Under the pieces are notes generated by a model. The model was given only the letters and a program-made list of their open reading frames with translations, made no database searches and was not told the DNA's origin. Below are positions 1-64,000 of a stretch of DNA of 64,000 bases, piece after piece; positions within the stretch are counted from its first letter, which is position 1, and every line of letters starts with the position of its first letter. Made by a program: the position numbers and the translations under genes. Origin of the DNA: Procambarus clarkii (taxonomy: Eukaryota; Arthropoda; Malacostraca; Decapoda; Cambaridae). The stretch is taken from positions 24,821,401 through 24,885,400 of the forward strand of contig NC_091193.1 in assembly GCF_040958095.1 (NCBI RefSeq), read 5' to 3'.

Positions 1-945
1 GGCAGAATTGATAAGTACTGTACTTATCTTCAAATCCACACCTCATATTGTTTATGGGAAGGTTATGGTACTGTAGTACAAATAGCTTAGTTTGGATGTA
101 ATGGCATGTTGCCATTGGTAATTCTCCATAATCTACATCTGGGTTTCCTCATTGTCACTGGATTTGGTCTAAATTGATTTTACATTTCAGTGCCACCCAT
201 TATTCAACTCGAATAAATTTTCTTACTACTTTTGTTATTTTTTTATTTTTTTCTGGCATTTGCTTTAGGAAACATCTGAGTGGAATAACTCGGAAATTTT
301 AGGTTTCGAACAAAAATGAAAAAATGAAACAGTGACACTTGGATGCTCCCTCGAGTTCCTATTTCCCTGTGCAGCAGTTTTTCTTAATGTCGATAAAAAT
401 ACAACAATGATTGAGGGAGGAAACCCAAAGTTAGTGTGAGTGCTACCATTTGGGGGCTGTTGAGGGTAACAGCTGGATGGAGAATTGACAGTGTGTGTGT
501 GTGTTACTTGGTGGCCCTTGTGATGTGCAGTGGTACCACTGTTTTCGTAGTTAATCCATTCATAGAGACTATACGAAAACCGAAACAAATTTTCCCATAA
601 GAAAAAATGTAAATTTAATTTATCCGTTCCACACCCCCAAAAATATTAACTTAAAAATACATTTTATACAGAATACTACTCATATTTTCATACACAAAAC
701 AATGAGGTGTAAATATAAAAAATAAATAAAATCAGTGAACATTTAACTGCACTTTAACTTTATTGAGAACACTTGTTGGTGCATGGGAGACGGTGAGGAG
801 GGAGGGAGGAGCAGGGTTGATGTATGGGGAGGGGGGGGGGAGGAGGTGGTGAGACTTTCCCATGCTCGCTTCGCCTTAAACACATTCATATCTGCATCAT
901 TGGTTTCAGATTTTCTTTTCACACATTTCACTGCCTCTGTTATGT
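1..945. other. AT-rich non-coding DNA, upstream intron of the NDUFAF6-like gene
   Basis: I see no convincing gene here. By position it should be intron of the gene whose last exon begins at 1979. A short GT run lies near 491-503 and a G-rich run at 829-843. Positions 550-640 (cccataag followed by a T-rich, ATCCGTTCC-type stretch) resemble the non-coding tail seen in the Tigger copies near 7375 and 61340, in opposite orientation, so a Tigger scrap is possible. Short open frames here lack family similarity. Confidence 0.4.
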
Positions 946-946
946 G

Positions 947-1158
947 GCAGCCAGTCAGAACCAGTCACAACATGTCAGTCAAGCATTCAGTCAAGACCAG
1001 TCACAGGCAGTCATAGCCAAAGGCAGTCAAGCATTTACAATTGTAGTAGCAACTGGTTAGGCATTTACAGTCAGTCATGCATTCACAGTCAATCAGGCAC
1101 TCACAGTCAATCAGGCACTCACAGTCAATCAGCCATTTACAGTCACAACCAGTCAGTA
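947..1158. repeat. Degenerate CAGTCA-type short tandem repeat
   Basis: The words CAGTCA, CAGTCAAGCA, CAATCAGGCACTCA and CATTTACAGTCA recur irregularly across about 210 bases, with local units of about 18 bases near 1075-1130. It is a decayed minisatellite. Open frames through it are repeat artefacts. Confidence 0.7.
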
Positions 1159-1299
1159 AAAAATAAGAGTTTAATGACAGGCGCTTGGGAAGTCTGCCTC
1201 GGCTGGTAGCAAAGAAGCCCACCGTATCAATAAAAAAAATGAATACCGTCCATGTGGCTGGGAGGGGGTACAACTGGAAGGGTCCATTGTGGGGGATGA

Positions 1300-1385
1300 G
1301 GGGGTGTAGGTACTCGCCTAATTGTGCTTGCAGGGGTTGAGCTTTGGCTCTTTGGTCCCGCCTCTCAACTGTCAATCAACTGGTG
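1300..1385 (+). mobile_element. Small fragment of a dispersed LINE-like repeat
   Basis: The stretch with GGGGTTGAGCTTTGGCTC, followed by a cysteine-poor CCGCCTCTCAAC segment, also appears near 53095-53117 next to a LINE. That shared phrase is the visible evidence that it is dispersed. From memory, this phrase is common in decapod repeats. No coding capacity is visible. Confidence 0.45.
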
Positions 1386-1587
1386 TACAGATGGCAGGTA
1401 TCGGGGAGGGAGGGGGGGGTAATGGAGGTAGCAGGGAGGGGAAATGGAGGTAGCGAGGAGGGTGTGACATGGGGGGATAGAGGTTGCAGGATGAGGGGGT
1501 AGAGGTAGTGGGGAGGGTGCGGGATGGAGGGGGGGGTTAAGGTAGTGGGGAGGGTGTGGGATGGGGGAAATGGAAGTAGTGGGAAGG
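1386..1587. repeat. G-rich minisatellite
   Basis: Imperfect repeats of a roughly 25-30 base unit built from GGAGGTAG, TGGGGAGGGTG and GGGATGG. The strong G/C strand asymmetry keeps the opposite strand free of stop codons, which explains a proline-rich open frame that is not a gene. Confidence 0.65.
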
Positions 1588-1747
1588 GTGACCAGGTTCT
1601 GGCTCATGGTGCCCGGTAGGCAAGAACTCCACCCACATCGACTGATGTCAAAATTAGGAATATCCATATCAGCCTGGATAGTGGGATAACTCCGGGGAGC
1701 CTCCGGGACTCACCCAGAAAATGGCGTTTCATTACATTCAACGCTGT
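1588..1747 (+). mobile_element. Solo fragment of a DIRS right inverted terminal repeat
   Basis: Matches the outer end of the right terminal repeat of the DIRS element at 7477-12852: the CCAGGTTCTGGCTC block, the CAGCCTGGATAG block, and the terminal block containing CACCCAGAAAATGGCG and CATTACATTCAACGCTG. Nothing of the element interior is attached. It may be a truncated insertion or recombination product. Confidence 0.75.
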
Positions 1748-1978
1748 TGTTTTTTTTTTTTGTGGGGGAGGGGCTATCTTCCTAATTTATTTTTTGTGTA
1801 CATTCTGGCATGTTACTACTAACAGTATGTAATACCAAAAAATTTTCTATAAAATTTCATCAATGCCCTAATTATACTTGATATTGTTAAACCCAATACA
1901 TTTAAATTTCATATATGAATATACAATAACAAAAGATGGAAATGGGTTAAAAACTTTAATAATGACCTGTCTTTGCAG

Positions 1979-2164
1979 GCACGAAGTCTTCTGAAGAGTG
2001 TCCCTAAGGATGCGAGAGTTTGCCTTCTTCCCAGTGTTGCTGTATCCACTTATTTAAATTCTTTACAAGAGGCACACTTTGATGTGTTTGATACCACTCT
2101 TCATAGACGCAATAACATGATCCCATATTCGTTGTTGTGGGCTAGACTTTGTAATAAGTACTAG
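1979..2164 (+). CDS. NDUFAF6: NDUFAF6-like complex I assembly factor, last coding exon
   Basis: Sixty-one codons plus TAG, preceded by a pyrimidine-rich tract and TTTGCAG acceptor ending at 1978; the exon starts in phase 0. The peptide runs ARSLLKSVPKDARVCLLPSV at its start, then a Tyr-Leu-x-x-Leu segment, FDVFDTTLHRRN, and ends in IPYSLLWARLCNKY. This matches the C-terminal tail of NDUFAF6 (C8orf38), a squalene/phytoene-synthase-fold mitochondrial protein needed for assembly of respiratory complex I: a VP-x-A-R helix, a hydrophobic L-L-P-x-V-A core and an FDxF-x-x-x-L-x-x-[RQ] motif. The catalytic-fold part must lie upstream of this window. No frameshift is seen. The family call is from recognition, not a search; a related synthase-fold protein is the main alternative. 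Confidence 0.8.
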   Translation, partial: ARSLLKSVPKDARVCLLPSVAVSTYLNSLQEAHFDVFDTTLHRRNNMIPYSLLWARLCNKY

Positions 2165-2270
2165 AAATAGAAAAGCCTTTTGAAAGATAAAATGGACAGT
2201 ATTTCTGTTTGAATGCTCTATATTAAAATTTTTAGGGAAATACAAAATGTAGAGTATAGTTATTAATGTA

Positions 2271-2276
2271 AATAAA
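2271..2276 (+). promoter_or_regulatory. Polyadenylation signal AATAAA for the NDUFAF6-like gene
   Basis: A canonical AATAAA hexamer 107 bases after the stop codon at 2164, in an AT-rich 3' region. Cleavage would be expected about 15-30 bases further on. Confidence 0.55.
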
Positions 2277-2679
2277 AATACCTTATATGACTAACTTGGA
2301 ATTTATTTTTGCACCTGAGGAAAATTTTTTCCACAACAACAAATACTATAGTTAAATCACATAGAATAAAGAAAATTCCAATAAGAATGAGATATACCAG
2401 TAATATCATTAATTGAACTGTAATAATTGAACAAAGTAGCACTTAAACAACTCTTTGTGGGACTCCATGTTGTTGATAGGAGGAAGAGTAACAGGACCCA
2501 GTTTGGATAAAAAAAAAAAAAAAAAAATTTTTAATATATTCAGATATATTATGAAAATATGAGGCTGAAAAAATGTAATGGTTAAAATATGGTCCTTCTA
2601 AATACTGTAGTCTTGTATGCTTTTACAAGATTAGAGAGCAGAAATTAAAATTTAACAGTATGGAAAGTATTTTGCTTTG

Positions 2680-3954
2680 TAATTCTACCATAGTAGTAGT
2701 AGGCATCCTTCAATCTTGGGAGACTATGGAGTTGCACCTTAGTTGTCAATCCTGGTGCAGCGTCTGGTGTGACTGATGAGGCCAATCCGAGAGTGGCAAT
2801 CCATCCCACACCGAGCACAAACGAAATCCGATTCTGGTCTGTCTTCCTGGCTACCGGCTTTCCTTCTCTGTCTCTTTGCCTCCGATTCCTTGGCAAGTGA
2901 CTCCTCGAACTTGGAGCTTGGATGGTCTGCAGCCAGTGTCTCCCATATAGCAAGATCGACGTCCATGGCTTTCAGGTCCCTTTTGCATACGTCTTTGTAC
3001 CGTAGCTGGGGCTTGCCTGTTGGACGCTTTCCCTGCATCAGCTCTCCGTACAGGAGATCCTTGGGGATCCTGCTGTCGCCCATTCGCACAACGTGCCTGA
3101 GGCAGCACATTCGTCTCTGTTTCAGCATTGTGTACATGCTGTTGATTCTTGCTCTCCCCAAGACGTTGTTGTTTGTCACCTTGTCCTGCCAGGTGATGTC
3201 AAAGATGTGTCGAAGGCAGCGCATGTGATAGGCATTCAGCTGTCTTTCCTGGCGGGCGCGGAGTGTCCAAGACTCACTGCCATAAAGGAGAGTGCTCAGG
3301 AGACAGGCTCTGTAAACCTGAATCTTGGTATACTCGGTTAGCTTATTGTTGGCCCACACTCTTTGTCAGTCTGGACATGGTAGTAGATGCCTTACCGATG
3401 CGTTTGTTTAGCTCCGTATCAAGAGAGAGGGAGTCAGAGATTGTGGAGCCCAGGTACACAAAGTCATGAACGACTTTCAGTTTGGAATCGGAGATGCCGA
3501 TGTTAGGTGGGGAGTCCACTCCTTGTCCCATGACTTGTGTTTTCTTCAGGCTGATGGTGAGTCCGAAAGCCTGATAGGCCTTGCTGAAGCGGGTTATGAG
3601 CCGTTGGAGGTCTTCGGCTGAGTGGGCAGTGACTGCTGCGTCATCAGCAAAAAGGAAGTCGCGCAGACACCTCAGCTGAACCTTCGTCTTGGCTCTCAGC
3701 CTGGCAAGGTTAAAGAGCTTTCCATCCGACCTGGTCCGGAGGTAAATGCCTTCCGTGACAGATCCAAAGGCGTGCCGCAGCATAACTACGAAGAAAATTC
3801 TGAATAGGGTTGGAGCCAGTACGCAGCCCTGCTTTACTCCACTTCGGATGTCAAAGGCTCTGATGTTAGGCCATCAAAGACCACGGTTCCCCTCATGTTC
3901 TACCATAACAATATACTCATATATAATATATACTTAATATATAATTCTACCATA
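2680..3954 (-). mobile_element. 5'-truncated RTE-like LINE with 13-bp target site duplication
   Basis: The LINE body is about 2693-3942 and is flanked by the same 13 bases, TAATTCTACCATA, at 2680-2692 and 3942-3954. The minus strand encodes the second half of a reverse transcriptase and ends with a short TAC repeat, shown as TAGTAGTAG on the plus strand at 2692-2700, typical of elements that end in microsatellites. A further copy of the target word (TTCTACCATAACA, 3898-3910) plus about 33 AT-rich bases lies between the LINE 5' end and the right target duplication, which marks an unusual 5' junction. Confidence 0.85.
2739..3895 (-). pseudogene. LINE reverse transcriptase C-terminal half, frameshifted
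   Basis: Two minus-strand frames join near 3345-3360. The first (3343-3895) contains GVKQGCVLAPTLF, the catalytic FADDAA box, and a VYLGSTIS motif. The second (2739-3359) contains LLYGSESWTL, HMRCLRHI, ITWQDKVTNNNVL and a C-terminal zinc knuckle with CARCGMDC followed by H and C. This order (RT palm, thumb, then CCHC-like knuckle) is that of RTE/BovB-type and related LINE polymerases. The endonuclease and the N-terminal RT are missing, consistent with 5' truncation. The frameshift makes it inactive. Confidence 0.85.
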
Positions 3955-4127
3955 ACATCCATTGTATAATGATTTACAAAATCCAATTGTGATGACAATT
4001 ATGAAATTCAAATTGGTACATGACAGATATAGATCACACATTTCATCAGTTTTCAGACAATTTTGTAAGATCAAATAGCTTATAATTATTCAGTGAAATA
4101 TTGTACCTGATTTTCATAGTATTTTTA
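3955..4127. other. AT-rich spacer, nothing recognised
   Basis: Unique-looking AT-rich DNA between the LINE target duplication and the next repeat fragment. No reading frame of note. Confidence 0.4.
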
Positions 4128-4275
4128 GCAGGATTGTTGTGATAATTAGCGCTGTAGTGGGAGGAGTAATCTTGGTGTAGGTAGTGTTGTCTGCTGACTC
4201 TGTGTGATCACCTTTTACTGTTTGGACTCACTATACCAGCTTAGTTGTTCACCATAACGAACCACTAAGTTGATA
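4128..4275 (+). mobile_element. Fragment of the TTAA-flanked tandem-unit element
   Basis: Matches 55120-55260 closely, including GTTGTGATAATTAGCGCTG, TCTGCTGACTCTGTGTGA and ACTATACCAGCTTAGTTGTT. At about 4252 the sequence switches strand: ACGAACCACTAAGTTG is the inverse of the CAACTTAGTGGTTCGT phrase in the same family. The fragment is therefore rearranged as well as truncated. Confidence 0.7.
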
Positions 4276-4346
4276 TTGCAAGTCAAAAAGCAACGAGGTG
4301 TGGCCACCACATCTTTCCGCCCAAGTTTGGGAGGAATTCAGGAAGG

Positions 4347-5271
4347 AGATGCATGAAATGAAGAATACAATTAGCAACCTGCAAAGTGAGCTGACAGCAG
4401 GAAAGGAGGAGGTCAAATCCCTCACAGAAAAATAATGAGACTGAACATCAGATTATCTTCCAAAGGGAAGAGGGAATTGGCACATTGGAAGGAAATTCCT
4501 CTGTACCTGAAACATGTGTGGAAATACTGAGAAAGAGCACAGAAGCAATGGCCACAGTGAGGGAGGTAGCCATGCAAGCAGCTACCTCACAGGAAGCAGC
4601 AAGGTGCACCAGTCAGCTGCTGGAGAGAAAAAGATCAGTGATAGCTGTAGGCATCAAAGAACAGGAAGGATCCAATAGGAAAGAATGGAATAGCAAGGAC
4701 AGAGAGGCAGTAAATGGGATACTAAAGACGTTAAAGATGGAAGGGGCTGAACAAAACATTGAGAAGGTTTTCAGGTTGAGCTGGTACAACAAGGACAGAG
4801 ACCGCCTGGTGCAGATAGCGTTTGCAAAACATGAAGGAGGTTATTATAGAAAGGAAGAGTCATCTGCAGTATGTGGAGGAAGACAAAAAAGTATTCCTCC
4901 AGAGGGACAGGACGAAGGAGGAAAGAGCCTGGGCGACAGAGGCAAGGAGGAAGCGCAGGGAGAGAGAAGTAAACCAGGAAATCACAGCCCCCAACACAAC
5001 AGTCCTAGAAACAAGAGAACCCACAACCAGCATCCCAGCAACACCAGAGGGGAGGGGCAACACCACCACCTTCCTCTGCATAGAAACCCTCCCTACCCCC
5101 TCACCCTACCTGCTCCCACTCAAATGCTCACTCAACCCTCCCCCCCCCCCCCCCACACCCTATTCTGACCCTGTCACCCCTTCCTCCTTCCCACCATGTC
5201 CCCCCTCCCACCTTTCTCTCCTGTCCCACTACCTCCTTACCCCATACCCTACCTGTCCTCCCTTCCCTTGA
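4347..5271 (+). pseudogene. LINE ORF1-like protein, disrupted
   Basis: It begins with a heptad-like stretch (MHEMKNTISNLQSEL) and stop codons near 4432. A long frame from 4485 has KRSVIAVGIKEQEGSN and LKTLKMEGAEQNIEKVFRL, the pattern of an RRM-like ORF1 nucleic-acid chaperone. A frameshift near 4830 moves the reading to the frame with QYVEEDKKVFLQRDRTKEER and a basic tail, then a proline-rich run encoded by poly-C. ORF1 proteins bind their own RNA in the retrotransposition complex. It is inactive as written. Confidence 0.6.
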
Positions 5272-5389
5272 ATCCCCCACCCCAGAATCCACTGTGACCC
5301 TGTTAACCACCTCACAGATCTTCACACCTATTGAACAGCTTCCTCCATCAGCAGAGAACGCTCACCAAGAAGGGGGACAAGAGAATGAA

Positions 5390-5842
5390 CAAAAGAAAGT
5401 GAGCTTCAAGGCAATGTACGCTAACATTGATGGGATTACGAATAAAACAAGTGTACTTAGAGAATGGGGCACCAGAAGAAAACCCAGACATAATAGCACT
5501 CACAGAAACAAAGCTAACGAAATAAATGCAGTGTTTCCACAGGACTACTATGTAGTGAGGAAAGAGAGAGAGAAGAAAGAGGAGGAGGTGGTGTAGCTTT
5601 GCTGATAAGAAAAGGCTGGAGTTTTGAAGAGATGGTTGTTCAGGGCTGTGAAGATTTCAGTGACTACATAACAGGTACCATAGCAATTGGAGGACAAAAT
5701 ATTATAGTAGTAGTCATATATAACCTCCACCAAACTACACAAGACCCAGACAGGAATATGATAGAAACAACATGGCCACCATCAATATAATAGAGAGAGT
5801 AGCTTCTGTAGCTAGCAGGAACGGATCCAGACTACTAATCAT
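5390..5842 (+). pseudogene. LINE APE endonuclease N-terminal part, frameshifted
   Basis: The peptide pieces FKAMYANIDGITNK, a NPDIIALTETKL-like stretch in another frame, FPQDYYVVRKER, GGGVALLIRKGW, IVVVIYN and RLLIMG occur in the order of an exonuclease/endonuclease/phosphatase-fold LINE endonuclease (N of the first strand, TET motif, [Y]RPP-like region, then the GDFN start). At least two frame changes and stops are present, so it is dead. This domain nicks target DNA to prime reverse transcription. Confidence 0.7.
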
Positions 5843-6165
5843 GGGCCCAAGACATATTGCCAAAGACTGCAACAAGAGCAGCAAACTTATGAATGTCATG
5901 GGCATAGGGATAGATAGCAGGCTGGCTAGACTTAATTACCCTGCAGACAACCCGAACCCGTGAACAGGGGTAGAAGGGAAACCAGTTCAACCCAAAGCGC
6001 ATCCCAGGACACAGAAGCCGTGGTGGGCAGATAACGGCGCAGGGCCGCAACCGGACACAACACATGATGAACCCCTGGCCTGACCAACCAAGCATCAAAA
6101 ACCAAAGACATCTCCGGAAAGCAGCAGTCTCATTCTTCGCCAGAAAATAGGGAGATGGCTGCAGA
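5843..6165 (-). pseudogene. DIRS tyrosine recombinase C-terminal fragment
   Basis: Minus-strand translation contains FLAKNETAAFRR, MRFGLNWF and VIKSSQPAIYPYAHDI followed by KFAALVAVFGNMSWA. The same peptide blocks occur in the recombinase of the DIRS copies at 7.5, 18 and 50 kb. The helix with HDI/KFAA corresponds to the second Arg/His region of the tyrosine recombinase fold. It is bounded by a LINE on one side and by a Tigger element on the other, so both ends are truncated. Confidence 0.8.
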
Positions 6166-6436
6166 AAAACACAGTGGCACCTCGACTTACGATAATTTCG
6201 AGTTACGATGTAAATTTCATAAAAATATACGACTCGACATACGATGGTGTCGTCGACTAACGATATTTGTTGGTACACGTTTGGGTCGACCAAGTGCATG
6301 GTTCCCGGTCACGCGGTCCGACCTGCCTCAGTTTACTACAGCTACCCGCTTAGTGACGATTGAGCCTAAAAGAAATTCCGCGTTCGTGGTGATTTTTTGC
6401 ATTTTGAACATTAAAGTAATTATTATATATCATGCC

Positions 6437-6889
6437 ATGAGTCCCAGGAAAGTCAGTGGTAAGGCTCAACATATGAGATCCCATGGAAGGATGCCCATAG
6501 AGCAGAAACAAAAGATCATTCGTAAATATGAAGATGGAGTGCGGGTTGTTGGACTGGCTAGGCAGTACAACAAATCTCAGTCAACGATATCCACCATACT
6601 GGCTAAGAAAAAGGACAATATGGGTGCTAAAGTGATGCATCATTACAGACAAATGTTAAAACGAAGGGAAAAACACATGTCTCTTGACAAATTTGTAGTC
6701 AGACAAACAAGCACTGAACCACAACCAGGTCCTAGTGGTATTCAGCCAAAACGTAGGAGAGAGAGTACCCCAGAGAAAACATCACTGCCTGATGTGATAA
6801 TGGAAGGGGACTTCCCTTCCAAACAGCAACATCTCTTCTCCTCCCCCCTCATGCAACCCGTTCTCGCAAATTTAATAAGTCAATATTGA
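6437..6889 (+). CDS. Tigger transposase deletion derivative: HTH domain fused to C-terminal tail
   Basis: A 150-codon open frame with no internal stop. Residues 1-65 carry a pipsqueak/CENP-B-type helix-turn-helix: MSPRKVSGKAQ, then IEQKQKIIRKYEDGVRVVGL and QYNKSQSTISTILAKKKDN. Around residues 64-67 the frame jumps to the C-terminal tail, seen in a fuller copy at 60980-61174 (HHYRQMLKRR, SLDKFVVRQ, EPQPGPSGIQPKRR, LPDVIMEGD). The whole DDE catalytic domain (about 300 residues in family members) is missing but the frame is kept. The normal stop after the KQ codons is lost, so translation runs to a TGA inside the hairpin insertion. It could bind DNA but could not transpose; expression is unknown. 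Confidence 0.7.
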   Translation: MSPRKVSGKAQHMRSHGRMPIEQKQKIIRKYEDGVRVVGLARQYNKSQSTISTILAKKKDNMGAKVMHHYRQMLKRREKHMSLDKFVVRQTSTEPQPGPSGIQPKRRRESTPEKTSLPDVIMEGDFPSKQQHLFSSPLMQPVLANLISQY

Positions 6890-7225
6890 CTTATTAAATA
6901 TGTGCATAGATGACATACTTAACATAATAGATACCCTTAAAAAGATTCATAGAAAACACCGACCTTACCTAACCTACTTAGTATGTTAAGATAAGCATCT
7001 TATTGCTTCGTAATTACAATTATTACCTAACCTATAATAGGTATAGGTTAAGTAATAATTGTAATTACGAAGCAATAAGATGCTTATCTTAAGATACTAA
7101 CAAGGTTAGGTAAGGTCGGTGTTTTCTATGAATCTTTTTAAGGGTATCTATTATGTTTAGTATATCACCTATGCACGTAGTTAACAAGTCAATATTGACT
7201 TTACGAATTTGCGAGAACGGGTTGC
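6853..7225. mobile_element. 373-bp foldback (hairpin) MITE
   Basis: Two arms of about 180 bases are near-perfect inverted copies, from GCAACCCGTTCTCGCAAAT on the left to the inverse ATTTGCGAGAACGGGTTGC on the right, with a short centre rich in CCTAACC/GGTTAGG. The 5-base word CTCAT flanks both sides (6848-6852 and 7226-7230). Removing the insert plus one CTCAT restores the Tigger 3' region as in the copy at 61184-61210. The element has no coding capacity. The superfamily is unknown. Confidence 0.88.
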
Positions 7226-7476
7226 CTCATCACCATCTTCCATATGCCATCAAGAGCCCTCCATAAAGGTAAGATAAACTTAGGTACTGTATTGTAGTTA
7301 GAAAAAACATTGTATTCAGTATAAAATGCATTTGTATGTTAATATTTTGGAGGGTGGGGAATGGATTAATTCAAATCCCTTTATTTCTTATGGGAAAAAT
7401 CGCTTCGACTTACGATCCGTTTCTGGGAACGGATTAGCATCGTAAGTCGAGGCCCCATTGTATATTACAGTACTTA

Positions 7477-7920
7477 CTGGGGGGAGCCCCCATCGGATCC
7501 CCGGAGCTATCCAGGCTGATACTGTATTGCTAATGTCAGACTTTGGCATCACTCATGCGTATGGAGTTCTCAGGCCTATCGGGGACCACGAGCCAGAACC
7601 TGGTCCCCCTCAGAGAGGCATGAGGAGCAATGGCCTATGGAAACCCTCTTGTGGTTGGAAGCATTCTATGTCTGCCATCGACCGGGTTAGGCACCCAGAA
7701 AGGTAAGCATCCCATAACAAACCCCTATTCTGGTTAAGAAACTGCTACCGAGAGCCGAACTAGTGGACAGAAATCCCAAAATAAAAACGAGCCAACGAGT
7801 ATGACGTCACCACGTTGCCGTGCCGCCGTCTGCACAGCTCTCCCCCCTCCCCCAGAGGGAAAAGGGGGAAGCCTCAGACCCCTCGCACTGGCAACCCAAG
7901 ACCCCAGTTCTGAGGCTGAT
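7477..7920 (+). repeat. Left inverted terminal repeat of DIRS copy A
   Basis: The segment from the CTGGGGGGAGCC start through the GGTTAGGCACCCAGAAAGGT block to the CCCAGTTCTGAGGCTG end is, on the opposite strand, the counterpart of the right repeat at 12400-12852. Identity is imperfect by eye, as expected for an old copy. Confidence 0.85.
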
Positions 7921-7999
7921 GCGCTAGGCAGAAGTCGTGTACTTTGGCTCCAGTCTTGGTCTCAGCTCTGTGCCATGTGGTGTGGTGGCTGTCTTATAG

Positions 8000-10950
8000 G
8001 GGGTGTGCGAGCCAGGAGTGATTTTTCAGTACTCGGGCTGCATGCGCCTAGGGTTACCTTCCCTAGGTTCCCAGAAAGTACTGCCCTTGGGGCTTGGGGC
8101 CACCTTCCACAGTTTCCTTGGGTTCTGCCTCTGCTTGGCCATTTACTGCTCGGTTTTGGGTCGCCCTTTGTGTGGTAGGTAGGGTGTTCTGTCTACCTTG
8201 TTTGCCTTAGGGTAGGGGGCAGTTTGCACTAGTAAGGGGCACAGGGTACTGTGCAGCTTGTGTTCACCAATCATAGCAGCCGACTCTGTTCCGCCTGGGT
8301 ACGCTGTCCTCTTGTGTTTTTAGTTTTTTGTTTTGTCTGCCTGGGGGGTCTGCCTTGGTTATTGCCTCCTGTACACTGAGTACTCTTCTCTATTCCGGTG
8401 GTACCCCCTGGTTGGTCCCCGTGAGTGTACACGTCCTGGGGGTTCAGTTCTTAGACAGTTGTTTGGTAGACTTGGTCGGCGGTTAGCACCTGGCTGGGCC
8501 TCCCTGAACTTGAGTTCCATCTCAGGACCCTGGGAATCCCCACGGGGGCGCGTGGGTCTGATGGATGTGACCCCTGAGTCCCCCCCTCGCTTTGTGCGAG
8601 TTTGAGGATTGTTCTGTCCCCCTTGTCTCAGGGTGACTCAGTTTTTGCCTCCGTCTGCTGCCTGTTAGGTTGGTGGCACCTTCAACTCGGTGCGAGTTTT
8701 GTTGCTTGTTTGTGACTCAGTTACCCTGTCCTATGCTGACTATGTGGGTGCAGGCAGCATGAGCATTGCACGTTGGGTTCAGGTGGTTACTTTTGGAAGT
8801 TGTTTGCTTTTTGGAAGCCCGAGGCTGCCCCATTTTGGTTGTTGTGACGAGGCTTGAGGGTATTGGTCACTTCAGTTTTGTTTTCGGGCGGTCTCGGGGA
8901 TTTTCCCTTCCGGGGTAGCGACGGAGGCATTCAAGCCTGTTCCTCCAGCTGTGATGTATGGGTCTGCCAGTGGGCTCCCTTCCTTATTATTTATCTGGCT
9001 GCCCCGGCTTTTTCTTGGGAGGCTGGGACTTTGGGGGGACGGCTCGGCCCCGGGTCCTGCCGTGGAGGTTTCCAGGGCTGAGGAGCTGCCTTGGGGGGGG
9101 GGGGGTCTCGGGCCCCGTTGTTCCACGCCAGGGTTTTCTACCCTGAGTGGGGCTTGCAGTTACGGAGAGTGTTTTTTTTTCCTTTCCCCCCTCTGCGTAC
9201 AAGTTGTTGGGTATCGGCCCCTCCTTGGGTTTGGTTCCTTGTCCCTTCGGGTCTGTCGGTTCCATCCTGTCAGTGGGTACTCTTCACCGTTTTCTCACCT
9301 TTCTTCTCTGGGACAGGACTTCATCATGTCAAGGTCATATTCCTCTCGTATCGGGTTCTGCATGACCTTTGATCTCGGGTGCGACTGTGCCTTTATGAGC
9401 CTTCGTGATTTTGTTCTTGCTTCTGATGGATCTCGAAGGTTCGGGACGGTCTTCGATTCTTCCGGTATTATTGGAACGTCTGTCATCATCCGGTGAGGCT
9501 TCCTACAGTCTTTTCTAGGACTCATTGGTCCTCTTCCGTGCTTCTTCTTGGTTTTTGGTACTGTCTCGTTCTTTTGTAATTATATCTTTTTGCCGTGCTT
9601 TGTCTCGGCACTGCTAATATTCCTTAACTACTCCTAGTTGGTGCCCTCCCCGCCGGGCGGGTTGTGCAGTTCGGACCTCATGCCTCCTGCGCATGCGCCG
9701 TGGTAGTTTTTTTGTTTACGGACTGTGTACAAAGGTATTGATGTTCCACGTCCTTTTTCTCTCGGGTGCTTTGCCTCTCTTGCTCCTCTTTTCTCTCCAG
9801 TCAGAGCCCCGTAGATACTGAGGGGTATTCTGGATTACCAATATGGGGAGGACGCCTAGTTTTTATCTGCATACGGGTGTGGAACACCGCATTTGCCCCT
9901 CCCCTACTCTTCTCCTGCACGTGCTCCTCTGGCCTTATTCCACTAGCAGTGCTCCCGGAATATTCTCGGCTCAGATGTGTAGTGGCATGTTAGTGCCTAC
10001 TCTGTGCAGGTGAGTTTATGCGGTTGTGCGTCTCTTTCGGCCAGGCGCTGGTTCGTGGTTTTTGGACGAGTGTTGGCAATTAGTTGTGGAGTTTTGTTTG
10101 GCCCATTGCGTGCTTCTTTCTGTGGCCTTCCTTGTTCGTCTGTGTTATTTGTTACACTGTGGGGCATGGCCCTGTCTTTCGAGGTCTTATCTTGAACACT
10201 CATTCCTTGACCATCGTGCGGTGCCTGGCTGGGCCCTTCCATATATATATTAAATTCTGTGTGTGTGGTAGGTTATGTCCCTTTCGTTCCTGATTGCTGC
10301 CTGTCTTCTTCATTCCTCTTCTTCCTTGCTGCTGGTGCTTGAAATGTCTTGCTGGTCTTTTTCTTGCATTTTTCCGTTTTTTCTCCTTCTCTCCTATACA
10401 TTGTTGTGTGTTTTAGTATGTACTTCTTGGCTCTGCTAATGGTAGTTTGGACTTTGTCCATGTTCAGTTCCCTGCTTTTGCACCACCCCTGTGTCCGGTA
10501 ATGGTCCTGATTTTTCATCATCTTCCAGCTTTCATTTGGCACTTCCAGCTTCTGGGTTGCCCTGTATGCAGGTGGATGTTGCTTCTGTTCTTCCTCTCCT
10601 GCCCTTGCAGTTTCTTTTCTTTGGGCCGGAAGGTGCTAGGTTTCAGGCCCTAGCTCCGGCCTTTTTCTTTGTGTTCCCTTTCGAGCGGTGCAATTTTGTT
10701 TTTGTGCTGTTCACGTCCTGGTTTGTCCTCCTCATACCTTACTTGGTATTGCATGCTTCATTCTGCTCTGTTGGGGCTGCGTTCGCCGCTCCTGTGGGAT
10801 GCGTTATACCTGCTTTTCGCTTTGCGTTTCGGCTCATGGTGCTCGATTCCTTGTTGGCCTCGGCCTGGGCCCTGGTTCTTCGTTTTTTCCACGCACATTT
10901 GTCCTTGCTGTTTGCGGCGTCTGCGTTTTGGCGTTTTTCTGCTGGCGGCT
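8000..10950 (+). pseudogene. DIRS gag-like region, decayed
   Basis: No single frame stays open, but peptide blocks are shared with the minus-strand copies at 28600-29000 and 38560-38810: APAFSWEAG followed by a G-L-G/G-x-x-G-P-G run, and a PFPPLRTS-like phrase. It lies between the left terminal repeat and the recombinase region, the position of gag in DIRS elements. The function (RNA packaging) is from the family; here it is broken by frameshifts and stops. The segment 9500-10950 is similar in composition to 27.8-28.4 kb inverted. Confidence 0.6.
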
Positions 10951-11019
10951 TCTAGTTGTCATCTGTTGTCGGACTTGTTGATCCTTCAGGGGTTCCGGGG
11001 GGTTCCTCATGGACGAGGC

Positions 11020-12234
11020 GTTTCTGCTCGCCCGGGTTGGGTTCATGGTTTCCTGGCTTGCCTTGCCAGTTGGCATTTTCCTGATCTTGCGGTGTCACTT
11101 CTCACGAGTCTCGCGTCGGAACCAGAGTGTCTCCGATCTTCTGGCGAGCACGCTAGCATTGGGAAGTTTTCTGTACGGCAGACATCTGGGTCCTTGCCGG
11201 CTTGGGTTTCCGGCTCAGCTTGCTCGGTGGAAAACCTCACCCGAGATTTTTCCGCGGCTCTGCCTCTTCCTATGCTCGATCGTCCATGGCGGGGCTGGTT
11301 CGGTTCTGCCTTGAGTATCTCACCATCTGTTGGTGTTCAGGTAGCTTCGTTGATGGTGTCCCACCTACGTCTCGGCCGGCGGTGTGGGGTTTTTTGGCGG
11401 GCCTTCCTTTTTCTTTTTGTCCCTTCGTAGGTTTGCTGTGTTTTGTTGGCGTGGTCTTGTCCTTCTCTTCTGAAGGTTCAGGGCCGTCATCTTGCCACAT
11501 ACTGTCACCTTGTCTTGTGCGGCACTGGCGGAGCCACTCCGGGTTGCTTCGGTTTTGGTATTCCCTCTGCACCAATTCGCGAGCTGTCTCTGGTGTGGTT
11601 CACCCCCGGCCTGCTCTTGCACTGCTTGAGCCATCCTGGTTCTTGGATTGGGTGCTCTCTTTTCTTCTCCTCGGTTTGTTGTGGCCCCTTCGGTTCTGGA
11701 TTTTTTCCGAGGATCTTTTCCTGTTGGCATTGGCCTCTGGGGGTTGGGTTGCGGTGCTTCATGCTCTTCCTCCGGCCCCAGGGTTTCGGCTCTTTTGGTC
11801 CTCATGATAGGTTTGTTCGCTTGCAGCCATCTCCATCTTTTCTGGCAAAGACTGACACGGCTGCTTTCCGGAGGGGTCCATGGTTTGTTGATGCTTGGTT
11901 GGTCTGGCCGGGGTTGCATCATATGTTGTGTTCAGTTGCGGTGCTTTACCGTTCTTTGCGTGCCACGGCTGCTGTGACCGGGGTCACGCTTCAGGTTGTC
12001 CCGTTTTCTCTTCTTCCCTGTTCCAGGGTGTGGTTCTCTCAGGTGGTTCACAGGGTGGTTCGGTCTAGCCAGCCTGCTGTCCATCCCTCTACCCATGACG
12101 TTCGTAGGTTGGCTACGCGTTCCTTCGTTGATGTTCATGGACCTTGTCGGGCCTGTGCGGCCTTTGGTTGGCAGTTGCAGTCTTTTGTCTCTGCTTCGCG
12201 TTGGAGAGTGAGCGACTTATGCCTCCCAGGTTAG
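11020..12234 (+). pseudogene. DIRS tyrosine recombinase, frameshifted
   Basis: The ordered blocks VQVASLMVSHL, GSWIGCSLFF, LLALASGGWV, FVRLQPSPSFLAKTDTAAF, VDAWLVWPGLHH, VHRVVRSSQPAVHPSTHD and RRLATRSF match the other DIRS copies here. LALASGGW is the helix carrying the first Arg region in related sequences, and the HxxR region follows SSQPAVHP. At least two frame changes (near 11430 and 11770) prevent a full product. The recombinase would integrate the circular DNA copy without target duplication. Confidence 0.75.
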
Positions 12235-12261
12235 GTCCTTCTTGTTTTCGTCTTTAGGTAG

Positions 12262-12356
12262 GTAGCTTCGGGGAACTGATGAGGCTCCCCCCAGAAAACC
12301 AGCGTTGAATGTAATGAAATGCCATTTTCTGGGCGAGACCCGGAGGCTCCCCGGCA
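12262..12356. other. Internal complementary region of DIRS copy A
   Basis: Left half (to about 12297) is the inverse of the element's outer left end. Right half (CCAGCGTTGAATGTAATG through CCCGGAGGCTCCCCGGCA) is the inverse of the outer right end at 12790-12852. The AAA between the halves corresponds to the overlapping terminal TTT. In DIRS biology this region templates circularisation of the linear copy. Confidence 0.85.
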
Positions 12357-12399
12357 ACCGTCCCTCCCTTCGGTTGGTGTTTTTTCACTTGTTTTCATA

Positions 12400-12852
12400 T
12401 CCAGCCTCAGAACTGGGGTCTTGGGTTGCCAGCACAAGGGGGTCTGGGGCTCCCCCTTCCCCCTCCCAGGGCGGGGGGAGCTGCGCAGATGGCGATGTCA
12501 TACTCGTTAGCTCGTTTTTATTTTGGTATTTCTGTTTTCTAGTTCGGCTCTCAGTAGTAATTTCTTGACTAGAATAGAGGGTTTGTTCTGGGATGCTTAC
12601 CTTTCTGGGTGCCTAACCCGGTCGATGGCAGACATAGAATGCTTCCAACCACATGGGGGTTTCTATAGGCCATTGCTCCTCGTGCCTCTCTCAGGGGGGC
12701 CAGGTTCTGGCTCGTGGTCCCAGATAGGCCTAAGAATTCCGTACACATGACTGATGCCAAAGTCTGACATTAGCAATATCAGCCTGGATAGTTCCGGGAG
12801 CCCTCCGGGTCTCACCCAGAAAATGGCGTTTCATTACATTCAACGCTGGTTT
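12400..12852 (+). repeat. Right inverted terminal repeat of DIRS copy A
   Basis: Counterpart of 7477-7920 on the opposite strand, ending in CATTACATTCAACGCTGGTTT. The same block recurs at 1588-1747, 17883-17940, 22040-22250, 30410-30650, 40340-40583 and 49611-50060. Confidence 0.85.
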
Positions 12853-12989
12853 TTTGACGTGCGAAAGCATCATTCCTTGTCTACTCAATTTTTGACGCAA
12901 TACTGCAGATGTGTGCAAATGTTCTTGCTAATTGTCTTATATTAACCCTCTCAACCTCTTATGCCCAAGAACTTTCCCTAAACAAAAAT

Positions 12990-13263
12990 TTAACATGCAG
13001 TACAGCTGCCCATGCCCAACATTGACAACTTTTGCACTTTAAGCAAACTACAATTAGCCTTAACCCACTTACATATTGGCATGGCACCTGGTGAGGACGA
13101 AATTCCATATGAACTTATCAAATATCTTTCATCAACTGTACATAACACCCTTCTAAACTTCCACAACCTTTGCTGGACACATGGTAATATCCCTTCCCAA
13201 TAGAAGACTAGTATTATTCTTTCTTTCCTCAAATTAGGAAAAGAATTATCCCAACACGCCTCT
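12990..13263 (+). pseudogene. LINE reverse transcriptase fragment
   Basis: A 90-codon stretch reading LALTHLHIGMAPGEDEIPYE, then LIKYLSSTVHNTLLNFHN, a W-T-H-G-N-I-P segment, a stop where a Trp is usual, and SIILSFLKLGKEL. The order of A-P-G-x-D-x-I-P, L-x-x-x-N and G-x-I-P-x-x-W/x-K is RT motif 0-1 of Jockey/RTE-type LINEs. Both ends are truncated. Confidence 0.65.
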
Positions 13264-15825
13264 TAACATGCCTAATTTTAGTTGCTTCTGCTGTATCTAC
13301 AGGAAAAGACAACAAACAAAAGTCTTCAAATCATGTCATTCTCAACAGGGATGCTCCACAGTGACGTGTTTCCAAAGATTAATATTTGTGCAGTCATCAG
13401 GAGAATAAACCCTCCATGCAAACTGCACGTACCATCGAGAAGATGATTCATGAATTTTTACTTACCATATTCTATTAATTAACTACTTTTTGGTGTAATA
13501 AAATCCATTTGTGATATTTGGTTTAATTCATTGTTACAAAATAAAGACATGTTATTATGTTACTATAAATTTATGTACAGACTACATTACAGTACTGTAC
13601 TTAAATACTGTCTGTACAATCCCCACAATGACTCCCTCTCCTACTGAAGAGCGAGATTGCATTTCTCTAATCATGTATTTCATACACAAAAAAAATGGTC
13701 CATTGCATTAAACTACCCTGAATTATTAGTTTTTAAGAACCAAAATTTGATTCTTAAAAGCAGAAAAAATTGTGCTGGGTAAACTTCCTTTGCAAGACTC
13801 AAAAACCGAGTCTTCTAATTAACTTCCTCCCTCTTGCTTTTAACTTGGTCAATTCATTTCTCACAAAATGCTTTGAAACCTTGCTGACTGAGCTGAAGAT
13901 AACCATACACAGTCTCTTTACATATATATTAATAAAATGTCTCATGGTAATGAGCTTCCTTCTCAAGTTTTTAACCTTCACTCTTTGATAATCTAAATTT
14001 CTTTGATCACGAATTTGATACCATTGTTAGATAACACACTACGAATTATTGCCTTGGGTCATGTGGTAGATAGCTATGAACATCTTTTCCAGGAGTTTCT
14101 TACTCTAGCCATTGTACCATATAGCTCCTCTCTCATAAGGAAGTATTATACCCAAAGTTTGATAAAGATAAATTACATTATCAGGAAATAGTTACCTTGG
14201 ATACTGCAGCAGGTAGCTTCCCCTTATTGTGAAGGTCGCTTCTTTGAATAATATTATTGGCAGCATCTTCCATACAAGAAGTTGCTACCCAAGAATCCAT
14301 GGGTACCAAGAGCTTTATTTAATGTACATTTCTTCCCTTGTCATTCTTTTCTTTGGGAAGCTGTTCCTCTGAAACCTGGAGTGGATAGCGCACTTTTATT
14401 CAAGGTGGTTGGTGGTTGCCCTTGGCCTTGTGGCAGCAACCTTCCTCTAGTTACAATGTAGCTACATTGAGCTATTTAATTAAATGCTTTTCTTTACACA
14501 AGATGTTGTTGCATAGTCTAAGGTGACTAACAAAATAATGTTACTGTAACCCTTTGCTAGCCAACTTATTCATGCAAAAAAAAAAAAAAAAAAATTACCT
14601 TGGCACTATATGGGATTACTCACATTTCAATAGGTTTTCATGTCATTTAGTGAAAAATATAAATACTGTATGATAATATTAGAAAAATAAAGTTTCTAAC
14701 TATTTACTTATTGTTTAATTAAGCATACACTTTCCGGAATTTGAGCACTGACATTTTGCACAAGAGAATTGCAAGCTTGAAATACTTGCCGATACAATGA
14801 TTGAGATAAATAATGAAAGATGAATTTTGTGATAGATTAAGAAAATAAATATGGAATGATGCCCTAACAAAATGCATGCTAAAATCTGCACTTTGTACTT
14901 CTTTCTAAATGAAGAAGAAAGAAAACTGCTGTGAACACTCAAGCCAAAATGAAGTATACTGTACTGGTATTCTTCTGTACTACACCATCAATATTTGGTT
15001 AATGAATCAAACATTTGGTGCTACAAAATGCATTGCACTCTTTCTTACTGGGTTTTATTCATGACCTGTAAAACCAAATTAATTTTCCATGAAATTATTT
15101 ACTTCTCTGCATCCTATAATTTTCTTGAAACTGTTGCCAGCAAGACAATTGATATGAAATGAAAATCTTTAGAATGCTGTATGATTTCTGAACTTTTCAA
15201 ATAGTTTCTCCAAAGCCTTCAAAGAGTACAAGTCATCAGATGGCCTAAGACCTCAAAATGAAAATTAGTAATAAAACATAATTTACAAAAGCTACCACAT
15301 GACCCAGTGCAGTTGCATGCCTTGAGCTTACCTCTTCATGTATGGCTAATTAATGAATTCATTTTGACATACTCCGAGGTGTTGCAATTATTTCCCCCAG
15401 GTCAAGAACTGTATCTAGTCTTCTAGACTAGATACCTCAAGCTGAGGATCATTCAAAACTTTATGAAAAAAATAACAAGCTTTGACTAAAGAATTGTCTA
15501 TTAAGTTAATAAAAAATTAAATAAATCTATACTGTACTATAAAATATTATAATACAGATGTCGCAGCAATTAAGCACTTGGCTCAAATTGACAAATTCCT
15601 GTAAATATACAATGTACATACAATACATACTGTAATTTGCAGGGGTAAATATTAAATGAAATTCATCTGATCCTTTCTGTACAATACATCCAGTCCTACT
15701 CTGTGTACATTCCTTATTTAATAATGATATTACATGTACAACTCATACATTACCTAAATAATATTACAAATATACTCATGCATAGTCTTAATGGTACTAC
15801 ATGTATAATAATTCTCCCTATAGCC
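13264..15825. other. Intergenic AT-rich DNA between two converging genes
   Basis: No gene, strong repeat or terminal repeat was recognised. It is the tail-to-tail interval between NDUFAF6-like and TMEM11, after the DIRS and LINE insertions. It contains a poly-A run near 14576-14594. Small open frames are chance AT-rich ones. Confidence 0.45.
15717..15722 (-). promoter_or_regulatory. Possible ATTAAA polyadenylation signal of TMEM11
   Basis: TTTAAT on the plus strand reads ATTAAA on the minus strand, 104 bases past the TMEM11 stop. A canonical AATAAA on the minus strand also lies at 15054-15059. Which one is used cannot be told. Confidence 0.3.
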
Positions 15826-15996
15826 CTACTTGTACATCTGATAAAGTCTCCACATGCAATATGAAAATGAAACTAAAGATACACAATTGTGTAGGATTTT
15901 TCTCCTAGAATCATCCCTTCGCACCAATACAACTGGTGACGCAGAAGACAATGACTGAAGAGGTAAGCGGGACAAACGACCAGAGTCATATTCTAC
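15826..15996 (-). CDS. TMEM11: TMEM11 last coding exon (C)
   Basis: Fifty-six codons plus TAG after a minus-strand TTTTTTGCAG acceptor (15997-15999 is the AG-side triplet). The peptide begins VEYDSGRLSRLPL, continues SSASPVVLVRRDDSRRKIL and HNCVSLVSFSYCMWRLYQMY, then Lys and stop. It corresponds to the human TMEM11 tail with VEYDAYKLSRLPL, STPVVLVRKDD and a hydrophobic end. The exon joins exon B in phase 0 between Gln and Val. The P-V-V-L-V-R-[KR]-D-D motif is the strongest family mark. Confidence 0.94.
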   Translation of the reverse strand, partial: VEYDSGRLSRLPLQSLSSASPVVLVRRDDSRRKILHNCVSLVSFSYCMWRLYQMYK

Positions 15997-16019
15997 CTGC
16001 AAAAAAATTATGATAAATA

Positions 16020-16485
16020 TTACTTGATATCTAATAATATAAAGCTATATCTACAAGAGTAAATGTATGTTTGTTTGTATGGGGGTGGGGAGGTGTTTTG
16101 GAGTTTATATGCATACATTCCTGTAAGGAATTCTATTGCGAAGAAATTTATATCAAAATTAACGACATAGCACAAGAATTGAGGTGAGAAAACTGAAAAA
16201 AAGAGTATACACATTTTATTGCTGTTGCACAATCAAGGGTAACACTTGTCTGACTTTTGGGTTTGGTGCGGGTGGCAAGCCTGGCTTTTGGACCTTATAT
16301 GCATATACACCTATAGGGAATTCTATTGCAAACAATTTGATACCAAAATAAATGATATACAATGAAAATTGAGGTGAGAAAACTGAAGTGAGTATACACA
16401 TTTCAGTGGCTGCTCGCTCAGGCAAAACACTCGGCGAACCTTGGGGTAGGCTGGGGAGCTCACTCCGAGAACGCAAAAGTGTTAA
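16020..16485 (-). mobile_element. piggyBac-type tandem-unit MITE fragment
   Basis: Two units with TATATGCATA, GGGAATTCTATTGC and ATTGAGGTGAGAAAACTGAA, the same unit as in the elements at 35.4, 42.4, 58.9 and 63.6 kb. The right end reads ACGCAAAAGTGTTAA, and TTAA (16482-16485) joins directly to LINE sequence (ATCTATGACC), which has TTTAAATC at the matching place in other copies. The left end is not clear. Confidence 0.65.
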
Positions 16486-16965
16486 ATCTATGACCTCTTG
16501 TTCTTGAAGTTCCAGGTCTCAGGAATTCTTCCCTATCAATTTTATCAATTCCCCTTATTATTTTGTACATGGTGATCATATCGCCTCTTTTTCTTCTATC
16601 TTCTAGTTTTGACATATTTAATGCCTCTAATCTCTCCTCTTAGCTCTTGTCCTTCAGTTCTGGGAGCCATTTAAAAGCAGTTCTGAAGTTAGAAAGTGTA
16701 GTATAGGCTCCTTGCACAATGTTCTTTATTCGGTCCTCAGGTGATAGTTTTTTATCTAGAACCACCCCTAGAACTCTTTCTTCATCGGAATTCTTTAAAG
16801 ATTTCTCACATAATTTATAGGTTGTGTCGGGGTCTATATTCTCCTATTCCACATTACATAACATGGCATTTATTCACATTAAATTCCATTTGCCAAGTGG
16901 TGCTCCATACACTTATTTCGAACAGGTCTACTTGAAGGATATGACAATCTAACTGTGTGTAGGGT
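16486..16965 (-). pseudogene. CR1-like LINE 3' fragment with internal deletion
   Basis: Homologous to 36.8-37.6 kb, 45.7-46.2 kb and 57.0-57.5 kb. On the minus strand it encodes pieces such as KLEDRRK and DREEFLRPGT-like residues. About 130 bases are missing between GGGAGCCA and TTTAAAAGC relative to the other copies. It ends in the AT microsatellite. No coding capacity remains. Confidence 0.75.
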
Positions 16966-16974
16966 AACATACAT

Positions 16975-17185
<211 letters not shown>

Positions 17186-17564
17186 GTCATACCTAGTAGC
17201 CAGAACTCACTTTTTGGCCTACTATGCAAGGCCCGATTTACCTAATAAGCCAAGTTTTCATGAATTAATATATTTTCTCTAATTTTTTTCTTATGAAATG
17301 ATAAAGCTACCCATTTCATTATGTATGAGGTAAATTTTTTTTTATTGGAGTTAAAATTAACGTAGATATATGACCGAACCTAACCAACCCTACCTAACCT
17401 AACCTAACCTATCTTTATAGGTTAGGTTAGGTAGCCGAAAAAGTTAGGTTAGGTTAGGTAGGTTAGGTAGTCGAAAAACAATTAATTCATGAAAACTTGG
17501 CTTATTAGGCAAATCGGGCCTTGCATAGTAGGCTGACAAGTGCGTTCTGGCTACTAGGTACGAC
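17186..17564. mobile_element. Foldback MITE with telomere-like CCTAA repeats
   Basis: The left arm starts GTCATACCTAGTAGCCAGAA and the right arm ends CTGGCTACTAGGTACGAC; inner parts (AAGGCCCGATTT, CCAAGTTTTCATGAATTAAT) are also inverted copies. The arms are about 85 bases. The centre (about 17380-17475) has CCTAACCTAACC on one side and GGTTAGGTTAGG on the other, forming a second inverted pair. It is flanked by AT tracts, consistent with insertion at TA. No coding capacity. Confidence 0.85.
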
Positions 17565-17882
17565 ATATATATATATATATATATTATATATATAATATAT
17601 ATATATTATTTTTTTTTTTTATTCACCTCATTTTTTGTTGCATAGTCCTGGGGACCATTCAGGCTTCTTCGCATTTGTGTTCCTCACGTGTTGCCCCAAA
17701 AAATGAGGATTTGATAAAATGCTATGCCCAAGATTACCATCCGAGTGCCGGCATCCGCACAGCTCTCACCTTCCCGAGAGGGGTGGGGAGCGGGGCCGGA
17801 CCTCACCACTCCAGCTGCATAGCACTCTAGTTTGGAAGGCAAGCAACAACGCGAAAAAATGCCAACCGGTGGGAGGGAGGGT

Positions 17883-17980
17883 TGCCAGGGAGCCTCTGGG
17901 GCTCACCCAGAAAATGACATTTCATTACATTCAACGCTGGTTTTCTGTGGGGAGCCCCTACGGCTCCCTGGAGCTGCATA
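17883..17980. other. Internal complementary region of DIRS copy B
   Basis: GGGAGCCTCTGGGGCTC...AACGCTGG followed by TTTTCTGTGGGGAGCC: the joined outer right and left ends, as in copy A at 12262-12356 but on the other strand. This confirms the layout is a family property and not a chance rearrangement. Confidence 0.8.
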
Positions 17981-17999
17981 CCCAAAGAGAAGGAAAAGA

Positions 18000-18946
18000 A
18001 AGGGCTGATCCGGGAGGCGGCCGCCACAAACTCCACAACGCGAAGTCGAGACAACAGGCTGCAACCTGCAACCCAAAGCAACACCAGAACGCCCAGGAGC
18101 AGACATACTCACAAAATAATGGGCAACCAGGAACCTGTACGATCTCCAAATCCCTGCACTCGAAATGAGCCCAAGACAAATTACCAAACACGGCAGTGAA
18201 AGCTGCAAACATCCGAATGGCACGGGCACGAGGATAGACCGCAGGCTGGCTAGACTTAACCCTACTGTCGACCTGGTAGACCCCGAGCCCTGGAAAAGGG
18301 AATGAGGGAAACTGGATCAACCCAAAGCGCATCCCCAGCCACGGTACGCAGGTAACGGTGAAGAGCCGCAACCAGATACAACACATGACGCATTCCCGGC
18401 CAAATCAACCAAGCATCAATAACCCAGGGACCCCTCCGGAATGTAGTTGTCTCGGCCTTCGCCAGAAAAGACGGAGAAGGCTGCAAACATACAAACCTAC
18501 CACCAGAACCAAAAGAGGACAAACCCCTGCGCCGAAGGAGAGCCGGAAGCTCCCCGATCCGACCCCCCCCCCCAGAGGTCAATGCCAACAAAAATACGAC
18601 CTTTGAAAAACAATCTTAAACCGAAGGGGCTACCACAAACCGAGGAGAGGAAAGATAAGAGAGCACCCTGACCAAGAACCAGGACGGCTCAGGTGGCGCA
18701 TGAGCAGGCAGGAGGTGAAACACAGCACAAGAAAACGTACGGAACGGGGCGGACATGACGTCTACCCCGAGCGTAAGCTGGAGTGGCTCCGCCAGCGCCG
18801 CATAATATGAGGCGACAGTAAGAAGCATTAATAACGGTCCAGAAAACCATGAAATGACAAGACAACCAGATGCGTAAGAGAAGACAACCAACGACGAGCA
18901 AGAAAATGGCGAATAGAAACACCAGGAAACCTCATACAGTTCTTTT
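18000..18946 (-). pseudogene. DIRS copy B tyrosine recombinase
   Basis: Minus-strand peptide blocks in order: SYYAALAEPLQLTLGVDV, APFRTFSCAVFHLLPAH, LALTSGGGGRIGELPAL, FVCLQPSPSFLAKAETTTF, WVIDAWLIWPGMRHVL, VKSSQPAVYPRARAIR, MFAAFTAVFGNLSWAH. This covers the core-binding segment, the GRIGEL box with the first catalytic Arg, and the HxxR-type region (H replaced near RARAIR). Frame changes split it into three frames. Among the copies here it is the best preserved recombinase. Confidence 0.8.
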
Positions 18947-20470
18947 TCACTCTAACGAACCCCGCTCTAGCGAATTCCCAGAAGAGCCGAACAAATCGAA
19001 TACTAAATGTTCAGTGGAACATACAAATGTTTGATTAAGCGAGGATTGTTCGGCCAAGCGGTCACCGAGACCAAGCATCGGAGCTGGCTGTCATCAACTA
19101 TGATTTGCCAAAGTGTAAACAGATATACAGTGTTTTATTATGATTATCCATTGTTTCTAGGGAAAAATGGTTGAAGGATGATGAAACGGTGTCAGGGGAG
19201 GCAGGTGGTGTCAGTGGTGGAAAGTGTTGTCAGGGGAGGCAGGTGGGGTCAGTGGTGGAAGGTGTCTGGGGAGGCAGGTGGGGTCAGTGGTGTTGTCAGG
19301 GAAGGCAGGTGGGGTCAGCTGTGGAAAGTGGTATCAGTGGTGGAAGGTGTTGTCAGGGGAGACAGGTGGGGTCAGTGGTGGAAGGTGTTGTTAGGGGAGA
19401 CAGGTGGGGTCAGTGGTGGAAGGTGTTGTTAGGGGAGGCAGGTGGGGTCAGTGGTGGAAGGTGTTGTTAGGGGAGGCAGGTGGGGTCAGTGGTGGAAGGT
19501 GTTGCAGGGAAAGCAGGTGGTGTCAGTGGTGGGTGTTGTCAGGGGAGGCAGGTGGTGTTAGTGGTGGAAGATGTCAGGGGGATGCAGGTGGGGTCAGTGG
19601 TGGAAAGTGGAAGGGAAGGCAGGTGGTGTCAGGGGAGGCAGGTGGGGTCAGTGGTGTAAGGTGTTGCCATGGAAGGCAGGTGGTGTCAGTGATGGAAGGT
19701 GTTGCCAGGGAAGGCAGGTCGGGTTAGTGGTGGAAGGTGTCAGGGGAGGCAGGTGGGGTTAGTGGTGGAAGGTGTTGTCAGGGGAGGCAGGTGGGGTTAG
19801 TGGTGGAAGGTGTTGTCAGGGGAGGCAGGTGGTGTCAGTGGTGGAAGGTGTCAGGGGAGGCAGGTGGGGTTAGTGGTGGAAGATGTTGTCAGGGGAGGCA
19901 GGTGGGGTCAGTGGTGGAAGGTGTTGTCAGGGGAGGCAGGTGGGGTTAGTGGTGGAAGGTGTTGTCAGGGGAGGCAGGTGGGGTCAGTGGTGGAAGATGT
20001 TGTCAGGGGAGGCAGGTGGGGTCAGTGGTGGAAGGTGTTGTCAGGGGAGGCAGGTGGGGGTCAGTGGTGGAAGGTGCTGTCAGGGGAGGCAGGTGGGATC
20101 AGTGGTGGAAGGTGTTGTCAGGGGAGGCAGGTGGGGTCAGTGGTGGAAGGTGTTGTCAGGGGAGGCAGGTCGGGTCAGTGGTGGAAGGTGTTGTCAGGGG
20201 AGGCAGGTGGGGGTCAGTGGTGGAAGGTGCTGTCAGGGGAGGCAGGTGGAGTCAGTGGTGGAAGGTGTTGTCAGGGGAGGCAGGTGGGGGTCAGTGGTGG
20301 AAGGTGCTGTCAGGGGAGGCAGGTGGGGTCAGTGGTGGAAGGTGTCAGGGAAGGCAGGTGGGGTCTGTGGTGGAAGGTGTCAGGGGAGGCAGGTGGAGTC
20401 GGTGGTGAAAGGAGTTGTCAGGGAAGGCAGGTGGAGTCAGTAGTGGAAGGTGTTGTCAGGGGAGGCAGGA
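18947..20470 (+). mobile_element. Minisatellite-bearing Tigger-like element, copy V1
   Basis: A 230-base lead (CACTCTAACGAACCCCGCTC, TGTTCAGTGGAACATACAAA, GTGTAAACAGATATACAGTG) is followed by a long minisatellite (19178-20468). The same lead followed by the same minisatellite occurs at 26508 and at 30669/32366. The lead resembles a pogo/Tigger-type terminus. The right boundary coincides with a switch to DIRS gag sequence; no right terminal repeat is visible, so it is probably truncated. Confidence 0.75.
19178..20468. repeat. 38-bp minisatellite (dimer of 19-bp units), about 34 units
   Basis: The unit is GGTGTTGTCAGGGGAGGCA followed by GGTGGGGTCAGTGGTGGAA, each 19 bases. The two halves are related, so the 38-base unit is a higher-order dimer. 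Some units drop one half, especially near 19530-19720. Because 38 is not a multiple of three and the strand is G-rich with no stop words, all three frames stay open for long distances; these frames are not genes. Confidence 0.93.
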
Positions 20471-20474
20471 GAAG

Positions 20475-21102
20475 CCTTGGGAGGAGGAACAGGCTCGAAA
20501 ACCTCCGTCCCCAACCCTAACGGGGCAGCCCCCGAAACCGCCCGAGTCTCGGCCCTAACTAAACCCCGCCCTGACCCCGAAACCCACAGACGGTCAGGAG
20601 CCGGGAACAGGGAGGGAAAGGTGCGAACAGCACCTAGCCAAAATGGGGTAGCCCCAGGGCATCCGGGTGGGAAACAACCTAGCGCATTGCAGCAACCTGA
20701 ACCGAGCTTGCAACGCGGATGCCACTTGTACTCTGAACAGTAAGGACATCAGGAGAGTTCTGGAGAACAAGCAGAGAACACAACTCGCAAGACTCTGGGT
20801 CAAGGTGTCAGCGACCAAACAGGCAGCATAACGGAGGGAAAAGTGGTGACTGTCACCTGAGACGAGGGCACAGCAACCAACGAACCCGCACAACACAGGA
20901 TGGAACCCGGAAGACACATCCAATGGTCCACCGAGCCCCAACAGGGTTTTCCAGGGCCTGTAGGCTGACTGCTACGGGTAGCCCAGGCAAGGTGTTGCTA
21001 ACCGGTTAACACCCAAAACTAACACGGGGTAGATGCCAATACTGAAAACCCCTGCAACACGTACACTCACAGGGACCTAGCAGAGGGCCACCAAACACAG
21101 AG
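20475..21102 (-). pseudogene. DIRS copy B gag-like remains
   Basis: Plus-strand text such as GGAACAGGCTCGAAAACCTC matches the gag region of copies C (28868) and D (38783). It lies between the minisatellite element and the SINE at 21103. No continuous frame is left. Confidence 0.6.
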
Positions 21103-21367
21103 GGGGCCTCGTAGCCTGGTGGATAGCGCGCAGGATTCGTAATTCTGTGGCGCGGGTTCGATTCCCACACGAGGCAGAAACAAATGGGCAAAGTTTCTTT
21201 CATCCTGAATGCCCCTGTTACCTAGCAGTAAATAGGTACCTGGGAGTTAGTCAGCTGTCACGGGCTGCTTCCTGGGGGTGGAGGCCTGGTCAAGGACCGG
21301 GCCGCGGGGACACTAAAAAGCCCCGAAATCATCTCAAGATAACCTCAAGAATCATCTCAAGATAACA
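21103..21367 (+). mobile_element. tRNA-derived SINE with intact tRNA-like head
   Basis: Positions 21106-21175 fold as a tRNA: a perfect 7-bp acceptor stem (GCCTCGT / ACGAGGC), A box TAGCCTGGTGGATAGCG, anticodon loop TTCGTAA (CGT, threonine-like) and B box GGTTCGATTCC. A tRNA-unrelated body follows (CCCCTGTTACCTAGCAGTAA, GTCAGCTGTCACGGGCTGC, GAGGCCTGGTC) and a repeated tail CATCTCAAGATAACCTCAAG. The tail is shared with the SINEs at 29262 and 38208, and a variant at 41280. It is inserted in DIRS copy B. Transcription by RNA polymerase III is expected from the A and B boxes. Confidence 0.9.
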
Positions 21368-22250
21368 CTACCAGTGGAACCATAGCCACACTAGGCAGAC
21401 CTCCACTAGGCAATGAAAATAAAAGAAAAGAAAACCCCCACAAAAGTATACCTTCCCCAGGGGTAACAGGAACCGGTCATTGCATAGGTAGCAGGTCGCG
21501 CAACACCTTGATGCCCTAACCAGCACAATACCAGTCCCTACCCGAGACCAAACAAGTGCCCCAAGCCCCAGCTGGCCCCAAGGGCGAGGCAAATGCTGAG
21601 CATCAAGAACCTCTACGGGAATGGCTCCCGAACGCCCCAGGGAAGATAACCCTGTCACGCAGGGGCAATACTCACAGAGCGCTTAGGGAAGGAAGCCCCT
21701 AAGCACATGCAGCCCCGGTACTGATAAGGAACACCTGGCCACCGCACAACACAAAAACACAGCAGTGAGTGCCACGAAGGCAAACACCACCTAGTAAACT
21801 GAGGACAGAGAAGCATCTGTCCCGGTTGACATTAGCTTACGAACTGGAGTGACATGCAGCCGGTGTGTTGAGGTCTGAGGCCCCCCTCCCACTCTCAGGG
21901 AGAGGGAGGGCTGCGTGGACGAGTGGCGTGGCAGTAGTGTGTTACGTTTGCTTGTTTGCTTGTTTCCTTGGGATTGTAGGGAGTTATACCTCTCTGTTCG
22001 ATTTTTGTTGTTAGTTTTTTACCATGTGGAGTTTGTTTTGTTATGCCTACCTAACCCCAGTCAATGGCAGATAAGGAAAACCCCCAACCACAAGGGGGTT
22101 TTCCAGGCCCATTGCTCCCTGCCATCTCTCTGAAGGGGCCCGGTTCTGGCTCATGGTCCCTGGTAGGTCTGAACTCTATAGTTAATGTCCCGGTCTAATA
22201 TAATATACCCGATAAGCTCCAGGGAGCCATAGGGGCTCCCCACAGAATTT
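21368..22250 (-). mobile_element. DIRS copy B, gag start and left terminal repeat
   Basis: The segment continues the DIRS copy beyond the SINE. The terminal repeat portion (about 21840-22250) contains CCTACCTAACCCCAGTCAATGG, split here as the CACCCAG-type block, GGCCCATTGCTCC, GGTTCTGGCTCATGGTCCC and ends GGGCTCCCCACAGAA. It is inverted with respect to the right end of copy A. Confidence 0.7.
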
Positions 22251-22254
22251 TTTT

Positions 22255-23065
22255 TTTTTAACATTGTTGAAAGTAACTGATAATAACATTAGGCAATGCA
22301 TTTATATGATATATAATAAAATTGAGCATAATAACATACTTACTCATTATTATGTGTTATTATGTATTACTCACCAATGCTACAAAGGCACCAGCTGCAT
22401 ATCCACTTTGTAGACACTTTTTACTACTATTCTTCTTCTTTGTGTGTAGGACAGATACTTACATCTCTTTATTGTTGCATTATCCATCAATTCCAGTTAA
22501 TAGGAGCTGTTCTCCCTATCAACAATTTTTTTTTTTTAATATTCATCTAAAATCAATTTATAAAAATATTTTGATGAAAGTTTCACGACACTGCAGCCAA
22601 TAAGTTGGAGATTTGTTTAAAATTTGTAAGTAACTTTTACATAATTCAACTATTTTTTGCTTCCCTGCCTCTTAGGCTGAGCAGTTTAAGGGTTAAGACC
22701 AGGTATACACCACAGCAAAAATAAACTTCAATTCAAATGTGACATACCTCATCAATTTTATATAAATCCTCCAAAATAATTATATGTATAATACATTAAA
22801 AGTTACAGGGGTGAAAATGAGCTGGTATGAAGACATAATAGTGGAGGCAAAACAACAATGATATTTACAAGAGAGATGTAGAGATGGTAAATGGTATATA
22901 TGAAGGAAAAGTAGAAAAGATGGAAAGAAAGATTGAACTGATGGAGAGAATACAGGAAATTGTAGGTGACAATGATGCAAAATGGGTGATGTGGATGAGT
23001 AAGATTGCTACAGGCATCTTGCTGGATATTTCTAAAACGTTCACGAGACATGCTGTTAAGCTTAC
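22255..23065. other. Intron DNA, nothing recognised
   Basis: AT-rich sequence just downstream of TMEM11 exon B (on the minus strand). Poly-T runs at 22249-22260 and 22526-22538. No gene or known repeat seen. Confidence 0.4.
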
Positions 23066-23178
23066 CTGATATTTGCAACAGGGATCAAACTGCCATGATG
23101 CGGTATAAACTCCAGTGCAGAATAACGATAAAGTGCCAAGTGGGACACAAACATAAGCTGTGTCTCGCCATATCAGAC
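23066..23178 (-). CDS. TMEM11: TMEM11 middle coding exon (B)
   Basis: A 113-base exon. The minus-strand acceptor is CATTCTTCAG and the donor is CAG|GTAAG. It starts with two bases completing the Gly codon from exon A and ends in phase 0. The peptide reads LIWRDTAYVCVPLGTLSLFC then TGVYTASWQFDPCCKYQ. SWQFDPCCKYQ is identical to human TMEM11, and the preceding VPLGTLSLFCTGVYTAS is the second predicted membrane helix. Confidence 0.95.
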
Positions 23179-23986
23179 CTGAAGAATGCAACCGTTCAAT
23201 CTTTTGCAAAAAGAAACAATTGCTGGACAAGATGATAATAAAAGGCAGATATTTTACTCTAGTACATGACAAGTTTGCTACTTAAGAAAAATAAATGGAT
23301 AGAAAAATTAATGATAATACAGCAGTAGAAACTAAGAATAGTGAAGACACAAAGTAATATTTTGAGAAATACAATAACTTAGGTGAAGCCAGTCCTGAAT
23401 GTGAGTGATTTTGGGTAACAAATTCAAGCTTCAGTAATTTTGTCTTTAATACAAAAATTGTGGGTGCGCAGGGTTAGGTTCGCCTGTTTACAAGTTGCTG
23501 CACAATATTAACACAAACAAGATGTGTGGTGAGAGACCTAAATACCATGATTTGAACTGCCCTTTATTTTACATTTTTGCATTCATTCTTGCATCCTCTA
23601 AGTACTAGTATTCTGCAATTCACTGTGTACTGTATTTGTGGCAGGAGGAGAATTAACACTTTCATTCCTTAGGGATGGAGATGACATCCATAAATAACTC
23701 TGTGAATGTTCCTTAGGGACGTAGGTGACGTCCAAATTTAAAATATTTGTTAAAAATCCATTATTTATCCGATCATTATGGGACGCATTTTAAACTTTGC
23801 GCCAACGTCTTCCCATTTTCTGTTGTGGCCCATGTGGCATCAAGGCACCGCTTGCCGCAGTAGGCCCATTGTTACTGACTCGTGACTGCTGTGGCCTCCC
23901 CTCGTCTCGAACACATGTGCCCGTTCTGGCTATTTCTCCTCAGCTATATTTGTTATTGCCTTTATACACTATACATTTACTGCAAG

Positions 23987-26147
23987 ATGGATAGTGATCA
24001 AGAACAGTGCCATCCCAGGACAAAAGCGGTGAAAGAAACACATCTGAGGGATAAGTTAAGTAGTGTGTGGCAAAAGTACAGCAAGGTCAAACTCACACCA
24101 ACAAAATTCCAGGCTATATGTGACGAATTATCTGATCTTGATCTTGAAAGTGCCAAAAGTGACTGTGTTGTAGATAGTGAGTTTGTTGAAACTGAAACAG
24201 CAGGTGAGGATGAAATTGAAAGTGAGGGGAGTGATGATTTTGATGGTGATACTCCCACAGCCACAGGTACAGGGCATGCTCATACCCCACGCACCAGTTA
24301 TGGTGAAGCCTGGTCTACTGACAACACTCCATCATTTGTAGACAGTTTAACTGGAACACCAGGCTTGACTGTACCAGTACCAACCACTGTTCTTGGATTT
24401 TTACAATTTATTACATGAGATTTGCTGAAATATATGGTATATGAAACAAACTTGTATGCATCACAAAGCAACGCCAATGTTTCTCAAGCATCCAACTCAA
24501 GCAATACGTGGGGATGAAGTGAGTGTAAAAGAGCTTGCTAGATATTTTAGACTGACAATGTTGATGGCCATTATGAAGTTGCCAGTGATGAGAATGTACT
24601 AGCAAACAGGTAAATTTTGGTATGTACCTTCTTTCAATACTTATATGACTGCGAAACGATATGAACTGATTTTGAAGTATTTTCATACTTATGACAATAA
24701 AGTCATTCCAAAAGACAATCAAGACCGACTAATAAAAGTTAGAACATTCATGGAATATCTCTCACATAAATCCAAAACATTATACAATCCTCAGAAAAAT
24801 CTGTGTTTGGATGAAGGCACAATGTAAAAATCTGTGTTTGGATGAAGGCACACTGTAAAAATCTGTGTTTGGATGAAGGCACACTGTAAAAATCTGTGTT
24901 TGGATGAAGGCACACTGTAAAAATCTGTGTTTGGATGAAGGCACACTGTAAAAATCTGTGTTTGGATGAAGGCACAATGTCATGGAGGGACCATCTAGCT
25001 TTCAAGGTTGATAATCCAAATAAACTTGATAAGTATGGAGTGAAGCTGTACATATTAGCTGAATCCCATATTGGTTACATCTATGATTTTGAAGTGTATG
25101 CAGGAATTGGGAAGACAATGATTCAAATGGTTATGGGCTTGATTGAACCACTGACGAACAAAGGTTACCATTTATATATGGATAACTACTGTAACTGTTC
25201 AACTGAGTGAAAAGCTGCTTGAACAAAATGTATACACCTGTGGTACTCTCAGATTGCAGCACGGTGCACCAAAAGATCTTCAGCTACAAGCAAAGGGTAA
25301 ACTGCCAGTAGATAAAACTGTATTCCGAAAGAAGGATAATACTTTTATAATTCTGTGGAAAGATAAGCGCGGTTTTACGCATCACAACTTGCCACAATGC
25401 AGATACCTGTACACAACAAGTGGAACGAAGGAAACGAGTGCACAAACCTGATGGAACATGTTCATTGCAACAGGTCATTGTGAACACACCAAACACAATC
25501 TGTGACTACAATAACCACATGAAAGGTGTTGATCACTTCGACCAAATGGTAAAATATTATCATTTCACGCGGAAAAGTCACACGTGTACAAAGAAAATCA
25601 CGTTCTACTTTATGCAAATGGCTATCCATAATGCTTTTGTGTTATACAAGTACTACACAATGGATACAAAGAAACTCACATTGCTCAATTTCCATAAGTG
25701 ATCATTTCGTCACTACTGAATTCTAAGTCTAAGAATTGGCCTCTCCAAAATGACAACATCATACATGCTCATGATGTATATGAGAGCAGATCTACTGGCG
25801 ACAATGTTGCAACACCCGGATCATCACGTGTGAGGCGGCCACTATTCCCATCTTCACCTCGAGATGAAAATTCATCATCTGACTCAGAAGACGAGAGTCA
25901 GATTACTCTTTCTGGTGCTGCTGCTAGGAGAAACCCTCATATTGTGGATAAACCATAACGTCTGAACAGGAACTTGAACCATTCCCTAATTCGCATCAAG
26001 AAAGGTCTGAAGTGTCGTGTTTGCTACAAGTCTGGTAAAAGGAAGGATACTAAGTATAAGTGTAATTCATGTGGTGTGTCACTGTGTGCTGCACCATGCT
26101 ACAGTGCATACCATCACAAGAGGACATACTGGGTGGCTAAGCAGTAA
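23987..26147 (+). pseudogene. piggyBac (PGBD4-like) transposase, decayed
   Basis: The frame opens with MDSDQEQCHPRTKAVKE, an acidic N-terminal region, then FLQFIT followed by a stop. Further frames give YMVYETNLYASQS, RYELILKYFHTYDNK, KNLCLDEGT (first catalytic Asp), DKYGVKLYILAESHIGYIYD, YHLYMDNYC (second catalytic Asp), DYNNHMKGVDHFDQM (third catalytic region) and a C-terminal cysteine-rich domain with CRVCYKSGKRK, KCNSCGVSLC and CYSAYHHK. The order is that of piggyBac DDE_Tnp_1_7 plus CRD. At least five stops or frameshifts, and a tandem expansion at the first catalytic Asp, make it inactive. Confidence 0.9.
24796..24980 (+). repeat. 31-bp tandem repeat within the piggyBac catalytic segment, six copies
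   Basis: The phrase CTGTGTTTGGATGAAGGCAC begins at 24801, 24832, 24863, 24894, 24925 and 24956, exactly 31 bases apart. Each copy encodes the LCLDEGT catalytic-Asp peptide in one frame. The outer copies have GCACAATGT while the inner ones have GCACACTGT. Five extra units (155 bases) shift the frame by two, so the expansion is disabling. Confidence 0.95.
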
Positions 26148-26507
26148 TGCTTATCCCCCTCCACTCCATCTATAAAACATGGCTTGAGAAACTTCAGGAA
26201 ACCTTTTTTGGAGCAGGTGGAGTGGTTCAACCTAATGCTCAACTCATGCTCTACAAACATCATTGGGTGGTAAGTACACACTTTTTTTATTTATACATAT
26301 GATATTGTGGTAAAAACACTTATGTGAAGGAAGCAACACAAAGAAGAATGATATTGTGTCATAAATAATGTATTGGTAATGTTGTTCTTTCACTTGACCT
26401 TATATACATATATCCCTTTAGAGCATTCTATTGCGAACAATTTGATACCAAAATGAACGACCTAAGACAAAAATTTATACAATCAAAATATTATTATAGA
26501 GCTTCCT

Positions 26508-26968
26508 CACCACTCCCGGAATTCGAACCCCACTCTAGTGAATTCCCGGAAGAGCCGAATAAATTGAATTCGGTACTAAATGTTCAGTGGAACATATAAT
26601 TGTTCGATTAAGCAAGGATTGTTCGTCCAAGTGGTCACCAAGACCGAGCGTTGGAGCTGGCTGTCATCAACTATGATTCACCAAAGTGTAAACAGTTATA
26701 CAGTGTTTTGTTATGCTTACCCATTGTTCCTAGGAAGAAATGGTTGAAGGCTGATAAAATGGTGTCAGGAGAGGCAGGTGGGGTCAGTGGTGTCAGGTGT
26801 TGTCAGGGGAGGCAGGTGGGGTCAGTGGTGGAAGATGTCAGGGGAGGCAGGTGGGGTCAGTGGTGGAAGATGTCAGGGGAGGCAGGTGGGGTCAGGGGAG
26901 GCAGGTGGGGTCAGTGGTGGAAGATGTCAGGGGAGGCAGGTGGGGTCAGTGGTGGAAGGTGTTGTCAG
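26508..26968 (+). mobile_element. Minisatellite-bearing Tigger-like element, copy V2
   Basis: The lead (CACTCTAGTGAATTCCCGGA, TGTTCAGTGGAACATATAAT, GTGTAAACAGTTATACAGTG) matches V1, and the minisatellite (26760-26968) has about seven short units, some missing one 19-base half. The left neighbour is piggyBac P1 3' sequence and the right neighbour is DIRS copy C reverse transcriptase, so both sides are breakpoints. Confidence 0.78.
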
Positions 26969-27097
26969 CGCATGCAGGACCGCAGCCAAAAAAAAAAAAA
27001 AAAGAGACTCCAGAGGGAGAGACAAAGAAGCAGTCCGAGAGTCCCACACAAGACCCAGTCAGGTCCAAACCTGCGAGGGTACCAGATAGGACTTCTG

Positions 27098-27878
27098 TCA
27101 GTTCACCAGGAACCTGAACCCGGCTAGCTGGGAAAGCACCAAACCCCTGACAAGCAGACACGCGGACCGACTGGGAGCCCAGACCAGCCAGTCATTGAGG
27201 TAAGCCAACACCCGAACACGTAACAGATGCAGACGGACCACCGACGACCCTGCAGGTGGGTCATAAGTGTGTTCACACACTTACGACCTGGGTAAGGCGT
27301 GTTAACATGCGAGGTGACAGATTAAACCCGAAAGGGAGACAACGAAAGTGATACCTCTGATGCCCCACAACAAACCCGAGCCAGTCCCTGAACCTCGGAT
27401 GAATTGGGACATGCCAACATGCGTCCTTGAGGTTCAGGGACAACATCCAAGCGCCTGGCTCCAACAGAAGCCAGACCTGGGACAGAGTGGTCATCCAAAA
27501 GGAGGGGCAAGAAACCCAGGGTTCAGATGGGACAAGTCCAGAATGAACCGCAGGTCCACACAGTCCAGTTTCAGAACTGGAAAGAGGTGAGAAACCCACC
27601 TGAGGGACGTCGTCATTTCGACCACGCCCAAGCACACCTACTCCAAGACGACCTGACAGAGCGCAGGAGAGCTGGCCTGACCTGCGAGCCCCGAACCTCC
27701 TGAAGGAGGAGGAGCCACCGCAGGTTGCAAAAAACGACATGAAAAGCCCATGAATCACACCGTCAACGAGGCGATCAGCGAAAGGGCCAACGAGTGGAGC
27801 CCTGGCACGCCCCATCTGGGACGAACCCACCTGGGACCCCCTGGAGGACCAAGGGCAGCTGGAGGAAGTTGCTTGCAT
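27098..27878 (-). pseudogene. DIRS copy C reverse transcriptase
   Basis: Minus-strand blocks: SEPWVSCPSFWMTTLSQVW, EPGAWMLSLNLKDACWHVPI, HPRFRDWLGFVVGHQRYHFR, CLPFGFNLSPRMLTRLTQVV, then in another frame VLAYLNDWLVWAPSRSACLL and SQLAGFRFLVN. SLNLKDACWHVPI is RT motif A and LAYLNDWLVWA is motif C with the usual YLDD changed to YLND, which would remove a catalytic Asp. This RT type (DLKDAYWH and PFGL) is typical of DIRS elements. Frameshift near 27280 also disables it. Confidence 0.85.
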
Positions 27879-29260
27879 ATACAGTACTGCTCAAATGCAG
27901 AGGCTGCAAACAACAAAGGACAAAAGAGCGAAGACAATCTAAGAGCCAGGGGCCCAAGCAGATTCCAAGGAGGAAGCGAGCACCACCTGTCGACATGCAA
28001 GACGTGCAGCGAAAAACAGCGACAGCGCATCCCCGCAGGATCGGTGCAAAAAGCTTCAAAAGTGCAGATGACGCACAAGTAACCAAGACCAAGGCGCCGA
28101 CCCCGGAACAGCCCTAAGCGCCTTATACATCCTCCAGAAACCAATCCGAAGACAGCTCAAGAAGGGAAAAGAAATGCAGGACCGAAGCCAACGAGCCCTG
28201 CATGCACAAGTTCTCAGCCACAAGTGCAGCTGACAGCGAAGGAACCTACACGTGAAGCTGAACAGTGCCAACATCCCGCAGAAGGGCCGAAGCGAAAAGG
28301 CACCCCATTACGGTATTCAAAGTTGTCCCCCAGGTCAACCTGTTCCACAGCCAACGCCTCACATCTCTCAAGCATGCGGGTACGTAAGGTGTCCCAAGCA
28401 GGGGGCAGTACGCAAGCCAGGACGACTCCAGAACCTCATAACAAACCCAGTATGCAAACGAAGTTCCAAACCTGAAAAAAAAAGACGGATCCATTATAGA
28501 GGCATACTACAGGTTGTGCAGAATGTAAGCCACAACAGCTGCCCGCACCACAATAGGCAAGACGCGGAAACAAAACACCTCCGGAAAGACGGAACCGAAC
28601 TCTAATCCAGCTTGTACGTAGAGGGGGGAAAGGAAAACCCAACTCCATGTAACAGTAAGCCCCGCTCGGAGGGTCGGAAAACCCAGGCAGAGTCCAATGG
28701 GGCCCAAGGCCCCCAAGCCAGCTCCTCCCCAACCCCAGGAGCCTCCAAATCAGGCCCCAGGGGCGAGTCTTCCTTCAAAGCCCCGGCCTCCCAAGAAAAA
28801 GCCGGGGCGGCCGAAATAGCAGGAAGAGAATGGGTCCACTGGTCAGGCCCCGGAGCTATGGTTGGAGGAACAGACTCGAATCTCTCTGTCGTCACCCCAG
28901 AAGGGGAAACCCCCAAAACCGTCCGAGTCTCAAAAACCTCTAAACCCTGCCCCAACCCCGAAGCCCTCAGACGCTTAGGAGCCAGAAGCATGGGTGGGGG
29001 GAACCAAATGAACCACAGCAGGGGAAGAATGAGGGGGTGTGGACAGAACCAAGGCTGAAGCGACCAACACCCCTAAGTTCAAGTCTTTATAAGCAAAACG
29101 GGGCAGCCTCGGGAAGCAACCAACCGAGCACGTTGCAACAACTTAAACCTATCCTGCAATGTGTGAGCCGCTCTGCACCCGAATAATGTCATCATCGGAT
29201 TGGGTGAATTGAGTCACAAACAAGCAACAAAGCTCGCAAGACTCAGGGTCGAATGTGTCA
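27755..29260 (-). pseudogene. DIRS copy C gag-like region
   Basis: The minus-strand pieces APAFSWEAGALKEDSPLGPD, LHVLHVDRW and GVGFSFPPSTYKLD are shared with copies A and D. No continuous frame. Role by family: structural RNA-binding protein of the particle. Confidence 0.6.
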
Positions 29261-29261
29261 C

Positions 29262-29440
29262 TTCTTGAGGTTATCTTGAGATGATTTCGGGGCTTTTTAG
29301 TGTCCCCGCGGCCCGGTCCTCGACCAGGCCTCCACCCCCAGGAAGCAGCGCGTGACAGCTGACTAACAACGAGGTACCTATTTTACTGCTAGGTAACAGG
29401 GGCATAGGGTGAAAGAAACTGTGCCCATTGTTTCTCGCCA
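29262..29440 (-). mobile_element. tRNA-SINE, 5'-truncated, in DIRS copy C
   Basis: The tail TTGAGGTTATCTTGAGATGA on the plus strand is the inverse of the tail of the SINE at 21103, and the body (CCCGGTCCTCGACCAGGCC, GACAGCTGACTAAC, TACCTATTTTACTGCTAGG) follows. The tRNA-like head is missing. The 5' junction is a short hairpin: TTTCTCGC then CA then GCGAGAAA, so the break point was copied in inverted form. DIRS sequence resumes at ACTGACCCA. Confidence 0.85.
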
Positions 29441-30189
29441 GCGAGAAACTGACCCAACAGGCAGCACGACGGAGGCAAAAACAATGAGCGTTGCCCTGAG
29501 ACAAGGCGACAGAGCAACCCTCAAACTCACACACGGCGAGAGGGGACTCAGGAGTCGCATCCATCGGACCTGAGTGCCCCCATGGGGTTTCCCAGGGCCC
29601 CCAGATTGGGTCTGCTTAGGGTAATCCCAGGCTGGGTACTGTTAACCGGCACCCAAGCTACCAATCAACACTGCTAAAGCTGAAACTCCAAGATGTGTCC
29701 ACTCACGAGCACAAAGCAAGGGGTACCACCAAACAAAAGCAAATCCTAGAATAACAGGGGGTAGGAACATCAAGGCAGACCCCCCCCCCCCCATCAGGCA
29801 AAAACAAAAAGAAAAATCTCTTAAGGACAGCGTACCCAGAGGGAACAGAATCGGCTGCTGTTATAGGTGAAAACTAGCTGCACAGTATCCCGCACCCCGA
29901 CCAGTGCAAAAACTACCACTTACCCCAACTCAAGGCAAACAAGGGAGGAAACCCCAAAAAGCACTCGTGGTGGTCAATCACCAAGCAGCAAAAGACCAAC
30001 AAAAGTAGACCCCAAGGTGACTTGTGGAAGAGAACCCCAAGCCCCAAGGGTGGTACTTACAGGGCACTCAGGGAAGGTGACGCTAAGCACATGCAGCCCG
30101 AGTACCACAGAATATTACTCCCAGCTCGCACACCACAGTAAGAGTAGTACTGAAACAGGGAACAGCACAATACAAGAGTCTGGAGCTGG

Positions 30190-30652
30190 AGCCACCCAAC
30201 CTTGCCGTTTCCCATCAGCCAAAGAACTGGGGTGTGGATCGCCGGTGTGGGGTTTTTGGCTCCCCCTTCACCCCTCCCGGGGAGGGGGGAGCTGCGCAGA
30301 CATACGGCGCGGCTTGTGTGATGTCATGCTTGTTTGCTCGTTTTCATTTAGGGAGTTCTGTCCACTCGTTTGTCTATTTTCGTCGGTTTCACCAGAATAG
30401 GAGGTTGTTTTGGGGCGCTTACCTTTCTGGGTGCCTGTCCCGGTCGATGGCAGATAAAGAATGCTCCAAAATCACAAGTGCATTTCAATAGGCCATTACC
30501 CCTCGTGGCTCTCTGAGGGGGCTAGTTTATGGACTGTGGTCCCCGGTAGTCCTAGAACTCCCCCCACATCGACTGATGCCAAATGTAGGGATATCCATAT
30601 CAGCCTGGATAGCTCCGGGGACCGAAGGGGCGTCCCCCAGAAATAATTATAA
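30190..30652 (-). repeat. Left inverted terminal repeat of DIRS copy C
   Basis: Carries the GGCTCCCCCTTCACCCC block, GCTTACCTTTCTGGGTGCC, GGTCGATGGCAGATAAAGAA and CAGCCTGGATAGCTCCGGGG blocks in the order of the other terminal repeats. Confidence 0.8.
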
Positions 30653-30772
30653 AATTTAATAGTGCATCCTCACTCTAACGAACCCCGCTCTAGCGAATTC
30701 TCGGAAGATCCGAACAAATTGAATTCGGTACTAAATGTTCAGTGGAACATACAAATGTTCAATTAACCCTTA

Positions 30773-32365
30773 AAGTGCGCATCACGTCATATGACGTGTT
30801 GGACGTTGTTCCAGTCAACTGCGCATCACGTCATATGACGTGTTGGAGTACTACGCAAGATTTAAACGGCCCGCGGATACATGGGGTTCACTACACCATC
30901 AGGGCTCTTGTAAACAGACGCCATTTTAAAAAAAAATCGTGGGCCAAACTCCCGGGTGTTATTGGCCTCAGTATTGAGTGAGCAACCAAGCCTGACGCAC
31001 GCAGCATGAGCTAACAGCACTGCTGTTCAGCTTGTGACCACAGCATCGCCTAAAAATGCCAAAATATACTTGTTCATGCTATTATGTAGTGATGATATTA
31101 TTACAGAAGACCCCTGACTGTGATAAAACTGACCAGGGTTCTGATAATAGCAGAATTGTGGTGATATTTAGTGCTGTGCGCCATGGAGTGAGGAGTAATG
31201 CTGTGGGAGGGAGGATGGTGGCGATGTCTTCTGACTGTGTGTGGCCACCTTTTATTGACTGCACTCACCATACCAGCTTAGTGGTTCGCTATGGTGAACA
31301 CAAATGTAGATACTTATATATAACGTGTGTATAGAGGGTATAAACAGCAAGAGAAGGTTGGGAGCCGCCATTTTGGTGAGGGCGGTGGCGTCGTCTGCAT
31401 GACGCCACCGTGCAGACGACGGTGTTCTTTACTGGTTACCACGATGGTCTTTGGGCACCATACCGGTTTATTTGTACAAGTATGGTGAATAAAACAGATA
31501 GATATTTACTGGTATATATAATGTCTGTATATAGCGTAATAACACCACACAGTATTGTTGGAGGAGAAATAATAGTGCGTCTGGCCTTGAGGGCGGCAGC
31601 CATCAGCTGACTGTGTGAGGTCCTACGTCTTTGTGCCTTTACTCACCATACAAGCTTAGATGTACAGTTATGGTGAACAAAACATGTAGATAGATACTTA
31701 TATATAACGTCTGTATATAGTGAATTATAGCAAAAACAGTATTGTGGGAGGAGAATGTGGGTGAGTCAGATGACTTGAGGGAGGGCGGGAGTGGCTGGCT
31801 GGTACACGGCGGTCGGTCACTCGTTACTTTTTGACTCATAATAGCTACTTAGTGGTTCGTTATAGTGAACAAAACATGCAGATACTTATATATAACCTGT
31901 GCTTATAGTGTAATAACCGACAAAGTATTTGTTCACTGATTGATGAACATAATTGAATCAACAATATGCACACCATATTTTTGAGTACAGCAATGATTCA
32001 CTCATTTTATTATATAAATATATCAAATTACACACTATTGAATAATATTACAGCAAAAACACTATGAAAAATCAATCAGAGACATTGAAATAATTAGGTA
32101 ATTATCTCTTTGTGGCAACTCCGGCCTGACAGCTGGCGAGCAACAGACCGCCTGGGACACACGCTGAGTCAGCGCCTATTTTTTGCCAGATTTCCCTGCT
32201 CTATAGCGGGCAATATATGCCACTTACAATTTTTTTATTATTTTTCCCGTGATCAGTGAACACAAATTAACAGGTTAGGAAGAAAAAATAATTTTTTTTT
32301 TTTTCAAAATTACATGCGCCTGTGGGGAAGAAAGGATATTATACCCCTAGCATGTTAAGGGTTAA
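30773..32365. mobile_element. TTAA-flanked non-autonomous piggyBac-type element X1
   Basis: TTAA at 30773-30776 and 32362-32365 flank a 1.6-kb body that begins CCCTTAAAGTGCGCATCACG and ends CATGTTAAGGG. Sister copies V1 and V2 show the empty site (GATTAAGCAAGG). A subterminal block with the perfect palindrome CACGTCATATGACGTG occurs twice (within 30782-30848). The middle (31060-31930) is a set of degenerate ~230-base tandem units with TTATATATAACGTCTGTATA. No transposase gene is present. Confidence 0.9.
31060..31930 (+). repeat. Tandem ~230-base units inside element X1
   Basis: Each unit has ACCAGCTTAGT-like, GTTCGTTATGGTGAAC-like, GATACTTATATATAACG, TGTATATAGTG and CAAAAACAGTATTGTGGGAG phrases. 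Roughly four units are visible. The same units occur about six times in element X2 (55000-56270). Confidence 0.75.
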
Positions 32366-32522
32366 ACAAGGATTGTTCGTCCAAGCGATCACCGAAACCG
32401 AGCTATCATAGTTGATAACAGCCACTGTCATCAATTATGATACACCAAAGTGTAAACAGTTGTACAGTATTATATTTGCTTACCCACTGTTTCCAGTGAG
32501 AAATGATTGAAGGATGATAAAA

Positions 32523-33617
32523 TGGTGTCAGGGGAGGCAGGTTGAGTCATTGGTGAGGGTTGGAGTCTGGGGGGCAAGTGATGTCAGTAGTTGGGGGTTT
32601 AGTGTCAGGAGGCAGGTGGTGGAAGTTATTCTCATTGGGGGGTTGTCAGAGAAGACCTGGTGGTGTCAGTGGTGGAAGTTGTCAGGGGAGGCAGGTGGTA
32701 TTAGGGGGAGACAGGTGGTGTCAGGGGAGGCAGGTGGTGTCAGGAGAGGCAGGTGGTATCAAGGGTGGCAGGTGGTGTCAAGGGTAGCAGGTGGTGTCAG
32801 GGAGGCAGGTGTTGTCAGGGGAGGCAAGTGGTATCAGATGGTGTCAAAGGAGGCAGGTGGTGGTAGTTATTCTCATTGGGGTTGTCAGGAAAGACCTGGT
32901 GGTGTCAGTGGTGGAAGTTGTCAGGGGAGGCAAGTGGTGTCAGGGAGAGACAGGTGGTGTCAGGGGAGGCAGGTGGTGTCAGGAGAGGCAGGTGGTGTCA
33001 AGGGTGGCAGGTGGTGGCAGGTGGTGGCAAGGGGGGCAGGTGGTGTCAGGTGTTGCCAGGGGAGGCAGGTGGTATCAGGTGGTGTCAGAGGAGGCAGATG
33101 GTGTCAGGGGAGGCAGGTGATGTCAGGGGAGGCAGGTGATGTAAGGGAAGGCAGGTGGTGTCAGAGGAGGCAGGTGGTGTCAGGGGGAGGCAGGTGGTGG
33201 CAAGTCGTGTCAGGGGAGGCAGGTGGTGTCAGGTGTTGTCAGGGGGAGGCAGGTGTTGTCAGGAGGAGGCAGGTGGTGTCAGTGGAGGCTGGTGGTGTCA
33301 GGTGTTGTCAGGGGAGGCAGGTGGTGTCAGGGGAGACAGGTGGTGTCAGGGGAGGCAGGTGGTGTCAGGGGAGGCAGGTGTTGTCAGGGGAGGCAGGTGG
33401 TGTCAGGGGAGGCAGGGGAGAGGCAGGTGTTGCCAGGTGTTCTCAGGGGGAGGCAGGTGTTGTCAGGTGTTCTCAGGGGGAGGCAGGTGGTATCAGGGGA
33501 GGCAGGTGGTGTCAGGTGTTGTCAGGGGGAGACAGGTGGTGGCAGGTGTTGTCAGGGGAGGCAGGTGGTGTCAGGGGAAGCAGGTGGTGTCAGGGGAGGC
33601 AGGTGGGGTCAGTGGGT
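32523..33617. repeat. 19-bp minisatellite, about 55 units
   Basis: The dominant unit is GGTGGTGTCAGGGGAGGCA (19 bases), with variants GGTGTTGTCAGGGGAGGCA and GGTGGTGTCAGGGGGAGGCA. It is the single-unit relative of the 38-base dimer array at 19178. A 170-base segment containing TTATTCTCATTGGGG is itself duplicated at 32620-32700 and 32870-32940. Open frames through it are artefacts. Confidence 0.92.
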
Positions 33618-33717
33618 GAGCTCTGGTTATCAGTTATCTGCTAGTTGGCAATACGTGGCTGGCGCCTCCATACTTCCACCTCGATAGTTCACTCACTGTC
33701 TGCTTTTCACCAAATTA

Positions 33718-34054
33718 GGAGAGAAAATTTTACCATTTGAGTGGTTTGTAACACATCACTCTATCATAATCCTTAGTCAAAATGAAGAATGCATAATAAA
33801 TGGGGGTATCAGTGGCGAGGGGGATGTATTAGGGGGGTTAGAAAGTCAGCTAGCATCTATGTTTTTTGTTTTTGTTTTTTTGTTGTTGTTTTTTCGTTGG
33901 GTGTGTTGAAGGAGACGCCTCCAAGTTTAGCCCTTCTCCCTGCTGCTACCTCAATACACCCCGTACTAAACTCGAGAATATTTTACTATTTTAGTTGCTT
34001 GTAACAATGCTTTATTATATTATGTAGTCAAAATGAAGAATTCATAAAAAATGG
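33718..34054 (+). repeat. Diverged duplicated AT-rich segment between minisatellites
   Basis: GAGAAAATTTTACCATTTGA, TAGTCAAAATGAAGAATGCA and a GTATCAGTGG end at 33718-33815 correspond to GAGAATATTTTACTATTTTA, TAGTCAAAATGAAGAATTCA and GTGTCAGTGG at 33975-34060. It suggests an older, larger repeat period in the element. Confidence 0.65.
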
Positions 34055-34490
34055 AGGTGTCAGTGGTGGGGGATGGTGTCAGTGGTGAGGGATGGTGTCA
34101 AGAGAAGTTTGGTGGTTGGGATGGTGTCAAGAGAAGTTTGGTGGTTGGGATGGTGTCAAGAAAAGTTGGTGGTGGGGGATGGTGTCAGTGGTAGGGGATG
34201 GTGTCAGTGGTGGGGGATGGCGTCAGTGGTGGGGGATGGTGTCAGTGGTGGGGGATGGTGTCAGTGGTGGGGGATGGTGTCAGTGGTGGGGGATGGTGTC
34301 AGTGGTGGGGGATGGTGTCAGTGGTGGGGGATGGTGTCAGTGGTGGGGGATGGTGTCAGTGGTGGGGGATGGTGTCAGTGGTGGGGGATGGTGTCAGTGG
34401 TGGGGGATGGTGTCAGTGGTGGGGGATGGTGTCAGTGGTGAGGGATGGTGTCAGTGGTGGAGGATGGTGTCAGTGGTGGGGGGGGGGGGG
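34055..34490. repeat. 19-bp minisatellite GGTGTCAGTGGTGGGGGAT
   Basis: At least 15 near-perfect tandem copies of a third 19-base unit, with flanking longer variants (GGTGTCAAGAGAAGTTTGGT). It ends in a run of 14 G. The 19-base period and the GGTGTCAGTGG core link it to the arrays at 19178 and 32523. Confidence 0.93.
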
Positions 34491-34529
34491 GGGGTCAAGA
34501 GAAGTTTGGTGGTGGGGAATGGTGTCAGA

Positions 34530-34643
34530 GAAGCGACTGATGACAAAGAGCTGGCAGATTATTATCGACACCTAAAGGGCATGAAAGATATTATAATGAA
34601 GCAGTGCACAACGAAGAAACAAACTATAATTCAAAAGTTTTAG
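34530..34643 (+). pseudogene. Transposase-like C-terminal remnant
   Basis: About 38 codons in one frame: EATDDKELADYYRHLKGMKD, then IIMKQCTTKKQTIIQKF and stop. The acidic-to-basic helix followed by K-Q-T-x-I-x-K-F resembles the C-terminal tail of Tigger/jerky-like transposases. It is the only protein-coding hint for the minisatellite-bearing element. The frame runs out of the minisatellite, so the start is not real. Confidence 0.45.
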
Positions 34644-34650
34644 TACAGTT

Positions 34651-35417
34651 TCACAGTAGGCCTTCAGGACCAGCACCCAGCACTAGCATGGACTCCCTTT
34701 GTGAGTCGGGTGCAATTTTTCCTAATGCAAATGTGTCCTGGCATATGTATAAAAAATATATATATATTTTTTAAGAAGGTTGTTGGGGCCGAATGGATGG
34801 AACGACTTCCATACTGGAACGAATCGGCTTCGAGGAGAACTACCCAGGACGTGTACAACACTACATCAAAAATGTACCGTCCGGAAAAGGAACAAAGAAA
34901 AGGCCGTAACCAGGGCCGTAATCCATAGCATAGCCAATAAGCCCATACTAATATACACAACAATGAGTAGTATAGAGGAAGGAAATATGGAAACATGCAA
35001 TGAAAAGACCCTAAATATAGTCCAAGCACCAGTAGCTAGTGACAAGAGAGTATAATCCATTAGATGAACTAATAAGATCTAGGAAACAAGTGTTAACAGA
35101 ATGTACATGATCAAATATACACACAGACACTCCAATGTACATATAAGGGTGCAGCCAGGCACTGAACGACAGTCAATGAAGGAGTGTCCAGATAGCATTG
35201 AGTCAATAAATGAGTGCCCAGATAGCATCGATATAAGCACAAAGTAAGATCACGTTAAGATATATGCAAATGGGCAAAACAACACATCACAAACAATACC
35301 CAACACTCACCCAAAAAATGAGAATCATCACCCGGCTGACAGTGTTGCCAGACCGTATACTCTCACCTGTAGAACGTAGACACTATCGTGTCATGACACA
35401 GCTGAGCCATTTACAGG
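34651..35417. other. Unassigned intron DNA
   Basis: No recognised gene or repeat. A TATATATATTTTTT tract lies near 34750-34772. A phrase at 34781-34850 could be a remnant of an unknown element, but I cannot place it. Confidence 0.35.
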
Positions 35418-36089
35418 GTAATACTTTTGCGCCTCGGGCATGTGCGCCACAAACTTAGAGGTCATGCCCCCAGTTTGCAGGAGAACGAGAGGCGACACCG
35501 AAATGTGTATACTAGTTTCAGTTTTCTCACCTTAATTCTCGTGCTACGTCGTTCATTTTGGTATCATTGTGTTTGCAACTAAATTCCCTGCAGGTGTATA
35601 TGCATATAATGGCCAAAAGCCCAGCGTGACTCCCCGCAGTAAAGCCTAAAGTTACCTACGAACGAGCATCAATTTGCTCACCACAGCCTAATGTGTATAC
35701 TCGTTCAGTTTGATAACATAAATTTTTGTGTTACGTCTTTCATTTTGGTATCAAATTGTTTGCAATATAAAAGGCGCGTATTTAAAGCTATTCCCATAAT
35801 AATAGAGCAATAACTGAAATTTTAACAAATATTATAATTTTGGACGCTCATCATTACAAAATTATTTATATCTTTCCAGTGTTTAGACATCAATTTTTGT
35901 GTTACATCTTTCATTTTGGTATCAAACTGTAAGCACTCTAAAGGCGCTCATTTTTAAACTATCCCGAAGTCGATTGGATAATAAATGAATTTTATACAAA
36001 AAAATTTTTATCAGATGCCAGCACAGTCCAATGCACTCAAGACAAAAAAATCAGACGCCATGGTCATTCGAAGAGTGCAATAGTGTTAA
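35418..36089. mobile_element. piggyBac-type tandem-unit MITE
   Basis: Left end GTAATACTTTTGCGCCTCGG (TTAA changed to GTAA), right end GAGTGCAATAGTGTTAAC with TTAA at 36086-36089. Between them are 3-4 units each containing ATTTTGGTATCA, TTGCAA and TATATGCATA-like words. The same layout is at 42435-43463. The ends resemble the piggyBac copies (TTAACACTTTCGC at 63112), so this is probably a deletion derivative of that family. Confidence 0.75.
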
Positions 36090-36090
36090 C

Positions 36091-37762
36091 ATTCCAGGAG
36101 CATCACTAGAGGATTATGTCCAGAGTCGCACGCACAGACACAATAAGAATTTCAGAGAACAACATAGAGCGGATAGAGGTGTCTAGAGATGAAGTGGAAA
36201 CTATGCTAAAGGAGCTCAGTAAGAACAAAGCAGCTGGCCCAGATGGAGTTTCACCATGGGTTCTGAGAGAATGTGCATCTGAGCTCAGCATTCCACTTCA
36301 CCTGATCTTTCAGGCATCCCTGTGTACAGGAATCATAGCAGACGTGTGGAAATAGGCTAACATAGTTCCAATCTACAAAAGTGACAGCAGGGAAGACCCC
36401 CTCAATTATAGACCTGTATCATTGACAAGTGTAGTAGTGAAAGTATTGGAAAAACTAATCAAAACTAAATGGGTAGAACACCTAGAGAGAAATGATATAA
36501 TATCAGACAGACAGTATGGTTTTCGATCTGGAAGATCCTGTGTATCGAATTTACTCCGTTTCTATGATCGAGCAACAGAGATATTACAGGAAAGAGATGG
36601 TTGGGTTGACTGCATCTATCTGGACCTAAAAAAGGCTTTCAACAGAGTTCCACATAAGAGGTTGTTCTGGAAACTAGAAAATATTGGAGGGGTGACAGGT
36701 AAGCTTTTAACATGGGTGAAAAATTTTCTGACTGATAGAAAAATGAAGGCAGTAATCAGAGGCAATGTATAGGACTGGAGAAATGTCACAAGTGGAGTAC
36801 CACAGGGCTCAGTTCTTGCACCAGTGATGTTTATTGTCTACATAAATGATCTACCAGTTGGTATACAGAATTATATGAACATGTTTGCTGATGATGCTAA
36901 GATAATAGGAAGGATAAGAAACTTAGATGATTGTCATGCTCTTCAAGATGACCTGGACAAAATAAGTATATGGAGCACCACTTGGCAAATGGAATTTAAT
37001 GTTAATAAATGCCATGTTATGGAATGTGGAATAGGAGAACATAGACCCCACACAACCTATATATTATGTGAGAAATCTTTAAAGAATTCTGATAAAGAAA
37101 GAGATCTAGGGGTGGTTCTAGATAGAAAACTATCACCTAAGGACCACATAAAGAATATTGTGCGAGGAGCCTATGCCACGCTTTCTAACTTCAGAATTGC
37201 TTTTAAAGACATGGATGGCGATATACTAAAGAAATTGTTCACGACTTTTGTTAGGCCAAAGCTAGAATATGCAGCGGTTGTGTGGTGCCCATATCTTAAG
37301 AAGCACATCAACAAACTGGAAAAGGTGCAAAGACATGCTACTAAGTGGCTCCCAGAACTGAAGGGCAAGAACTACGAGGAGAGGTTAGGGGCAAGAACTA
37401 CGAGGAGAGGTTAGAGGCATTAAATATGCCAAAATTAGAAGACAGAAGGAAAAGAGGTGATATGATCGCTACATACAAAATAGTAACAGGAATTGATAAA
37501 ATCGATAGGGAAGATTTCCTGAGGCCTGGAACTTTAAGAACAAGATGTCATAGATTTAAACTAGCTAAACACAGATGCCGAAGAAATAAAAGAAAATTAA
37601 CTTTCGCAAACAGAGTGGTAGATGGTTGGAACAAGTTAGGTGAGAAGGTGGTGGAGGCCAAGACTGTCAGTAGTTTCAAAGCATTATATGACAAAGAGTG
37701 CTGGGAAGACGGGACACCACGAGCGTAGCTCTCATCCTGTAACTACACTTAGGTAATTACAC
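36091..37762 (+). mobile_element. CR1/Jockey-like LINE, RT to 3' end
   Basis: Starts directly after the TTAA of the preceding MITE and ends in the 3' tail CACTTAGGTAATTACAC. It contains the entire RT region but no endonuclease. Related fragments are at 16486, 45447 and 56862. The tail TTAGGTAATTAC recurs at 45430 and 56862 in inverse. Confidence 0.85.
36116..37728 (+). pseudogene. CR1/Jockey-like reverse transcriptase, two stops and one frameshift
   Basis: Motifs in order: KAAGPDGVSPWVLRECA, TAG stop at 36353-36355 where a Lys would be expected, NYRPVSLTSVVVKVLEKL, DRQYGFRSGRSC, IYLDLKKAFNRVPHKRL (motif A), a TAG at 36770-36772, GVPQGSVLAPVMFIVYINDL, MFADDAKI (catalytic FADD), KERDLGVVLD, RPKLEYAAVVWCPYLKKHI, LEKVQRHATKWLPEL, then GDMIATYKIVTG and a C-terminus with VVDGWNKL. 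A 26-base tandem duplication at 37364-37415 shifts the frame. RT activity would need all three lesions absent. Among the CR1-like copies it is the most complete. Confidence 0.9.
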
Positions 37763-38205
37763 TGACTATAAACAAAATGATCATCCTCAGGCCATGCGCA
37801 GAATGCATGAGGACCGAGGAGGCTCCTCCCTTCCGTTGGGGAAGGGAGTCTACAAGGTTTATTAAACAATCATAATAAATACTGAGACATTACTGAGAGA
37901 GGAGCAGATATGAAAATAATTAGATACAACAGGGAAAGACGATAAGCAGTACAGGAGAGTACCAACAAAGCCCATAAAAGGCCAGAGGTAAACCTCACCG
38001 GAAATCGATAGATGTTCCAATAGTATGGCAAGTCCAAAGATCCACCTGAATCTTCGAGACCCTTAATAATCAAGCGCAAAATCACGGAGGCCAATATGGG
38101 CCCATGGCTATGCAGGATCCCGATAAGAAGCAAACAAGATCGTGACGTGACGGAGAATACATGTCCTTGATAGAATGTTGAGAAAGTGGATAAAAGTACC
38201 CAGTC
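37763..38205. other. Unassigned intron DNA with a possible DIRS/SINE border
   Basis: No gene seen. The sequence GGAGGCTCCTCCCTTCCG near 37818 is a short inverted repeat. Not placed in a family. Confidence 0.3.
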
Positions 38206-38207
38206 GA

Positions 38208-38455
38208 GCCGGGGAGCCAGTCGGCCGAGAGGACAGCACTCTGGGCTTGTGATCCTGTGGTCCCGGGTTCGATCCCAGGCGCCGGCGAGAAACAATGGGC
38301 AGAGTTTCTTTCACCCTATGCCCCTGTTACCTAGCAGTAAAATAGGTACCTGGGTGTTAGTCAGCTGTCACGGGCTGCTTCCCGGGGGGGGGGAGGCCTG
38401 GTCGAGGACCGGGCCGTGGGGACACTAAAGCCCCGAAATCATCTCAAGATAACCC
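38208..38455 (+). mobile_element. tRNA-SINE with a different tRNA-like head
   Basis: The head 38208-38286 has A box-like GTCGGCCGAGAGGAC and B box GGTTCGATCCC, anticodon loop TTGTGAT, and a GC-rich acceptor pair (GCCGG / CCGGC). The body and the tail (CATCTCAAGATAACC) match the SINE at 21103, but the head differs. The two SINEs therefore share a 3' region with different tRNA-derived starts. Confidence 0.85.
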
Positions 38456-38479
38456 ACAGGAATGAAGGAACCAACGGAC

Positions 38480-39500
38480 TCGAAGGGGCATGGAACCGAA
38501 CCCAGGAAGGGGCAGATACAAAACAAATCGTACGCAGGAGGAGGAAGGAAAACCCCACTCCTAGCAACTGCAAGCCCTGCTCCAAGGGCACAAAAACCTA
38601 AGCAAGGCCAACGGGGCCAAGGCCCCAAGGTCAACCTCTCCCCAGCCCCGGGAACCTCCACGGCAGGACCCGGGACCGAACCGCCCCCCCAAAGCCCCGG
38701 CCTCACAAGAAAAAGCCGAGGCAGCCGTAAAAACACTAAGGAAGGGAGCCCACTGATCAGACCCATACACCACAGCTGGAAGAACAGGCTCGATTGTCTC
38801 CGTCGCCACCCCAGAAAGGATAATCCCCGAGACTGCCCAGATCTCAAGACCATCGAAACCCCGCCCTGACCCCGAAACCCACAGACGGTTCAGAACCGGA
38901 TGCAGGGAGGGATGGGGGGGGGGGGGGACCAGACGGAATTACAACATGGGAAAGAGAAGGGGGATGCGGACGGAACCAAAACCGAAGCGACCAATACCCC
39001 CTAGCCCGGGTCCCTACAACCAAAACGGGGCAGCATTGGGGCTTCCGGGTAGCAAACAACCTAACACATTGCAACCACCTGAACCCAACGTGCAATGCCT
39101 GTGTTGCCTGTACCCGCATAGAGTCATCATAGGACTGGGTAACTGAGTCAGAAACCAGCAACAAAACTCGCTGGACTCCGGGTCGAAGGTGTCACTGACC
39201 CAGCAGGCAGCATGACGGAGGCAAAAACAACGAGAGTCACCACGAGACAAGGGGAACAGAGCAACCCTCAAACTTGCACAAAGCGTGAGGGGACTCAGGG
39301 GTCACATCCATCGGACCCCACATGCCCCTGTGGGGGATTCCCAGGGTCCTGAGATTGAACACACACTCAGGGAAGCCCAGGCAGGGTACTGCTAACCAAC
39401 GTCCAAGTCAACCAACAACCTTCTAAGTGCTGAATTCCCAGGACATGTACACTTACAGGAACCTAGCAGGGGGGTTACCACCAGAAAGACAGAAGTACAC
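38480..39500 (-). pseudogene. DIRS copy D gag-like region
   Basis: Minus-strand pieces TAASAFSCEAGALGGRFGPG and GGGSVPGPAVEVPGAGE match copies A and C. Frames are broken. Poly-G/C runs (38917-38930) cause frame ambiguity. Confidence 0.55.
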
Positions 39501-39656
39501 AATATACAATGAATAAATCCACAAGGGCAGTGACGAGGGTTCGAACCTACATTCGAGTGGATCCCAGATGCTGCCTTTATCAACTACATGGCCCTTGTGG
39601 ATTTGTTCATTTGATGCATCACGCTATTGTGATTTCTATGTGTGACACAATATACA
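39497..39656 (-). mobile_element. Second tRNA-SINE family, with 12-bp target duplication
   Basis: The 12-base word ACACAATATACA is repeated at 39497-39508 and 39645-39656. The insert (39509-39644) reads on the minus strand with a leader ending AAATCCACAAGGGCC, an A box-like TAGTTGATAAAGG, B box GGTTCGAACCC and a long inverted end pair (CCACAAGGGC / GCCCTTGTGG), i.e. a tRNA-like fold with an extended acceptor stem. It is unrelated in body to the SINE at 21103. Confidence 0.88.
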
Positions 39657-40159
39657 GATGAGGGCAACCAAGCAAAGGCAGAACCCCCCCCCCCCCTCCC
39701 CAGGCAGGGAAAACAAAAACAAAAAATAAAACCCAGCAAGAGGACAACGTACCCAGGCGGAACAGAGCCAGCCGACATGATAGGTGAAAACTAGCTGTGC
39801 AGTACCCTGCGCCACTACCAGTGCAAACTGGTAGGGGCATAACTCTCTTACTCTAAGGCAAACAAGAGAGCCAGAACACCACCGCACACAAGCACACAAA
39901 GGGGGCCGAAAGCCGAGCAGCAAATGACCAAACAGGCAGAACCCAAGGAAATTGGGGAAGGTGGCCCCAAGCCCGAAGGCCAGTACTTACTGGGCACCTA
40001 GGGAATGTAGCCCTAGTCGCATGCAGCCTGAGTACTGAAGAATCACTCCTGGCTCGCATGCCCTCTATGAGACAGCCACCACACTACAAGGGCACAGAGC
40101 TGAAGACAAAAAACGGAGCACGAGCACATGACTTCAGTCTAGCGCATCAGCCTCAGAAC

Positions 40160-40583
40160 TAAGGTTTTGGATAGCTGGCACAGGGGGTCTGGGGCTCTCC
40201 TTCCCCCTTTCCCAGGGAGGGGGGAGCTGCATAGATGGAGGCACGGCGACATGGTGATATCATACTCTTTTGCTCGTTTTTGTTTAATGAGTTCTGTCCA
40301 CTAGTTCGGCTTTTAGTTGCAATTTCTTAACCAGAATAGGGGTTTGTTTTGGGATGCTTACCTTTCTGGGTGCCTGACCCAGTCAATGGCAGACATAGAA
40401 TGCTTCCAACCACATGGGGGTTTCTATAGGCCATTGCTTCTCGTGCCTCTCTGAGGGGGCCAGGTTCTGGTTTGTGGTCCTTGGTAGGCCTATGATCTCC
40501 TTTCATACTGACTGATGCCAAAGTCTAATATTAGCAATATCAGCCTGGGTAACTCCGGGAAGCCGACGGGGCTCTCCGCAGAA
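40160..40583 (-). repeat. Left inverted terminal repeat of DIRS copy D
   Basis: GGTCTGGGGCTCTCC, GCTTACCTTTCTGGGTGCC, TGGCAGACATAGAATGC and AATATCAGCCTGGGTAAC in the same order as the other copies. 40584-40821, between this end and TMEM11 exon A, shows nothing recognised. Confidence 0.8.
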
Positions 40584-40821
40584 ATGAGCCAAAAGGGTCA
40601 GAAACCAGTTGGGTTGGCCAAAAGAGAGCCAGCTTGGACAGACTCTAAGCAGCAGTGGATAAGGGATCCACTGTATTTTAGAAAATCCATGCCATCTATC
40701 TTCTACTACTGATGAATATTTTCTTTAGTGCTTCAAAGGTTAAAATGCTGTACATGCATTCACAAACAAATCAAAAGTTTAAATTTGACTAAAAGAGAAA
40801 GGTAATTTAGAAAAAACATAC

Positions 40822-41039
40822 CTGATGCTATGGCACCAAATCCAGCTAATACTGCCGTTTTGTGAAGGCAATTTCCAACAGCAATCCATCTGGCAGTCTC
40901 ATCTCCTAATGTTGTTGGCTCTATAACAATAGTTGTCACACCTTTTTCCAATGCTCTTTCCAACTCCAACTCAAAAGTTTCATGGGCAGAGTCACTGTCA
41001 TACACTTCACGGATGATGGCCAGCTGAGAACAAGACTCC
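40822..41039 (-). CDS. TMEM11: TMEM11 coding exon A (first found)
   Basis: A 218-base exon with minus-strand acceptor TTTTCCAG and donor GCATCAG|GTATG. One base completes a codon from an upstream exon, 72 codons follow, and one base is carried into exon B. Peptide: ESCSQLAIIREVYDSDSAHE, TFELELERALEKGVTTIVIE, PTTLGDETARWIAVGNCLHK, TAVLAGFGAIAS. GDETARWIxVGNCLHKTAVLAG is the TMEM11 signature; the human sequence differs at one position. The hydrophobic end starts the first membrane helix. Confidence 0.96.
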
Positions 41040-41119
41040 CTGGAAAACAAAAATGAGAACTTATTCTTTTAATGACCTCAGCTGTAGAATATGCTAAATC
41101 ATTGAAGACTCCTGGTACC

Positions 41120-41290
41120 GTTATACCTAAGCTATACCTGATCAACCAGGCTGTGACTCATACGTCAGGCTGCGAGCAGCCGCGTCCAACAGCTTGGTTG
41201 ATCAGTCCGGCAACCAGGAGGCCTGGTCGACGACCGGGCCGCGGGGACGCTAAGCCCCGGAAGCACCTCAAGGTAACCTCAAGGTAACCG
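41120..41290 (+). mobile_element. SINE/LINE 3'-end fragment
   Basis: GGTTGATCAGTCCGGCAACC, GGAGGCCTGGTCGACGACC, GGGGACGCTAAGCCCCGG and a CCTCAAGGTAA repeat tail. The part from GAGGCCTGG onward is shared with the SINEs at 21103 and 38208, but no tRNA head is present. It could be the 3' end of the LINE that drives those SINEs. Confidence 0.7.
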
Positions 41291-42434
41291 TGGGTATCTA
41301 TGAATAACAGTGCAATTCCTACTTCTGTATCAGTCTACATCATTTGTTGTCCACAAAATCAAGGTAAATGTGGTGGCCATGCTATTTTCATACAAAATAT
41401 TATTTTTATCATCTGTCCAGATGGCTGTAAATTTTAAGATTGCACTTTATAATCTTTACGCCACTGCCCTAATAAGACTAAAATGTAGGAAGGAAAGATT
41501 TTGTAATTTTGTGGTCATTAAGTACCCCACAAACATTGTTTTAAAAACTTTTATAGTTCTTTGTGACAGGTATTAACTAAGACTGTCTAATATTGAAAGT
41601 ACCAGTAATTCTAAATTCCCACAAACTCAAGGATATAGCTAGCAGGCACCAGGTGGCAATACCATTGGAAAACTGGCATTTTGCATAATTACAAATATTT
41701 TATTTGAACATTTGTCTCTGAATATACACTGTATTATGCAATTCTATCAGACATTTTTAATGCAAATCATTTTAGAAGTTCAGATTTAACCACTGATGCA
41801 TCACATTTATTGTGACATTCTGGCTGTGCGCTGAAAATAAAGTGTTCCAAAAACAGTATTTGTTCTTTTTGTATTGTTAATTAGCACCCAGAAAGCACAT
41901 AAATCCAAGTACAAATCTCTATCTCTTGTAGTTTAGCCGTGGTTGCCTGGAGAAGTCGTATTTTGGGGGTAAAAATTAGGAGATTTGCTGCATGGGAATA
42001 ACTTTGTTGACCTATTTTCAATGTTTCTCACTGTATTTATTTAGTTTTTTGCTCAAATAAGTTGTATCTGTGTGTAAAAAACAGTGTTTATTATGCATAA
42101 CTTTGAAATTATACATATATGCTAGTATATGTGCATAAATATTTGCATGCCATGTTTTCACTCAACTAATATTTATATATATAGGCCAACTTATAAGCCT
42201 AAATCTTATAATTAGACATAGCACACATTTTGCCTGAAATATATAATGGTAATCATTCACTTGCTGCTGTTAAACTTTCAGTGGTACATAGTATGGCAGC
42301 CCTATACATAACTAAAGCCGTGTATTAACAGGGACTCTGGTTGTTTTTTTCAAGATGGGGGATGCTTACTGGAGGTCTGAGGAAGTAAATGTGTGCCCTC
42401 TTGTATACATTGAATTTTCAATTCTTATGATATA
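41291..42434. other. AT-rich DNA upstream of TMEM11 exon A, nothing recognised
   Basis: By position this is upstream intron or 5' flank of TMEM11. I looked for a short minus-strand exon ending in a phase-2 donor and found no candidate that I would defend. Confidence 0.4.
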
Positions 42435-43463
42435 CTAACACTATCGCACCCCGGGCATGCGCGCCGCCAACTTAGAGGTCATGTGCCTGACGTGTGGGCG
42501 AGCGTGCGGGAAAGCGCACGGCAACACTGAAATGTGTATACGCGTTTCAGTTTTCTCGCCTTAATTCTCGTGCTACGTCGTTCGTTTTGGTATCATTGTG
42601 TTCGCAATAGAATTGCCTACAGGTGTATATTCATATGTCCAAAAGCCTGGCATGACTCCCAACAGCAAAGCCTAAAGTCGGCAAAAGTTACCCGTGAGCA
42701 CACAAAATCAGTAAAATGTGTATACTCGTTTCAGTTTTGTCACCTTAATTCTCGTGCTATGTCGTTCGTTTTGGTATCATTGTGTTCGCAATTAAATTCC
42801 CTACAGGAGTATATGCATATAATGTACAAAAGCCCGGCGTGCCTCCCTACAGGAAAGCCTAAATTTACCCGTAAACGAGCACCAATTGGTACACCGCAAC
42901 CTAATGTGTATACTTGTTCAGTATGATAACATCAATTTTCGTGTTACGTCTTTCATTTTGGTATCAAATTGTTTGCAATTAAAAGGCACATATTTTAAAA
43001 CTAGTCCCATAATAATAGAGTAATAACTTGAATTTTAACAAATATTTTAATTCTGTAAACTCATCACAAAATTATTTATATCTTTCCAGTGTTCTGACAT
43101 AAATGTTTGTGTTACAGCTTTCATTTTGGTACCAAGTGGTTTGCAATGTAAAGGCACGCATTTTAAAACTCACCCCAAAATAATACCACAATAAATAGAA
43201 TTTTAACAAATATTTTAAAATTTTGACCAAAAACGTATTTATAAACTTTCAAGTGTTCTGATATCAAGTTTCGTGTCACATCTTTCATTTTTATATCAAA
43301 TTGTGCACTCTAAAGGCGCTTATTTTGAAACTATCCCGAAGTCGATCGGATAAAAAATGAATTTAATACAAATATTTTTGTAATGGCGCGAGTCCTGTCC
43401 ACGGCTAGGACTCGAGAGAAAAAAATGGACGTGATCGGTGTCCAAAGCGAGCGATAGTGCTAA
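42435..43463. mobile_element. piggyBac-type tandem-unit MITE, longest copy
   Basis: Left end TAACACTATCGCACC, right end GCGATAGTGCTAAC: inverted ends of about 12 bases next to CTAA (degenerate TTAA). The inside holds five units, each with a CTCGTGCTACGTCG-like or TTCGTGTTACGTC-like word, ATTTTGGTATCA and TTGCAAT. The first two units carry the longer GTTTCAGTTTTCTCGCC form, the last three are shorter and AT-rich. No coding capacity. Confidence 0.78.
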
Positions 43464-45446
43464 CATCATCATTTCTCGGCTGGCGCATTTTCCTGCAAAC
43501 GAGTATTCTCGCCTGGCGCAGCACAGTGGTTAAGTAATGTAATCATTACATGTTTATGTAAAAAGATTAAACTTCAATGAATATTTCAGCATCTTTCATG
43601 AATATCATGACCTTATTAAGAACTAAATATGGATTGATTGCATCACGGGTGACTGAAGGAGGTATGCATCTCCAGGCACTTATCACAGTATAATACAGCT
43701 TCTGATACACACGTTTTATGAAATATACATGTTATCCTATTTAAAATAGTGTAATGTATTTATTTACATAAAACTACATTTGCTTTTTGTAACAATTTTT
43801 GTGTGTACATACAATACAGTACAATGAATAGTTACAAATTAATTAGAATTAATAAAGCAGTAAATTAGGTACATGTACACACACACACTCAACCCCAAAA
43901 ATCCATACCCCTACTGAAGGGAACATCTAAAACAGCAGAAACTTTTTGCCAATGAACAGTTCAAACATAACTGGTAATAAAGGCGCTGTACTGGCCAGGA
44001 CAGGAGCTGTTGATACAAGCAGAGATGTCTAGCATGTGCTGTGTGGATTACCTGTTGTTACCATCATTCCCTCAACTTGAGAAACACTATGTTAAGTTAA
44101 AAGTACAATTGGATTTAGTGAAAAAGCACATTTCTCATTCATGATAATAAAGCTTCAAAATCATGAACAGGTCGTAAGAAGAAAAGCAAAAATTGGAGCA
44201 TCATCAGCAAGATTATGAAGGTTAAGACAGAATTGATAGAAAAGGAACAATAACTGTGAGCAAGAACCCTTTTGCTCCCATACAAAACGAATACTGCATT
44301 GAGGAAATTATCAACGACTACAGCAAACAAGGAAAAAGGTATGAACAAACACATGGCCAATAAAGATAAGGAAGTTTTAATTGTTTCTTAGTCTAAATTA
44401 GGTACATGGACCAAGCACTCTGTAGCTTGTACAGTATAGGAAAATAAGATGTTAAAGTCAGTGGCATAGCCAAGTTCTTACATTAGGGGGAAGTGAGTAC
44501 AGTACATACCAAACCAAATATTTGTTTAAATTCATTATACATACAGTATTGTATACAGTTTGTACATGAAATAAAAACACAAAAAGATAGTTTTATAATA
44601 AATACATATCATTTGTATATAAAATAACAGTTTTATGAAAAGTTTATAAATTTAAATTGTAAATAACATCAAAACATAATAAAAACACTTGTTAGTTACT
44701 TATATTTCAAAATAAAATCCAAAGAATATGAATATAAATTATTCCACAACTGCACTACTTATTGGTAATGTCTGAGAAATATAGTATAATGTCATTAAAA
44801 GTTTAGGAAAAATAGAATGCATTACATCGGTGACCATGAACATTAGGATACTGTTGATAGTTATGTTCTCAACGCTTGAGTTGGCCTTACTGGAAGTGCT
44901 CATTATTCCTTCATACAGAACCTGTCTTTTAAAGAAAATCACTCTTGCACAATTTTGGTCAAACTGCCATTAATATTGTGTAAATGTACTGTACCTCAAA
45001 ATCCTAATTTGTTTACACCATCTGCACATGTAAAAATGCTTTGTATCTAAGCAACAAAATTTGAAAGCCACATTTTTAAAATGCTAAAATGTTTTAATTG
45101 TGTTGTAGTGCCATCCACCATTTCTACAACACAGTCTGATTCAAGAAGGGTTGACCCGACAACTCACTTGGAATGGGCCAATAGACCTTCACCTCCCCAG
45201 CCGCCCTGCTTGGACTTAACAATATACTTATTATGACTATTGGCATGTCTTTTATTTAGGCCTGATAAAAAAATTTTGCATGTACTTTGTGCTGCTTGTA
45301 ATCCATAATATCACACTTTCCAGAAAAACTTGTTGCATCATTCTCAATCAATTTGAATTACAATTACTAATGATTTGGCATATTTTTTCATAAAATTAAA
45401 AGATGTGGTAAACTGCCAGATAAAAGGGTAATTATCTAAGTAATTA
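43464..45446. other. Mostly unassigned AT-rich DNA
   Basis: The first 60 bases (GGCTGGCGCA and CGCCTGGCGCAGCACAG) resemble the end at 62630-62690, so a small terminal piece of a further repeat may be present. A CACACACACA run lies near 43879. The rest shows no gene or repeat. Confidence 0.4.
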
Positions 45447-47160
45447 CCTAAATGTAGTTACAGGATGAGAGCTACACTCGTGGGGTCCCTTTTTTCCCAG
45501 CACGCTTTGTCATATAGCGCTTTGAAACTACTGATGGTTTTGGCCTCCACCACCACCTCACCTAACTTGTTCCGTCTACCACTCTGTTTACAAAAGTGAA
45601 TTTTCTTATATTTCTCCAGCAGCTTTGTTTCGTTAATTTAAATCTATGACCTCTTGTTCTTGAAGTTCCGGGTCTCAGGAATTCTTCCCTATCAATTTTA
45701 TCAATTCCGGTTATTATTTTGGACGTAGTGATCCTATAGCCTCTTTCTTCTCTCTTCTAGTTTTTGCATATTTAATGCCTCTAACCTCTCCTCGTAGCTC
45801 TTGTCCTTCAGTTCTGGGAGCCACTTAGTGGCATGTCTTTGCACCTTTTCCAGTTTGTTGATGTACTTCTTAAGATATGGGCACCATACAACCGCTGCAT
45901 ATTCCAGCTTTGGTCTAACAAAAGCTGTGAACAATTCCTTTAGTATTTCTCCATCCATGTATTTAAAAGCAATTCTGAAGTTAGAAAGTTTAGTACAGGC
46001 TTCTCGCACAATGTTCTTAATGTGGTCCTCAGGTGACAGTTTTCTATCTATAATCACCCCTAGATCTCTTTTTTTGGCAGAATTCTTTAAAGATTTCTCA
46101 CATAATTTATAGGTTGTGTGGAGGTCTATGTTCTCCAATTCCACATTCTATAACATGGCATTTATTCACATTAAATTCCATTTGCCAAGTGGTGCTCTAT
46201 ATACTTATTTTGTCCAGGTCTTCTTGAAGGGCATGACAATCATCTAAGTTTCTTATCTTCCCTATTATCTTAGCATCATCAGCAAACATGTTCATATAAA
46301 TCTGTATTCCATCTGGTAGATCGTTTATGTAGACAATGAACATTACCGGCGCAAGAACTGAACCCTATGGTACTCCACTTGTGACATTCCTCCAATCCGA
46401 TACATTGCCTCTGATTACGGCCCTCATTTTTCTATCGGTTAGGAAATCTTTCATCCATGTTAGAAGCTTACCTGTCACCCCTCCAAAATGTTCCAGTTTC
46501 CAGAACATCCTCTTATGTGGAACTCTGTCAAAAGCCTTTTTTAGGTCCAAATAGATATAGTCAACCCAACCATCTCTTTCCTGTAATATCTCTGTGGCTC
46601 GATCAAAGTAACTGAGTAAATTCGTTACACAGGATCTTCCAGATCAAAAACCATACTGTCTGACTGATATTTATATCATTTTTTCTCCAGGTGTTCTACC
46701 CCATTTAGTTTTAATTATTTTTTCCAATATTTTGACTATTACACTTGTCAATGATACAGGTCTATAATTGAGGGGGGTCTTCCCTGCTGCCACTTTTGTA
46801 GATTGGAACTATGTTAGCCTTTTTCCACATATCAGCTACAACTCCTGTACACAGGGATGCCTGAAAAATCAGTTGAAGTGGAATGCTGAGCCTAGGTGCA
46901 CATTCTATCAGAACCCATGGTGAAACTCCATTTGGACCAACTGCTTTGTTCTTTCTTAGCTCCTTGAGCATTTTTTTCCACTTTGTCTCTAGACACCTCT
47001 ATGTGCTCTATGTTGTTCTCTGGAATTCTTATTGTGTCTGGTTTCCTGAAGATTTCATTTTGTCCAAAAAAACTTTGAAACTTTTCGTTTAATGTTTCAC
47101 ATTTCTTTTTCATTTTTCGTGTATCTGTCCCCCATTTTCAACCTCAAGGGTAGAGGCCTT
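45447..47160 (-). mobile_element. CR1/Jockey-like LINE, minus-strand copy
   Basis: Same family as 36091-37762, extending slightly further 5' (the peptide LNEKFQSFFGQNEIF upstream of the RT). Its 3' end has TAATTACCTAAATGTAGTTAC, the inverse of the family tail. It is independent of the copy at 36 kb because lesions differ. Confidence 0.85.
45734..47113 (-). pseudogene. CR1/Jockey-like reverse transcriptase, multiple lesions
   Basis: Minus-strand frames give KAVGPNGVSPWVLIECAP, WKKANIVPIYKSGSRED, MDLKKAFDRVPHKRMFW, DRKMRAVIRGN, then CEKSLKNSAKKRDLGVIID, RPKLEYAAVVWCPYLKKYI and HATKWLPELKDKSYEERL. Frame changes occur around 46550-46760, 46360 and 46145. The WKKAN block is intact here, whereas the 36-kb copy has a stop, which helps restore what the ancestral element encoded. 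Confidence 0.85.
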
Positions 47161-49610
47161 CCCGAGTTAAAAATCCAGAGATAAATTTTTGGAGCTTATT
47201 TTATCAATGAGAATTAATTTAAATTATTCACATTACCGTATATGCAGAGCAGTATGTAAATACTGTAATGCACTTGAAGCTATTTCCCTAAGCTATGTTT
47301 GGAGACCTAATAGTTCACCCAGCATGGTGCTTGCACCATTTTAAGTCTGACTATATAAATAGTAAATAGTTACTGCCAGTAAATAGTTATTGGCAACCAG
47401 AGTGAGATTGCTGAAAGAAGAATTTTGAGAAATCTTTCAGCACATGCTCCAGGTAATTTGCTGAACTAAGTAGAGCAAATTGTTTCACCACCTCACCATT
47501 TACTGTTACATACCACTAGAATGAAGAAAATATACAAGTTCTGGGGAATTTTACAGTACAATGAATAATTACTGTAAAGTACTTATTCACTTTTATTTTA
47601 GCTATTATCTCTGAAAGAAGCTGGGCTAATAAAAACTGTATTCAATCCTTTTGTATGCCAGGGTTGAAATATATTGCATGAAAATCAAAATAATAAATGT
47701 TACTCATGTCATGTATCATTTTCAGCCAACTGCATAATAAGGTTCTCAAAAACCTTCATTTATACATTGGAAACTTAAACCTTGTTAAATTTGAAGAATG
47801 TGGAAACGCCAAATCATGTTTACAAAGAGAGCGAGCCCCATCCAGAACAGAATTTGGTTTTGTTTTTTATCTTCCTCCTTTTCACTATTAGAACAGCAGC
47901 CATGAAAGTTTTACCATTGTTCAAACAGAATTTGTTGAGAAAAAGTTAATTCTTGATGCCAGTTTCTAGATCACTTCAAGCATCTGACTGATTTGCAAAA
48001 ACACAAAATGGAAAATAAAACAAAATGATCACTTTTACTGAATAAACCAGCCAATGGCTATCAATTTCATAATCACTTTATACATGTTTCTGTATGTAGC
48101 GTGTCGCACTGAAATGACATCCAGCTTCATTAGTCATAATACTGTATCGTCATTTGATGATTATCAATACTGGTGCTTGGGTTGTACAGCATTGTATACC
48201 AATGATGTTAGTATTGTATGGTTATAAAAATCTATGGCTGTAATGCACCTAACCAAGACTCACATTATTTTTATAACTGTTTACTAAGTGATGTGGGTAT
48301 CATGTTCTAAGTGCCTGAGGTTATTGTCTAATCATGAGTTGGTCATTCCCATCAGTATATGAATCCATGCCCGAGCAACATTACCAGACAGAATCATAGC
48401 TAAGGAGTGGTTTCACACTTCCATCAACCTGTGACCAGAATAGATTTACGTGGACAGGTGTACATTCAGTACAGTATTATGGTATTTTGCATGCCTATAT
48501 ATGATATTCAACCACTTGACCTTTTATTCAATTATGCATACATTTATAAAGTTAATCAACACAAATGCTACTATGTGTAGGTGTACCAGTAAAAAAAAAA
48601 ATCCAACGTAAACATAAGAGTCCTCTGCTCTTGCACCACTTTATCAAATGAGGTAATGACACCACCACCAAGCTTTCTAGTACCTGTACAGCTCACAAAA
48701 ACATAAAAAAAGAAAGAAAAAAATTGGGGGGGGGGGGAGGGTGTCCTTTCCCTACTTTTACTTTCAAATTTATCATTCTAAAAGTTATTATTTTATTTTT
48801 TATTTTTTTGCCACAGGTGGGGTGACAATTCTGATGAAAGCCAAATTTTGAGGGTTAAGACCTGGCTAATGAAGGCCTAATTCAAGTAGAAGACATACGC
48901 TCAGGAGTTAGAGCTGTGTCACACAATAGGTGTCAATTTGTTGGGTTTTCCAATGAGTGTCAATCAATGATTGCACGCAGTCTTACTGTGTTATCTTCAT
49001 CTTCTGTATAATAGTCTGCTGAAGAGATCAGGTTTTCTGAAGGTTCCACTTTATCACCTGTGTAGGTGCAGCAGCCAGGGTGCAGTAATCATCTCCTAGG
49101 GTGAAGGTAGATACTAGCAAGTCTTCTGCAGGTTCCACCTTTGGTACAGCAGACATTTTGGGTGTGAGGAATGAAGAGTAGGTATCCAATTTTATATAAT
49201 TTGCTGGTTCATTTACTTGATCTGCAAATTTCTTTCATCTTTCTGTCCCATCCATAATATTTCTTCTTTATGCTTTCCTGCATTCCTTATCGGAATAAAT
49301 AAAAATGAATGGCTACAATATATAATCACTGTATTATAAAACAAAATTGCTTTGTTAATCTTGGAAATTGTAACAATATATAATACAATATGTACATATA
49401 TATACAGTACATGGAAATTTAAAAAAAATTGCAATATATGGTTAGTACTGTACCTTATATTAAATTTAACAATCTAAAATCTAACTGAATTCTGAATCTA
49501 AAAATAATACAAATAATAAAATTGACAATAAAAATAATAACAACAACAACAAAATTAACAATAATACCTAATAATAAAAAAATTTAAATAATGACAAAAA
49601 AAAACAGCAT
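47161..49610. other. AT-rich DNA, nothing recognised
   Basis: Contains a poly-G run at 48727-48738 and A-rich tracts near 48590 and 49530. No convincing exon, RNA gene or terminal repeat. Possibly upstream intron or 5' flank of TMEM11. Confidence 0.4.
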
Positions 49611-50110
49611 TAAATGTAATAAAATGCCCTTTTCTGGGTGAGTCCCGGAGGCTTCCCAGAGCTATTCAGGCTGATATGGCATTATTAGCTTTCTGGCATT
49701 AAAGTGCATGGAATTCTTGCCTACAAGGTACTATGAGCCAGAACCTGGCCCTCCTTAGAGAGGCACACGGAGCAATGGCCTATAGAAACCCGCCATGTGG
49801 ATGGGAGCATTCTATATCTGCCATTGACCGGGTCTGGCACCCAGAAAGGTAGGCGCCCCAAAACAAACCCCCTATTCTGGTGAAAATATTGCTACCAAAA
49901 GCCAAACGAGTGGACTAAACTCCCCAAACAAAAATTAGCAAACAAGCCTGAGGTCATCACCTTGCTGCGCCGCTGTCTGTGCAACCCCACTCCCCGGGAG
50001 AGGAAAAAAGGGAGCTCCAGAACCTCGCACTGGCGATCCAACTGTCAGTTCTTAGGCTGGATGTCAAAAATACGGAAAAAACACCGCCGACCGGAGGGAG
50101 GGAGGGAGGG

Positions 50111-50210
50111 TTGCCAGCGAGCCTCCTTGACTCAACCAGAAAATGGTGTTTCATTACATTTAATGCTGGTTCTCTGGGAGGATCCCCATTGGCTACCCGA
50201 AGCTACCTCA
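50111..50210. other. Internal complementary region of DIRS copy E
   Basis: TTGCCAGCGAGCCTCC through TTTAATGCTGG, then TTCTCTGGGAGGATCC and GGCTACCCGAAGC: inverse of right end joined to inverse of left end, as in copies A and B. Confidence 0.8.
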
Positions 50211-51060
50211 CCAAAGATAAGGAAAAGTGAGGGAAGGACCAGGGAGGTGGACGCCATGTGCCCTAAACACAAAATCAAGACAACTGGCAAAACCACAGGA
50301 CCTTGTAGATGACCCGGGAGACCTGAACACTGGAACAGGACAGAAGGAAGGGAACGTGAGCAACCCAAAGCGCGTCCACGGCCACAGAGGCCATGATATG
50401 CAGACAACAGCGGAGAGTCACAACCGAACAACAATACATGATACACCCCCTGGCCAGACCAACCAAGCAACAACAAAACCAAGGACCGCTCCGGAAAGCA
50501 GCAGACCCATTCACTGCAAAAATAAGAGATGGCTTCAAATGAACCAACTTACCACCAGGATCAAACGACCAGAAAAACACCAGTGTCAGAGGAAAGCATG
50601 AAGCTCCCAGACTCGACCCTCAGAGGCCAAAGCCAATAGGAAAAAAAGAGCCCTAGACAAACAAACCGGAACCGAAGGGGCCACAACATCTGAGAAGAAG
50701 AGAAAAAGGAGAGCACCCAGTCCAAAGACCAGGATGGCCAGGCGGTGCATGAGCAGACCAGAGGTGAAACAACGCACAAGAAAGCTTGCGGAACAGAGCA
50801 GACGTAACATCAATACCGAACACAAGCTCGAGCGGATCCGCCAGCACCACACAATATGAGGCGACAGTATTCGGAATAAGATGACGGTCCTGAAACAACC
50901 ATGAAAGGAAGGATAAGACAACCCAATCAGAGACTGAAGTACATCTACGCAGTGATATGAAAAACTGGAAAAACCACCAGGAAACTTCATACTGCCGCCG
51001 AGATGAAGCATGCAGGTAGGAGACCAACAACGAAGCCACCTGTGCCCCATGCAAGTGATG
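50200..51060 (-). pseudogene. DIRS copy E tyrosine recombinase
   Basis: Minus-strand blocks: VASLLVSYLHASSRRQYEVS, FISLRRCTSVSDWVVLSFLS, PNTVASYCVVLADPLELVFG, RKLSCALFHLWSAHAPP, LLALASEGRVWELHAFL (GRVGEL box with W for G), then in other frames FGPWFCCCLVGLARG. Frame changes near 50660 and 50560. The core-binding domain (SSRRQYEVSW and following) is clearer here than in the other copies. Confidence 0.8.
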
Positions 51061-51117
51061 AGAGACTCGAGTCAGAAACTCCAGACAAGAAGACTCGAGG
51101 AAAAGAATGAACCAGCC

Positions 51118-51977
51118 TCATACCGGGCTGGACCGATCTGCTGAAAGAGACAGAACTGCGGGAAGACCCTCGGGTTCGGACACCGAGCAAGCAGCGCTTG
51201 AAACCTTAGAGGGAACTAGATGGGACTTTCGCCAGTGCACAAAAAACCCAAACCTGGCAAGCCAAGAAAGAACCAAATCCCTGGTGAGCAGACTGGCAGG
51301 TAGCCCAAACCAGCCAGTCGGCGAGGGAGGTAGAACCTGAACACCTAACAGACGCAGGCAGACCATGCGACCAGGGTATGAGTGTAAAAACATGAGGTGC
51401 CAGATTCAAACCGAAGGGAAAGCAGCAAAAGCGGTAACCCTGATGCCCCACAACAAAACCAAGCCAGTCCCTTAACCCCGGATGAATTGGGACGTGCTAA
51501 TACAGGTCCTTGAAGTCTAGGGACACCATCCAAGCGTATGGCTCCAACAGAAGACGTACCTGGGAAAGAGTAGTCATCCGAAGGGAGGGGCAATAAACCC
51601 ACGAGTTCATACGGGATAAGTCCAAAATAAACCGGAGGTCCGCACAGACCCATTTTGGGACCAGAATGAGGCGGGAACCCCACCTGAGAGACAAAGTCGT
51701 GTCGACCATGCCCAAGCAAACCCACTCCGAGATGACTCAACAGACCGCAGGAGAAGAGGCCTGATACCTGGTTGATACTGGTTGATGGGGTTCTGGGAGT
51801 TCTTCTACTCCCCAGGCCCGGCCCGAGGCCAGGCTCGACTTGTGAGAGTTTGGTCCACCAGGCTGTTGCTTGGAGCGGCCCACAGGCCCACATACCCACC
51901 ACAGCACGGCTGATCCGGAACTTCTCTTTGAAAACAGTCCAGTTTTCTCTTGAAGATGTCCACGGTTGTTCCAGCAA
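51118..51977 (-). pseudogene. DIRS copy E reverse transcriptase
   Basis: Blocks in order on the minus strand: LSLRWGSRLILVPKWVCADL (a PKWD-like region), RFILDLSRMNSW, PSLRMTTLSQVRLLLEPYAW, MVSLDFKDLYWHVPIHPGLR, DWLGFVVGHQGYRFCCFPFG, LNLAPHVFTLI, a frame change, LADWLVWATCQSAHQ and WRKSHLVPSKVSS. Motif A (SLDFKDLYWH) is intact; motif C is changed (SLADW in place of YLDDW). The recombinase begins only about 60 codons later, so RNase H is deleted. Sequence past 51770 belongs to a LINE. Confidence 0.8.
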
Positions 51978-53117
51978 TATTTCTTATAGTCCCTGGGAGG
52001 ACGTTGAACAACCGCGGACCTCTGATGTTTATACTGTACAGTGGTTCTCTGATTGTGCCTATGGCACCTCTGCTCTTCAATGGTTCTATTCTGCTTTTTC
52101 TTCCATATCGTTCACTCCAGTATGTTGTTATTTTATTGTGTAGATTTGGGACCTGGCCCTCCAGTATTTTCCATGTGTATATTATATGGTATCTCTCTCT
52201 CGTCTCCTTTCTAGAGAGTACATTTGGAGAGCTTTGAGACGATCCCAATAATTTAGGCGTTTTATCTCGTCTATGCGTGCCGTATATGTTCTCTGTATTC
52301 CCTCTATTTCAGCAATCTCTCCTGCTCTGAAGGGGGAAGCGAGTACTGAGCAGTACTCGAGACAGGACAACACAAGTGACTTGAAGAGTACAACCATTGT
52401 GATGGGATCCCTGGATTTGAAAGTTCTCGTAATCCATCCTATCAGTTTTCTGGCTGACGAAATATTTGCTTGGTTATGCTCCCTAAACGTTAGGTCGTCT
52501 GACATCATTATTCCCAAATCCTTTACATGCTGTTTTCCTACTATGGGCAGATTCGATTGTGTTTTGTACCCAGTATTATGTTTCAGATCCTCATTTTGCC
52601 GTACCTGAGTACCTGAAATTTATCACTGTCAAACATCATGTTATTTTCTGCTGCCCAATCGAAAACTTTGTTGATATCTGATTGTAATTTTTAAATGTCT
52701 TCACCAGAGGTAATTTTCATGCTGATTTTTGTGTCATCTGCAAAGGATGACATGAAGCTGTGGCGTGTATTTTTGTCTATATCTGATATGAGAATAAGGA
52801 ACAGTAGCGGTGCAAGGACTGTACCTTGAGGTACAGAGCTTTTAACTGCGCTTGGACTCAATTTTATTTGATTGACTGTTACTCTTTGTGTTCTGTTCGA
52901 CAGGAAATTGAGTATCCAGTGTCCTACTTTACCAGTTATTCCCATTGACCTTATTTTGTGTGCTATCACCCCATGGTCACATTTGTCGAACACCTTTGCA
53001 AAGTGGGGGTATACAACATCTGCATTTTGCTTTTCTTCTAGAGCTTCTGTGATTTTGTCATAGTATTCACCTAGTTGTATTCACTTAGTTGTGTTTGCGG
53101 GGGTTGAGCTTTGCTCT
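51771..53117 (-). mobile_element. Jockey/CR1-like LINE, second family
   Basis: The 3' end on the minus strand has repeated ATCAACCAGTATCAACCAG, then a C-terminal protein region and RT upstream to about 53040. The very 5' end shows GTTGTGTTTGCGGGGGTTGAGC, also at 1325. It is a different family from 36 kb by peptide and tail. Confidence 0.82.
51800..53000 (-). pseudogene. LINE reverse transcriptase and C-terminal domain, decayed
   Basis: Minus-strand frames: FDKCDHGVIAHKIRSMGITG, HWILNFLSNRTQRVTVNQIK, SVPQGTVLAPLLFLILISDI, SFADDTKISMKI (catalytic FADD), then DLGIMMSDDLTFREHNQANI, IGWITRTFKSRDPITMVVLF, LEYCSVLASPFRAGEIAEIE, NYWDRLKALQMYSLERRRER, VPNLHNKITTYWSERYGRK and ending GYVGLWAAP. Breaks at about 52690, 52520 and 52250. 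This is RT palm, thumb and the C-terminal domain of a CR1/Jockey-type LINE. Confidence 0.88.
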
Positions 53118-53587
53118 ATTGTAATTTTAGTGAATTTTTAATAAGTAATATTTTGACAATAAACATTTATTATGGACACATTACTGACACATGTATTACA
53201 GTTCCATGGAACATTATGAACGTTCTACTGTATACATATTGTAAAGGACACAAATGTGCATCATATACGATAAAAAAAAATAAAACCACATTAGAAATAC
53301 ATAGAACAAATAATTGAAAATATATTTGTGGCAACTTGCAGTGCTTGAATGGCCTGCGCGAACGCTTCTGGGAGCTTGACGCACGGGCATCCAGTCTCTG
53401 ATGACGTCACAGCGCACCTTTTCCACGTCCTCACAGTCAGAGTAAGTGGAATTTGGTATTTATTTTTACATAGACATGTTCAGGGAAGGGAATTCACCAT
53501 TTTACGAAGAAAATAGAATTTTTGGTAACACTATTTCATGCGCACAGGGGGAATTTTACAATAAACTCAGTGCAGCATGGTGGTTAA
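53118..53587 (+). mobile_element. 3' end of a piggyBac-type element (CACCGTGCTG family)
   Basis: The right end reads CAGCATGGTGGTTAA (TTAA at 53584-53587) and the block is the inverse of 57959-58440, e.g. GGAACATTATGAACGTTCTA and TATTTATTTTTACATAGACA. It interrupts Tigger copy T2 just at its transposase N-terminus. The left part is cut by the LINE. Confidence 0.8.
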
Positions 53588-54771
53588 GGCAAGCAGGGGA
53601 TGGTTTGACAAATTTATAAAAAGAAGTGGTATTCATAGTGTTGTGAGGCATGGGGAGGCTGCCCGCTCAGACAAACCAGCGGCTGATAGATTTATTGAAG
53701 AATTTAAAGATTTTATAGAGGCTGAGGGATACCTATCGCAACAAGTGTTTAATTGTGATGAGAAAGGACTGTTCTGGAAAAGATTGCCTAAGAGGACATA
53801 CATTACCCAGGAGGAGAAATCATTGCCCGGACACAAGCCTATGAAAGATAGGTTTACTCGTGCTGTGTGGTAATGCGAGTGGCGATTTGAAAATTAAACC
53901 CTTGTTTGTGTATCATTCTGAAAATCTAAGGGTTTTCAAAAAATATAATGTGCAGAAAAGTCAAATGTGTGTGATATGGAGGGCTAATAGTAAGGCATGG
54001 GTGACAAGGCTATTTTTTACGGAGTGGTTGAATGAGGTAGTGTGCCCTGCCATACAAAAATATCTGCAGGAGAAAAGTTTGCCACTCAAGACCCTGCTTC
54101 TCCTCGACAATGCTCCTGCTCATCCTCCAGGCTTGGAAGATGCATTGTTGAACAGATACTGTAATTTTCTCACAGTAAAGTTCCTCCCTCCTAGCACCAC
54201 TCCTCTAATTCATCTAATGGACCAGAAAATCATAGCCAATTTCAAAAAACTTTATGAAAGTGCACTTTTCCAGAAATGTTTTTCAAGTGACTGAAGCCAC
54301 AAACCTTACCCCTCAAAGAGTTCTGGAAAAACCATTTTAACATTTGTAGTGCTTTAAAACTCATTGACAAAGCCTGGCAAGAAGTGACTCAAAGAACCCT
54401 GATCTCTGGCTGGAGAAAATTGTGGCCTGAATGTGTTTCAGAACTAGACTTTGAGGGGTTTGGGCCTGCAAATGAAATGCCAATTGTTGAGGAAATTGTT
54501 ACTTTGGGCCGGAAAATGGGCTTGGAGGTGGATGGTGCTGATGTGGAGGAGTTGGTGGAAGAACACAATGAAGAACTGACCACCGAAGAACTCCAAGCAC
54601 TTCAAAAGGAGCAGCAACAAGAGGCAGCTGAGAATATTTCTTCAGGGGAGGAGGAGGAGGCAGTAGAGAACGTCCCTTCCTCAACAATTAGGAAGTGGTG
54701 TAGGCAATGGGAAGAAATGCAAACTTTTGTTGAAACGACTCACCCAGAGAAAGCTATAGTAGGCCGTTGCA
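53588..54771 (+). pseudogene. Tigger transposase (DDE_1), copy T2
   Basis: Frames give SRGWFDKFIKRSGIHSVVRH (Tc5-type HTH), FNCDEKGLFWKRLPKRTYIT (first catalytic Asp), NASGDLKIKPLFVYHSENLR, KAWVTRLFFTEWLNEVVCPA, LLLLDNAPAHPPGLED (second catalytic Asp), FLPPSTTPLIHLMDQKIIAN (third Asp), SGWRKLWPECV and an acidic tail. Frameshifts near 53860 and 54290. The order matches Tigger/pogo transposases with an HTH pair, a DDE domain and a C-terminal acidic region. The first HTH (pipsqueak type) is absent, being cut at 53587. Confidence 0.9.
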
Positions 54772-56695
54772 TTAACCCTTAAAATGCGCATCACATCATA
54801 TGATGTATTGGAGTATTACGCAAGATTTAAACGACCCACGGATACATGGGGTTCACCTTGCCTTCATCGGGGCTTTTGTAAACAGATGCCATTTTTTTTT
54901 TAATCGTGGGCTAAATTCCCAGGTGTGAGGGCCTCAGTATTGAGTGAGCCACCAAGCCTGACGCACGCAGCATGAGCTCACAGCACTGCTGTTCAGCTTG
55001 TGACCACAACATTGCCTAAAAATGCCATAATATATATGTTCATGCTATTATTTAGCCATGATAGTATTACAGAAGACCCCTGACTGTGATAAAAATGCCC
55101 AGGATTCTGATAATAGCAGGATTGTTGTGATAATTAGCGCTGTGGGAGGAGTAATCTTAGTGGGGAGGGAGGTAGCATTGTCTGCTGACTCTGTGTGACC
55201 ACCTTTTACTGTCTGGACTCACTATACCAGCTTAGTTGTTCGCTATGGTGAACAAAACATGCGATACTTATATATAACGTCTGTATATAGTGAATAAAAA
55301 CAAAAACAGTATTGTGGGAGGAGAATGGTGGCAAGTCAGGTGAGGTGAGGGAGGAAGTGGCAGCCAGTGGCGGTCTGCCACTGGCTGCCATTGCCACTGC
55401 CACTCAGCATACCAACTTAGTGGTTCGTTACGGTGAACACGAATGTAGATACTTATATATAACGTGTATATATAGTATAACAACAGCAAAAGGAGTGTGG
55501 GGGAGAAGCCATTTAGGTGAGGGAGGTGGCGACATCTGCATGATTTATCATACTGGGTAGGGGTGGCCACTATGCTCTTTTGGCACTATACTGGCTTAGT
55601 TGAACAGTTATGGTGAACAAAACATGTAAATACTTATATATAATGTGTGTGTGTATAGTGTAATAACACCACAAACAGTATTGTTAGGGGTGAAATTTTA
55701 GTGAGTCTGACCTTGAATGTGTGTGAGGGAGGCAGCCGCCAGTTGACTGTGTGTAGCGACGTCTCTTAGTGCCTGAACTAACTATATCAGCTTAGTTGTA
55801 CAGTTGTGGTGAACATAACATGTAGATACTTATATATAATGTCTGTATATAGTGAATAAAAGCAAAAACAGTATTGTAGGAGGAGAATGTGGGTGAGTCA
55901 GGTGAGGTGAGGGAGGAAGGAAGTGGCAGCCAGTGGCGGGCTGCTACTGGCTGCCATTGACACTGGCACTCAGCATGCCAACTTAGTGGTTCGTTACAGT
56001 GAACATGAATGTAGATACAGTACGTACTTATATATAAGGTCTGTATATAGTGAATACAAGCAAAAACAGTATGGTGGGTGGAGAATGTGGGCAAGTGAGG
56101 TGTTGAGGGAGTGAGTGGCAGCGAGTGGCCGACTGGTGTGTGGCAGTCACTCCTCGTTGCTTTTCTGACTCGTAATACCAACTTAGTGGTTCGTTATGGT
56201 GAACAAAACATGTAGATACTTATATATAACCTGTGTATATAGTGTAATAACCGACAAAGTATTTGTTCACTGTTTGATGAACATAATAATTGAATCAACA
56301 ATATGCACACCATAATTTTTAGTACAGCGTTGATTCACACATTTTATTATACAGTATAAATATATCACACTACATACTATTGAATAATATTACAGCAAAA
56401 AACTATGAAAAATCAATTAGAGACATTTAAATAATTAGGTAATTATCTCTGTGGCCACTCCTGCCTGACAGCTGGAGAGCAACAGACCGCCTGGGACGCA
56501 CGCTGAGTCAGTGCCTGTTTTTTGCCAGACTTCCCCGCCCTATAGCGGGCAATATATGCCACTTACAATTTTTTAATTATTTTTCCCATGATCAGAGAAC
56601 ACAAATTAACAGGTTTAAAAGAAAAAATATTTATTTTTTTGGTATGTGCTTGTGAGTGACAAATGCTAATTAGCCCTGAGCAACACAAGGATTAA
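54772..56695. mobile_element. TTAA-flanked non-autonomous piggyBac-type element X2
   Basis: TTAA at 54772-54775 and 56692-56695; body begins CCCTTAAAATGCGCATCACA and ends GCAACACAAGGA. The empty site is read in Tigger copy T3 (GCCTTAATCTTTTC, 60954). The palindrome seen twice in X1 is present once, in the form CACATCATATGATGT. About six ~230-base tandem units occupy 55040-56270. It is longer than X1 because it has more units. Confidence 0.9.
55040..56270 (+). repeat. Tandem ~230-base units inside element X2
   Basis: Units with GTTCGCTATGGTGAAC, GATACTTATATATAACG, TGTATATAGTGAATA and AACAGTATTGTGGGAGGAGA phrases. The GGCAGCCAGTGGCGG phrase occurs in two units (55350 and 55925), marking a duplication of larger size. 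Confidence 0.75.
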
Positions 56696-56862
56696 CCTTT
56701 TCAGTGACAATGTGATGCCTCACTACAGACAAGTGTTGCAAAGAAGGGGAAAAACACTCATCAATGGATCGTTTTGTACTGAGAAAATCAAGCAGTGAGC
56801 CACAACCAGGACCTAGTGGTATGCAGGCAAAACATGCCAGAGAGTGCACCCCAGAGAGGTAA
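56696..56862 (+). pseudogene. Tigger T2 transposase tail after X2
   Basis: Encodes SDNVMPHYRQVLQRRGKTLI-like residues in broken frame, then SMDRFVLRKSSSEPQPGPSG. It lines up with 60968-61110 in T3 and with residues 66-110 of the deletion derivative at 6437. Confidence 0.8.
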
Positions 56863-57523
56863 TTACCTAAGTGTAGTTACAGGATGAGAGCTACGCTCGT
56901 GGTGTCCCGTCTTCCCAGCACTCTTTGTCATAACGCTTTGAAACTACTGACGGTCTTGGCCTCCACCACCTTCTCACCTAACTTGTTCCAACCGTCTACC
57001 ACTCTGTTTGTGAAAGTGAATTTTCTTATATTTCTTCGGCATCTGTGTTTAGCTAGTTTAAATCTATGACCTCTTGTTCTTAAAGTTCCAGGTCTCAGGA
57101 AATCTTCCCTATCAATTTTATCAATTCCTGTTACTGTTTTGTATGTAGTGATCATATCACCGCTTTTTCTTCTGTCTTTTAGTTTTGGCATATTAATGCC
57201 TCTAACCTCTCCTCGTAGCTCTTGCCCTTCAGTTCTGGGAGCCACTTAGTAGCATGTCTTTGCACCTTTTCCAGTTTGTTGATGTGCTTCTTAAGATATG
57301 GGCACCACACATATTCTAGCTTTGGCCTAACAAAAGTCGTGAACAATTTCTTTAGTGTATCGCCATCCATGTATTTAAAAGCAATTCTGAAGTTAGAAAG
57401 TGTGGCATAGGCTCCTCGCACAATATTCTTTATGTGGTCCTCAGGTGATAGTTTTCTATCTAGAACCACCCCTAGATCTCTTTCTTTATCAGAATTCTTT
57501 AAAGATTTCTCACATAATATATA
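56862..57523 (-). mobile_element. CR1-like LINE 3' fragment in Tigger T2
   Basis: Begins with the inverted tail GTAATTACCTAAGTGTAGTT and encodes on the minus strand CEKSLKNSDKERDLGVVLD, HIKNIVRGAYATLSNFRIAF, RPKLEYVWCPYLKKHI (with four residues missing relative to other copies) and HATKWLPELKGKSYEERLEA, then FLRPGTLRTRGHRFKLAKHR. It ends at 57523 at a hairpin-bearing end of a DNA element. Confidence 0.85.
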
Positions 57524-57600
57524 GCTCCGGCTAGTGCGAACTAGCCGGAGATTCGTTGAATCAGGGTACGTTGAATCGAGGTTGTACTGTACTGTAGTGT
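57524..57600. mobile_element. End of an unidentified DNA transposon with a perfect hairpin
   Basis: CTCCGGCTAGT, GCGA, ACTAGCCGGAG at 57524-57549 is a perfect 11-base-pair hairpin. It is followed by two GTTGAATC-type repeats (CGTTGAATCAGG, CGTTGAATCGAGG) ending TTGTACTGTA, like a mariner/Tigger-type terminus. The opposite end was not found. Confidence 0.5.
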
Positions 57601-57958
57601 GCACAGCTGTCTGTTCTACAATCCTTTTAGAATAGATTTTTCATAAACCCTAAACGTTTGGAGTTATAAATTTTTTTGTCTAAATTTGGCGCATACAGTA
57701 TTTCAAAAAGAGACATTGATGATTTTTTTTACAATAATCTAAACTGAAAACCTATAATCTAAATTTATGAATATGATGATCATATTCTATTCTGAGAGCA
57801 TAACAACCCCAAATGAACAATTGGTGATATTTTATATTTTTGCAGCCGATTTGAAAATCCAAAGTTTTTAAACTATCACACTCCTTTGCCTCCGCCTGTC
57901 GTCACTCATTTTTCTTTTGAGTCGCCTCGGGTGACGAGGTCCGGTCCGGAGTCGCTCA
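57601..57958. other. Unassigned AT-rich DNA
   Basis: Nothing recognised except a GTCGCCTCGGGTGACGAGG inverted word near 57921, close to the next TTAA element. Confidence 0.35.
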
Positions 57959-58940
57959 TTAACCACCGTGCTGTGCGGAGTTTATTGAGAAATTCCCCCG
58001 GGTGCGCATGAAATGAAGTGTTCCCAAAAAATTCTTTTTTCTTTGTAAAATGATAAATTCCCTTCCCTGAACATGTCTATGTAAAAATAAATACCAAATT
58101 CCACTTACTTTGGTTGTAGGGACATGGACAAGGTGCGCTGTAACGTCATCAGGGCATGGTCGCCCGTGCGTGACTCGCCCAGACACGGTCGTGCGGGCCA
58201 TTCAAGCACCGGGTGTTGCCACAAATATATTTTCAATTATTTCTTTTATGTATTTCCAATGCAGTTTTATTTTTTTTTGTTATCGTATATGATGCATATT
58301 TGTGTCCTTTACAATACGTATACAGTAAAACGTTCATAATGTTCCATGGAACTGTGATACATGTGTCAGTAATGTGTCCACAATAAATGTTCATTGTCGC
58401 AATATTACCTGTTAAAAATTCATTAAAATTACAATATGTACAGTTTCACACACTATTTACACAGTAACACACTGTATTACACACTCAGTACTTCAGAAGC
58501 GAGTAATAATCAACGAAGTAGCCCATGGTACACAGCGCGACTTCGCTCTCAGTGCACCAGGTACAGATAAATTTTCGCTTCCTGTTTCTTCATTCTGTGT
58601 GCTGGCAAATAACGCACTCGCGTACACCCTTGGCTTTAGTACTTGTAGGTTGTATGTAAACAAGCTTGTAAAGCATAAGGTAGTATTGAAAAGATTATAG
58701 GAAAAGATCAATTTGTAAGGTAGTCTTGAAAAAATCGCTTTGTATGGTTCCATACAGGAAGAGATTCAGCTTGCCTCAAGAGTGTCCGTCAGTCAGGAAG
58801 AGATTCAGCTAGCCTCAAGAGTGTCCGTCAGTTGGGAAGAGATTCAGGTATTCTTGAAAATATCTATGGAAAACACCACCATGAAAGCCACTAACACTGT
58901 TAGTGGCTTGTTAGAACGGGTTAGTTAGAACGGGTTGCAG
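57959..58940 (-). mobile_element. piggyBac element remnant (3' end with cysteine-rich domain)
   Basis: TTAA at 57959-57962, then CCACCGTGCTGTGCGGAG. On the minus strand a piggyBac C-terminal cysteine-rich domain lies at about 58493-58640, followed by a ~500-base 3' region to the TTAA. Copies at 53118 (3' part only) and 61567 support the boundaries. The direct repeat GAAGAGATTCAGCTTGCCTC occurs two to three times at 58759-58850. Confidence 0.75.
58493..58640 (-). pseudogene. piggyBac transposase cysteine-rich domain remnant
   Basis: One minus-strand frame reads KGVRECVICQHTE, a stop, RNRKRKFICTWC, ESEVALCTMGYFVDYYSLLK and stop. The C-x2-C, C-x2-C, ALC pattern followed by an aromatic-D-Y-Y-S-L end is that of the C-terminal DNA-binding domain of piggyBac/PGBD4-type transposases. 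The copy at 61780 is the same and lacks the internal stop. It is a different family from P1 by sequence. Confidence 0.7.
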
Positions 58941-58944
58941 GTGT

Positions 58945-59385
58945 GCCAATTGGTACTTGTTCACGGGTAACTTGGCCGACTTTAGGCTTTGCTGTGGGGA
59001 GTCATGCCGGACTTTTAGACATTATATGCATATACCCTTGTAGAGAATTCTATTGTGAACACAATGATACCAAAACGAATGACGTAGCATAAGAAATAAG
59101 GTGAGAAAACTGAAACGAGTATACACATTTTACTGATTTTGCATGCTCACGGGTAACTTTGCCGACTTTAGGCTTTGCTGTGGGGAGTCACAGCAGGCTT
59201 TTGGACCTTATATGCATATACCCATGTAGGGAATTCTATTGCAAACACAATGATACCAAAATGAATGATGTAGCACGAGAATTAAGGTGAGAAAACTGAA
59301 ACGAGTACCTGTAGACACTTTTTGGTGTCGCCGCATGCTCACCTGCACCGAAGCACATCATTTCTGCGGCGCGTGATAGTATTAA
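58945..59385. mobile_element. piggyBac-type tandem-unit MITE
   Basis: Two units with CTTTAGGCTTTGCTGTGGGG, TTATATGCATATACCC and AATTCTATTGTGAACACAAT; right end GCGTGATAGTATTAA with TTAA at 59382-59385. It belongs with 35418 and 42435. The left end is unclear. Confidence 0.65.
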
Positions 59386-59574
59386 GAGTTAATATTCAAT
59401 TTTTTAATTATTTTTTATTTTCTTATTTTTCATGTTACGTTTGTGATCATTTACACAAAGCTGTAGGATTTACTAGTAGATTATACACAAAAAATTTTAA
59501 AGCATTTGAGCAAGTTTGAGAAATTGAACTTATGGTGGCATCAGGTCCTGTCGTATATGTATGCCATGCGCAGT

Positions 59575-59837
59575 TTAACCACTGAACTGCGCAACACACC
59601 TGCAGGTGCTCGACGGGGGGTGTGCCATGTGCCTCCGGGACCTTATAATTTTAGCGTATGATTCAAAACTCCCACAGCTACATGGGGTTCACATCAGCTT
59701 CCTCAGGGCTCTTGTAAACAGACGCCATTTAAAAAAAAAAATCATGGGCAACATTCCTGGGTGTGAGAGCCTCAGTAATGAGTGAGCAACCAAGGCTGGT
59801 GTACGCAGCATGAGCTCACAGCACTGCTGTGAGCTCA
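59575..59837 (+). mobile_element. Fragment of a TTAA element of the X family
   Basis: Starts at TTAA (59575-59578) with CCACTGAACTGCGCAAC and the palindrome CACCTGCAGGTG, then CTACATGGGGTTCACATC, CTCTTGTAAACAGACGCC and GCAGCATGAGCTCACAG as in X1 (30880-31020) and X2. It ends in a perfect palindrome where Tigger T3 begins. Confidence 0.7.
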
Positions 59838-59841
59838 TGCT
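59807..59841. repeat. 35-bp perfect palindrome at an element junction
   Basis: AGCATGAGCTCACAGCA, a single C, then TGCTGTGAGCTCATGCT. The left arm is the normal X-family sequence; the right arm is its inverse, placed where X1 and X2 continue with GTTCAGCTTG. A foldback copying event at the border with T3 is likely. Confidence 0.85.
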
Positions 59842-61443
59842 GTGATAGGCGTTCAGCTCGGACAAACCAGTCGCTGAACGATTTATTGACGAATATAAAG
59901 AGTTTGCAGAGGCTGAGGGATACCTACTGCAACAAGTATTTAATTGTGATGAAACAGGACTGCTTTGGAAAAGAATGCCTAAGAGGACATACATTACCAA
60001 GGAGGAAAAATCCTTGCCCGGACACAAGCCTATGAAAGATAGGTTTACGCTTGTGCTGTGTTCAAATGCGAGTGGCGATTTGAAAATTAAACCCTTGCTA
60101 GTGTATCATTCTGAAAATCCAAGGGTTTTCAAACAGTATAAAGTGCAGAAAACTCAAATGTGTGTGATGTGGAAGTCTAATAAAAAAGCATGGGTGACTA
60201 GGCTTATTTTTTCGGAGTGGGTGAATGAAGTGCTTTGCCCTGCCATAGAAAAATATCTGCAGGAGAAACATCTGCCACTCATGCAAGGCCCTGCTTCTCC
60301 TCGACAATGCTCCTGCTCATCCTCCAGGCTTGGAAGATGATTTGTTGCCCAGATACAATAAATTCCTCAGTTAAATTCCTTCCTCCTAACACCACTCCTC
60401 TAATTCAGCTTATGGACCGGAAAATCATAGCAAATTTTAAGCAACTTTATGAAAGGGCACTTTTCCGGAAATGTTTTGAAGTGACTGAAGCCACAAACCT
60501 CACCCTCTAAGAGTTCTGGAAACACCATTTTAACATTTGTAGTGCTTTAAAACTCGTTGACAAAGCCTGGCAAGAAGTGACTCAAAGAACCCTGATCTCT
60601 GGCTGGAGAAAATTGTGGCCTGAATGTGTGACAACTAGACTTTTGAGGGGTTTGAGCCTGTAAATGATGCGCCTATTGTTGAGGAAATTGTTACTCTGGG
60701 CCGGCAAATGGGCTTGGAATTGGATGGTGATGATGTGGAGGAGTTGGTGGAAGAACACAACGAGGAACTGATCACCGACGAACTCTAAGCCCTTCAACAG
60801 GAACAGCAAGACAACGCAGCTGATGATTCTCCAGTGGAGGAGGATGAGGCAGTAGCGAATGTCCCTTCTGGAGAAATTAAGGTGTGTCAGATGTGGGAAG
60901 AGATTCAAACTTTTATTGAAAAGACTCACCCAGAGAAAGCTGTAGTAGGCCGTTGCCTTAATCTTTTCAATGACAATGTGATGCCTTACTACAGAGACAG
61001 CTTGCAAAGAAGGAAAAAGCAAGCGTCCATGGACAGATTTGTTGTGAGAAAATCGAGCAGTGAGCCACAACCAGGACCTAGTGGTACTCAGACAAAATGT
61101 GCCAGGGAGTGCACACCAGAAAGGTCCTCACTGCCTGATGTGATAATGGAAGGGGACTCCCCTTCCAAACAATAACTCCTCTCCTCCTCCCCCTCCTCAC
61201 CATCTTCCATAGGCCTACAGCATTCATCAACAAGGGTAAGTAATAACTTGAACATAGTTTTGTAGGTTTATTTAGATGAATTAGGTATAAAAATTTAGTT
61301 TGATGTGGGGTTTTTGGGGTAGTCAGGAATGGATTAATTCATTTCCCATTATTTCTTATGGGGAAATTAGCTTCGGAATACGAGTTTTCGGAATAAGAGC
61401 TGTCTCCAGGAACGGATTAAACTCTTAAACCGAGGTACCACTG
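59838..61443 (+). mobile_element. Tigger/pogo element T3, 5'-truncated
   Basis: The transposase region starts in the middle of the gene and continues to a right terminal repeat ending CGAGGTACCACTG at 61443, followed by TA. The 3' non-coding part has TTCATTTCCCATTATTTCTT and GGAATACGAG / GGAATAAGAG words similar to 7380-7440. No second insertion disrupts the 3' half, so it shows the intact family layout. Confidence 0.87.
59845..61174 (+). pseudogene. Tigger transposase (DDE_1), copy T3
   Basis: Blocks: QQVFNCDETGLLWKRMPKRT (first catalytic Asp; CDET here), LKIKPLLVYHSENPRVFKQY, WVTRLIFSEWVNEVLCPAIE, a two-base insertion near 60283 shifting the frame before LLLLDNAPAHPPGLED, NTTPLIQLMDRKIIANFKQL (third Asp), a stop in LTL, TLISGWRKLWPECV, the acidic GDDVEELVEEHNEEL, then WEEIQTFIEKTHPEKAVVGR, DNVMPYYRDSLQRRKKQASM, DRFVVRKSSSEPQPGPSGTQ and LPDVIMEGDSPSKQ with TAA. 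At least four lesions. The missing N-terminus (both HTH units) was lost at the palindromic junction. Confidence 0.9.
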
Positions 61444-61566
61444 TATATGCGAATATTCAATAAATAATATTCAGATTGAAAACTGGTTATTATTATTAAC
61501 ATCTTGATTGACAAAATTAATTACAATTTTGCCTAATCTGAGGATTTCAATGTACTGTAATTCTGA

Positions 61567-62150
61567 TTAACCACCGTGCTGCACCGAGTTTATTGTGAAA
61601 TTCCCTGTGCGCATGAAATAAATTGTTCCCCCCAAAAAAATTTTTCTTCGTAAAATGATAAATTCCCTTACTTGAACTTGTCCATAGAAAAATAAATACC
61701 AAATTCCACTTACGTTGGTTGTGGGGACGTGGACACGGTGCGCTGTGACATCATCAGGGCCTTGTCACCCGTGCGTCACTTCGGAAGCGAGTAATAATCA
61801 ACGAAATAGTCCATGGTACACAGTGCGACTTCGCTCTCGTTGCACCAGGAACAGATAGGTTTTCGCTTCCTGTTTCTTCGTTCTGTGTGCTTGCAAATAA
61901 CACTCTCACATACGCCCTTGGCATTAGTACCTGTAGGTGGTATGTAGCCAAGCTTGTAAAACGTAAGGTAGTCTTGAAAAGATTACAGGAAAAGATCAAT
62001 TTGTAAGGTAGTCATGCAAAGCTCGCTTTGTAAGGTCCCACATAGGAAGAGATTCAGCCAGCATCAAAGAGTGTCCGTCAGTCAAAAAGAGATTCAGGTA
62101 TTCCTGAAAATATCTATGGAAAACACCACCATGGAAGCTGCTAACACTGT
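61567..62150 (-). mobile_element. piggyBac element remnant, shorter copy of 57959
   Basis: TTAA at 61567-61570 followed by CCACCGTGCTGCACCGAG. Compared with 57959-58940, about 340 bases are missing between CCGTGCGT and TTCGGAAGCGAG. The far part repeats GGAAGAGATTCAGC and CTATGGAAAACACCACCATG of the other copy. The other terminus is not certain. Confidence 0.75.
61785..61935 (-). pseudogene. piggyBac cysteine-rich domain, undisrupted remnant
   Basis: Minus-strand frame: GTNAKGVCESVICKHTERR, NRKRKPICSWCNESEVALC, TMDYFVDYYSLPK with no stop inside. The Cys pairs (C-x4/2-C, C-x2-C, ALC) match the piggyBac C-terminal domain. Nothing of the catalytic domain is left upstream. Confidence 0.7.
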
Positions 62151-63111
62151 TCATCTATGCTACTTGTATCAGATGCATCATAACTGAAAGCAGAAAACAA
62201 TTCATCTATGTATCATCTAAATAATTTGGAGATAGCATAGGATTGCAAGGGTGACGCTCAGAGCTACAACTGGATACGCTCGCTGTATCGTCCTCATAGG
62301 TGCTTTATCACTTGCATCTGACCTTTGTGTTAGGTCTTTATTGCGCCTAGCTTCACCAATATTATGACCCTTATGCTCTTCAAACAATATGGTTTGAATT
62401 TCACCGACAGAGCGTTATCTTTCAACACCGCGTCGGACAGGTGTTTGGGAGCCAGAGGCGCGTGCACCACCCATGGTTGCTCATTCAGTACTATCCCAGT
62501 CAGCAGCCCTAGGCCATTCTGGGAATTTTTTCCAAGATGGCTGCCTCTCACTGGAGGTCCTAAGTGTCCATTTCATACACAACCAACCTCGTACACATTT
62601 AGAATGGGTACGAAAAAATCGAAGTTTTCCCGGTTGGCGCAGTTTCCCACCGACCGAGAATACTCGGTTGGCGCAGTTAAGTGGTTAAAGTGAGGATAAT
62701 GCTGGTATTCACTGTCACGCAGGACAGAGGGTCATACACAAGACAAAAAGTCTAAACTGCAGGCTGAAGAACATATATATCATGGTTCAAATCAATGTTT
62801 TAATGTATGAATAGGTGAAAACAGCTTTCTATTGTGCACTGCCACACAAGGGCAGGGATGGGTTCATAAGTGATGCAGCTTAGAAGTAATATAAATAAAA
62901 TTGCTCTTCATTCTTTAAAATGGACAGCAAATTTTGGATAAATTGATAGAATGTCATCCAGAACACCTGAGTCAATGAAATAGTTACACAGTTGGCAGTA
63001 CAAGTGGCAAGGAGGTCACGCACATCATCCTGGGTTGTCCTAGAACTGTCAGAATTGTTAACATGAGAAAGGAACTAAAATTACCTTCTATTTACGAAAG
63101 AATAATTCTAC
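62151..63111. other. Mostly unassigned; possible TTAA-type repeat at 62338-62690
   Basis: GGTTGGCGCAGTTTCCCACC and ACTCGGTTGGCGCAGTTAAG near 62630-62685 are direct repeats close to GGTTAA, and resemble CGCCTGGCGCAGCACAG at 43505. The stretch 62338-62690 may thus be a small TTAA-flanked element. Around it there is nothing recognised. Confidence 0.4.
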
Positions 63112-64000
63112 TTAACACTTTCGCTCGGGGATGACGCAGCATTGCGTCATCCGTTTACTGGCGGTAATGCCGGGGATGACGCAGCATTGCGTCATCCACT
63201 TTAAAAATTCGCCAAAAATCAGGTTTTTATCCGATTTTTTTGGGACTGGTTTTAAAATGTGCGCCGATGTCTTCCCATTTTCTTTGTTGAGCCTCGTGGC
63301 CCTCAGGCGGCTTGGCACACGCCGTGGGCCCATTGTCTTTGCTCCACTGTTGTGACCAATGTCGCCTCCCCTCGCATCTCAAACGTGTGAACATTTCGGC
63401 TATTTTCCGTGGCTATATTTCTTACTGCGGCTTTAGAAACTATCTACGCTTACTCCACGATGGATAGTAATCATGAACAAGGCCCTTCCAGGAAGAAAAT
63501 TGCGAAAGAAAGGCTTGAAAAGGGTGGGAATTGGGAGTGTAGCAGGAAGGCCTCTGAGCGCTCACTCATGGCTAACGCGTGGCCCGTCTTCAACTCGTCG
63601 GCGGTTGGAGTGTGACCAGGTTTTTTTTCTTATATGCTAATGTTCCTCTAGAGAATTTTATTACGAACCCATTGAGACCAAAATGAAAGACCTAGGACAA
63701 AAATTGAGGTGACCAGAGTGAAAATAGTGAAAACATTTTATCCCGTTTGCACGCTCCTGGGTAACTCGTTCGCACTTTCTCTGTTTGCTGCGGGTAATTA
63801 GCCGGGCTTTTGGAGTTTATATGCATTTAGTGCTGTAGAGAATTTTATTGCGAACACAATGATACCAAATTTAATCTCGTAGAAGGAGAATTGAGGTGAC
63901 AAAGTTGAAGAGAGTATACACTTTTCGGAATTAACGCGCGCTTCCGTGACACGCTGGGGCCCATATCGCCCTGTCGAGGGGTGGCGCGCGGGGTGAGCGA
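63112..64000 (+). mobile_element. piggyBac element P2 (5' end, deleted middle), runs off the window
   Basis: TTAA at 63112-63115 then CACTTTCGCTCGGGGATGAC. The hairpin GGATGACGCA-GCAT-TGCGTCATCC occurs twice (63130-63153 and 63172-63197). The 5' untranslated part matches P1 (CTTCCCATTTTCT, GCCTCCCCTCG, TCTCAAACGTGTGAAC). A start of the transposase (MDSNHEQGPSRKKIAKERLE) is followed by foreign sequence and then two of the family's 3' tandem units (63640 onward: GAGAATTTTATTACGAAC, TTATATGCATTTAGTGCTG). Confidence 0.8.
63461..63615 (+). pseudogene. piggyBac transposase N-terminal stub, copy P2
   Basis: Reads MDSNHEQGPSRKKIAKERLE and continues about 30 codons to a stop at 63613-63615. The start corresponds to MDSDQEQCHPRTKAVKE at 23987 in P1. 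The rest of the transposase is deleted. Confidence 0.7.

Follow-up and report, generated by a model that had tools for sequence, protein, structure and literature searches.

The three minisatellite loci V1, V2 and V3 of Procambarus clarkii are very probably old members of a non-autonomous Tigger/pogo family that holds hypervariable minisatellites internally, that would depend upon transposase supplied in trans, and whose arrays would change length in place. The loci lie within the window, i.e., the whole 64,000-nucleotide stretch of DNA that was analysed (contig NC_091193.1, positions 24,821,401 to 24,885,400); window features are on the + strand unless stated otherwise. The original prediction placed one shared lead at three loci, and this lead was found, starting at 18937 in V1, at about 26499 in V2 and at 30661 in V3.

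The 5′ end and leader of V1 (18937..19187) open with the TIR start CAGTTCTTTTTCACTCTAACGAACC after TA and run into array A (19188..20469), a minisatellite of about 34 copies of a 38-bp dimer with alternating a and b half-units (TRF: 19188-20469, 38 bp x 34.4, score 1418). For V2, whose outermost bases are diverged, the 5′ end and leader (26499..26759) have a start that was read by eye and could be aligned from 26524; its array A (26760..26978; TRF and unit comparison) is a dimer of 35/38 bp with TRF periods of 19/35/54/89 bp at 26760-26968, and its best match among the other arrays was V1 (94.9%). Both elements are 3′-truncated and stop at array A; a TA precedes the 5′ end of V1, whose 3′ end is missing. 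The TRF score threshold for window arrays was 50, and their scores are expected to far exceed chance level.

V3 is a nearly full length element (30661-34832) with a piggyBac-type interruption. Its 5′ TIR and first leader part (30661..30766) end in TTAA (30763-30766); the insert (30767..32361, no strand assigned; 1,595 bp) has CCCTTAA...TTAAGGG ends and a duplicated TTAA target, one at either side, at a place where the V1 and V2 leads run uninterrupted. By eye, these ends resemble those of another locus, L011, which encodes a DDE_Tnp_1_7 transposase. The leader remainder (32362..32522) was placed by lead alignment. Because the insert splits the V3 lead, array A begins at 32523 and not straight after 30766. 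Array A of V3 (32523..33615) starts as degenerate repeats and continues as 19-bp units, regular from about 32680 (TRF: 32680-33612, 19 bp x 50, plus 29- and 48-bp periods). The inter-array module (33616..34052) is homologous to locus L022, was seen by eye in L005/L006, and is partially duplicated (33721-33826 resembles 33974-34075). It leads into array B (34053..34482), with 19-bp GGTGTCAGTGGTGGGGGAT units and a 29-bp variant at 34089-34187 (TRF: 34056-34100 and 34169-34482, 19 bp x 16.5, 97% matches, score 600). The 19-base variant predicted at 34055 is thus a real 19-bp array, but it is the second array of the V3 element rather than a separate one, and the element extends beyond the predicted end at 34490 to 34832. 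A transposase C-terminus remnant (34521..34643; 40 aa, then TAG) matches the C-termini of long open frames found at other loci (frames of 681 aa, 67% identity), and the 3′ tail (34555..34832) contains family tail matches at 34555-34626 and 34730-34832. No window copy has both ends, V1 and V2 being 3′-truncated and the 3′ TIR of V3 being cut off at 34832.

A complete copy (L029) was found elsewhere; it measures 3,195 bp, reads TA-CAGTG...CACTG-TA, and carries two minisatellite zones (38 units of 19 bp in zone A and 53 units of 21 bp in zone B) between its ends, in agreement with the prediction that the arrays are carried inside the element. Its TIRs are imperfect, with the outer 26 bases identical at 18/26, and a strict CENP-B box sought in the TIR was absent. 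In a second young copy, L031, array A is 137 x 19 bp; this copy sits in a TA repeat, and its flanking TA is uninformative on target duplication. The partner locus L033 has a 641-aa ORF with CENP-B_N, HTH_Tnp_Tc5 and DDE_1 domains, all three above Pfam cut-offs, with the DDE_1 match covering 1-177/177, and its best named relatives are tigger transposable element-derived protein 7-like. The L033 5′ end is TA-CAGTG and its lead is 98% identical to that of L029; the comparison of partner and non-autonomous termini covered this 5′ end, and the family tail matched partner loci only over 73 coding bases at 82%. The TIRs and duplicated TA target of L029 are those by which Tigger/pogo elements of the Tc1-mariner superfamily are recognized and, with the partner transposase domains, they support the predicted Tigger-like element as a probable Tigger/pogo member. 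Helentron/HINE elements have termini without TIRs and make no target duplication, and membership in that group was rejected upon the TIRs and TA duplication of L029.

Repeats expand at several sites within the family. Zone A is located either close to the 5′ leader or where the ORF begins, zone B is ahead of the ORF 3′ remnant, and the partner has a 51-bp coding repeat at its ORF end. Array A follows mid1, at the place of the ORF start, in the young copies L029 and L031 and directly follows the lead in V1-V3; as its place differs between them, it is not one fixed site. Array A ranged from 281 to 2871 bp (about 15-151 units), with 62 distinct lengths in 67 copies; these came from the first 91 of 100 listed mid1–array A junctions (184 in all), 24 of the 91 being without an exact mid2 within 6 kb. 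Array B ranged from 371 to 2713 bp in 66 copies, with 34 of 100 mid2 matches lacking a paired tail and 14 tails at the end of the list omitted (two of the omitted lengths, 1644 and 916 bp, are inside the observed range). All array lengths derive from a single assembly, in which they may have been collapsed. The motif GGCAGGTGG may resemble the human minisatellite “core”.

The 38-bp dimer of V1 and V2 had been predicted to be a local evolution to a higher-order unit, and this was rejected. The dimer occurs 121 times genome-wide (≤2 mismatches) on at least 14 contigs, i.e., the window contig and 13 others, and the 38-mers of L009 on contig C40 match V1 at 95.7%; it is therefore older than the V1 and V2 insertions. 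Array B of L012 (38 bp x 104) matches itself at 99.8% versus at most 80.5% for any other array compared, supporting a probable local array expansion there. For a 30-mer specific to the array of L046, 40 of 44 exact copies lay in C19:11006260-11022200, a span of 15.9 kb, and the 3.6 kb of this locus that was inspected was array. The predicted role as a satellite seed is thus plausible, given this one locus, yet by extrapolation the young arrays add up to only about 0.38 Mb, some 0.0095% of the genome. In size and abundance the family is short of a classical satellite, whose arrays are long, abundant and heterochromatic, the largest array among those inspected spanning about 16 kb and the young members making up that same small share.

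Such data are consistent with a scheme in which the ORF-bearing partner would supply transposase in trans to move the non-autonomous copies, and transposition would scatter the arrays along with them. Array length would then shift at the insertion site through processes that G-rich repeats may favour, replication slippage or unequal exchange being the likeliest. The leader-site units, which differ between copies (19, 38, 61 and about 140 bp), could represent repeated re-expansion of one seed, and an occasional array may run away towards satellite size, as possibly occurred on C19 (~16 kb).

We considered if the arrays might instead be functional transposon parts (transposase-binding or promoter/enhancer sites) kept under selection for mobility. 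Leader repeats recur in ORF-bearing and non-autonomous copies, as such a function would predict, and the internal repeats of Galileo hold transposase-binding sites, as cited in PMC4079207; yet unit sequence and length vary between copies, and the best 12-base TIR match was 9/12 for unit A, a score attained in 38 of 100 shuffles, and 8/12 for unit B, attained in 95 of 100. Since shuffles match the TIR as well, TIR-like motifs in the units are unsupported and the units appear unlike extra TIR-type sites. Selected function seems an unlikely account of the arrays.

The three same-strand copies within 16 kb could have arisen by local segmental duplication of one lead-plus-array block, but this is very improbable and was rejected from the lead identities and flank comparison. 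The leads of V1, V2 and V3 are 86-88% identical to one another and those of the window, V1 included, share 86-91% identity with leads from elsewhere (contigs C40, C52, C6 and C1), the window copies being no closer to each other; the V1/V2 similarity starts in the TIR region; and comparison of the 1-kb flanks of the three copies gave no match in the same orientation, the sole match being an inverted, dispersed repeat of <75 bp between the V2 5′ flank and the V3 3′ flank. The leads, no closer mutually than to those of other contigs, together with the unmatched flanks, argue that V1, V2 and V3 are separate old insertions and not local duplicates.

Array-bearing copies are supported as dispersed across the 4.03-Gb genome, as predicted for dispersal by a transposon. 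Genome-wide matches numbered 184 for the mid1–array A junction (≤2 mismatches), 42 for the junction of mid1 with the transposase ORF, 184 for mid2 (≤1 mismatch) and 174 for the tail; reversed-pattern controls gave 0 matches for each of the four. The lead-array pairing drew on 100 of the 378 leads and on a portion of the 267 array matches, those on contigs C1-C19, where 30 arrays were sampled with the young consensus unit as query. The check proposed with the prediction, whether arrays elsewhere have the lead, left the claim standing: a lead was upstream on the same strand in 29 of the 30 (28 within 5 kb, one 16.8 kb off), the remaining array (L037) having Tigger mid1 only. Conversely, 14 of 20 lead loci (L009-L028) were without an expanded array, 12 of these 14 representing one amplified composite family, and among the matches listed 18 of 78 young leads had no junction, with mid2 and/or tail within 4 kb in 8 of the 18. 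The lead-to-junction distance had an interquartile range of 643-680 bp in 49 copies, 5 of which were at 1.7-7.5 kb. Conserved junctions inside the element, element sequence at other arrays and copy-number variation, the marks of a TE-borne minisatellite, were thus all found. That the minisatellites are independent, with the Tigger lead next to them through chance or a preference for inserting into minisatellites, for which the leads without arrays and the leadless L037 might speak, is scarcely credible and is largely refuted by the conserved junctions, complete copies holding the array between the element ends in fixed order, as well as by the same-strand leads and by comparable repeat motifs in the leaders of two among the three partner loci (TRF found no tandem in the leader of the third, L034).

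The preferred reading, a non-autonomous Tigger/pogo family with internal minisatellites, joins a phenomenon already known, i.e., transposon-borne tandem repeats, as in Tetris, oyster Helentrons and a Xenopus MITE. Tetris of Drosophila virilis, in the account excerpted from PMC4079207, is a foldback non-autonomous DNA transposon whose internal TIR-220 tandem repeats seed kb-size satDNA; like the crayfish Tigger it is non-autonomous with internal tandem repeats, but these are about 220 bp and within the TIRs, with no autonomous copy found, whereas the crayfish repeats are of 19-38 bp (A, B) and internal, and there is an ORF-bearing partner. The Cg_HINE Helentrons of Crassostrea gigas, in passages of PMC7492417, hold satDNA-like central repeats in non-autonomous elements genome-wide and share with the crayfish family dispersed, DNA-transposon-borne arrays and, exceptionally, two repeat clusters in order; they are Helentrons with a longest array of 29 monomers, whereas the crayfish element is of TIR/TA type with about 15-151 units in array A. 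Nearest in kind among the systems compared is the Xenopus tropicalis Tc1-mariner MITE that holds the miDNA4 satellite (brief description in PMC9659126; Scalvenzi and Pollet model as cited in PMC7492417), likewise a Tc1-mariner-superfamily element with satellite DNA inside; the crayfish family differs in its Tigger/pogo branch, its several repeat zones and the presence of a partner. Minisatellites can also derive from Alu, SINE B1 and LTR elements, according to part of a review (PMC6947457), in which a TE segment likewise seeds the minisatellite; those origins are retroelements, whereas crayfish arrays ride in dispersed TIR-element copies. Among the matches listed from the open-access literature, no title or abstract opening describes Tigger with internal minisatellites, and “Tigger”, “pogo” and “minisatellite” have 0 occurrences in the available text of PMC12628747. 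What is new here is that the carrier is a Tigger family, that it has an ORF-bearing partner, and that its repeats expand at several sites.

A single genome shows several transposon-to-satellite stages (unexpanded leader, short array, hypervariable dispersed arrays and a runaway of 16 kb), and it also contains an ORF-bearing partner of the array-bearing copies. The survey of crayfish satellitomes including P. clarkii (PMC13130569, main text) found minisatellites (<100 bp) to be the largest component, with a mean unit of 35.2 bp in Cambaridae, and describes Class II elements as lacking or low in number; the words “Tigger” and “mobile” occur 0 times in that main text, and the passages of it that were examined connect no arrays with a DNA transposon. 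Against this scarcity stand 3,461 first-look candidates for PF03184 (DDE_1) in the genome here, of which 150 were scored. The Tigger family is a testable source for part of crayfish minisatellite richness. Tentatively, and with some doubt, Tigger-type transposons could be a recurrent source of the minisatellite-dominated crayfish satellitome, in which a G-rich leader seed would re-expand with new units in each lineage, transposition would disperse the arrays, and occasional runaway would bring them to satellite size; if so, read-clustering surveys would log the satellites and miss the Class II elements that originated them.

The arrays of the window lie in three copies of a Tigger/pogo element (V1-V3). 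Alignments of the lead, comprising the Tigger 5' end and leader, start at 18937 (V1), 26524 (V2; about 26499 by eye) and 30661 (V3), and TRF recovered tandem arrays at 19188-20469, 26760-26968, 32680-33612 and 34056-34482, confirming the common lead and the arrays of the original prediction. The V3 lead breaks off at 30766 and picks up again at 32362; the 1,595 bp between (30767-32361), with TTAA on either side and ends CCCTTAA/TTAAGGG, is a nested piggyBac-type element. Its 5' end resembles by eye that of the element at locus L011, which encodes a DDE_Tnp_1_7 transposase, a type that piggyBac carries; blocks 76-86% identical to the insert are found at 54782-56640. Downstream of array A (the 19-bp-type minisatellite near the leader or at the ORF start) V3 continues with a module common to locus L022, array B (the second minisatellite, 34053-34482), a 40-residue remnant of the transposase C-terminus (34521-34640), and a tail that breaks off at 34832. 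Since array B sits between the module and the remnant and tail, the variant at 34055, given in the original prediction as a third 19-base variant, belongs to V3 itself.

A complete young copy on contig C1 (L029) measures 3,195 bp end to end (TA/CAGTG...CACTG/TA), with 18 of the outer 26 bases identical between its two ends, and carries 38 x 19 bp in array A and 53 x 21 bp in array B; array A of the young copy L031 (C13) reaches 137 x 19 bp. With the V3 transposase remnant as a guide, 681-aa open frames were found about 3-4 kb downstream of leads. The frame at L033, one of three ORF-bearing loci, is 641 aa counted from the first ATG and has CENP-B_N, HTH_Tnp_Tc5 and DDE_1 domains; the L033 5' end is TA/CAGTG, and the leads of L033 and L029 share 98% identity. 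We take L033 as the putative autonomous partner of the array-bearing copies, the likeness being read at the 5' end only. Two of the three partner loci contain a leader tandem with a unit of about 138-144 bp, repeated 5.5 times in L033 and 4.5 times in L032 and composed of GGTGTCAGG-type motifs; TRF detected no leader tandem in the third, L034. The 51-bp tandem at the ORF end, coding for 17-aa TGPAPSTSKDSPEDAQA-type units of the transposase C-terminus (4.4 copies, L033 3767-3991; 11.6 copies, L034 3112-3701, reverse complement), is a third variable site of the Tigger family.

The genome (4.03 Gb, 2,308 contigs; window, C44:24821401-24885400) was searched with patterns from successive element segments, and each reversed-pattern control gave 0 matches. 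Allowing up to 2 mismatches, there were 378 matches to the lead, 184 to the junction of internal segment mid1 with array A, 42 to the mid1-ORF junction (junction matches, not 42 intact genes) and 121 to the 38-bp dimer; with up to 1 mismatch, mid2 gave 184 and the tail 174. A three-unit array pattern had 267 exact matches, and those listed supplied 30 arrays on C1-C19 (31 entries, two being one array); the pattern is a young consensus, so that diverged arrays are under-sampled. A listed lead was upstream on the same strand for 19/30, and inspection of the remaining 11 revealed one for 10, at 80-99% identity and in one case interrupted by an insert; the array at L037 was without a lead but had Tigger mid1. 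Arrays elsewhere thus have the lead in 29/30 cases sampled, 28 within 5 kb. The C19 array has its lead 16.8 kb upstream (read in L047, with foreign sequence coming next); one array-specific 30-mer, with 44 exact genome matches, 40 of them over C19:11006260-11022200, extends to within about 4 kb of that lead, and 3.6 kb read inside this interval was array throughout.

The converse, that leads have arrays, was true of most young copies and not of the older ones. An array lay within 8 kb of 53 of the 78 listed young leads, 49 by exact junction (5 of these 1.7-7.5 kb apart) and 4 by array match; 7 had the ORF, and 18 had no array or ORF listed, 8 of the latter having mid2 and/or tail within 4 kb. 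The other 10, with none of array, ORF, mid2 or near tail among the matches listed, may represent truncated, solo-end or variant copies. Among the 20 best matches to the V1 lead (L009-L028), an array of at least 5 copies lay no more than 1.3 kb from the lead in 6 but not in the other 14, of which 12 are members of one amplified composite family. This composite repeat containing the Tigger lead (L014-L028 except L018), with a mostly unexpanded leader and a 5' flank common to most members, occurs as amplified copies of high identity on C15, C35, C37, C38, C41, C55, C69 and C375; a frame with an RVT_1 reverse transcriptase adjoins the C375 copy (L008). Separately, L009 (247-533) shows a tandem TIR duplication, three 96-bp units including the Tigger 5' terminus at the element start, and in L030 two young leads, separated by about 3.5 kb, have opposite orientations.

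Array A directly follows the lead, or a short degenerate stretch, in V1-V3, L009, L012 and L013, and follows mid1, where the partner ORF begins, in L029 and L031; the family therefore has more than one A position. By mean best 38-mer matches the dimer arrays (V1, V2, L009, L013) group together, the young single-unit arrays (L029, L031, L035) form a separate group, and V3 A best matches L045 and L046 among arrays other than itself. The original prediction had the dimer evolve locally in V1 and V2; because it occurs on at least 13 contigs besides the window's own among the matches listed, it was inherited and not made in the window. Local homogenisation is apparent in L012 B, judged from its self-match (99.8%, versus at most 80.5% elsewhere). 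As leader-site units differ among copies (19, 38, 61 and about 144 bp), we read them as one repeat-rich seed that may have been re-expanded repeatedly.

Array lengths were derived from junction positions alone, calibrated on L029, and may include insertions. Array A spans 281-2871 bp (median 879; 62 distinct lengths in 67 copies) and array B 371-2713 bp (66 copies), the two being uncorrelated (rho 0.16, p 0.28, 48 copies); the lead-to-junction distance, measured in 49 copies, runs from 615 to 7544 bp with an interquartile range of 643-680 bp. Mean lengths multiplied by 184 extrapolate to about 0.38 Mb of arrays, or 0.0095% of the genome.

The arrays are internal, with conserved junctions and lengths that vary between copies, and an ORF-bearing relative has the same 5' end. 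Array-bearing copies would be mobilised in trans, and array length would be altered in place through slippage or unequal exchange. Strong G skew marks each of the five arrays checked: two-tetrad G4-type motifs take up 73-99% of the G-rich strand and are absent from the other, which is compatible with slippage, not proof of it. Array units showed no resemblance to the TIR beyond shuffles.

Other window repeats include a dispersed family whose units, about 190 bp long, are arranged in tandem (58961-59307, a 186-bp tandem; 16096-16403; 42525-42847; 35496-35652; 63630-63928), a piece of which also lies just upstream of V2, and a 31-bp tandem x 6 (24795-24980, 98% matches) whose unit is unlike the Tigger units.

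This kind of element is already established by Tetris (PMC4079207), oyster Cg_HINE (PMC7492417), a Xenopus Tc1-mariner MITE listed in PMC9659126, and SINE/LTR-derived minisatellites (PMC6947457). A 2026 crayfish survey including P. clarkii (PMC13130569) describes minisatellite-rich satellitomes with Class II elements lacking or few. The crayfish family differs from those four systems in belonging to the Tigger branch, in having several expansion sites within one family and an ORF-bearing partner in the same genome, and in its degree of length variation, and is thus a variant of an already known kind.
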